64,000 nucleotides of DNA from the NCBI GenBank assembly GCA_964036295.1, contig OZ038472.1, positions 12,830,068 to 12,894,067 on the forward strand, written 5' to 3'. The translations under genes were made by a program, and so were the position numbers. Source of the stretch: Plumapathes pennacea (Eukaryota; Cnidaria; Anthozoa; Antipatharia; Myriopathidae). A model generated the notes under the pieces. It ran no database searches, was not told where the DNA came from, and was given only the letters and a program-made list of their open reading frames with translations. Of the stretch, positions 1 to 64,000 are shown piece after piece. Position 1 is the stretch's first letter. Every line of letters begins with the position of its first letter.

Positions 1-54
1 TTTCTGTTAAAACTACAAAGCTAAGTCTTGGTTTCTGTCTTTTTTGCTGGCCAG

Positions 55-2991
55 ATTTCTTCCAACTTTAGAGAGTCTCTTTTGGTTGATCATAGGAACG
101 CTTGATACGGATGCATACAATACAAGCTCATCAAAACACATAGCCGTACAAATTACCGGGAAAATCATGATAGCTACGTATACCGTCCTGTCGATACTTG
201 TGGCTATAAACATGCTGATTGCCCTGATGACCAGGACTTGTGACAGAATACAAGTATGTTGATAATGTTCTTAGGATTCGGTTTCAATAAAAAAAAAAAA
301 AAAAAAAAAAAAAAGAAGAAGAAAGAAAGAATGAAAAAAAGAAAGGAAAAAGAAAAAACAAGACTAAAGTAACTATTAAGCGACTTGCAAAAGTGTGGTC
401 AAACGAGACGCAAGTGGATGCAAGCTCGGTGAAAACGCTTTTTCCTTTTTTTTTTTACATTATTTTCTGAGTCAGAATCCTAGTCAGATGTCTCGCTTAA
501 GCTGGTTTTTACTTTTACTTTTTTTGATTTAAACTTTTGCCTTTGCTAACGTGCTCTTCGCTGTTTTAGGTGAAAAACCTGCGTCGACTACTTGCATGAA
601 AATTTGAGCATTTTTAAATTTGATGCAAGTCCGTGCAAGTGGCCGGCCAATCGAAACACACTTTTGCGCAAGTTTGAAAACTCGCAACGACTTGAGTCGA
701 CTTGTTTGGCCAAGGATTTACAGTGACAAAAGCCAAAGTAAATTATGAGTGATTTCGACCAATCAACAGTGCGAGAAAACATCCGCGATCGTCGATCGCC
801 ATTACTTGCATGAACAGATCGCAATAGGGTTTGCTTTTGTTTCTGATTGACCAAACTGCATAGCAAACATTAAAGCAAAAACAGTAATACGAACAGTCTC
901 GACACTGTCATATGAAAAACGCTCTGCGATAGCAAAAGAAGTTACCTCTATAAACCAAATTAATATAATTATAATTCGTTTTCAGACAAATCAGGAGACA
1001 GAATGGGCGTTTGCCAGGACTCAGATGTGGCTTGAATATCTGGACGACAGAGGAACAGTTTTGCCACCGCCTCTAAATGGCTTAGAATTGCCGAGAATCG
1101 TCTACCAATTGTGTCGCCTTTGCTTGTCCTTACCACAATTTGTCCGAAGTTGTTATACAAAATGTCGCTCAAGCCTTCATGAATGTTGTCTGACATACTG
1201 CTGTGAATGCTGTTTCAAGGTGAGAAAAATGGATCGAGCATTAGGGTTAAAAGCAGGAGTATAACTGACTAAACTCTTTAGCTCACATTTTTGTTGACGC
1301 GCCTTGTCGAGGAAAATCTACTCAAACCGAGCTTTTAAATGATTTTATAGGGAGTCATGAAGCGAAGGCAAAAGAAAAAAAAGGTACTGGCAAAGTTGCT
1401 GAATCTTTGCAGTAGTGCAACTACATTTTAGGTTAATGAAGAGTAACAGATTTATATGACTCCCGGTCTTCTATTTTGCAATAATATCCTTATGATTCAA
1501 GCTGTAATATTCATACATGTATAGGTAATGAGCTGATTTTTTTGTCACAAGCGAATCTTTCTCAATACTATTCTATATTTGCATGCTCAAATACTTAGTT
1601 CTAATCTTCAACGTGAATTCTGTTGATGAGACTTTGCAACTCTGAATTAACACAGCGTTAAATATGTATTCAAAGTCATTTGAATATACTGTATATTATG
1701 CATGCAAGTCACAAACGCCTGTAAAAATGATAATTCGGCCTCCTGACGATCCTCGCATTGGTCAAGCACTCCTATATAAACCGCTCCCTGCCATCCGACT
1801 GTCGCTTCTCAGGCTTCGACACCGAACACAGATCTCTAGATGGCGAATTATAACCAAGTACAAGACGAGGAAGACAATTCACAGGACCAAGCTGAACAAC
1901 CGGTCTCCAAGGTGTGTATTTTGTTTCGCCAATTGTTCACCTAGCTTTATTACTATTGCCCGACACAAGTCGTCAATATTCCCACAATCGTTTGCATTTA
2001 TTTACCAGATTGGTAAAAACTCGTGAATATGTTCTAATTGCCTTCGGGCCCTTATCAGGCGTGAGATTTGTAATAACTCGTAATATGTTCTATTCGACTC
2101 CTTTGGATGTTTATTATACATGCAGTCACACTGAGTCACACTCGTAAAAATGAGAATTCCCCCCCCCCCCACCTAAACCAACAACAATGACGGCAATAAT
2201 AATATATAGTAGTATTATAAAAAAAATCATTGTCGCTAAAGAGTCGGCGCCAAAATTAAATTTTCTACACATATACTTTCTCTCTTTTTCTTTTTCAATA
2301 GAAAAACGAGGGTGAAGAAGACCACACTAGGAAGGTAAAGGATACTAATTTTTAGTACTGTTATATAAAAAAGTCATTGTCGCTGAAGAGTCCGCCAAAA
2401 TTAAATTTTCTACGCATATACTTTCTCTCTTTTTTTTTTTCAATAGAAAAACATGGGTGAAACAGACCACACTAGGAAGGTAAGGGATACTAAAGTGTAT
2501 TTTGTCACAGTGCATCGTATTGCGCTGCCGTCAGATCATTCTGTCGACACTTCTTTGTTACGTTATCAGTCCTTTGCGACGAGCATTCACATTCAAGAGT
2601 ATTTTCACTGTTTGATCAGCCATCTTCCCTTCACTCACACTATAACCCAATACCATGCACATACCATGGATTTGTAATTTCAATTTTAGAGACTACTGTT
2701 TACGGAATAGACCCCTGTTACTTGCCATCTGTTCTATATATCTTCAAGATTTCTATGAACTAAATGATCTCTTTTCCTACCAACTAGAGACAGGACACAA
2801 TGCGAAAGCTTATAGTACGTTATCTGAAGAAAAAACTGAATTCAGAGTCGCGTAGAGAAGGGGACCAAGCAACCGAACTCAGCAGATTGCGAAAAGATAT
2901 GGAACGCAGCTTTGAGGAGATGAAGCGTATTATATTGGAGGAAAGTACGCGAAACATGGACCAGAGCACACATGCGGCAAAGAGAGAATAG
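55..2991 (+). CDS. TRPC-like cation channel, 3' part (gene 1)
   Basis: The pore, S6, TRP box and cytosolic tail of a TRPC-family cation channel of the plasma membrane; the 5' exons lie outside the window. Exons 55-253, 986-1219, 1351-1383, 1840-1911, 2302-2334, 2447-2479 and 2788-2991 join in one frame (268 codons plus a split first codon). Exon 55-253 carries the pore motif LESLFWLIIG and S6 (INMLIALMTRT). Exon 986-1219 carries the TRP-box equivalent (EWAFARTQMWLEYLDD), the proline-rich LPPPLN, and a Cys-rich stretch. The last exon encodes a basic, Leu-rich coiled coil (MRKLIVRYLKKKL) ending at TAG 2989-2991. Exon lengths of the pore exon (199 nt) match genes A and B exactly. The exon at 1840 is less certain because its acceptor is weak. 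It converges with gene A. Two 33-nt exons are tandem duplicates. Confidence 0.85.
2302..2479 (+). repeat. Tandemly duplicated 33-nt mini-exon
   Basis: Exons 2302-2334 and 2447-2479 encode KNEGEEDHTRK and KNMGETDHTRK. Each has the same upstream intron sequence (a pyrimidine tract ending in TTTCAATAG) and the same donor (AAG|GTAAGG or GTAAAG). The similarity runs upstream, from about 2220-2340 and from about 2375-2485, so a block of intron plus exon was copied. Both are phase 0 and can be included or skipped without a frameshift. Confidence 0.8.
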
Positions 2992-3034
2992 TCAAAAAAA
3001 CTGGTCCAACTTCGAAGAAGCAGCGCACTCTTTA

Positions 3035-3260
3035 AGCTGGTGTTACACTGGTCGATTTGCAACGACGATTTGCAACGCCAATTCGCTTCGCCGATTCACG
3101 CAGCGGTGTTGCAAGTTTTTGAATCGCTTTCAAAAACTAGCAACGCGTTGCAGCACTGCAAACATCGCGAAAAATCGTTCGCAATGGGGTGTTTACACCT
3201 GCATGAACGATTTTTAGTGCAACATCGTATCGTTGCAAATAGACCAGTGTAACACCACCT
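3035..3260. mobile_element. MITE, ~30-bp TIRs, TTA target duplication
   Basis: The terminal inverted repeats read AG(C/G)TGGTGTTACACTGG at both ends and continue to about 30 bp. The element is flanked by TTA at 3032-3034 and 3261-3263. Three-base TWA duplications are typical of PIF/Harbinger-mobilised elements. The interior has no coding capacity. Confidence 0.8.
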
Positions 3261-4243
3261 TTAGGAGGGATGTAGCAGCATGTGTAGACTTACAAGCGGT
3301 AGAATCGGAGCCTTCTGATGACTGTCGGAAGTAATCGTGTAAAATGCTTTTGATTTTCATGTTTATTAGTTCATTGGATTTGCGCTCTAGGATTGGTCCA
3401 GACAAGTTTGGCGGCATTATTAGCCAATCAGAAACAAAACCAAATTTCGATTGCGATCTGCTTACGCCAGCATGCTAGCAAGTTGTGATGGCGTTTTTTT
3501 TTTTTTTGTTTGTTTTTTTTTTTTTTTTCACTCTAATTGATCCTTTCTTCAAAGTAACACCAATCGCAATTTACCTCGGTTTCTGGTAGTTTGAAAGTGT
3601 TTTCTTTGAACCTTGTTTATGATACATTTACCTTAATTTTGAAGTTTGACAGTTATTCATAAAAAAAAAATCAAAAAAAAAGGAAAGGAAAAAAAAAACA
3701 CTCTATAACAGCTTTATTTGAAGAACTACTCGTGAAGAAACATATAATATTGTCCTAGTATTAAGTTTCTTGGTCTCGAGGTTTTACACAGCTTGAGCTG
3801 TAATAATTCTTGTTTAGTTAGTCTACTTTTTGGTCAAAACTTTGCAGTTTGTTGGGAGAAAGGATCTGATCAATAATGGTTAGAGATTAATCGAGCTTTT
3901 AAAAACAAGTGTATAAAACTTTGTTTCCAGTCCTGTTTAAAACTCTGTCCACATGCTCTGGACATAACTCATAGTTTTACTCCCAAGCTCAAAATACAGT
4001 TTCTCCTAATCTTTTAAGAAAAAAAGTATGAGCGTAGTAGAGAGAATTGACAGCTGAATCAGCTTTCATTAGAGTACATTATATCAAGTGGCAATTTCTC
4101 CATACTAAGATTAAGATCCTCTAGTGAAAGATTGAATGGGAATACAGAAATCGATCACTCTTGGAAGGGAAAGGTGTCAAAAGACTATGTTCTAACCCTT
4201 TACTGCTAAGCTCTTAACGTATTCTACCAGCCGCTCGAGATAC

Positions 4244-4466
4244 CAAGTTAACCATACTTAATGTAGTATACTTCTGATAAGAAACTGAAAAGATCACTGT
4301 GAGTTGATTATTCTTTGTAGTCAGCACATGTTTAAAGGCAAATACAAGCTGTCAAAGCCAAGTTAAACATACTTAATGTAGTACAGTAGACTTCTTATAA
4401 GGAACTGAAAAAGATCACTGCGAGTTGATTATTCTTTGTAGTCAGGACATGTTTAAAAGCAAATGC
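4244..4466. repeat. Two-copy direct tandem repeat, 115-bp period
   Basis: The block starting CAAGTTAACCATACTTAATG at 4244 recurs at 4359, with small indels, and both copies end in a TGTTTAAARGCAAATRC segment. No coding meaning is apparent. Confidence 0.8.
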
Positions 4467-4562
4467 GTTCAAACTTGTGTAGGAGAAAATGATGCAGTCA
4501 ATTACAATCAAAGGTTATAAGATAATAAGTGCTAAAGTAGCTACAGCTCTCTGCATCAATAA

Positions 4563-4788
4563 GGGGCATTTGATTGGGCCTATTCCGAAACAGGAATAGT
4601 GATGTTGATCGGTTAAACTCTTTGGTTTGGAGCTAACTTCGTCAAAGATGCATTGGTAGCTATTCGCAGTGTCAGTGTGAAGGTTTCAAACAATTTCGAA
4701 CTAGTGAATTTTCCACGCAACAAGAAACACTTTGGCACGTTTTAGCTGTTCCTATTCCGGAATAGACCCATCATCGAACGCACCCTAT
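4563..4788. mobile_element. MITE, family with TIR ...CTATTCCGGAATAGGAATAG
   Basis: The left end (GGGGCATTTGATTGGGCC then TATTCCGAAACAGGAATAG) is complementary to the right end (CTATTCCGGAATAG... ending in CGAACGCACCC). A second member lies at 21247-21467. No coding capacity. Confidence 0.7.
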
Positions 4789-4954
4789 TAAGTGTAAATA
4801 TTTTTTGCTTGTCTTTATATAGCAAAATCTAGGTTCGGTGTGTTACGAACAGTATTAGATCAAAACGTATTTAGTATTTAGATCAAAAGGTATCACATAT
4901 ACGGCTAACGGTCTTATATTTGTAAACTATACAATTGTACCATTTAAACACAAT

Positions 4955-5488
4955 GGACCGATTTCTTAAACACAGCCTAGCTTAGACCTGGTTTATATCG
5001 CTAAATTAAAGGCCTGACGGCGTCTGTAAACCATTGGCAATGGCTAAAGTGAATTTCAGAACACGGATCGGGTTCAGTTTATAAATGCCATATTATGGCC
5101 GTGGTCCAATAACCATGGCTACTACTTGGACCTTGTTTAGACCAGGACCTTCTTAGGCTAAGTTTACACGGTACCGGATCAATTTGGATTCGGTACAAAA
5201 TCGTACCGAATAGGCCTTGCGTTTACACGGATCTCTTCTATCCGGACGAATTTTGTACCGCCTATCCGTACAAGTTTTGTACTTGCAGAAAAGCAGGTAC
5301 AGTTCTGTACCTTTACCGGTTCAAAATTATGCCGGCATCGTATAAACATCGTGTAAACGACCCTCGGGAAGAAACGGTACCGTGTAAACAGATGCGCACC
5401 GGTCTGGTTCGTACCGGATCCAAATTGATCCGGTACCGTGTAAACTTAGCCTTAAGCGCGGTCCAAATACTTGTTTAAAAATCAGTAT
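4955..5488. mobile_element. MITE (GGGCCGATTTTTTAA family) split by a nested MITE
   Basis: The outer element is homologous to the intact copy at 15976-16208 and shares internal blocks such as CTTAGACCTGGTTTAT. Its ends have decayed. It is interrupted at 5156-5452 by a different MITE with a TTA target duplication. Confidence 0.75.
5156..5452. mobile_element. Nested MITE with ~40-bp TIRs, TTA target duplication
   Basis: The terminal inverted repeats GGCTAAGTTTACACGGTACC (extending to about 40 bp) are nearly perfect. TTA is duplicated at 5153-5155 and 5453-5455. The uninterrupted homologous site, with a single TTA, is visible in the sister element near 16180. Confidence 0.85.
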
Positions 5489-5793
5489 TCATAGATGCCT
5501 AGCCTGCATAGATGGGTGACTGTGCATGCACGCCTATCGTAAGTTTGTTTTTAAACAGGAAATGTTTGGTATAACGTCCTTCCTGTTCCTTAACACCCCT
5601 AAAAACATATCGATCCGGAGACACTGATAAATTGATATACATTATACAGTAGTCCGGCAGCAATGTCAATTATTAGTCGATCATCCATTAATGTCTCAAA
5701 GGACAAAGCTGTTTCCTGCGAAAAGATTTTACCACGCTAGAAACACTGATTGGATAGTAAAGAATGTGGAACGCAGTTACAATGCAAAGTTAA

Positions 5794-6051
5794 CGAGACC
5801 CTCCCACCGTAGATGCTTTGCGCGCCCAGTGACTGAGGGCGGCCATTTTCGTATCATACAAAAATGGCGGATTCTTATGTTTTTCTACGTTTTATCGCGA
5901 AATAAATAAGCACAAAATCAGAAAGTGTATCGAATACGGCAAGCAGCAAAATTCAGATCGATCAGTGATAACGTGGGCGCCTCAGGAAAGTCGAGCTACG
6001 GATGTAAATATAAACATGAGCGCGCAAAGCATCTACGATAAGAGGGTCTCT
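5794..6051. mobile_element. MITE with TTAA target duplication, copy 1
   Basis: The ends read (C/A)GAGACCCTC...CGTAGATGCTTTGCGCGC in inverted orientation. TTAA occurs at 5790-5793 and 6052-6055. A second copy, also bounded by TTAA, lies at 54890-55135. The TTAA target suggests a piggyBac-like mobilising transposase, although the TIR does not begin with the usual CCC. Confidence 0.8.
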
Positions 6052-6577
6052 TTAAACTCTATAATATAAAATGTAATAATACCGATATATACTGCCTTAA
6101 ACGGCTATTAGAGCATATATGAGCTCTCCAGCATGCATGTTATTGTCTTACATAGAGGAAGTTATATGGTCAAGAGGAGATACGAGTTGTTGGCCAATGA
6201 TATTATCATAAGTAAGAGATATATCAACACGAGCAGATAAAATTTGTATTTCAAGCGTATTTCTGTTTATGGTATACAGATATCAATAAAACATCCAGAA
6301 CAAAGACAGCCATTAGTTGCCGTCAGACATTCCGTGAACAGTGCTGATATCATTTTTATCTTTCACATGTGAAGACATATCATCAAGCGTCATTAGAACC
6401 GGAGAAATCCTAGTATGTCACTTGAAAACTAAACAAAACACTTAATCCTTTTCTCTTCAATGTGCCTTTTTGGATAAAAAATCTAAGTTGAACAGCCTTC
6501 GACCAACAATACTAAAGGTATGGTACTGGAATCCAGTCACTAAGTGGGCGTTTGACGGTTTATGAGCTCATGTAACC

Positions 6578-9500
6578 TCACTTTTTCGCTGCGGCCAGAG
6601 ATTGAGTCATCTCTAATGTTCCTAGAAGTTTCTCCACCTTGGTTGTAAGAATCTCATTCTTGGCCGTCAGAATCTCAACTTTCCTGATGAGATGGTTATT
6701 TTCCTCGGATGTTTGACTTTTTTGTAGTTTTTTCTTGAGGTAGCGAAATACCAGCATCTGGACTATGTATTGACGCTTAACGGAGAAGAGAGAAAGGATG
6801 AATTTGAAAGCCTTAAACCCTTTACTCTATAAAGTGCGAGACTGAAGAAAGTTGATTAGTGAAAGGGTCAAGGGAAACGAAAATAAAATGTATGTGTTCA
6901 CACTACCTATTAAGGTGGATCGGAGCAGAGATAAATTATTACAATGAAGTACAAAAAGGGAAATGAAGACGAGAAGCAAAGGGAAAGGCGGAGGAAAGAA
7001 CGTCGAAAGGACGGGAATACTACAGGGAGCAAACAGCTCACGCCAGTTAAAAACTAGATCAGAAAGTGGCTGGACGGAGTTGAAGTCATGCGCTCCACAG
7101 CGAATCCCTATACATACCACTATTTCGTAGTCAGAGTTTGCAACATCGCCCGTACTGTCAGTCGTGTCCTGCGAAACGGTACGTCAATACGAGAGTTAAT
7201 TCATTCGCTAAAACTATAGTTTAAGGATTTTGGCGCGCAAAGAACTATGGTATTAGGTTTCCTGTCACATTCTCCCCTTTCCTCCCCCCACAGGTCGAGA
7301 TACAAAACAGATTTATTGTAGTTTTAGTACCTTGCAACGACATTTATGGAAGCGTTGGGAAAATAGTAGTATCAACTCAAGCATATTCAATGGTGGTGGT
7401 AACATTGTTCCTCTGTAGTCCAGATATTCAAACCACATCTGAGTCCTGGCAAATGGCCACTCGGCGTTCTGGTTGGTCTTGGGGAGGTAAAAAACATTAA
7501 AATATTTCTACTGAGCTGATACATTATATGCCCAAACAAAAAGTTATCCTTATCACACGGCGGCCATGTTGGATTGACGTCATAGTTTGTAACACGAAAA
7601 CGATGTGGGGCGCAGAGCATGCGCGAAAGTGAACTCTGTTGTGTTTCATGTAAAAATGTCATGAAAAACATTAAAGACCTCGTAACTTTCACAGTTTTTA
7701 AAATGACCGAAAGTCAGTAAAACCACGTTCACGCGCAAAAAATGTTGCGCACAAACGCGCAATGTCATTACCTTGAGGATTGTTTTGACTCGGACTAAGT
7801 TTCCATAAAACGCCCTTATCGTTATTTAAAATATGATTCAATATTTAATGTAACCCGACAGAAATATGGGTTTTAATAAAAAGATAGTGCTGTCCTAATA
7901 GATTACGTGTGGCGCCTTCATTTTTCAGTTCAGTTCTCCAGACTGTTCAAAGCTCGGTTAAGGTAACACAGCTGCAGGTTAACAAATTCTTTCCCAGCAT
8001 GCTTTTGGTCCAAAACTAAAACTTTTGTTCTAGCTCAAAATAAAGCAAGGAACTGCAAGCGAAAGCATCTCATTTTGACAAAAATGCTTAGGCTTAACCC
8101 AAGACTCTGAACATCTGGTCCCCGAAACACGTTTTGGAGTCATAATAACCTTGCACCAATCTTTATAAGAAGCAAATTGTAATAAAACTCCACTTACATG
8201 AATTGTGTCGAAGGTCTTTGTCATGATGGCTATCAGCATATTGATCGCAATGACAACGGCGAGTATTGTGTACGCAATTAACATAAGCCTGCCAACATTT
8301 TGAACAATACGGAACTCTGGTGTGTGTGCTTCGAATTCCTTCATGTCCATCGATCCCATGATCAACCAAAATAGATTCTCCAGAGTAGGAAGAAACCTGC
8401 ACGACAAAAGAAACAGAGGTTCACTGACACTGTGCCACAAACGATAGCGCGTAAATCAATCTTTAGCAGAGCTGCGGCCACACTGCGATGAAGGTCAATA
8501 CCCCGAAATTACTAAACCAGTTTAAAATGTTGCTTTAGAACGACGTAATTAGGTCTTATATCAACAGGGTGCCAAATTTCGCGTCGCTATTTTTGTGTTT
8601 TGCAATCGCGAAATATTAATGGGGCTTTTTCATCCACAGTCCTTTGCGCGCCGAAATCCTTGGTTCCACCATTTTTGGGGGCCCCCCAAAGTCGAAAGAT
8701 GAATAGCAATCCACTTCCATCCGACTCTTTTGGGCCGGGAAAAGATTTAGTTTCTTTTGATCTAAAGTGCTAATAACCCATCTTTTGATAAATTGCGTTT
8801 TTTCGTGTTGGGAACCACATTCAGTCTAGAATTTTCCAGATGTAGACAAAAACATTGAAAAGGCTGAGAGGGTCCCATTGAGGCACTTACTCGTTCAGTC
8901 GATGACTTGTTTTGTGAGCAGTGGCATGGTAGGAGTACATCTTTCGTAATCCTGTGGCGAACGATATGAAGAGGAAAAAATACAAGATGGCGAAATAAAA
9001 CAAGTCTTCCAACATGCTCGTTAGTGACACTTCCAGAGTCCCAAGCTTGCGGTGGGACCTCAATATACGAGTTATGCGAAGGAAGCACATCACGCTGGCA
9101 ACGCTGTAGCAAATGTCAGCACTTTGGAACACTCTGTCGGCAGGGTTCCATGAGTAATTGTTCTTTTTCCAAGCGGTGAGCCAAAGGATGTAAGACACTA
9201 AAAAGATCGCTGAAGTAGAGGTACAAAGGGCTAGGTGGTACCAGGACCTATAGCTCTTTGACGTTTTACTAGGCTTACACTGCTTTTTCGCACAATTGAA
9301 AAACAGCAAGAACTTTGTAATGGCCTCGACACAGTGGCCTAGCACAAAGACAAAGATGCCAATATCTGCAAGAAAAAAAGGAACGCTATGATGGAGTACG
9401 CAAAAAAAAAAAAAAAAAAAAAACAAAAACAACAACAAAAAAAAACTACTGTTGGATCAACAAGACATCAAATTGCCAAATCAGTTAATCCGAAAGTTTC

Positions 9501-12500
9501 TAATTCCTGCGGGTTTAGCTGCATAGATTTACGTTATTGTCTCTGTGTAAAGCCACTCAAACGAAAATACATTGGATGTGAATTGATTCTAACTACCTAC
9601 TACTAAACTCGAAACTATGAGTGTGAATGTCAGAAAACCAAACTTAAAGTAATTTCAACGCTGATTACAGAGACCATCAGAAAACCCTCATATGATTAAT
9701 CGACCAGGCTCCAGCGCTGCTCAAATGTATATCAACCAAGTACTCAGCGCAAGCGAAAAGCACCTTTTTCAAAAAACAAAAACAAAAAACAAAAAACAAA
9801 AAACAAAAAAACAAAAAAACAAAAAAACAAAAAAACAAAAAAACAAAAAACAAAAAAACAAAAAACAAAAACAAACGAAAAAACAAAACACAAAACCTCT
9901 CTAATTTATTTTCTGTAAGAAAATTGATATAACACAATTGCTTGACAAGCCAGCAAGAACTGAGCCATAATGAGCTTAGTCTTTACTCCTAATTGGCCTA
10001 GAATTTCACAAAACATGCTTACACCAACAACACAAGTATGTATCTATCACAGCCTGAATTTAATGGTGTAAGACTAAGGCTCATTTCAAACGCCGCTCCT
10101 CACTATGCAAACGAGCAGGTTCACCGTCGCATGTGAAGAGACGCCGTTTAAACCGCGTCTAAAGATTTATTTTTTATTTAAACATATTTGGTGCTTACAT
10201 TTGCTCCAAGAGCCCTTGGCTCATCGAGGGAGCCAACATACATAGAGCCGTTTTCGGATGAGTGTCGAAAACAAAAACCAAAGTAATCACACAGGCCAAT
10301 CAGAGAGACTGAGAGAAAACAGTTCAGCCAATCAGAAGCCAAAGTAATTCACGTTTGGTCTTGCGTTTGGTTTTACTTTCCAATCAGTAGACGCGAGTAC
10401 ACGCCATCGCTTGCGTGAGAAGTGTTTGGTTTTGGTTTTGGTTTTGTTCCTGATTGGTTGAGAAGGCTGCCAAAGTTGTGTAGACCAATCAGAAAGCGTA
10501 GCAAACGCAAAACCAAAGCAATCACACGATTACTTTCGACAGTCATCCGAAAACAGCTCTAATTATTTTATCCCCGAGCGAAGCGAAGCGAAGTGAGGGT
10601 AATAATCACGGCGCTAACGCAGCAAATTCGCTTTGTGTGGAGACTCCAAGCGAGTCGCCATCTCGAAATCTAATGTTCGTCAGTCAGTCTGTCAGTCTGT
10701 CAGTCTGTCATAGGGCGACCTCTAAGGCAATGACGTAATAATAATTATCTATTAGCGTCAAAGCGAGGTCAAACAAAGGTTTGAACGAAGCAACAACTGT
10801 GCGTAACTGCGTTCACGAAAATGAATTTGAAAACTGGAAAACTTGACACAGCACGGTATCGCGAAGCTCGTCTGCAAAAGAGAAGGGAACTAGCACACTT
10901 CACAAGCCCTTAGAAGTATGACTAGGTCTGAAGCCCGTGTATAATTTGAAGTAAACCGTTCAAGTTTTGCTTTAATTCTGGGAGAAATCATGTTGTTTTG
11001 AGCGCGTTCACGTACAAAATAATTCGAGCTCATTAAACATGCATGCCTGAGTCTTGTGCATGCAGTCCAGAGTAAAAACAAATTGCACAGGAAGCCTATT
11101 TAATTGTACTGCCTAGGAATTCAAAATTGGAAAATCAGTGTTCCCTTTTTTCCGTACTACGACGGCCGACCAACTTCAAAATTTGAATATTAAATTTGAG
11201 AACGTGCTTGGCAGATTGTATGAATTAATTTGACGTGCAGACCGTGGGAAATACGTACTTCGTCACGCAATCGACTCCTATAACACACACTTTTTCTCCT
11301 TCCTTTGCGTGTAGCACTTGACTTCGAAGAAAAGATTGAGTCAGCATTTCGGTAAAACAAAGCAGGCTACTCTTGTTGGGAGTACCAAGTAAAAGTCCCA
11401 TCAATGGCAGAGCGAGGGGGTATCTGCGATTATCGTATTTCTAGTATAATCACTGCATGTCTAATGGATACTTACGTAACTCTGAATTTCCATAGGTGGA
11501 CTTCATCTCAAACTGGTTTTGAAAGGCTGATGCAAATATCATGCACAAAAAGGCCGCATAGAAGATGGTGTGATTGATGAACTTGTAGTACGGATGCTTA
11601 AACCTGTCCATCGCTGAGTGATATCCCGTTGGCTTGCAACGATTACAGGAAAACAGCCCCAGAAACGAGAAAAATGTAAAAACAATAAAATAAAAAGAGA
11701 ATGTTAGAGCGTGAAACAAAGCAGATAAGGCACACCATATGATGAACCCAGTGGGATGCCTTCTCCATGTCGAGAAGCAGGACTTGAACTTTGAGAATCC
11801 CTCATCACAACTACTGCCAGAGCTGTGCTCCGAGGTAATTAGTTCTGGAGCTTCAGTTATCCTGTGGAGGACATGCTGGCACTTGGGGTTGGCTACAAAC
11901 TGTAAACGTCAACAAACACATCACCATAGTTAAAAATAGAAACATGACAGACAACTTCAAGAGAGGGAAACAGTATATTTTGAGAGAACGAGAACAAAGC
12001 AAGTCTCATTGAGTAGAAAGGAATTGATGCAGATTCTGAAAAGATTCAGCGCCAATTTGCAAGTCATAACCTTAGTTTTCCTATGACAAAATATGATATA
12101 ACTTGAAAGAGATTGTAATTAATCTATATACAGGAACATCTGGTTTAGCATACATATAGCTAGGGCAGGTTTAAACAGAGTCCTGTCTAATAGATCTCTA
12201 GAATATCGTGAAATCTAGGCTTCTCTTAGGAGTTTTAGTGCTTACCGTTTTCAACCCCATCGCTGCTGCGTTCTTTAAAACTGTCAAACTGTTCAAGTAC
12301 TGCTCTTCCTCGCCCCTTTGCATCTTGAGCTTAGCTTGTAGGCCAACTGTAAGAGCACCTTTGCCATTGGTGTCCATGACAATTGCTAGCTCTTCTTCGC
12401 TTCGTACTTCCTCGACAAGATCAGCTGCTAACTGTTGTAGGTCTGAAGACAGTTCTTCATATTCGACTCTGAATCGATAGTCATCTGCAGCCGTCGCTTT

Positions 12501-13181
12501 GTGTTCATTGCTGAGTCGAAGAATGTCCATGATAACATCACTCTTCTTCTCACGCTTCTCAATCCCTTGTTCTACCAAAAGGAACGCGGTTTTGTCATCT
12601 GGTGAGCTACCATTCCCTTCCTCGACTGGCGGAGGCTTCGGGGGTGCTTTCTCATAAAGAGAAACCAGTTTAGACCCTTGCAGCCATTCGAGAATAACGA
12701 AATACGGCTTAGCGCGGTACTTCTCCTTATCTAGACGTCTTAAAGCTACTCCCAACTCACGAGCTCCGTTGCTCTTCGCTTCACTTGGCTTCTCCGCTAC
12801 AAAGCGCTCCAAACTTTCCATGAAGTCGTCGTCATGAATCATGTCGATGGCCAAACTCTTAACGTCGACGTCTTTAAATGGCTTCGAAGATCTTTTCAAG
12901 ACGTCTGGAAGTTTTTGGGATGGCTGTGACAGTCTCGTCGCGACATCAGGGTTGTTATTTTCGGTCGAGATGTCCTCACTCGGATCTTGGCGCTTTTGCA
13001 ACGCTTCTAGACGAACTTTGCTTACGGCCATGCTGGCAGAAAGGAACTCTTGCAAAAGGGATGTAATGTCCGTGTCAGACTTCCGTTCGATGGCATCTTT
13101 CAAGGAGGATTTCAATTCAGCCAGTCTTTCACGGACTTCTACAGAAGAGATAGCCACGTCTTCGATGCTTGATGACGCCAT
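6578..13181 (-). CDS. TRPC-like cation channel without ankyrin repeats (gene A)
   Basis: A complete gene of seven exons: 12246-13181, 11476-11899, 8891-9365, 8198-8396, 7331-7477, 7118-7168 and 6578-6775 (2430 nt, 809 aa). ATG 13181 is the first in frame after a TGA. Residues 1-234 are acidic and polar with no recognised domain. Residues 235-312 (VEYEELSSDLQQLAADLVEE) match the pre-S1 TRPC linker. FVANPKCQHV at 313 matches the TRPC EFVAQPNCQ motif. KHPYYKFINHTIFYAAF resembles TRPC S1, followed by S2-S5 in the 475-nt exon. The pore LENLFWLIMG and S6 are in the 199-nt exon, the TRP box EWPFARTQMW and LPPPLN in the next. The tail is a Leu-rich coiled coil. TRPC channels are receptor- or lipid-gated Ca2+/Na+ channels. 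The usual N-terminal ankyrin repeats are absent, and exon 1 is unlike the canonical TRPC N-terminus. Tandem paralogue of gene B. Confidence 0.85.
8618..8885. mobile_element. MITE-like repeat in gene A intron 3 (family of 55967)
   Basis: Shares blocks with the 55967-56226 element, for example GCCGAAATCCTTGG, GGGCCCCCCAAAGTCGAAAG and TTGGGAACCA. It abuts the donor side of the 8891-9365 exon. The ends are eroded, so the boundaries are approximate. Confidence 0.6.
9774..9895. repeat. (AAACAAAA)n microsatellite
   Basis: About 120 bp of A-rich CAAAA/CAAAAAA repeats in gene A intron 2. It yields spurious low-complexity ORFs on both strands. Confidence 0.95.
10245..10560. mobile_element. MITE with ~45-bp TIRs in gene A intron 2
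   Basis: The left end GAGCCGTTTTCGGATGAGTG is complementary to the right end CAGTCATCCGAAAACAGCTC, and the similarity continues inward to AAAACCAAAG(T/C)AATCACAC. A TA dinucleotide flanks each side. A short degenerate relative occurs at about 53270-53335. Confidence 0.75.
10571..10913 (+). mobile_element. Helitron-like 5' fragment
   Basis: Homologous to the 5' region of the element at 45064-45600 (opposite strand): a GAGCGAAG-rich start, AGACTCCAAGCGAGTCGCC, then CCATCTCGAAATCTAATGTT. It then has a short ORF from ATG 10821 (MNLKTGKLDTARYREARLQKRRE), which stops at TAG 10911-10913. The basic Arg/Glu repeat N-terminus is typical of Helitron replication-helicase ORFs, but no Rep or helicase domain remains. 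A TCAGTCTG microrepeat lies at about 10680-10710. The family assignment is an inference. Confidence 0.5.
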
Positions 13182-14776
13182 AATAGAAAGCTCTTCAAGG
13201 CGATAACAGAAAAAATATATGCCCAGCTTCGAAACTGCTCGTCACACCCACTTTGCAGTAAGCACTTCGAAATTCTTGGAATTTAGCGTCTGACGGTTTA
13301 TGCAGAAATTAATACAGCAGATGATACTAATATGACAAGGTCAGATAAAGTTCATTCACATAATTCGCAAATTAAAAAAAATTTATATATAAGGTCTGGC
13401 AATGCTTTCACAAAAGCTGCTTAGTTACAATACTCCTTAGCTTCTCCAGAATACAAAGTTTTCATATTTATATTATATATATTGTATATTTTTTTATTTT
13501 TATGTCACAGTATTAGGTTTCTCAATTGCGTGAGTGCCAGGGGATATTGCTTAATCTCATTTTGTGAACATAGCACTTCAATTACGACAGTATCATAACA
13601 CAATTAGAATTCAGAGCGAATCAGTCTTTCAAGTTCCTCAAAGCCATTAGATTGAATACTTATGGTATTTAAATACTAAAACAGTGTAAAAAGAAAGACT
13701 TCATTTTAATGCACGGAGATTAAAGTCTCTACCTAGCTCTAGCGTTCACAGTTTGCGTAACAGCGTACAGCATTGTAAAAGATCATTCATTCTGTATAGC
13801 ATTTCAAATATGAGAAGAACGTATCAGAGTTGTCAGCGATGTAAGTCTTCAAAACATCCTGACTCCCTCCTGGGGCCCTATCAACCGATCAAATGTCCAA
13901 TTCATTTCTAACACGAAAAGCCCAAAGGGATCGTGTACAACGGCCTCCAAACCTCCCCTATATAGCCGTCCCAATCCACCTTTTTACCGTTTCACTAAGC
14001 CATTACATTTAACTCTATCTTACATCAACAAAAACAAATTTTGGGCTCACACGTAAGATCCGTTAACAATCCGATCGGGAGTGCTATATAAAAAATAATA
14101 CACGTACTTGGTTCATTCAGTCATGCCGTGCACTGAGTACATTCATCATGTACTCTAGATCAAATGTGAAACATGGGGTGATGTACATAGCACCTCTCGT
14201 AAAGTCTTAACACCATTGGTCAGTAACAATATGTCAAACAACCAAAGAAGACCCATAACCCTAAAACTGATGGAGCTGCTATGCAGTTACACTGTACGTA
14301 TACATGTAGGAAACCTATAAAAGATAGGCTTCCGAGTTCCTCGGTTTGGGGCTCAGACCAGCATTTGTTATGGAGAGCCTGTTTTACAGCAGATTACTTA
14401 AATCACATAATGTCTGCTATGTGGTGGTACTCAAGCTTTAACAAGATATACAAACGTTTGACGGTACTGTTCGATTTCACCTCCCAGTGTCTTAACACTT
14501 CATCAGCAGGATTTTTTTCTCGGCAGTCCAAATGTTGCACTTGCGAAGGGTCAACATTTAGGTGTTCCTCCAAAAATTTCCAGCGGTCCCCACCTGGTTT
14601 AGAAATAAAAATTTAATAGAAGAAAACAGTATCTTCATACAACAGTTTACTGACGACAAAAAAATCAACTATTTCCTTTCTGTGGAATAGTTGAACACAA
14701 GACCAATGGCCGACTTAAACCGCAAACATTTAGGTCTTAATTCTCCCAAGCTGGTCCGAAAACAATTATCTTGGGC

Positions 14777-14992
14777 GTTGCACTTCTGGCGAATTTGATC
14801 GACAGGTCATGTTACAGCTTGTTTACAGGTCACAAACGGTCTACCGAAAAGTCAACACACCCAGCTGCACGGAAATACGTTATCAAATAAGAAGACTCGT
14901 GCATTTGGGTGTGTTGACCCTTCGGTAGACCGTTTGTGACCTGCAAGCAAAATATTATACGACCTGTCAATCAAACTCGCCAAAAGTGTAAC
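14777..14992. mobile_element. Inverted-repeat element shared by both units (copy A)
   Basis: The ends GTTGCACTTCTGGCGAATTT and the complement of AAACTCGCCAAAAGTGTAAC form about 32-bp TIRs. A long internal hairpin (CACAAACGGTCTACCGAA and its complement) fills the middle. The same element occurs at 26105-26320, so it predates the segmental duplication. Confidence 0.75.
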
Positions 14993-15483
14993 TACTTGCG
15001 CCTAATGTTTATTTGTGCTGCACAGTTGTTGTTGTTATTGTTGTTTACTTACCACATAACTCCATAAGCCTTCGTCTGACACCATAGGGGATGTCTCGCA
15101 TGTTCATTGACTCGTAAAGCAAAGGACCTGAGTGACGCAGTCGATAAGTGAAGACCATAAGCGGATGGAATATCCGTTACCAACAAGAATTTGTCAAAAA
15201 GTTATTCTTAGATAGGGCCCGGTCGCACCAGGAAGTTTAGTCGATAATAACTCAGTATCGCAAGCAATACGACGGCTTCTTTAATGTTTGGTAGCAACTT
15301 GATGACACATATTTCTGGTGACAAGCGCTGTTTTCACTTTAAATGATGCAGATGTTGATATTACTGCCGTTCAAGTTACGAGTGCGACCGAAGCCATATG
15401 CTGAAGACGCCTGCATGGCACGCTTTGCAACGAAATACAACGAAACGTTCTTGTGTATGTCTAAATATTGTGGTAAAAAAACT

Positions 15484-15615
15484 AATTTCCACTGGTTTGC
15501 CGTGGTGTAGACTCTTATTTCGGCGAAGCACCTCGTGAGTCCACAACATTTTCACCATGTGATGACGTAAATCGTGTTAAATAACAGTCAACACCACGGC
15601 AAACCAGTGGAAATT
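15484..15615. mobile_element. Short MITE in the death-domain gene intron (copy A)
   Basis: 132 bp, bounded by AATTTCCACTGGTTTGCCGT and its complement. It is also present at about 26802-26934 in unit B, so it predates the duplication. It sits 28 bp from the 15643 splice donor. Confidence 0.7.
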
Positions 15616-15975
15616 TGTTGAGCATGTCACTAAATTCCATACCTGTTGTTCCTTCAGGCAGAATCTTTCTCATCTCTTCAACAACATCCTTTCGATTGTT
15701 AGACTTCAGAAGTCGCGAAAGCTCCCGAATGCGGAGTTTTTCACCATGGCGCAGAAGTTCCCGCGTGGAACCCTTGCCCTCGCATTCAAGTTTCTTTTGT
15801 AGTTCGGCAATGAACGCTCCAGAGTCTCCGCCCTCATCAACCTTCGTGGCAATGTACCCGCCGCATGGATAAAAAAAGTTTCAGTCACGACAGTCGGAGT
15901 GCAACGTCACAGATTTCCCGTAGGGCGTTTGCAGATGACTGTGGCGAGTCTCCAGTTTAATAATTTAAACATTAA

Positions 15976-16208
15976 GGGCCGATTTTTTAAAGTCTAACTT
16001 AGACCTGGTTTATCGCTAAATTAAAGATTAAACGGACGCTGTAAAACAGGGTTAGTAAAACGTTAAATTACATTTTTAGAACATGGATCGGAGTCAGTTT
16101 ACAAAGACAACGTCTGGCCGCTGTCCATTAAGCATGGCTACTGTTTACATCTTGTTTAGACCAGGACTTTCTTAACCGCGGTCTAAACCTTGCTTAAAAA
16201 ATCGGCCC
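15976..16208. mobile_element. Intact MITE (GGGCCGATTTTTTAA TIRs), TAA target duplication
   Basis: Perfect 15-bp TIRs and TAA on both sides (15973-15975 and 16209-16211). It is the sister of the interrupted copy at 4955-5488. In this copy the TTA near 16180 is unoccupied. Confidence 0.85.
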
Positions 16209-16269
16209 TAAATCTCTCCATTTATATTTCGGCGCACATAGGTGAGCGAAATTTTACTTTTAGTTTATT

Positions 16270-17310
16270 GTATGTGCTACGTTAGCGTAGATAAGTAGAT
16301 ACGGCGGCTTCAAACTGCGTAATGAAATGATATCTACTGTGAACAAAATACGGAACTTATTAATGCACCAGTCAATTGTAACCCCCACCCCCCCCCCCCC
16401 CCCCCCCCCCCCCCCACCTCGGGGAATGGTGGGGTAATGTGGGGCATTTTTTCGTATTTGAAAGGTGTTTAAGCCTGAAGGGGTGGGGGATTTTCTCTTC
16501 ATGATTCCCGACCTGCGGAGGTGGGGCTCAAGGTGGGAGATTTGACCAAAAATATGATGCAGTGCGGCCTCGTCCAGTTCGACCACGCGGTTCGTTCGTG
16601 AGAGAAGTTTCTGTGCAAAGCCTCTTGTAAGATTTTGCCAAATTTTTGGCCCCACAATGTGGGGGATTTGTCAGCACATTATGTCCCATGGGGTGGGGGA
16701 ATAGTCGATTATTGCAACAAAGAAAATCCATGTCCCCACTATTCCCCGAGGTGGGGGTGGGGGGGGGGGGGGGGGGGGGTGGGGGTTACAATTGACTGGT
16801 GCATAATACTTTTGAACCTCAAATGCATGTTCACATATAACAGGCGGATAATTTACAACGAACCAACCACAGTTTATCAAGTTCCTAAGCCATCAGCAAC
16901 CCCCTGGCCGATGGGCCATATTTGGACCAACATCGTGGTGATTGGTTAGTATTGCCCAATCAAATCTAAAAGAATTTAACATCCCCATTCCACCATTTTA
17001 TCGCTTCATCCCTAGCCAATACATTCAACTCTATGCTACATCAAAAAAATTAATTAATTAAAAAAAAAATCTGGCACGATAAGATCTGGTAACAATCCGA
17101 TCAGGAGAAGTACATAAAAAAAGAATGCTTGTACCTGGTTCATTCAGTTATGCCTTGTACAGTACATACATCATGTACTCTACATCAAATGCGAAACGTG
17201 GGGCGATGCTGCACTTCTCGTAAAGTCTTAACACCATTGGTCGTGAAAACAATACGTTAAACAACCAAGCAAGAACCATAACCCTAAAAACTAACTTACA
17301 ATTGAGTATC
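16270..17310. repeat. Relic of a third segmental-duplication unit, carrying a MITE
   Basis: Sequence at about 16290-16360 resembles 24755-24830 (CGGCTTCAAACTGCGT versus CGGTTTCAAATTGCGTG). Sequence at about 16970-17300 resembles 13965-14265 and 25290-25590 (a shared run ending TCGTAAAGTCTTAACACCAT). In the two complete units this sequence separates the TRPC first exon from the death-domain last exon, but here no death-domain exon follows. A MITE occupies the middle (16364-16803). Confidence 0.6.
16364..16803. mobile_element. MITE with homopolymer C/G blocks inside its TIRs
   Basis: The ends TGCACCAGTCAATTGTAACC are followed by a poly-C run on the left and mirrored by a poly-G run and GGTTACAATTGACTGGTGCA on the right. 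TAA duplicates flank it (16361-16363 and 16804-16806). Each homopolymer block is followed by a CCTCGGGGAATGGTGGGG-like segment. No coding capacity. Confidence 0.8.
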
Positions 17311-17900
17311 GAGTCCTGGTGTTGACTTTCTTGGCTAATTCTCGAGGTTATATGATTACTGAACTACAAAATCTGTACTTAAATCCACAGTCAGTGCGAT
17401 GACCGCTGACTCAAAAATCAGCTGACCGCACGGTTATAATACGTAATCTCGCGGCGTTCGATAGCAAAAGGGTTTTAGCTGTAAATTCGAGTAATGAGCG
17501 CAAATAATCTGTACTAGAAAAAGAAGCACCATTTCTGTGGTTTATATATATTTCATTCTTTTACGCTGTAAGATAATCACGTTTTAGTAACACCTATAAT
17601 AGTCAAGAAGCGTAAGGGAAGATGTTAGCGTTTTTGCTCGCCTTCCTGTAGCTCGAAACGTTCGTTATCATTGCAAAATAGGAGTTTGATAGTAATATTC
17701 GTCCTCCTGTTTCTTGGAGAGTTTTGTGAATTATCTTTTGGCGTTACAGTGAAAGATGGCTGACATCAAGATCTTCAAGGAAGTGTTGAAAAATTCTCAA
17801 TTGCAAATAAGTTGTCTGCTTCGAAAATTGTTTCGGTTTACCGTGATCATTACTCAGGTTTACAGCGGAAATCCTCTTAAAATGTTTGTGGTGTTTCACC

Positions 17901-20900
17901 TCACTCCTTTGCTGCGGCCAGAGACTGCCTCATCTCTGGTGTTCCCAGAAGTTTCTCCAGCTTGGCCGTCAGAATCTCAACTTTCCTGGTAAGATGGCAG
18001 TTTTCCTCAGATGTTTGACTTTTTTGTAGTTTTTTCTTGAGGTAGCGAAATACCAGCATCTGGACTGTGTATTGGCGCTGCGGAGAAGAGAGAAAGAGTG
18101 CTCAAAATGTAGATTCTTCCAATCTTTCACGAAGAGAGTTTATAAGTGATATCGTAAGTAATGACAGTTTAGGCGGTTTTTATTTAATCTGAGCAAGCTC
18201 TCAAAAACTGAGCTTTCTATACCGTATGATATATCTATAGAGTGAGAAACTGAAGAAAGTTGATCAGTGAAAGGGTCAAGGGAAACGAAAATAAAATGTA
18301 TGTGTTCACACTACCTATTAAGGTGGATCGGAGCAGAGATAAATTATTACAATGAAGTACAAAAAGGGAAATGAAGACGAGAAGCAAATGAATGGAAAGA
18401 ACGAAAGGACGGGAATACTACGCGGAGCAAACAGCTCACGCCGGTATAAAACTAGACCAGAAAGTGGCTGAACGGAGTTGAAGTCTGCGCTCCACAGAGA
18501 ATCCCTATACATACCACTGTTTCGTAGTCAGAGTTTGCATCATCGCCCGCACTGTCAGTCGTGTCCTGCGAAACGGTACGTCAATACGAGAGTTAATAAA
18601 TTCGCTAAAACTATAGTTTAAAGATGTTGGTGCGCAAAGAGCTATGGTATTAGGTATCCTGCCACATTCTCCCCTTCCCTCCCCCCACAGGTCGAGATAC
18701 AAAACAAATTCAATGTAGTTTTAGTACCTTGCAACAGCATTTGTGGAAGCATTGGAAAAGTTGCAGTATCAACTCAAGCAAATTCAGTGGCGGTGGCAAC
18801 ACTGTTCCTCTGTAGTCCAGATATTCCAGCCACATCTGGGTCCTGGCAAATGGCCACTCAGCGTTCTGGTTGGTCTTGGGGAGGTAAAAAACATGAAAAT
18901 ATTTCTACTGAGCTGATATATTATATGCCCAAACAAAAAGTTATCCTTGTCACACGGCGGCCATGTTGGATTGACGTCATAGTTTGTAACACGAAAAACG
19001 ATGTGGGGCGCAGAGCATGCGCGAAAGTGAACTCTGTTGTGTTTCTTTATGTAAAAATGTCATGAAAAACATAAAAGACCTCGTAACTTTCACAGTTGTT
19101 AATCAAAGCAGCAAGGCAGCTGTAAGCTCGCAAATTTGTAAAAGGACTTCATTTTGCGGAAGTAGCTATTTAATAGAACTGGCTCAATTCACCACTTCGT
19201 GGTGAACGCGGGCTTAAAAAAGTGTTATATAATAATTGAGAGAAAAGATTTATCGACGCGGTTTTCACGGGTCACGCGATCGCAGCACCCTTCAAAATAA
19301 CAGATTGTACCTTTCTGACTCTAGAACTAAAAAGACCTGAAATAGTCCAGATGCCAATTTTGGATTGTCTAGGCTTCATTTTGGCGAAGCAGGGGCAATT
19401 TGTTTTTTGGAGATTTGATAAGAGTTTGTATGCGGCCGCCATGTTAGTCGAACTCGGAACACAAAATGAAGTTGATCTGTGACTCAGCTTGATGTTTAGT
19501 TACTTCACATCTTTCGCAGTTCTAACTTTAAAATGTTGCGTGAAGGACCGATTTTAGTCGGCCGCGCGCGTGTACACGGCTTTGTTGTCACGGTATTCAA
19601 ACGTCCATAGCTCCCGATAGATATTTTGTATCGACTCAGAATTTTGCTTTAAGTCTTAAGGCATGATAGTCCTGAACATATCAGTGTATTAGACTTATAG
19701 GATACGTTACTTTTGAGATGGCTTTTTATGACGTGACATGCAAACCAAGAATTGAAACACCTGATAATTTGCATACTGTATGAACTTGTAAACATTCACC
19801 GGAAATGGATATTTTTGGCCGAGATTCAATATCTTTCCGGCCTAGTATCTTCTAAGCCGTATTTACTGTCACTACAGAAATTTTGGCGGATACTAAACCA
19901 ACGGCTTCAGATTTGTTTGCGATAACGCCATCGGTGCCACTGATTGTTTGACCTTCATGGCACCGCGCCAAACGGTCACAATAACAACGCAAAACACAGT
20001 AGAGTGAAACACAACCAAGCTCAGAATCAATGGCCAAACAAACTTCGAACGCATGACAAAACTTCAAAATGAGAACACGTTCCGAACAAAAATATGGTCG
20101 CAACAACTACGACAACATCTTGCTTTTAAACTGCGTGGTTCGACACACCCTGTTGCGCGCCTTCATCATGCCCAAATTTGGAAAACCGCAACTGCTTTAT
20201 TTGGAAATCCATTGTTGACAACAGAGGGAATAGGGAAGCAGGGAAGTAGGGAAGTAGGGAAGTAGGGAGGTAGGGAAGTAGGGAAGGAAAGTGATTACTA
20301 TACCTCGCAAATCCCACAAAGTGGAATTCGCGAGCTAAAAATGACAGAAAGTTAGTAAAATCAAGTTCGTGCGCAAAAAATGTTGCGCACAAACGCGCAA
20401 TGTCATTACTTTAAGGATTGTTTTGACTCGGACTAAGTTTCCATAAAACGCCCTTATCGTTATTTAAAATATGATTCAATATTTAATGTAACCCGACAGA
20501 AATATGGGTTTTAATAAAAAGATAGTGTTGTCCTAATAGATTACGTGTAACGCCTTCATTTTTCAGTTCAGTTCTCCAGAGTGTTCAAAGCTCGGTTAAG
20601 GTAACACAGCTGCAGGTTGACAAATTCTTTCCCAACATGTTTTTGGTCCAAAAATAAAACTTTTGTTCCAGCTCAAAATAAAGCAAGAAATTGAAAGCGA
20701 AAGCATGTCATTTTGACAAAAATGTTTAGACCTAACCCAAGATTCTGAACATCTGGTATCCGAAACACGTTTTCGAGTCATAATAACCTTGCACCATCAT
20801 TATAAAAAGAAAATTGCAATAAAACTGCACTTACATGAATTGTGTCGAAGGTCTTTGTCATGATGGCTATCAGCATATTGATCGCAATGATAACGGCGAG

Positions 20901-23900
20901 TATTGTGTACGCAATTACCATAACCCTGCCAACATCTTGAACAACACGGTAGTCTGGTGTGTCTGCTTCGAATTCTCTCATGTCGATCGATCCCATGATC
21001 AACCAAAATAGATTCTCCATAGTGGGAAGAAACCTGCACGATGAAAGAAGCAGAGGTTCTCATTGACATTATGCCACAAACAACAGCACGTAAATCAATC
21101 TTTAGCAGAGCTGCGGCCATACTGCGATCATGAAGTTCAATACCCCGAAATTCTTAAACCAGTTTTAGAATATTGCTTTAGAACTAAGTAAGTACCTTAT
21201 TGGTTTAATTTTGCAAAAATGATAAAGGCAAATTTCGCGAGACTTAGAGTGCGTTCGATTGACCGTATCCCGGAATAGGAATAGCTAAAATGATCCAAAG
21301 TTTTGTTTGTTCTGGGGAAAAATGTTTTTCGGGATTGTTTTCAAAAACTTCACGCTGACATTTCGAACAGCTCCCGATACATCTCGACATAATTAAGCTC
21401 CAAAGAAAAACATTTTATCAATCGGTATCGCTACTCCTATTCCAGAATAGACCCAATCGAACGCGCCATTAAATTTCGCGATCTGGCACAAAAATCGTGT
21501 AAAAGGAACAAAATTTCGCGATGCTTTATGCACGATCATATCTTAAACGAGCTGCTTTATTAGCTCTTAGGTGACTCGTGTAGAAATAAAGGATTGATTT
21601 ATTGATTGATCCGCATAATAGAATCGGCACTACATATTCAATTTTTACATAGCCATATTTTGGAATAATAGTGGCAAAAACCATGCATAACAACAAAACT
21701 AAACAGGTTAGATTTACATGCTTATTAATGCCCAGAGTCCAGAGTTCTTATAGTATGGATGCTGCCCGTTTCATTTGAGTAACGTTTTAGATTTTATATC
21801 AACAGGGTTTTAAATTTCACGTCGTTAATTCTTTTTTGCAATCGCGAACATTAAGCCCTGAGATAATATTAAGTCTATACCAACATTTAGGTACTTACTC
21901 GCCCAGTCGATGGCTTGTTTTGCTGGCAGTGCCATGGTAGGAGTACAGCTTTCGCAATCCTGTGGCGAACGATATGAACAGGAAAAAGAACAAGATGGCG
22001 AAATAGAACAAGTCTTCCAACATGTTCATCAGCGACACCTCCAGAGTCCCAAGCCTGCGGTGCGCTCTCAGTATGCGAGTTATGCGAAGGAAGCACATCA
22101 CGCTGGCAATGCTGTAGCAAATGTCAGCATTTTGGAACAATTGGTCGGCAGGATTCCATGAGTCATTGTTCTCTTTCCACGCAATGATCCAAAGGATGAA
22201 GGACGCTAAAAAGATCATTGAAGTAGAGGCACAAAGGGCTAGGTGGTACCCGGACGTATAGCTCTCTGACGTTGTATTGGGCTTACACTGCTTTTTCGCA
22301 CAACAGTCGAAAAACAGGAAGAACTTTGTAATGACTTCGGCAAAATGCCCCACTACAAAGACGAGGATGCAAGAATCTGAAAGAAATAGGAACGTTATAA
22401 GGGAATATGCAACTGTTGTTGGATCGAGAGGACATTAAATTGCCAAATGCGAAAGTTTCTAATTCCTGCTGGTTTGGCTGGCATAAATTGAAACATATTT
22501 GGTGCTTACATTTGCTGCAAGAGCCCTTGGCTCATCGAGGGAGCCCTCATATATACTTCTTTTATACAATCACTGGATGTTTAATGGATACTTACATAAA
22601 TTTGAGTTTCCATGGATGGACTTAATATCGAACTGGTTTTTAAAGGCTGACGCAAATACCATGGACAAAAAGACCGCATAGAAGATGGTGTGATTGATGA
22701 ACTTGTAGTACGGATGCTGAACCCTGTCCATGGTGGAGCGACATCCTGTTGGCTTGCAATGATTACAGGAGAACAGCCGCAGGAGAGAGAAAAATGTAAA
22801 AACAATAAAATAGACAGAGAACGCTAAAGCGTGAAACAAAGCCGACAAGGCACACCATATGATGAATCCAATGGGATGCCTTTTCAATGTCGAGAAGCAG
22901 TAGTTGAACTTTGAGAATCCCTCATCACAACTGCTGCCAGAGCTGTGCTCCGAGGGATTGTGCTCTGGAGCTTCAATTATCATGCGGAGGACATGCTGGC
23001 ACTTGGGGTTGGCTACAAACTGTAAACGTCAACAAACACATTCACACAATAGTTAAAAATAGAAATACAACCGACAACTTCAAAGAGTGGGAAGGAAACA
23101 GTATATTTTGGGAGAACGAGAACAAAGGAAGTCCCATCGAGTAGGAAGGAATCTAAAAAGATTCAGCGCTAATTCGTAGCTGGTCATAACCTTAGTTTTC
23201 CTATGACAAAATATGAGATATGAGCTTGAAAGAGATTGCAACTAAATATTTATACAGGAACAACTGGTTTAGCATACATATAGCTAGGGTAAGTTTAAAA
23301 TGCAGAGTCCTGTCTGATAGATCTCTATAGAATATCGCGAAATCCAGGCTCCTCTTCGGAGTTTTCAAGCTTACCGTTTTCAATCCCATCGCTGCAGCGT
23401 TCTTTAAGACTGTCACACTGTTCAAGTACTGCTCTTCCTCGGCCCTTTGCATCTTGAGCTTATCTTGTAGACCAACTGTAAGGGCACCTTTGCCATTGGT
23501 GTCCATGACAATTGCTAGCTCCTCTTCGCTTCGTACTTCCTCGACAAGATCAGCTGCTAATTGTTGCAGGTCTGCAGACAGTTCTTCATATTCGACTCTG
23601 AATCGATAGTCATCTGCAGCCGTCTTTTTGTGTTTACTGCTGAGTCGAAGAATGTCCGTGATAACATCACTCTTCTTCGCACACTTCTCCGTCCCTTGCA
23701 TTTCTAAATGGAACGTAGTTTTGTCTGCTGGTGAGCTGCCATTCCCTCCCTCGATTGGCGGAGGTTTCGGGGATGCTTCCCCACAAAAAGAAACCAGCGA
23801 AGACAGCCATTCGAGAATAACAAAATACGGCTTCGCGCGGTACTTCTCCAAATCCAAACGTCTTAAAGCTGCTTCGAACTCACGAGCTCCGTTGCTCTTC

Positions 23901-24310
23901 GTTTCATTGGGCTTCTCCGCCACAAAGCGCTCCAAACTTTCCATGAAGTCGTTGTCATGAGTCATGTCGATGGCCAACCTCGCAACGTCGACGTCTTCAA
24001 ATGGCTTTGAAGATCTTTCGAAGACATCTGGACATTTTTGGGATGGCTGTGAGGGTCTCGTCGAGACATCAAGACAACAGTTGTTATTCTCGGTCGAGGT
24101 GTCCTCAGTCAAACCTTTGGGCTCTTGCAACGCTTCTAGACAATCTTTGTTTAAGGCCATGCTGGCGGAAAGGAACTCTTGCAAGAGGGATGTAATGTCG
24201 GGGTCAGACTTCCGTTTGATTGCATCTTTCAAAGAGGATTTCAATTCAGGCAGTCTTTCACGGACATCTACAGAAGAGATAGCCACGCCTTCGATGCTTG
24301 ACGACGCCAT
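17901..24310 (-). CDS. TRPC-like cation channel without ankyrin repeats (gene B)
   Basis: A complete seven-exon paralogue of gene A: 23375-24310, 22596-23019, 21899-22376, 20835-21033, 18728-18874, 18515-18565 and 17901-18077 (2412 nt, 803 aa). Exon sizes equal those of gene A, except for one extra codon in the S2-S3 exon (DCCAKKQC versus NCAKKQC) and a last exon seven codons shorter. The features are the same: a novel N-terminus, the linker VEYEELSADLQQLAADLVEE, KHPYYKFINH (here preceded by RVQ), the pore MENLFWLIMG, S6 INMLIAIMTKTFDTIH, the TRP box EWPFARTQMW, and a C-terminal coiled coil (LVFRYLKKKLQKSQ). The frame is open 23 codons upstream of ATG 24310, but gene A shows a stop there and conservation starts at MASSSIE. 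It lies directly upstream of gene A on the same strand. Intron 4 carries a 1.2-kb insertion absent from gene A. Confidence 0.85.
19102..20335. mobile_element. 1.2-kb insertion in gene B intron 4
   Basis: Flanking intron sequence is collinear with gene A (GACCTCGTAACTTTCACAG on the left and GCGCAAAAAATGTTGCGCAC on the right), but this block is absent from gene A. TAA is present at both junctions. It contains a (GGGAAGTA)n minisatellite at about 20228-20285 and no recognisable protein. The ends share only AGCTCGC in inverted orientation, so the element class is unknown. Confidence 0.65.
21247..21467. mobile_element. MITE in gene B intron 3 (same family as 4563-4788)
   Basis: The left end GAGTGCGTTCGATTGACCGT and the complement of the right end match, both containing CCGGAATAGGAATAG-type cores. 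TTA is found next to each end. Confidence 0.75.
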
Positions 24311-25726
24311 GATAGAAAGCTCTTCAAGGCGATAACAGAAGAAAAAATGCCCAACTTCGAAACTGCTCGTCACACTCAAGTTGCAGTAAGCAATTCAAAA
24401 TTCTTGGAATTGAGCGTCTGACGGTTTACGCAGAAAGATGAAAAGATAATCCTAATTTCAAAAGGTCAGATGAAGTTCGTGAAGTAACCCACATTCACGG
24501 CATAATCCACAATTAAGACTGTGTATATAAGGTCTGCCAATTCTTTAACAAAAGTTGCTTAGTTACAATATTCCAGAATACAAATTATTCATATTCATAT
24601 TTTTTGTGCCACAACATTTGATTTCATTATCAATTGCGTGACAGCTGCGCCAGGCAATGTCGCTTCATGTCACTTTGTGGACAAAGCTGCACTTCAATTA
24701 CGACAGTGACGTACATTCATGCAGTTTCCAGTGCACACCGAACTAACCAATGGCGGCCGTATAGCCCAACAGAAGTACAACGGTTTCAAATTGCGTGATC
24801 AAATCATTCTACCGTGAACGAAATACGAAAGTTGTTTAACACTTCCCGACATGCATGAACTCCTGTATATTAAAGCCAGACAACACGAGAATAATTTAGA
24901 GCGAATCAAAATCTTTCACGTTCAAGCCATTAGATTGAATACTGGCCGATGACGATATTTGGACCAATAGACACTGTGTTGATTGTGGATATTTAAATAT
25001 ATTAAAACAGTGTAAAAAGAAAGATTTCATTTTATTGCACGGAGACCAGGTCTCTACCTAGCTCTAGCGTTCACAGTTTGCGTAACAGCGTACAGCATTG
25101 TAAAGATCATTCACTCTGTAAAGCATTTCAAATTTGAGAAGAACGTATCAGACTTGTCAGAGATGTAAGTCTTCAAAACATCCTGACTCCCTCCTGGGGC
25201 CCTATCAGCCGATCAAACGTTCAATTTTCGTTTCTAATACGAAAAGCCCAGAGGGATCAGATACAACGGCCTCCAAACCTCCCCTACAGCCGTCCCTTTC
25301 CACCGGCTTTATCTCAGTTACTAAGACATTACATTTAACTCTATCTTACATCAACAAAAACAAATTTTCGGGCTCAAACGATAACTAAGATCCGTTAACA
25401 ATCCGATCAGGAGTGTTATATGAAAAAGAATACATGTATCTGGTTCATTCAGTCATGCCGTGCACTGAGTACATTCATCATGTACTCTAGATCAAATGTG
25501 AAACGTGGGGTGATACAGCACCTCTCGGAAAAAACCATTGGTCGGCAAAACAATACGTTAAACAACCAAAGAAGATCCATAACCCTAAAACTAATGGAGC
25601 TGCTATGCAGTTACACTGTACGTACACATGTAGGAAACCTATAAAAGATAGGCTTCCGAGTTCCTCGGTTTGGGGCTCAGACCAGCATTTGTTATGGAGA
25701 GCCTGTTTTACAGCAGATTACTTAAA

Positions 25727-28700
25727 TCACATAATGTCTGCTATGTGGTGGTACTCAAGCTTTAACAAGATATCATACAAACGTTTGACGGTACTGTTCG
25801 ATTTCACCTCCCAGTGTCTTAACACTTCATCAGCAGGATTTTTTTCTCGGGAGTCCAAATATCGCACTTGCGAAGGGTCAACATTTAGGTGTTCCGCCAA
25901 AAATTTCCAGCGGTCCCCATCTGGTTTAGAAATAAAAAATTAATAGAAGTAAACAGTATCTTCATACAACAGTTTACTGACGACAAAAAAAATCAACTAT
26001 TTCCTTTCTGTGGAATACTTGAACACAAGACCAATGGCCGACTTAAACCGCAAACATTTAGGTCTTAATTCTCGCAAGCTGGCCCGAAAACAATTATCTT
26101 GGGCGTTACACTTCTGGCGAATTTGATCGACAGGTCATGTTACAGCTTGTTTACAGGTCACAAACGGTCTACCGAAAAGTCAACACACCCAGCTGCACGG
26201 AAATACGTTATCAAATAAGAAGACTCGTGCATTTGGGTGTGTTGACCCTTCGGTAGACCGTTTGTGACCTGCAAACAAAATATTATACGACCTGTCAATC
26301 AAACTCGCCAAAAGTGTAACTACTTGCGCCTAATGTTTATTTGTGCTGCACAGTTGTTAGTTGTTTACTTACCACATAACTCCATAGTAAGCCTTCGTCT
26401 GACACCATAGGGGATGTCTCGCACGTTCATTGACTCGTAAAGCAAAGGACCTGAGTGACGCAGTCGATAAGTGAAGACCATAAGCGGATGGAATATCCGT
26501 TACCAACATGAATTTGTCAAAAAGTTATTCTTAGGTATGCTGAAGACGCCAGCATGGCAAGCTTTGCAACGAAATACAACGAAACTTTCTTGTGTATTTC
26601 TAAATATTGTGGTAAAAAAAATAAAAAAATAAAAAAAGGAGAGAAAAAAATTACCACAATTCACTAGTTTCTCGTTCTCTGATTGGTCGATTAACCGTGG
26701 TAAATAAAAGTCCAGACAACGATGTGACGCCAGCACGGCACGCTTTGCAACGAAATACAACGAAACTTTCTTGTGTATTTCTAAATATTGTGGTAAAAAA
26801 CTAATTACCACTGGTTTGCCGTGGTGTGGACTCTTATTTCGGCGAAGCACCTCGTGAGTCCACAACATTTTCACCATGTGATGACGTAAATCGTGTTAAA
26901 TAACAATCAGCACCACGGCAAACCAGTGGAAATTTTTTGAGCATGTCACTAAATTCCATACCTGTTGTTCCTTCAGGCAGAATCTTTCTCATCTCTTCAA
27001 CAACATCCTTTTGATTGTTAGACTTCAGAAGTCGCGAAAGCTCCCGAATGCGGAGATTTTCACCATGGAGCAGAAGTTCCCGCGCGGAACCCTTCCCCTC
27101 GCATCCAAGTTTCTTTTGTAGTTCGGCAATGAACGCTCCAGAGCCTCCGTCTCGCTCCAGACCCGCATCAATCTTCGTGGCAATGTTCAACCTTTTCTGT
27201 GGTTCCAAATCCCCGAGGAACTGAGGTATAGTTGAGTCAGAGACAACTGAAAATAAAACAATATTAGCCAAAAATATTGTAAAAAGAAAGTTTTCGACGA
27301 CAATTGATGTTGGTCTTGGATAATCGCAACTTTTTTTCCAATCAATTTACTGTATAGGGGAATGGGTACGCTAATGAGTCGATCGACTTTGTAAGAGAAC
27401 GAACAATATGTCAGGTTGGTTGGTGAATGAAAAACTGAATGGGTGGTGATCGAAGTCGAAAGTGTCCATAGAGGCTGCTTTTACTGAAAACCGATATCAT
27501 GCATTGCACTACGTGTAATAACGAAAGTATGAGTTACAACAACTCTATTTTAGACTTCAAGGTACACATGTAAGTTTTGGACAAATACAGGTGTATTGTA
27601 TAGTGGTGATAAGTGGTCAGATCTGACGCAAAGGTGGAGTTTGTGATCTTTATTACAGACAACAAGCGCAGGTGTTGTACAGACTTGATGTGCGTTACTA
27701 TTAAGAAACACTACGGTAGGTTAATTTTGTATATTCATCCAGGCATATATTAACATGAAATTGAAATTATAAATTACATTTTTTTTTTTTTTTACATAAT
27801 AAACTGCGTTATTAGTACGTTAGTTTGTTATTGTCGTGTGAACAAGAGGTTAAATTGAAAATAAACATGCACTGGAAACACCACTATCTTTAGTCAGAGG
27901 TCTTATTTATTGTTTCAAGACTAAAACTGTAACAAATGCTGTAATCTGACATGCGGTGATTGCAGCGAGAATCGTTCACAAAGCCTGGTCTTCACTAGCG
28001 CATAAGCATAAGCATAAGCATAAGCATAAGCATAAGAATAAGAGAGCGACAGTGGCGACATAAGCATAAACATAGGAACGGACGTGTTTGATCCTTAAGC
28101 CACGGTTAAAGGCTGTATAAACCGATGCCAACCATGTTCTAACAATACAATTTAACCTTTGCCTTATGCAAGTTTGCGGAGTCCGTCTAAACTTCATTTT
28201 AACAATAAGTTACGCTTTATTTTAAAAATCGGCCGTTGTCTGTTTCAGAAGGAAGCCAAACTGCGCGATTGCATTAAAATGAACATTTCGCTCTTGGCCT
28301 CGTTTCAAAACAGAAACAATAGGCGTCAGGCATGGCCTATTCAAAGGACAAACAGCTGATAAAACGTGGTTGTAGTCTGAGTATAAGAAGGAAACTGCAA
28401 TTAAATTAACACACACTTTAAATTTGGGCAATTAGCTTGAAATTTGGCATCAAGTCTTGATGTCGAAGGTCTACCTGCACGAGGCATGTTTGGGTAAACA
28501 GTGACCGATATGATAGTGTGACGTGACATGGCATGGTGAAAATTGATATTACAATGAGGGAATGAAATTTCCACACTTGTCGTTCAATATTGTGTGTATT
28601 TTTCGTTGTTCCTCAATACAACTTTGGATAACTGATATATCTCTTTGACTTGCTATCAAAATCGAATGCGTAGAATACCGGTGTCGAGTGACAAAAAATC

Positions 28701-29047
28701 CACCTCAGCTAACTTACTAAATGTTCTTCATTCGCGACATTCAAACCACTTGGGTCATTTGGAAGATCATTCTTCATCAGAAAACATATACAGTGTACAG
28801 ATTTCATGGATATATCGCACGCCATGTATAAAAACCTTCTAAGAAATGATTTGTTAAAAGATACTAAGACATTGTCAAACTTGCCTCTAAGCTCTACGAT
28901 TTCATTTTTTGTCTCTTTCACCTCTGACTCCAAGATTTCTATTCGCATATCATTATCCGCAGAACGCAAGCCGGTTCCTCGAGCCTCCTGGAGATCCACT
29001 TGATCCAAGTTTGCGGCCAATTGTTCCACAGATGGGAGCTTTTTAGG
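25727..29047 (-). CDS. Coiled-coil, death-fold and death-domain protein (unit B), 5' end not found
   Basis: Exons 28885-29047, 26962-27246, 26373-26450 and 25727-25920 join in phase (720 nt, 239 codons plus TGA 25727-25729). The first exon encodes a charged helix likely to coil (IEILESEVKETKNEIVELR). The second encodes about 95 residues of a helical domain (FLGDLEPQKRL... RELSRLLKSNNQKDVVEEM), possibly DED-like. The last two give YGVRRRL, then the death domain (GDRWKFLAEHL... LRHWEVKSNSTVKRLYDILL). Death-fold domains make homotypic contacts in apoptotic and innate-immune complexes. The donor at 28885 is the rarer GC type (AGAG|GCAAGT). No start codon is found for this model. The chain may continue upstream, even into the CARD gene, but that gene's last identified exon ends in phase 1 and this one begins in phase 0, so at least one more exon would be needed. 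Confidence 0.7.
26105..26320. mobile_element. Inverted-repeat element shared by both units (copy B)
   Basis: Orthologous to 14777-14992 and almost identical, lying in the last intron of the unit B death-domain gene. Its presence in both units dates it before the duplication. Confidence 0.75.
26544..26801. repeat. 77-bp direct repeat specific to unit B
   Basis: GACGCCAGCAYGGCAMGCTT and the following about 60 bp occur at about 26544-26620 and again at about 26725-26801, with A-rich sequence between them. Unit A has a single copy near 15405-15480. Confidence 0.75.
27247..28884. other. Intron of the unit B death-domain gene
   Basis: No exon is recognised inside. It contains poly-T (27780-27795), a (CATAAG)n array at about 28001-28045, and otherwise unique A+T-rich sequence. 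Confidence 0.5.
28001..28045. repeat. (CATAAG)n microsatellite
   Basis: Seven near-perfect hexamer repeats, with degenerate copies following to about 28075. Confidence 0.95.
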
Positions 29048-30539
29048 CTCATCGGGTAAGACAAAAAATGAAAATAAAATAAAATAAAATAATAAAATAA
29101 TAAAATAAAAAATGAAGAAAATGAGAAAAGAAAAGACAAAGAGAAAGAGAAAAAAGAAAAAAATTTGGGCGAATAAGCCGCGGTCTTTGCTTCTGTCAAC
29201 GGATTCTTCGCCGTTGACCCAGGTCTGGCTGTTGTGCCTTTTTTGCGCCAGCATTGTTCGTCGTGCGCTTTATGGTCAGTTCCGGGAATCTGCTACGGTG
29301 TTCACGGAAGTTCTGAATCCAATGGAAGCTTCCTGGTCGATGTGCTTGAGTCAATTCCGTCGATGTCTATAACCTTCCAGGCAATGGGTCTTCAAATTCA
29401 GAGACTGATAAAAGCCAATCTATTGTATGCAACTGTTTGTAAAGGAGCTTTCGCTCGTCTTTCTAACTTAGAAACAACATGAGCGCGTCTTCAGTTGTCA
29501 CACCCAAAGCAACGCACCAATCGCTGAATCAAGGTCAAGCCCTTCGATTTAGCGGACGAAGAGAAAATGACTGTGAGAGATGTATAGTAGCGTGTTTGAA
29601 TGTTCGTAAGCTAAAACATGAACCATACAATATAGACTGTCGTAAATATTTTACGAAAGTCTGGCTTATCTTTATGCCGCAGAATTTCCGCGTCTTGGAC
29701 GTGCAGTCTTCCTTTGGGATTTGTCCGGCCTCGAAGCTTGGAGCATCAACTGAATTTTTAGTGTGAAAGTTGCGCGTCTTATGTCATGTATCCTAATGCC
29801 ACATTTTCATTGGACGATGGTAGTGCATGATAACCACTCAGAAAGCAGCATGGCTAATCGAACAAAGAATTCGCAGCATTTCCGTGGTATGGGGAACAAC
29901 AAGACACCACAAGACGTCACGCGGTGAAATTTTGCCAACGGTTTCACAAAATATCTTGAAAAAGTCACCAGCAAACACGCGTGTTTCGTATATTCTTGAA
30001 GACCCTTAAAGTTGTATGCAGTGGAGGAAAACACAACTACATGTATATTGGATACATGTCGACAAATTCTAAGAGGAAGTCGCTCAAATGCAGATAGAGT
30101 AAAAAAGTGTAACGTATGCTCTTCAGCTGGAGGTATCATAAATTATGGTGCTCTTTATATATATAAAGCCTCTCGAGATATTGAATTATTTGTTGTTCTC
30201 GCACAGGTAACAGTCAGTCTAGCAAAAATAGGACGTGATGGGTAGAAGAGTGACTTGTATAAAATAAACTATATAATGATGGTTATATAGTGCATTTTAA
30301 TCTATGCAGTATTTCAATAAGGCTTGTGTAATATTCCTGGTATTATTGCACATACTATAGGTAAAAAATATAACATAGATGTATAAACTGAACATGGTGC
30401 TTTTCCCTTCTCAGTATTTTATGTTTAATTCTATTCAGTGCATGTGCATTTTATCTACAGTATGTGTTTGCAATTTTGTGGCTGTTCAATGGCTGTTTTT
30501 CAAAGGCTGTTTTAAATGGAAAACGCCCCTGAAGGGGAT
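29048..30539. other. Unassigned stretch between death-fold genes
   Basis: No gene is recognised with confidence. An open plus-strand frame of about 100 codons (29177-29482, ending FARLSNLETT) has no family I recognise and no clear splice context. The 3' exon or exons of the CARD-DD gene should lie on the minus strand here or further downstream, but none was identified. Confidence 0.4.

Positions 30540-30573
<34 letters not shown>
30540..30573. repeat. Poly-G run (34 bp)
   Basis: An uninterrupted G tract 12 bp before the left boundary of the 1343-bp tandem duplication. It may mark a rearrangement or an assembly-prone site. Confidence 0.95.
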
Positions 30574-30574
<1 letters not shown>

Positions 30575-30584
30575 GGGTGCATAC

Positions 30585-33270
30585 TCATCATAGTTTTTGG
30601 GTGGGAGTGTGCCACCTGGTCTTGAAAACCCATACCCTATTTATACAAAAATTTCTGATTTTCTATACCCCATTTCAGACCTGACTCCAAAATGCATATC
30701 CTATTTCAGATCTAACCTCAAAATGTGTACCCTATTTCAGAGATTTTTTTTTTCTGTTCCAACAATTTCCACCTGGTGTTTTCTTCCATTTGCCTGCAAT
30801 GTTTGCGGCAACACATTTCTGTTAAAATCGTATCTTATCCCAGACCAAAAAGCCAAAATCAATACCCTATTTCAAACTAAAAATGCTTGAAAACGATACC
30901 CTTTGGGGCAACACATATCTTTATGGTTTATTTATGGGGTACCCCTTGGGAAAACGCCTCAGACGTGAAAGGGTTAAAGTGGGCAATTCCCCCACTGTTT
31001 TATCAAACTGGTCCCAAAATTGTACACACATCGGCCCACATAATACAGAACACTGTCTTGGTTGGAAAAGTAAATAGAAAATCCAAATCTCACCTCTACA
31101 TCCTAGACCTGCCATCTTACTTGTCACATTCTCTACTCCTCTGTCAACATCATCCAGATGCAGTCCCAGGTCTTTCTCCAGTTGTAGGTAACAGTCCCCT
31201 CTGCCAGCTTTCTTGGTTGCATCCAACAACTTTTGCAGTGTGGCCTCGTGTGCTGAAATCTGACACCAAGACTTAATGACGAGCGACGTTGGACTGCTGT
31301 CCTGTGACTCAATGGCACTTTCTTTACCCTGTGGGAGGTTTAACTCTTTGTATAGCCTGTATGAAATAAAGTAAATATTAACACTTAACTATGATACTAT
31401 GTATGTTCTGATTGGCTAAAAGAATAATTTTTTTAAATTAAGTACAAAGACACGGTTTTGTGAAACACATTTAGTTATTTTATAAAATCAATAAATGTGA
31501 TACGTGTTTCAATGTCTGTGTAACTTGGGATACTGAGACACTCAAAAAAGTTCAAAATCACTTGCCAAAGTGGCTCATGACAGTCACAGGGACATGTCAT
31601 CTTGTTTGACAGGACCTATATCACTTACGTCCTCCAGCCATGCCCAAAAAGATCCTCTTTATCCATGCCGTTATGGAAGTTCGTCATAGCCTCAGGATAA
31701 TTCTGTACAACCTCCTGAAGCAAAGTGCTTGCTGATAAAGTTTCATTGTGTTGTATTGGATAACGTAATTCAAATTCACTGTTTGTCGATGCCCTGTCAT
31801 TTGTTCCTGACCCACCTATACAAAACAATGAAGAAAAATTGTTATACCATGATACAAACATACATGGTACAAACTACAAAAATACAGTGGAACTTCCCGT
31901 AAGAGACCACTCTTTGTTTAAATTATACTCATCATAGTTTTGGGTGGGAGTGTGCCACCTGGTCTTGAAAACCCATACCCTATTTATACAAAAATTTCTG
32001 ATTTTCTATACCCCATTTCAGACCTGACTCCAAAATGCATATCCTATTTCAGATCTAACCTCAAAATGTGTACCCTATTTCAGAGATTTTTTTTTTCTGT
32101 TCCAACAATTTCCACCTGGTGTTTTCTTCCATTTGCCTGCAATGTTTGCGGCAACACATTTCTGTTAAAATCGTATCTTATCCCAGACCAAAAAGCCAAA
32201 ATCAATACCCTATTTCAAACTAAAAATGCTTGAAAACGATACCCTTTGGGGCAACACATATCTTTATGGTTTATTTATGGGGTACCCCTTGGGAAAACGC
32301 CTCAGACGTGAAAGGGTTAAAGTGGGCAATTCCCCCACTGTTTTATCAAACTGGTCCCAAAATTGTACACACATCGGCCCACATAATACAGAACACTGTC
32401 TTGGTTGGAAAAGTAAATAGAAAATCCAAATCTCACCTCTACATCCTAGACCTGCCATCTTACTTGTCACATTCTCTACTCCTCTGTCAACATCATCCAG
32501 ATGCAGTCCCAGGTCTTTCTCCAGTTGTAGGTAACAGTCCCCTCTGCCAGCTTTCTTGGTTGCATCCAACAACTTTTGCAGTGTGGCCTCGTGTGCTGAA
32601 ATCTGACACCAAGACTTAATGACGAGCGACGTTGGACTGCCGTCCTGTGACTCAATGGCACTTTCTTTACCCTGTGGGAGGTTTAACTCTTTGTATAGCC
32701 TGTATGAAATAAAGTAAATATTAACACTTAACTATGATACTATGTATGTTCTGATTGGCTAAAAGAATAATTTTTTTAAATTAAGTACAAAGACACGGTT
32801 TTGTGAAACACATTTAGTTATTTTATAAAATCAATAAATGTGATACGTGTTTCAATGTCTGTGTAACTTGGGATACTGAGACACTCAAAAAAGTTCAAAA
32901 TCACTTGCCAAAGTGGCTCATGACAGTCACAGGGACATGTCATCTTGTTTGACAGGACCTATATCACTTACGTCCTCCAGCCATGCCCAAAAAGATCCTC
33001 TTTATCCATGCCGCTATGGAAGTTCGTCATAGCCTCAGGATAATTCTGTACAACCTCCTGAAGCAAAGTGCTTGCTGATAAAGTTTCATTGTGTTGTATT
33101 GGATAACGTAATTCAAATTCACTGTTTGTCGATGCCCTGTCATTTGTTCCTGACCCACCTATACAAAACAATGAAGAAAAATTGTTATACCATGATACAA
33201 ACATACATGGTACAAACTACAAAAATACAGTGGAACTTCCCGTAAGAGACCACTCTTTGTTTAAATTTAA
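30585..33270. repeat. 1343-bp tandem duplication containing two death-domain exons
   Basis: Copy 1 is about 30585-31927 and copy 2 about 31928-33270, in direct orientation. Only a handful of differences were seen (for example GACTGCTGTCC versus GACTGCCGTCC and CCGTTATGG versus CCGCTATGG). Each copy carries one pair of death-domain exons and a repeat-derived intron segment with the motif ACCCTATTTCAGA. Such similarity means either a recent event or an assembly duplicate. Confidence 0.9.
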
Positions 33271-35166
33271 GTGGTCGCTTACAGGAATTTCTCACCATAG
33301 GAGGTCTATGTGATATCCAGTTTTGAGCCAAAACCAGTTTCAAATACTGAAACAGCTTTTTGACTAAATAACAACATAAGAAATCAACCCTACGTCTTGT
33401 TGCGCTTCTTGTACATTCGGTTACATTAGTGGTTTTGGTTTTCAACAGTTATCAAAAATCATGCTATAGGAATGGAGCAAACCTGATTGCCAAGGCTTCA
33501 TCCCAGCATCTTTTATGAGAGGATTTGCAAACTCTGGCTGAATCTGTTCCAGTACTCGGACAAAACTTTCAAATGCTGTGGGTCCCTTCCTTGGCAAGAC
33601 ATCTAACAGGAGTTTATTAACTTTTTCTGATGTACTTTCCATCTCCGATATTTGACCTCTTTCCTCCTCATCAAGACAAAAACTCAGAAGCGGCAGAATT
33701 TTGTCCAAGTTCATGCTACGTAGTAAAGAAGTGTTTTCTTTGAGAATCCTCCTGTGATCTTCAGACATTCCATGATGATCTGGTCAAAATGAAAGACATG
33801 CAGATGATAAAATAAAGCCTCCACCTTCCCACGACAGCCAGCTCTATGAAATGACCACAAAATTTTGTCTCAACCGCCAGTCCCCACAATGGCCACCTTT
33901 ATAGTACAGCAGCATCCAACACTATATTCTCCCAAATTTAAAAATGCACTTAAAATATCCTCTATACAACAGCCACTCAGCAAATCATTAACTAAATTTT
34001 TTGCCAGTTACATGTACTGAACTTGGTTTGTGGTTCAGGTTTCTATTAAATATTAACTGTAAATTAATATTGGTATATAGAAAACATTTAAAATGCCCTG
34101 AAATTTGAATGAAAGTCAGTCCAACTTCTCCACAACAGCCACACCTCTGCACAAGGACCACAAAATTTGTCCCAACAGAGGCCGTTGTGTTAAATTCGAC
34201 TGTATACACAAACCTGTATGAGTCCGGGTTTTGTCACCAATTCAATTTGAGTATGCACTTTTCACCTCAAAAGGTAATCACTCCTCAGAAGTCAACATCA
34301 GGAATTATACATATCAGTTGACTTGAGCTTTTAAGATTTCTTTGCATAAATTATGTTCTTTTGTTTGAGCAATAAGGATTGCTGCTTTGGCATTTTGTTA
34401 AGTAAATGTGCAGTAATTTGAGTACAAGAAGTTACATTTGCCTGTCATCAATAATATTATTTTGTACATCCAAAAATCTACTCCATCATGCATACGTGGG
34501 GTAGTGATTAGTTACAAAAAAGTATAAGCAAGCCACTTTAGTTCGACAAGGTTTTGCTGTGGACTGCAGGCTTCACAGATACACTCCACTGGCTAAAAAT
34601 ATCCATGTTTGAGGGCATGGTTACACTCAGGGGATCCAGTACTGTATATACTAACTTTATAGGCAATAATGAACCACTATATACTTAAGGTATTCTTTTT
34701 TTCCAGAAATGTAAAATTGTGGATATTGTAAACTATGATTGTATGATCATGAAACAAAATGATACTTAGCTGTGCCAATCGATCTCGATTTATTGTATAC
34801 AACCGTTTGTGCACTAATTGTACAGACATATTTTCCTATTTACAAACTATTGGACTTACGGCTTGGTTCTTCGGCAAGCTGTAGCCCTGATTCTTCTAAC
34901 AAAAGATCTCCCAGATGCTTCTGCTTGGTCATCAGAGCGCGAACGAAACGTTCGAACGCTTTGGGTCCCTTCCTTGGAAGCAAATCCAACAACTTCTCTG
35001 CTTTCTCAGAACGCGTTGGACACACCTTTACTTCGTCCCTGTCGTCATTGTCTAGGATCTCACCTAACAGGTTTAAGATCCTCAAGGGTTCAAGATCTTT
35101 AACAAGCGTCACACGGTGCTTTTGTAGCAATTTTCGATGCTCTTCCTTCATTCCCACGTCCGCCAT
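31094..35166 (-). CDS. CARD-CARD-DD-DD death-fold protein, 3' end not found
   Basis: Exons 34860-35166 (ATG 35166), 33483-33779, 32972-33158, 32437-32699, 31629-31815 and 31094-31356 give 1504 nt, about 501 codons, in one frame. Exon 1 encodes a CARD (MKEEHRKLLQKHRVTLVKDL to DLLPRKGPKAFERFVRAL), and exon 2 a second CARD (EDHRRILKENTSLLRSMNLD to LLDVLPRKGPTAFESFVRVL). Exons 3-4 and 5-6 each encode a linker plus a death domain (FGHGWRTLYKELNL... IKSWCQISAHEATLQKLLDA). CARD and DD modules make homotypic contacts in caspase, NF-kB and inflammasome-type complexes. Each DD exon pair is phase 1-1 and 450 nt, so it repeats in frame. The last exon ends in phase 1 and its partner is unknown. Exon 2 could also be a first exon, since it has its own ATG at 33768. 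Confidence 0.75.
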
Positions 35167-35435
35167 CTTGGCGGACTCGAAACCCCAAAGGACAGAGGGA
35201 AGCGAATTCCCACGTAAGGATGGTTACCCCCTCCCGCAGTCTGATTATATTATGTCAGCGGTCGCCCCACTGTATTAATAACTAACCAAACGTGAAGCAG
35301 CGGTAGTTTTCGCGTTGTTATGGTTTCTTTCTAGTTGCCGTTTTCTGTGTTCATGTTAGGTAGCATCGCTCCAAAATGTAAATAAAAAAAGGATGATTTG
35401 TGAATGACTCGTTACCAGCTTCCCCCAGAGGTTCA

Positions 35436-35632
35436 CACCCCTCGGGGGAATGGGGACCAGCAACCTTAAGCCCCTTGGGGGAATGGGGACCAGCAACCCT
35501 CAGACCCTTGGGGGAATGGGGACCAGCAACCTCTGGCTCCTTAGGAGAATGGGGACCAGCAACCTGAGACCTTTGGGGGAATGGGGACCAGCAACTTCAG
35601 ACCCTTGGGGGAATGGGGACCAGCACCTCAGA
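35436..35632. repeat. 32-33-bp minisatellite, six units, copy 1
   Basis: The unit core AATGGGGACCAGCA followed by a variable ACCTYAGACCCTTGGGGG segment. It lies between the CARD first exon and the divergent ORF. Confidence 0.95.
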
Positions 35633-36052
35633 ACTGTCAAGTGTCAAGTGTCAACTGTCAATGTTCTCGAGGCAAAATATGCAAAATCTACTATTTCAGA
35701 CCAAAAAGGCAAAATTGATCCCCTTTTGCAGCCTCAAAAATGTTAAGAAACGATACCGCCTCAAAATCGTACCAACGGGAAGGACAGCCGCGCAAAACTG
35801 AAAACGAGTTTAGACCCGATCGCCTCACGACCGAGAATCGGACGATGTCGGTAAATCCAAGATGGCTCTCTTCTATGGGGCGTTTTTCGCGTCAAAATTC
35901 AAACAAGCAATCCTTCAGTTCAATCATTCAATCCTTCAACTCGCGCGGGCAGCCTCAAGCCCGTGACTGTACTGACAGTAAAATCGCGACACGAGAAGAG
36001 TTATATACACCGATTTTATTTTTCGCAGCTATTTCTCCGGGAAAATGTAAGC

Positions 36053-36409
36053 ATGGCGACAGCTGAAGAAGGATCCGAGGTGACTGCGAGAGAGCATCTG
36101 GCGGTGCGAACTCGTGCCTTGATACAGGACATCACCAGGAGGATAGAAGAAGGAGGTGAAATAAGTTCAGACACTCGGGATTTTCTGGTCTATCAGTCTG
36201 ACATGTTGTACCAACATGTTGTTCGGCTTTGTTCCTGCCGTACTTCTTCGAATGGTTCCACGAATGACCCCTATGTAGAAATGGCGAGGAAACTGATGGA
36301 AGTTTCATCAATAGAAGTGCACAGCCTGGAAACCTCTTCCAGGAGTTCTCGACATTTCTCTAGAGACATTGTTTCGGCTGGAAGTGCGGAAAATAATTGC
36401 CAATATTAA
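36053..36409 (+). CDS. Small hypothetical ORF divergent from the CARD gene (copy 1)
   Basis: 118 codons from ATG 36053 (context AAGCATGGCG), starting MATAEEGSEVTAREHLAVRT. I recognise no family. The segment ALIQDITRRIEEGGEISSDT reads as amphipathic helix, and there is no signal peptide or membrane segment. It is transcribed away from the CARD exon, 886 bp off, with a minisatellite between them. Compared with copy 2, a 2-base indel after residue 82 (ARKLME) puts the two copies in different frames, so at least one C-terminus is not ancestral. It could be the first exon of a longer gene or non-coding. Confidence 0.35.
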   Translation: MATAEEGSEVTAREHLAVRTRALIQDITRRIEEGGEISSDTRDFLVYQSDMLYQHVVRLCSCRTSSNGSTNDPYVEMARKLMEVSSIEVHSLETSSRSSRHFSRDIVSAGSAENNCQY

Positions 36410-37404
36410 CACCAAATGCCTTTGTTCGATTGCACAATGACTACTCCGTCTCTGAATTTTTTCACTTTATCAAATCATATATAATATAATAAACATAATA
36501 TTAAGTCAGGTCTAAAAAAGATAGTGAAGAACAAACAGAATTTCTTACAGCAACTAGAGGAATGCTTACCTTTTCCCGGATAAATAGCTTCGAAAAATAA
36601 GCTCGGTGTAACTCTTCTCGTGTAGGGACTTTACCGCCAGTGCAGTCACGGACTTGAGGCTGGCCGCGCTAGTCCCAGGCTCAGACCAACCAATGAGCGA
36701 TGACAGAGACGACGAAGGATGGCGAAATAGTTGTGTAAAATTCGACTGTATACACAAACCTGTATGAGTCCGGGTTTTGTCACCAATTCAATTTGAGTAT
36801 GCACTTTTCACCTCAAAAGGTAATCACTCCTCAGAAGTCAACATCAGGAATTATACATATCAGTTGACTTGAGCTTTTAAGATTTCTTTGTATAAATTAT
36901 GTTCTTTTGTTTGAGCGATAAGGATTGCTGCTTTGGCATTTTGTTAAGTAAATGTGCAGTAATTTGAGTACAAGAAGTTACATTTGCCTGTCATCAATAA
37001 TATTATTTTGTACATCCAAAAATCTACTCCATCATGCATACGTGGGGTAGTGATTAGTTACAAAAAGTATAAGCAAGCCACTTTAGTTCGACAAAGTTTT
37101 GCTGTGGACTGCAGGCTTCACAGATACACTCCACTGGCTAAAAATATCCATGTTTGAGGGCATGGTTACACTCAGGGGAGCCAGTACTGTATATACTAAC
37201 TTTATAGGCAATAATGAACCACTATATACTTAAGGTATTCTTTTTTTCCAGAAATGTAAAATTGTGGATATTGTAAACTATGATTGTATGATCATGAAAC
37301 AAAATGATACTTAGCTGTGCCAATCGATCTCGATTTATTGTATACAACCGTTTGTGCACTAATTGTACAGACATATTTTCCTATTTACAAACTATTGGAC
37401 TTAC

Positions 37405-37711
37405 GGCTTGGTTCTTCGGCAAGCTGTAGCCCTGATTCTTCTAACAAAAGATCTCCCAGATGCTTCTGCTTGGTCATCAGAGTGCGAACGAAACGTTCGA
37501 ACGCTTTGGGTCCCTTCCTTGGAAGCAAATCCAACAACTTCTCTGCTTTCTCAGAACGCGTTAGACACACCTTTACTTCGTCCCTGTCGTCATTGTCTAG
37601 GATCTCACCTAACAGGTTTAAGATCCTCAAGGGTTCAAGATCTTTAACAAGCGTCACACGGTGCTTTTGTAGCAATTTTCGATGCTCTTCCTTCATTCCC
37701 ACGTCCGCCAT
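37405..37711 (-). CDS. Second copy of the CARD first exon
   Basis: Duplicate of 34860-35166, with ATG at 37711 and donor at 37405. It encodes a full CARD with two noted replacements (CLTRSEK, RTLMTK). Its phase-1 donor is compatible with the acceptors of both 33779 and 33158, so it could serve as an alternative first exon or add another CARD by exon inclusion. It may otherwise be a stranded duplicate. Confidence 0.55.
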
Positions 37712-37980
37712 CTTGGCGGACTCGAAACCCCAAAGGACAGAGGGAAGCGAATTCCCACGTAAGGATGGTTACCCCCTCCCGCAGTCTGATTATATTATGT
37801 CAGCGGTCGCCCCACTGTATTAATAACTAACCAAACGTGAAGCAGCGGTAGTTTTCGCGTTGTTATGGTTTCTTTCTAGTTGCCGTTTTCTGTGTTCATG
37901 TTAGGTAGCATCGCTCCAAAATGTAAATAAAAAAAGGATGATTTGTGAATGACTCGTTACCAGCTTCCCCCAGAGGTTCA

Positions 37981-38177
37981 CACCCCTCGGGGGAATGGGG
38001 ACCAGCAACCTTAAGCCCCTTGGGGGAATGGGGACCAGCAACCCTCAGACCCTTGGGGGAATGGGGACCAGCAACCTCTGGCTCCTTAGGAGAATGGGGA
38101 CCAGCAACCTGAGACCTTTGGGGGAATGGGGACCAGCAACTTCAGACCCTTGGGGGAATGGGGACCAGCACCTCAGA
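37981..38177. repeat. 32-33-bp minisatellite, six units, copy 2
   Basis: Identical in unit order to 35436-35632, including the variant unit with CTCCTTAGGAG, showing that the array was copied as a block and has not diverged in repeat number. Confidence 0.95.
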
Positions 38178-38597
38178 ACTGTCAAGTGTCAAGTGTCAAC
38201 TGTCAATGTTCTCGAGGCAAAATATGCAAAATCTACTATTTCAGACCAAAAAGGCAAAATTGATCCCCTTTTGCAGCCTCAAAAATGTTAAGAAACGATA
38301 CCGCCTCAAAATCGTACCAACGGGAAGGACAGCCGCGCAAAACTGAAAACGAGTTTAGACCCGATCGCCTCACGACCGAGAATCGGACGATGTCGGTAAA
38401 TCCAAGATGGCTCTCTTCTATGGCGCGTTTTTCGTGTCAAAATTCAAACAAGCAATCCTTCAGTTCAATCATTCAATCCTTCAACTCGCGCGGGCAGCCT
38501 CAAGCCCGTGACTGTACTGACAGTAAAATCGCGACACGAGAAGAGTTATATACACCGATTTTATTTTTCGCAGCTATTTCTCCGGGAAAATGTAAGC

Positions 38598-38909
38598 ATG
38601 GCGACAGCTGAAGAAGGATCCGAGGTGACTGCGAGAGAGCATCTGGCGGTGCGAACTCGTGCCTTGATACAGGACATCACCAGGAGGATAGAAGAAGGAG
38701 GTGAAATAAGTTCAGACACTCGGGATTTTCTGGTCTATCAGTCTGACATGTTGTACCAACATGTTGTTCGGCTTTGTTCCTGCCGTACTTCTTCGAATGG
38801 CTCCACGAATGACCCATATGTAGAAATGGCGAGGAAACTGATGGAATGTCTCATCAATAGAAGTGCACAGCCTGGAAACCTCTTCCAGGAGTTCTCGACA
38901 TTTCTCTAG
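38598..38909 (+). CDS. Small hypothetical ORF divergent from the CARD exon (copy 2)
   Basis: Duplicate of the ORF at 36053. It is identical for about 82 residues, then ends ARKLMECLINRSAQPGNLF and stops at 38909 because of a 2-base insertion relative to copy 1. Function unknown. Confidence 0.35.
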   Translation: MATAEEGSEVTAREHLAVRTRALIQDITRRIEEGGEISSDTRDFLVYQSDMLYQHVVRLCSCRTSSNGSTNDPYVEMARKLMECLINRSAQPGNLFQEFSTFL

Positions 38910-39726
38910 AGACATTGTTTCGGCTGGAAGTGCGGAAAATAATTGCCAATATTAACACCAAATGCCTTTGTTCGATTGCACAATGACTACTCCGTCTCTG
39001 AATTTTTTCACTTTATCAAATCATATATAATATAATAAACATAATATTAAGTCAGGTCTAAAAAAGATAATGAAGAACAAACAGAATTTCTTACAGCAAC
39101 TAGAGGAATGCTTACCTTTTCCCGGATAAATAGCTTCGAAAAATAAACTCGGTGTAACTCTTCTCGTGTAGCGACTTTACCGCCAGTGCAGTCACGGACT
39201 TGAGGCTGGCCGCGCTAGTCCCAGGCTCAGACGAACCAATGAGCGATGACAGAGACGACGAAGGATGGCGAAATAGACAAACGATAGCGAAATAGACAAA
39301 AGATTGAAAGTTTGAGTTCAAGTTATTTCACTCTGTCCTTCCCGTTGGTACGACACGGAAGGGGAGGTGTAGAAGGGGGGCTGGAACCTAATTTGGAAAT
39401 TGTGCCATGATATGACGTCACCCACTATAAACTTTTATTTTGAAGCAACGCACATAAGGGCAAAATATTTCATGCCAATGTGACTTCTGGTAATTGATTG
39501 GCTCGTGTTGGCCAATGCGTATTCTTTTCTTCCTCCTGTGCATCATGTTTGCATCATTTCCATACATTGCCGCTGAGTAACTAACATGGCATGGCAGGCT
39601 CATTTAAATTTCTGGTCCCGCGATCGATTGGCAAGCAGACTTTCACCTAAGTCGTCCTCAGGCTTCCACCGAAATTATTTCCAAAATGGTGGACGTTCAT
39701 GGTAGTTCATAGGAATGTAAATAATT

Positions 39727-42700
39727 ATGCCGCAAATCCCAAACATGGCGCTGCCTTCAAAGAGACGTTGGAGAAAAGTGTTGTATGAAGACCAAGGAGT
39801 ACCCGATAATTATGTAGATGAGTCATTTCTTGACGAGATGAAAAAGAATTGTGAGTGCACGATTATAGTGTTTACACTGTCGGCATTCAGTGGCGATATC
39901 TCGAGTCTCCAATTTTGCGAGACTTGGAGAACTTGTAGCAAAATTTTGCAGTAATACAACAGATCGTGCAATATAACAGACCACTGTAGCTTAAGATGCT
40001 ACATAAAATTTGTCACACGATAATAACTATATTTTTATCTAACTGTAAAATCCTCTAACATCAATCTATATTACAGTGTACACAAGGAAATACGAGTTCT
40101 GGTCTGTTGTGTGGGAGTCTGGAGTCGTTTCACAACAAATGAGCAGGTACAGTTTAACAGCAAAGTCATCAACTGCACAGCGAATGCAGCCTGTGCAGTG
40201 CCGTTATAAACCAATTTATTTTAATCAAATTGGGCCACAAGGTGAGTAAAATATATTGGTTAACAGTATAACCACTACACAGGCCGCATTTGCCTGTGTT
40301 CTGAATCCCCCCTCCCCCTCCCCCCTCCAGTGCTTGCAGACTCCCCATGGTGGGATCAATATTCATGGGCTTTATGCGCAGCGCCTCTGCCGAGAAGGGT
40401 GCTTACTTTGCACGGCATGCTGCTCTATGCTATCATAGTTTTACTTTTTCTTGGCTTTTTTTGTCCACAGCATTTGCATTTTTGTGGCAGCATTTGTCTA
40501 CATGGACCAGGGCTACCTTTCACCCTCGCTTTTGTTCTGTGTGATGACCTTGCTAACCTTGATTGGCTATGTACTATTTGACGCTGTTGATGGAAGGATA
40601 ACCCAGATAAGAACCAGCAGAAGAAGTGAGCTTTAATAACTCTCTCACTTCCAAGTTCATAAAAGAATGTTCAGTAGGTTCTCACAATGATTCATGGCAA
40701 AAATGAATGGGTGACACATATCAACTTTCATCTGAGCAAGATATCATCAAAGTCCAAGTTCTCCAATCCATGTTATTCTAGAGTGATCAAGTTCAGTTTT
40801 TCATCAGATATGATAAAATTCATTATATTATTATAAATAATATTAATACTATTTTAATAAAACTAATACATGAAATCATGTATTTGGTAAATCATAAATA
40901 ATATTTAATAACTATCATACATCAGGTATATGTTATTTGTTTGTCAATATATTGACTTTCTTTCCTACATCTTCTTGCAGGACTACAAGATGTGAAGGGT
41001 GCTTCTTTAGTTTTGGTGGTTGTCCTATTCCTGTCTCCTGTCCTCAAGACACTGACAGATTCTATAAGCACCGATACAATTTATGCCATGACTGTAAGTA
41101 TACAGTGGCGGAAAGTAAATTGCTCCAAACATAAATGGAAACCTAACCCTAACCCTAGGCCAAAAAAAGATTAAATAAAAAATCAGGCATGCACAGAAAC
41201 TGCAAAAGTTAACAAAACACATACAATATGTATGTATATTATTGATAAGATACAGGTTGTTGATAGAATGATATATACCGTGCTGTATTCAAATACTTTT
41301 CTCCAATTTTTGGTTATCTACAGACCTTTATGCTTTTGCTGAATCTTGCCTCTCACGATTATGGACCAAACGGGGCAATGTGAGTAGCACAATTCTCTCT
41401 TTAAACACTACATTTATTTATATTTTATGGTACAATGTGTTACACATTACAGTAATAACAGGGAGCTTAGCAAACTAGGGCAACAACCAACCACAATGTG
41501 AGGAACCACGAGAAAAACAATTAAAGTAATTTGCAATATATTAGTTTTACTTGGAAGGAGACACTCCACCAATAATTAATGCACCACTTTGCTTGCTTGT
41601 GTGAGAAGATCACAATAGGCTTATTACATTTCATGTTTGTCTTATTTCATCAGAGTTTCTCGGTCGGTGTCCCTCAACTCGTCCATTTTCGCGTCAGTCT
41701 GCTTAGCTTCTCGCCTTCCCTCTGCGTGGCACGTGTTTGTGACAGTGTCTTTTGCCATGCTGTTATTCGCTCTTTTTCCTGCACTTAGGAGACAACTAAA
41801 GGTAAGAATGGGCTTGATTCTTTCCTCTGAACCTCACTTCTTATCCTATCTTTTTAACATTTCCTCATTCCACTTCTTCCATCTTCCTTCCACCCATCCT
41901 TTCTTTTTTCCTTCTTCTCTCATTCATTTTTTATTTCTCACCTCCTTTATCTCTCCTCTCCCTTGCGTGTCAAAAAGGGAGCCCTCATGGAGAGTGACAA
42001 CCCTGTATGTGGCATGTCCAGCCATTTCTTTCTTTCTTTCTCTCCCTTCTTCTTTACCTCTTTCTTTTTCCTCTGTTCCCCAGTTCTTTCCATCCATCCA
42101 TCCATCCATCCATCCGTCTATTCTTCATATTCATTTATTCATTCCTTTCTTCCACATTTCTTTTCTTCTATTGTTTTAGCCTTCCCCTCCCTCACTCTTT
42201 TTTACATCCTTCCTTGCCACTCTACTCTCCTTTTTCCTCATTATCCTCTAGACTGAACTCGAAGAAAGTCACGTGGTTATGACGTGGAGCCTCGCATTGG
42301 TCGTCATAGCAACATTGTGGCCGCTGTCGTCTCTGTTTGCCGTCCTCTTTCTTCTGGCCCACCTGGCTGTCACATTTGTTTGTCCATTTTGGCTTGTGAA
42401 CCTCCAGCTACAGAAAAAGTAACTTTTCAATATTTAGTAATTCTGTTTCAAACATATAATGTTATAAACAACCACAAACAAACAAAAACACCAGTACCCC
42501 CCCCCTCCCCCTGCTCGGCGCAAACACATTGGGAAAACCTTATTCTTCGAGTTGGCGGTCATTGCAGAAACATTTGAAATGATAGCAAATTCAAACACAA
42601 TTCCTGTAGCACTGAACGCTACACATGCTTTGCACGTGCTAGACTGCGAGGGTACTGCTGAATAACGACGCTATCTCGCAATTTAAGACCATAAAAATTT

Positions 42701-42775
42701 TGAAGCAGACATCTACGCACGCAGATAAAGATCATGATGACATGCGTAAAGCAAAAGGAATGTCAACAACAAAGG

Positions 42776-42824
<49 letters not shown>

Positions 42825-43265
42825 AGAGTCATGAAAATCGCCAACTTTTCCATTTTACATGCTTCGTGAAGAAAGACGCAAGGCTGAATGTGAGGCTGCT
42901 GAACAGCAGTCATAAATCATGTGTTCTTTTGCCTTTGTGCGAGGCAACATCTGCTAATGCCGTATTCTAGTATATTCTCTAGTTGTGCGTAAGGAAAACT
43001 ATGTAAATTACCGCCACCAGCGCGATGACCTTGACCACCGGAAATAACGTCACGTCACGTTTGCACAGCCTCACACATATGCGTACACACGTACAAACAC
43101 AAGCTCGTGCTCAGAGACACGAACTCACATACAACTTGTTTAGTTGCTACAGTAATTTCTTGTTCTCGTGGGTCCGTATAACACATCAATAACTGTGCCA
43201 GTTTTCGTTTTCCTTCTAGCAACATCCATGGGCCCTGGGACGAGGCAATCATCACTCATTCATAA
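39727..43265 (+). CDS. PIGC: Phosphatidylinositol N-acetylglucosaminyltransferase subunit C
   Basis: PIG-C is a multi-pass ER membrane subunit of the GPI-GlcNAc transferase, which adds GlcNAc to phosphatidylinositol in the first step of GPI-anchor synthesis. Eight exons: 39727-39850, 40077-40146, 40471-40625, 40981-41093, 41324-41379, 41654-41801, 42252-42418 and 43220-43265 (879 nt, 292 aa; animal PIG-C is about 300). Family motifs in order: KRRWRKVLYEDQGVPDNYVD, KYEFWSVVWESGVVSQQ, TLIGYVLFDAVDG, FLSPVLKTLTDSISTDTIYA, HDYGPNGAM, SLNSSIFASVCLASRLPS, CPFWLVNLQLQ and NIHGPWDEA. Hydrophobic helices occur in exons 3, 4, 6 and 7. A second in-frame ATG at 39745 (MALPSKRRW) could be the true start. 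The C-terminus (IITHS) is short, and its TAA lies at the edge of a dispersed repeat. Confidence 0.95.
42085..42118. repeat. (CCAT)n microsatellite in PIGC intron 6
   Basis: A CCATCCATCC run within a long pyrimidine-rich intron (41802-42251). Confidence 0.9.
42779..42818. repeat. (GA)n microsatellite in PIGC intron 7
   Basis: About 40 bp of uninterrupted GA dinucleotides followed by a short G run. Confidence 0.95.
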
Positions 43266-43460
43266 TACAAATTCTCCGAACCATTCGACAAGGAAATTAC
43301 GGAGCGATGTGGTGAGAGTTGATGGTCTAATCAGCTTTCATAGTAAGCTATCAAGAGCCAAGTTCCTGTATTAAAGTATATGCATGGCGAGGAACAAAAG
43401 GAGAAAACTGAAGTTGGTCTCTTCTGAACGGCCACTTTAAGCGCAAGAAAAAGGGCAATT
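43261..43460. repeat. Dispersed repeat fragment at the PIGC 3' end
   Basis: CATAATACAAATTCTCC and the following block (AATCAGCTTTCAT, AGCTATCAAG) match copies at 51577-52130, 53510-54080 and, more weakly, 3970-4195 and 40670-40800. The PIGC stop codon (43263-43265) is inside the first bases of this match. Confidence 0.65.
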
Positions 43461-45063
43461 TGCACACGGGACAATGAAAGCAGGTCCAGTGCTTGAAATT
43501 GGATAGGACCTGATGACAAAAATGGTGGTCTGGACTGAAGGTAAAAAATGTGATCAGCGGTTGTCGCGTTTGGATCGTGTTACAGGAGGTGGAAACACAT
43601 CGAATTTTCTTGCCACCAACAATATCCTCATTGAAAAAACTTGTGGATACAGTCTCAGAGCATCGAACTCTCTAGTGGCTGCACTACGCTTTAACATCCA
43701 ATTTACAAAACAGCCATCACATATAGAGGATCAGTTTTATGGAACACTACAGCTGCCAGGGACCAACCCATTATTGGCACGCGGTGCAAAGATCGCGAAC
43801 ACAAACTCAGTCAAATGATGGCTTATAAAAATTTTAAACTTGCGGTCACATCCGTTTCGACCACTAAAGTTAGAAATGATGATTTTGTATGTGATTGAAT
43901 GTTATTTTTTTATCATTTTTGTGGATACTGCAACGCAGTATGGGTAAATCGGAACGCTAATCAAAATGAAGATAATGCCGTCGGAACATTTCGCCCGCGC
44001 AAGAAATCCAATCAGAGCCAGAGGCGAACAACAGAAGTTTCGCGTGGCGTGGCGTTGCTTTGCTGTCGTTTTCTGGAACCGTCGTGTTCGCTGCTTCGGT
44101 TTTTATGAATAAATTTTGCCAACTTGGAATAGTTTTGAAAATATAGCAACGATGCTGTATCAATGCGTCCTGTATATATCTAGCACGAGGGTTCACTGTT
44201 GGCGGCAAAAGAAGCAACGTCGTCAATTTGCGCTATAAAAGGCCGTTGGCCCCGCCTCTTTCCACACCAAATTTGCATAATGTTTGCTGAATCGCACGTG
44301 CGTCTGCACGTTCAGAAGTCGCGCTGCCCATAAGAAAATTTTTCTGCAGCTTGGCGACTAAAAGTATACCTAAAATTAAACACATGCGGGCAACTTCCAT
44401 GTGGAGTTCTGGACGGAAGGATTTGAAACGAAATTTTGCTCTTGGCTGCCAAAATACACTTTGAATTTCGCGGTGCAATGCGAGGCATGGCTGCGCACCA
44501 AGCATATTTAATTTCTTGCCTTGAAGATTATTTTTGGATTTTACTCAAATTGCACTCAAAATGAATGTTTATGTGATGGAAAATTCGTGAGGCAACATTA
44601 TCTTGTTTTGCGTGGTATTCAAGTACAAGGAAAAACATTTGGAAATTTTTGGCTTTTACGAATTAGGAAATGTTGTCTCGGTCGCTGTTGATTGACAAGT
44701 GGCTCGCTGTTGATTGACAAATTGACAAGTGGCCCTTTTATGGTGCGCCCTTGTGTTCAACCAATAGGATTCTGACACTTTTGGCGGCAAAAGGAGGCCG
44801 CGACCGCGTATTAAAACAATACTTCGAGAGAAAATGATCAGCATACAGATTCTAATACATCCTTGAAGTGATCGAGTTACAAGATACGGGTAGAATATAC
44901 TTGTCACGGTGATTGTTCGATTTCCACTGACTAACCTTTGTTGCTTGTCCTTTCTGAATAAGTATCTGAGTTTAACACAAACGGCGTCTGAAGCTCCCGA
45001 TTTGCTTTCAAGCGCTGTTCCCTTTGTGGAGCCGTTTCTTCGGCCCGCTTTTGCTTTTTGCTT

Positions 45064-45600
45064 TCAAGCGTTGTTCTCTTTGTGGAGTCTTTTCTTCGGC
45101 CCGCTTTTGCTTCTGAAGCTCCCGTTTTGCTTCAAGCGTTGTTCTCTTTGTGGAGTCTTTTCGTCGGCACGTGATTGTCGTCCTTTCTCTAGACGTATTT
45201 GGCGCTGTTCGATCGTTTCACGATTTCGCCTTGCCCGTGCCTGTTCCCTTCTCTTTTGAAGACGAGCTTCGCGAGACCGTTCTGTTTCAAGTTTTCTAGT
45301 TTTCAAATTCATTTTCGTGAATGCAGTTGCGTACAATTGTTGCTTCGTTCAAATCTTTCTTAAAAACACTGGCGCAGACGGTAATCGATAATCGACAATG
45401 ATTACGTAATTGCCTTATTAGGACATTGCCTTAGGCACCTGGCCTAAAAACGTCGCATCGCACACTCACACCCACCCACCCACACACACACACACACACA
45501 AACATTAAATTTCGAGATGGCGACACGCTTGGAGTCTTCAAATTAATGCATTAGCGTCGTGATTATTTCCCTCACTTCGTTCGAGGATTTTCTAAATACG
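45064..45600 (-). mobile_element. Helitron-like 5' fragment with basic repeat ORF
   Basis: The 5' end at about 45600 (CGAACGAAGTGAGGGAAATA on the minus strand) matches the 10571 element. It is followed by AGACTCCAAGCGTGTCGCC, a (TG)n tract, and an ORF (MNLKTRKLETERSREARLQK..., ATG about 45312). The ORF continues as Arg/Glu/Gln repeats (REQRLKQN) to 45064. Beyond it, about 60-bp DNA repeats (44996-45170, three copies with TGTTCYCTTTGTGGAG) encode more of the same repeat. Rep and helicase domains are absent. The assignment rests on the typical basic N-terminus and is tentative. Confidence 0.5.
45470..45502. repeat. (CA)n / (CCCA)n microsatellite
   Basis: CACCCACCCACCCACACACA-type run inside the Helitron-like fragment. 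The corresponding site at about 10680 has a CAGTCTGT repeat instead. Confidence 0.9.
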
Positions 45601-46369
45601 CGGGAAGTTGGGAGAACACGAGAGTAGCGTAAGGAAAACACGAGGCGGCCGACTGGTTTTACATGACAGCTACTTTTACAATGATCTTGATGACACAATC
45701 TGTCAATTTAACCCTGAAATGTTACTTCTAATATTGGGACAGATAGCTGCATTGCTATTTATTATGAATCAGGTGATTCAATCAGATAGCAATTAAATTA
45801 TCTTTGGGAGAACTTTTATCTGTTCGAGCTCGCGCCCGAAGTAGTAACTACCACTCCGGTTGGCGGTTGACCTCGGACTCGAGTTGCAAAAGTCGAACGT
45901 GCTGTCATGAGCATAAGTGCCGGACCACACACGGGCCCACTGAATCTCTGCGTACATGAAGTACTTTTCTTTGGCATCCTTCTGTGCTCGAGAGATAACG
46001 CAGGCCGGCTGACACAAAGGGACTTTGACCGGAGATTAGTTTTCCTGTGGTATAAATTCCTAGTGGACGTGCCTGCCCCCAGGGTGGGCCGAACTAGACA
46101 CAGCCAAACCGGGAGATCAGGCTTAAACTGGTTTTAGGACTTTTAGGACTATTTTTACTCGCAATATGCGTTTAGGAAATCACTAAGCTTTTAAAATAAA
46201 TTGTAAAGCTAACATGGCATATTTAATTATGTTAGTGAGAACGAACAAAGAAATTGCGTGCAATTATGCAACCCACGTCGGATCTCCAGCGACAGCACCA
46301 CCGGAAGTAACACAAATGCTGTCGTAATACATTGCAAAGCATTGTGGGATAGAAGAGCAGATGTTGTAA

Positions 46370-55222
<8,853 letters not shown>

Positions 55223-55966
55223 AATGAAGAAGCAATTCTGTATGCACACGTGTGCGATGGCACGGTAGTCATCCGAAAGTCTTCAAAGAAGGTTTCAAAG
55301 TCATACTGAGCTGTACAGTGTATAGAATGCCCAGATGAAGAAGGTGCGTTGGTTTACGATGCGGAGTATAGAATATCAATGAATAGGTCGTTTTCCGAAA
55401 GGGCGGTTACGGTAAATTTTAAACGTTTTTATTTACTAATGCATATGCAAGCAATTGGAGAGGAGTCTTAAGTTGCGGCAGAAGAACGTAGAAACTTGAA
55501 TGAGTAGATGCTTCAAATGTGGGTTTAACGAGTTGAAAATTTGGAAATTTGTCATTGGTGATACAGAAAAACTGATATCTTTAGACCAGCAAGTCTGCTA
55601 AGCTTGCGCCTTGTCAATTGGTTCTTACTTTTTATAATAAGCGGGCAAAAGTCACAAGAACCAACAGCGTTTGTTTTCAACTTTCGAATTACTCGTTAAA
55701 CCCTCATTTACCAAAGTAGATTAGATGATCTTGGTCAAATATCCACAAATTGATGATAGCCAAATTCTTTACTTTTATCTTGGGTCACGTGGCCTCTGGG
55801 TCGACGGTTTAATCTGTAGAGCAGGTCTCGAAAAGCCCTGGTGGCTCAGCAGAAGGAACTTTGTCTACCCAAGCCAGAACTGGTCATGTTTTAATTTAAA
55901 ATTAAACGCAGTCCTGGCTTAGACAGTGTGATTTGAGCTAACGTCTGTCGCATGCAGCAATTTTAA

Positions 55967-56226
55967 AGGGGCCCCCGCAACCAAAGTCCTTTGCGAGCCG
56001 AAATCCTTGGTCCGCCATTTTTTAGGGCCCCCCAAAGTCGAAAGGCAAATAGCATTTGCATCCAACTCGTTTGAGCAGAACAATAGTTTCTTTTGCCGAA
56101 AAAGTTCTACTTGTATTTATCTTTCGATTTAGTACGTTTTTCCCTATTGGGAACCATAGTTCAGTCAGATTTTTTTTCCCAGTTCGAGATGTAAACATAG
56201 AAATTGAATTGGCCTAGAGGGCCCCT
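55967..56226. mobile_element. MITE (AGGGGCCCC ends) with TTAA target duplication
   Basis: The ends AGGGGCCCCC and GGGCCCCT are inverted, flanked by TTAA at 55963-55966 and 56227-56230. Relatives lie at about 8618-8885 and, as a fragment, at about 52139-52260. Confidence 0.8.
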
Positions 56227-58459
56227 TTAACGACTCTGAATGTTGCTACTGTGTTTGTGATTTTTACGTGTGACAACGAACGTATGCCAGAATCGCACAC
56301 TGTAATTTTTATTACTAGACCATTAATATTGCGTGCTTTAGATATGGGAACTTTCCTTTTTATAGTTTGCATATTCTAGTTTAATTATTTAACGTTGTGT
56401 TTTATGCTTTACTAAAAGTAACGTTTAGTGTTAACGTTAAGTGACGCCTTTTTCAATCTACACGAAGCCAAAATGAAGAAAGAATTGTAGGCGAATGTTT
56501 GTAATTACATAGTAAATTCGTGGCATGTTCAATTGAATATTATTTTGAGAACTCTGCTTCTTAGAATTATTATTATATTTAGTTCTCGGGAATTTAAGTC
56601 CTATTCTTGGTGTCTGGAGTTGAGTTATGACGTGGAAAAATAATTGTAAATACACGATGCTTGAGCAATGCAGTCCTATGCTTAAGAAAATTAGATTAGC
56701 AGCAACATTTTACGCCAGTTCAAATTTCCAAGACACAGCTGTATCAAGATGATGTATATAAAGAGGCCAATGATTTAAGCAATCATACATTTAGCTTTTT
56801 TATAGAAACACTAATTATTTTCTAGAGATTTAATATGAGGCATAGCAAACGCGAGGGCCTCAAATTATACTAATTTAGATTCCAGGTGAGACAGTAAAAA
56901 AAGTTGTGTTTCGTCTTATAATAATATATTTTGGGAGTTTGTCATTGGTTAGTAGTGTTTTCTTTTTTTCTTCTTTTTTTGGAGGGGGAGTTTTGCCAGT
57001 ATTGTGTTCAAATTTTGGATAGTGGAATGGAAGTTAGGTAAACTTATTAAGCCGTTCATAAAATGCATCAACAAAAGGTTACCCTGCAAGCAGAAACTCT
57101 TTCAAATGAAGATGGCTCGAAGCCTGGTTTCGAAGAACACCATGGGCGCAAAAACAGTCAGCAATTTACCAAACTACACATGCGTGGTGTCCCTTAATGC
57201 TTGAAAGAAGAGAGGTTCGCGCATGCCCAACAAATAGAAAGTCGAGGTATAGGTTTTGCTCGCAGGGTACGGTATGCTGAACGTTGAAAGTAATATTTTG
57301 GTTTATTTAAGTTTTGGGGATTCTCGCTGCAAGCTTGCGCCTCTGTCCACTGACTCTCTTAACGACAGTTACAGATCTATATTTATGCAAGAATACATTC
57401 ATTTGTATAAAACACAAACATATCTGCAAAGGATGGGGCCGACAAAGAGGTGGGAGCACAGCACTTACATTATTTTATAACTTGTGTTTTACAAGATGTG
57501 GAAAGTATGTTCAAGTTGACTGTAGATTAAAAGAATTATAACCTAATGTGTATTGGAGTTTCGCAAAGAACACTACTTTGTTGTTTTGTGTTTTTATTTC
57601 GGCTTGTTTCTCTATAGCCGGCCATCAAGGGGTTACCATGCCAACGTTCTGCTGGCAAATATGGGTACATATTCGTTTGGTATAAAGCACGCATGGGATT
57701 GGGGTCTACTGTTTTTGTTTCAAATGCTGTGCCTGCATTGTTGGTTTGTGCATTGTGTTGCAGCTTCAACCGCGTTTGTCTGCGCATGCTACACGTTTCC
57801 GCGCTTGAAACACTCGCGTCTTTCGTGTTGGTCTTGGGTTTCCTGTACCCCGCCCCAAGCTCCCTTCCAGCAGAACCAAAGGGAAGAATGGGGGGATCCC
57901 CCTGACTTGCTATCCTTTTTCTCAAACGGCTAAACTGTGCCAGTCCTTCCAGTGAAAATAAACGCGATTGAAGCGGCGGAAGCCTTAGGTTGAGCGAAGT
58001 CTGGACTCGAGGCCGGAGGCGGCTCGTTTCCAGACCTCGGAGTTTCAAACGCGCTTATTTTTTACTCGCGGATACGGCTTCGGACAGAAAAGAAGGGATT
58101 GACAGAATCTTTCAAATGGCACCTTGTGTCGCCATATGCTATTTTTGTTCAATTTTCCTAGTTTTACAAATCAGAGCGAAGGTGACCGGAGGAAAGCGCA
58201 CTTGTGCGCGAATATCTGATAAGAGACTGGTGTCCAGTTCGTCATGCAAGCCATCACGATGTTTTATTCATATAAACACAGACTTTCCCGCTAAAAAGCT
58301 AAAAAGCCCCAGGCATTACCAGTTTTCGCCACCAGTTTCTACTCTTTATATTTACAGGTACTCAGTCTTGGCCGAGCTTGGGAGACGCGCTGTCGCATGT
58401 TCCACTCACGTACCAGTTGAGGATCGGGCCGTATGATATTTAAATAGTGCCCTGGAAGG
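56227..58459. other. Intergenic region between EEIG1-like and hydrolase genes
   Basis: No recognised gene. Long overlapping ORFs on both strands at 57536-58436 lack any family signature, and the more G+C-rich sequence there may simply be the upstream region of the hydrolase gene, whose ATG is at 58460. Confidence 0.45.
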
Positions 58460-61400
58460 ATGCAGACCTTAGACTGCCACGTTCGTAAGTACACTCCATA
58501 ATATCGAATATGTCATGTGTCATTTTCTGTCACTTATCTGTGAGATAGCTTTCAAAACCGTATTTATGCATATAATTACACTTTGTTTTATGGCTGAATT
58601 ACTTTTAGTGAAAACACATCTTTGGGGTTTTCGTGAATCCGAGAGCAACTATAGAATGCCCACTGTAAATCGGTGGTGACCATGTTTGTTCCAGCTGTCA
58701 AAAAGAACACGTGAATATGTGAAATTGACATGATCTCGGGGTCTTTGTGCTCTCGCGTGCGCGCGACTTCAAATGCTTCATTTAATGCATCATGCCTGGT
58801 ATTCTATAGGGCAAACCCCCGGGCATTTAACTTTTTTGAAAATCTTTGGTCAAATGCCCGGCTGTACGGGCAAAAATCACGGTCAAATGCCCCGCTGGTC
58901 GGGCTCTAAAGCGTCGAATTTCCCATTCTCCAAACGAGGGATTTTTCAATAGTTCAAAATAAAACGCGACAGAAGTATTCATCGCGACAGAAGGCCGCCA
59001 CATCTATATTTCAAATTTTAAGTGGCCAATATCAAAAGCCAACAAATACGCTATAAGTTAACAAAGACAAAGTATTCTTCGATACTTTTATATAGCTCTG
59101 CCAGACTGAGTGGCCGTTTAGCGAAGGTTCTTTAATCCACACGAACATCTGTTTTTTGAAGCATCCCAAAACTATGGACACACAAAGAAATAAACGTAGA
59201 AAACGTGCGTATTTTGTGCAGAAAGACATACCATACACGGTTAGTACTGTTATACCAAATGTGTGGTTCTCGTATACGCAGTTGAGTGGATATGCTCCAC
59301 CACAAAACAAAGAAATCTACGGCGTTGTGAATTCAAATCGATGCATTTTTATCGCCGGATGAGATAGTTTCCGTGTAAACGGATAATTGTGAAAGAGGAA
59401 ACCTAAATTCAAAGGGATACTAAGAATTAACATCCTGCAAGCTACACGATCGCGTGCTTGCGAGCGACAAGTCGTGGAACCACTTGATCGGTCATGGTCT
59501 GATGACCTCACGGCCGATTGGTTAATAAGGATTTGTATGGGGAGATTTTCAAATCACATTTTACGCGTGAAAATAAAAAATTCTTACTCCTGAAATTGGT
59601 CAGATAACATTACGTGAGAACCGCCACAATTTTCGAAAAACCACCACTCGTCTCATTCAAACGAGACAAGAGCTTGCGCAATTCCCTAGTCAAAGGCTCT
59701 TTACCCACAGAACTTGAACCTGGCACATTCAAATGCTCGTGCAAGCGATGTAACACATGTCCGTTCATTACCAACACCATTTCAATTTCCGGCCCTAAGA
59801 ACTCCACCCAATTCACCGATCATTTAGACTGCACTTCCTGCAATGTCATCTACTGCATATGGTGCACCAGCTACAACCAGCTTTACATCGGTGAAACAGG
59901 ATGGAGGTTGGGAGACCGTTTCCGCAAACATCTTTTGGATGTGAAAAACAACAGCCAGGACGCTTCCAAACCTGTAGCTCGGCATTTTAATCAACCTGAT
60001 CACTCCCACAACAACATGACCATTTTCGGCTTATCTCTTCACCAAGGCAACACCGAATCCCGTAAGTGCACAGAACAGCGTCTGATTTTCAAAATTGGTA
60101 CCTTATCTCCCGCAGGAATCACTAAGCGGTTCTCGTTCTCGTAGCTCCTTAACCTTTGACCATGTTTTTCTGATTGGCTGCTTTTCTCATCAGCCAATCA
60201 AAAATTATTAAGTTTCCTCTGAGGTAAGTTTCTTTCTTAATCCCCTTTTAAACCCCATTTACCCATAATCCTCTCATTCGCTCTGACGAAGGGCTTGCGC
60301 TCGAAACGTCAGCTATTGTCTCTTTTACGGCATTCCATTACCCTCATCAACACCTAGTTGATACACCAGTTTGTCTTCCGCCACGCCGACGCAGTCAACC
60401 TAGTTCTCTTCAGATTGAGCTGGTATTACATTGTATTGAAGTATAGTTTCAGTTCTGCATACTGATAATAAATAAACAATAAACTACTTTTGGCGAGGAA
60501 ATATGCACGGATATTGTCCGAGGATATTATCTGTTCCGAGAATCGAACAGTTGCCCGAGAGCGAAGCTCAAGGGCAACTGTGAGCTTCGAGGAACAGATA
60601 ATGTCCAAGGACAATTATCTGTGCATATTTCCGAAGCAAAAAGTAGTTTATTGTCTTTATTATCCTTCAAATATTTCCTCTCGCAGCGCAAATAACGGCT
60701 TGGAAACTGTGAAGCTTTTTAGTGCTTTCTGGGACTGCTTTTTCGACCAATAAATTGATGTCCTCTTCAGTAGTCATCTTGTAATGATTTTTGTGACTAA
60801 ACAAATAGAACTGTGTTCGGATATTGTCAATAAACAGCGTTAGTTCGCCAGGCGGGGGTTATTCACTGATAACGTCCGCTCATGAGCGGACGTTATTCGT
60901 TCACGTGTCACGATTCTACCAATCACGCGTGGGAGGAAATATTTGATGGGTCATAAATCATGATAATAATGATAATAAATCTATATTATATGGCAGATTT
61001 GTGGGACAGTGAGAAGTTTTACTATCCTTGGCCCCCTCCTGAGCTTCACAAGATTTACAGACCATTCAAGGTTTGTGATCTTCAAGATGCACTCCAGAAC
61101 ACTTCAGTGAGCAAAGCAGTCTTCATTCAAGTAAACCAGAATTATCTTGAAACAGGTGATGACATTTACGGGTTGATATATATGTCTATACATGCATATA
61201 TTAAATTTATGCATCTACTGTATCAATTCCAGCTTTAACCATCTCCTAGCCTGCGAATACAGCCTCCTCCCATCGGGAAGCTTGTTTGAACCCCCCGAGA
61301 CAGACTGTCTCGGGGGGCTCAAACAAGCTTCCCGACTGGAGGAGGCTGTATTTGCAGGCTAACCATCTCCCTCCCAACCTTGAGGATTTGTCAGACCTGA

Positions 61401-61661
61401 TTGTCCCAGGCAATTTGCATGAGAATTCTAAAAAATTAATAGGAAAGAGTTGGAGGCGAGCATTTTGCGAGTGGCAAGAATGTTTGCCCTGCTTCGTTTG
61501 TCATGTAATAAACAATTTATTACACGAAAAATCGTGCAATACGGCTGTATTTTTACTCGTCAGCTTTATTTTTTCTCGCCTGAAGCAGGCTCGAAAAAAT
61601 AAAACCAACTCGTAAAAATACTCCGCCGTATTGCACTCCTTCCCGTGTAATAGCCTCTTTT

Positions 61662-61709
<48 letters not shown>

Positions 61710-64000
61710 GCCTAGAGTAGTTTAACACTGAATTATATGTCAAACATATCACTGTCAAGAATGTACTTGTGTATAATGCTTTGATCCAGCTTTGTATCCA
61801 GCTTGTACCAAGCTTTGATAATATTAATGTCTGTAGATATATAGTTGTCCTTCTAAGACATGCATATGCAGTCTGGAGAGAGCAAATGCCAAGCAGATGG
61901 GGAATGAGCAGATGGATAGTGTGTGACAATGCAGCTATCTCTAATCTTTTGGCACTCGTCCAGTTATCCCAGTGTAAACAAGGGAACTGTTTTGCACTCT
62001 AAATGTACAGTCAAATCTCTCTAATGCACACCCTCTAAGACAGACACCTGGTAGGAATGGTTCCTACCATTTCTTTATTCATTTACTCTAACTGAACTCT
62101 TTATAGAACTGACACCTCTATAAAATGGATAGTCAGAGCTGGTCCCGAGATTGTCTGTCTTGCATTCCATTGCTTTTTTCCCAGCTATTTATTTGTTTGT
62201 TTGAGTTTTTCCTTCAACTTTTCAGACTGGATTTTGGAAGAAGCTGCAAAGAGTGACCTTCTGGCAGGAGTGGTTGGATGGGTTGACTTACAGGACCCGG
62301 AGGTGCGAGTATCGCCATGACTGTTGATCGGCATCTAGCCAATCAGAGGGAGTGACCATCTCCTCCCCACTTTTCTCCCTTTCCTCCATCACCCCTCCCC
62401 TCTCAACACCCATACTGTATGTCTTTACAAATTCAGACTAGAGTGTCCTCCATCGACAGATGTCAATGTCCCGGGGGGGGGGGGGCACTCCCATATATTT
62501 CCTATATAGGGACGTTCCGCTCGATAGGGTATCATTTTCAGGGTCTTCTGTCTTAAACAGGGTATCAAATTTTACATTTTCGTGTCTTAAACAGGGTTAT
62601 TTTCTGAAGATTTTCTCCTCTTCCCCTCCCCCCTCAACCACATTTTTGTTCTCGCCATTTTCGCGCGATTTCTTCGTATGCTCCAGTGGAAACGCGTGCA
62701 ACGCAGGCTAACTTATCTAAACTTAGTCTTGAACAGGGTATCAAATTAGAGCACTTTGTCTTAGACAGGGTAGCAAAATTTCCATTTTTGTGTCTTGAAT
62801 AGGGTCAGGGTTTTATAGAGTCAGCGGAACCCCCCTACCCAAATTCCTATTGAGTACCCCCCCCCCCCCCCCCCGGGGTCAATGTGCTCCCTTAATTAGA
62901 AGAAAAATACAAGACCATTCAATATGACCCATCTTGTTTGTTGTCTCTTTCCAGTTGAACAAAGTTCTAGACAAGTATATGCAGCACAAGAAGTTTAAGG
63001 GTGTTCGCAATATTCTCGAAGGGGAGCCAGATGATTGGCTTGGAAGAGAGACAGTGCAAAGAGGGCTGGGTACTAAGATAATATTATTATGACAACAATA
63101 TGTAGATTTATGACCCATCAAATATTTCCTCCCGCGCGTGATTGGTAGAATCGTGACACGTGACCGAATAAAGCGAATAACCCCCGCCTGGCGAACTAAC
63201 GCTGTTTATTGACAATATCCGAACACAGTTCTATTTATTTAGTCACAAAAATCATTACAAGACGACTACTGAGGAGGACATCAATTTATTGGTCGAAAAT
63301 GCAGTTCCAGAAAGTACCAAAAAGCTTCACAGTTTCCGCGCCGTTATTTGCGGTGCGAGAGGAAATATTTGAAGGATAATAAAGACAATAAACTACTTTT
63401 AGCTTTGGAAATATGCACGGATAATTGTCCTTGGACATTATCTGTTCCTCGAAGCTCACAGTTGCCCTCGAGCTTCGCTCTCGGGCAACTGTTCGCTTCT
63501 CGGAACAGATAATATCCTCGGACAATTATCCGTGCATATTTCTTCGCCAAAAGTAGTTTATTGTTTATATAAGTATGAATTATGTTCATCTAGAGGTTTC
63601 AACATAGAGTTCCCAGCATCCTGGGAGACCCAGGGGCAGATCATGGGGCTGCAAGCAAAAAGCGGCAGTTTTTGGTCAAACAAAAATTATCAATGAAAAG
63701 TTTGTCTCTCAGACTAAGTAAAATGCATTGTATGAAGAGAGAAGTATATCCGGGCAAACTGATTACGTGACAGAATGGCATCTGTAGTTGATTACGACAA
63801 TGGAATAGAAGAGTCATGTTCCAGGCTAAAGTTTCCTGAATCCGGACAAGCCAGACTTGTGTTCAGGCTACTAGCCCATGGCTAGCTAGTGTGGCAGAAA
63901 GCAAAACATTCTAACCCCAGTCGGCACTAATAATTTTATTTTGTCGCTAATCTGTTTGTATCCTTTCTCTTTGAATTTATACCAACAGGTATCCTGGAGA
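58460..64000 (+). CDS. Amidohydrolase-2 family metal-dependent hydrolase, 5' part
   Basis: A TIM-barrel hydrolase of the amidohydrolase-2 type (COG3618-like, relatives of lactonases and decarboxylases); substrate unknown. Exons 58460-58484, 60997-61155, 62226-62302, 62955-63069 and 63989-64000 (cut by the window) join in frame. An in-frame TAG lies 15 bases before ATG 58460. Exon 1 encodes MQTLDCHV and its last base starts a codon finished by exon 2, giving DCHVHLWDSEKF, where HxH is the metal-binding motif of strand 1. Then FYYPWPPPELHKIYRPF, VFIQVNQNYLETG, DWILEEAAKSDLLAGVVGWV DLQDPE, KFKGVRNILEGEPDDWL and GLGILE follow the family order. Intron 1 (2.5 kb) holds a Penelope-like fragment and a foldback arm. 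Confidence 0.85.
59614..60144 (+). mobile_element. Penelope-like element fragment, GIY-YIG endonuclease end
   Basis: An open frame of 176 codons matches the C-terminal half of Penelope-like retroelement proteins. It has KSLRNSLVKGSLP, a Cys-rich knuckle (FKCSCKRCNTCPF), a second Cys cluster (CTSCNVIYCIWC), and the GIY-YIG nuclease core (NQLYIGETGWRLGDRFRKHL, with the conserved R and the later ARHFNQPDH). It ends at TAG 60142-60144. The reverse transcriptase part is absent, so it is 5'-truncated, as is usual for these elements. The downstream sequence to about 60420 is probably its 3' end. It is inserted in intron 1 of the hydrolase gene in the same orientation. Confidence 0.8.
60283..60313 (+). 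other. Conserved-looking hairpin in the Penelope-like 3' region
   Basis: CTGACG and CGTCAG enclose an AAGGGCTTGCGCTCGAAA loop in which GGGC and GCTC can also pair. It lies 140 bp downstream of the GIY-YIG stop codon. The CTGACGA...GAAAC spacing recalls hammerhead-ribozyme cores reported in such elements, but the stem II closing pair is wrong for an active ribozyme. Confidence 0.45.
60473..60962. mobile_element. Foldback-type element, left arm
   Basis: Matches 63107-63570 in inverted orientation over nearly its whole length. Its outer 180 bp is itself a palindrome (AATAAACTACTTTTGGCGAG ... and complement, with ATATGCACGGAT and GTCCGAGGATA arms). The rest carries GCGGGGGTTATTC and CACGTGTCACGATT. 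It contains an extra 24-bp palindrome (AACGTCCGCTCA and complement, 60869-60893) missing from the right arm. Confidence 0.8.
61246..61364. mobile_element. Near-perfect 119-bp palindrome (MITE) in hydrolase intron 2
   Basis: TAGCCTGCGAATACAGCCTC and its complement close a hairpin whose centre is GAGACAGACTGTCTC. Loop length is essentially zero. Confidence 0.85.
61661..61708. repeat. (TAA)n microsatellite
   Basis: About 16 uninterrupted TAA units directly after the foldback copy at 61480-61658. Confidence 0.95.
62462..62886. mobile_element. Element with poly-G and poly-C ends in hydrolase intron 3
   Basis: TCAATGTCCC plus a G run on the left is mirrored by a C run plus GGGGTCAATGTG on the right. 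The interior has repeated TCTTAAACAGGGTATCAAAT-type segments. The interior motif resembles the repeat in the 30.6-31.0 kb and 35.7 kb segments. Confidence 0.6.
63107..63570. mobile_element. Foldback-type element, right arm
   Basis: Inverted copy of 60473-60962, starting at GATTTATGACCCATCAAATA, 38 bp after the hydrolase exon that ends at 63069, and finishing at AGTAGTTTATTGTTTA. Confidence 0.8.

Follow-up and report, generated by a model that had tools for sequence, protein, structure and literature searches.

The window, a 64-kb stretch of DNA on contig C11 of the genome searched, carries on its minus strand a predicted adaptor-like gene, of the cell-death or immunity type, in which exons for CARDs are followed by exons for death domains (DDs). 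A first CARD exon with a start codon occurs in two copies, the proximal one at 34860-35166 (307 nt, with a phase-1 donor; PF00619 in the joined frame) and the distal one at 37405-37711 (PF00619, E 7.7e-15), and a second CARD exon lies at 33483-33779 (297 nt, phase 1-1; PF00619, E 1.8e-9). Two pairs of predicted DD exons come next: exons A and B of the 5' pair at 32972-33158 (187 nt) and 32437-32699 (263 nt; PF00531 in the joined frame), and those of the 3' pair at 31629-31815 (187 nt) and 31094-31356 (263 nt; PF00531). All of the predicted exons have GT-AG ends, and the splice sites are the same in both DD pairs. Each pair totals 450 nt (187 + 263), its outer introns being of phase 1 and its inner intron of phase 2. 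The original prediction had proposed that a DD exon pair was tandemly duplicated in frame, and this is borne out: the copies are spaced by 1343 bp, both are open, and the phase-1 borders make each pair a symmetric (phase 1-1) unit that keeps the frame. Abutting copies, introns of equal phase and open frames in both copies are the marks of a symmetric exon-unit tandem duplication, and the DD unit shows all of them. The predicted CARD-CARD-DD-DD order also stands insofar as two CARD exons and both DD pairs share one frame, but the product probably continues to a third DD.

Both kinds of domain score above the curated cut-offs of Pfam. Both CARD exons match CARD (PF00619), the first with 55.1 and the second with 37.9 bits against a cut-off of 23.9, and the DD pair matches Death (PF00531) with 33.3 bits against a cut-off of 22.6 (E 5.3e-8). 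Since the Death match spans residues 52-123 of 150, predicted exon A supplies mostly linker and the start of the domain. The DD fold has six helices; a single-sequence AlphaFold2 model of exon B alone has two, at low confidence (mean pLDDT 46.1). Against solved chains, the first CARD matches the RAIDD CARD with E 1.2e-3, just behind CARD9 and NOD1, and RIG-I (as DDX58) is also among its matches. For the DD, RAIDD is absent from the six matches to solved chains at E up to 1, and the best match named as a DD is NRADD (E 0.48).

Beyond the duplicated pairs, the phase-1 frame runs on through three further predicted exons on the minus strand: exon X (26962-27246; 285 nt, phase 1-1), which has no Pfam family above the cut-off and is a probable continuation of the same gene; exon Y (26373-26450; 78 nt, phase 1-1), which starts the last DD; and exon Z (25729-25920; PF00531), which completes that DD and has a stop codon at its end. 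Part of X together with Y and Z matches PF00531 with E 5e-11, and the joined predicted frame of 686 aa holds two PF00619 and three PF00531 stretches, so that the product is likely to be CARD-CARD-DD-DD-X-DD. It is possible, if somewhat doubtful, that the gene instead ends after the duplicated pairs with X, Y and Z being exons of a different one. An intron of 3847 nt would then precede X, and it holds an open exon-like stretch, and a strong acceptor at 30528 would lead to five residues and a stop, with further acceptors present. On the other hand, X begins at an acceptor and lacks an early ATG, and the phase-1 donor that it requires upstream is available in exon B. Both X and Y are of phase 1-1, and Z closes with a DD and its stop codon. 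The exon-like stretch itself (28717-29060, minus strand) lies open in phase 0-0 behind a long pyrimidine run; its phase does not suit the neighboring exons, and as a gene end it was rejected because phase 0 is incompatible with exon B. In the genome search it matched itself alone, and it gave no Pfam match above the cut-off.

In a self-comparison of the window, the DD exon pairs fall within a direct head-to-tail repeat with a spacing of 1343, whose two units abut: a left copy at 30581-31924 (1344 nt; the 3' copy in the sense of the gene) and a right copy at 31925-33267 (1343 nt; the 5' copy). The repeat had been placed at 31094-33158, bounds set by the final base of exon B in the left copy and the initial base of exon A in the right one; a repeat does occupy that span, but the real one is wider, at 30581-33267. 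The copies are 99.78% identical and, as had been anticipated, nearly indistinguishable at the DNA level, their alignment showing two mismatches and one gap column. The gap is an intronic T at 30594/31938, within a T run, and could be a sequencing error. Both substitutions are exonic, with T in the left copy and C in the right on the plus strand, and both alter the protein: 31298 T/32641 C (Ser/Gly) and 31671 T/33014 C (Asn/Ser). The DD pair copies thus differ at two of 150 residues, one of them inside the Pfam Death stretch. With 450 of the 1343 bases of the unit in exons, two of two substitutions would be exonic with a chance of 0.11, and no selection is therefore claimed. A 1.3-kb repeat at 99.8% identity is far beyond chance, and its divergence of 0.15% (95% range 0.02-0.54%) agrees with the proposal of a very recent event, two substitutions in 1343 bp being few, while gene conversion could also keep the copies alike.

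Taken together, these features point to a real and recent 1343-bp tandem duplication that copied a complete two-exon DD module in a CARD-CARD-DD adaptor-like gene, a reading to which a probability of roughly three in four can be given. That the duplication of the DNA itself is real appears highly probable. Both DD pairs would be carried in the transcript, giving the CARD-CARD-DD-DD chain. A duplication without effect on the protein, with one pair skipped or with transcripts that stop in the intron after the first pair, is unlikely. The introns after both B exons contain AATAAA (at 30932, and near 32275 in the other copy), and early polyadenylation there could yield transcripts with a single DD; against this, both pairs keep the frame and share their splice sites, which on a home-made scale score 12.0 and 11.2 as acceptors and 7.0 and 9.7 as donors.

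It is improbable that the repeat is an artefact of assembly, in which two haplotypes or error-bearing reads were laid end to end and the genome has one DD unit. False duplications, including those of neighboring exons, are known from several assemblies, their typical signs being a gap between the copies, half depth and discordant reads (PMC9516828), and at the left end of the present repeat is a poly-G tract, difficult sequence of the kind where a contig might break off. Yet the gap typical of such cases is absent between the copies: the junction at 31924/31925 has neither an N nor a shared base, and no N occurs in the window or in 199,080 bases of 48 loci. A junction without a shared base would be hard to obtain by overlap joining, which argues that contigs were not joined in this way. 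As two alleles, the copies would show two or fewer differences with P about 1.5e-4 at a heterozygosity of 1% and 0.04 at 0.5%, although at 0.3% this would be unsurprising (P about 0.23). Adjacent near-identical tandem copies are good substrates for gene conversion, and an older duplication kept alike in this way, for which the 0.15% would date the last conversion and not the duplication, is slightly less probable again; substitutions are denser in a second tandem duplication of the same gene (16 in 2546 nt; of the 18 in all, two or fewer would fall in the 1343-bp unit with P 0.026), which allows for different ages or for conversion in the DD unit, but identity here reaches the edges of the unit, near which the copies differ only in the T run, 13 nt in from the left.

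The breakpoints of the preferred duplication offer a hint as to its origin. A pure G tract of 34 nt (30540-30573, plus strand) is followed by TGGGTGC (30574-30580), which puts the left breakpoint at a distance of 7 nt from the pure tract and 3 nt from the GGG after it; the right breakpoint has no comparable G-tract feature. The left breakpoint also coincides with the edge of a dispersed repeat (30582-30947), for which a first look found 2419 candidates genome-wide. All 40 of those scored matched, including the two copies here, and several of the 23 other copies inspected have G or C runs at one end. In 124,000 sampled bases, comprising the window and six random 10-kb stretches, 201 positions are no more than 10 nt from the edge of a G/C tract of at least 14 (0.16%, with the present tract included), giving a chance of such proximity of about 0.3% when both breakpoints are considered. 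The event may have started with a break or a stalled fork at the poly-G tract of the dispersed element, after which one end would have been lengthened by 1343 bp of copied sequence before end joining without homology; in other words, break repair or template switching at the tract may be responsible. Work on C. elegans mutants found that G-rich motifs cause breaks and that helq-1 mutants acquire tandem duplications of about 0.1-10 kb (median near 1 kb); failed synthesis-dependent repair together with end joining is the explanation given there (PMC8654963). Counter to such an origin, the junctions of the helq-1 duplications are rich in microhomology (PMC8654963), and dog-1 worms are reported to show deletions, not duplications, at G tracts (PMC4369104). 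The second tandem duplication of the same gene has no G tract at its ends. The proposed trigger is post hoc and concerns one event, and is perhaps best regarded as a candidate. A further scenario, in which the change in DD copy number is still spreading, chromosomes with one and two DD units co-exist in the species, the poly-G of the mobile element drives repeated gain and loss, and adaptor valency differs among individuals, would be an unlikely extension of it.

Symmetric (phase 1-1) exon duplication is a source of domain gain in animals, since the copies stay in frame; relative to known cases, what is special here is the youth of the event and its poly-G edge only. The case is probably a young and clear example of a well-known kind of event, in-frame domain duplication, and not a new kind of system. 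Death-fold proteins of other animals provide several points of comparison. In tandem-CARD proteins such as RIG-I and NOD2, the two successive death-fold domains act together as a docking platform, and tandem CARDs in other proteins raise local concentration and help to seed death-fold assemblies. The predicted protein resembles RIG-I and NOD2 (for NOD2, PMC3314614) in having two successive death-fold domains, but the domain duplicated here is the DD, and its copies differ at only those two residues. Like RAIDD/CRADD, the CARD-DD adaptor of the PIDDosome (PMC2705503), it has CARD followed by DD and no Pfam enzyme domain; unlike RAIDD/CRADD, with one CARD and one DD, it is predicted to have two CARDs and two or three DDs. 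The predicted protein is not classed as RAIDD; CARD9 and NOD1 score slightly above RAIDD for the first CARD, and the DD lacks a RAIDD match at E up to 1. Invertebrate Apaf-1 homologues also have tandem CARDs and tandem DDs, in print as paired CARDs or as “double death domain repeats” (PMC2246300). Those proteins carry NB-ARC, whereas the joined frame here gave no Pfam match to NB-ARC at E up to 1, and the near identity of the DD copies in the present gene marks its event as fresh. Other novel death-fold combinations are described in amphioxus (PMC2575513). Neither CARD-CARD-DD nor the exact architecture predicted here was met among the papers listed by text searches of an open-access library.

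As for function, two DDs that differ at a single residue of the Pfam stretch, with a long linker between them, would provide two equal docking sites. Such paired DDs may raise local concentration and help to seed death-fold assemblies, and, by analogy with tandem CARDs, two DDs could favor multivalent assembly, with recruitment of CARD partners left to the CARDs. As a rule, domain gain has to be inferred from ancient comparisons; this pair of copies has exact breakpoints and a plausible trigger. Differing at two coding sites, the copies would permit a direct test of whether an extra DD shifts assembly thresholds, and would also let one ask whether selection sees such gains at once. For the wider field, it adds a further case from a genome with many CARD and DD matches, one whose split genes, CARDs and DDs point to an animal.

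That richness is evident across the 290,015,204 bases and 24 contigs searched, in which at least 150 DD matches were found; none of 14 control genomes gave matches in the Death family search. At four places examined, picked from the list of DD matches, DD exons lie 1.0-1.8 kb apart. At one of them (C7:1221000-1227200), four DD exons are spread across about 4.8 kb, with repeats there at 85-94% DNA identity; by eye, these exons are entered in phase 1 and left in phase 0, hence they are no proof of in-frame DD chains and are perhaps alternative last exons. Each of the other three places has a pair of DD exons: two of these pairs are spaced by 1.0 kb, with 25/68 and 26/66 residues identical between the neighbors, and the third by 1.3 kb, with 21/69. 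Judged by the number of DD matches and by the close spacing of DD exons at these four places, the gain of a DD is nothing unusual for this genome. Seven CARD matches lie on one strand of another contig (C4:15411756-15492908), about 12-16 kb apart, in what resembles a tandem gene array. Repeats are also present in the random sample of six 10-kb stretches, which is too small to give a duplication rate. For example, one stretch holds about four copies of a 1292-bp unit at about 98.5% together with a shorter array, another holds a satellite of about 170 bp over about 8 kb, and two (L054 and L057) hold repeats 1.3-7 kb apart at 85-94%.

Finally, the self-comparison of the window revealed two more tandem duplications near the DD repeat. 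The second has a left unit at 34184-36729 and a right unit at 36730-39275 (2546 bp, 99.3% identity; its 16 substitutions are accompanied by two gap columns) and takes in the first CARD exon and its upstream region. A third CARD arising from this duplication was considered and rejected: among ten AGs near the start of the proximal copy, between 35300 and 35101, just two enter in frame. The first of these, with a score of 0.1, is followed by an in-frame stop, the open frame starting only at 35223; the second, with a score of -13.1, falls within the exon itself. With no usable in-frame acceptor, the duplicated first CARD exon would therefore be an alternative first exon. The same duplication (34184-39275) also holds an open frame on the opposite, plus strand (ATG near 36053 and 38598), so that a head-to-head arrangement is doubled; the copies of this plus-strand frame differ by a frame-changing indel near 36302/38847. 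Both units contain a 33-bp minisatellite (35439-35632 and 37984-38177). An older tandem duplication, 6575-15830 and 17898-27149, has a spacing of about 11-13 kb and pieces that are 85-96% identical. Besides the last DD exons it holds a gene for a channel (Ion_trans, E 6e-11), and its left copy begins inside exon X.
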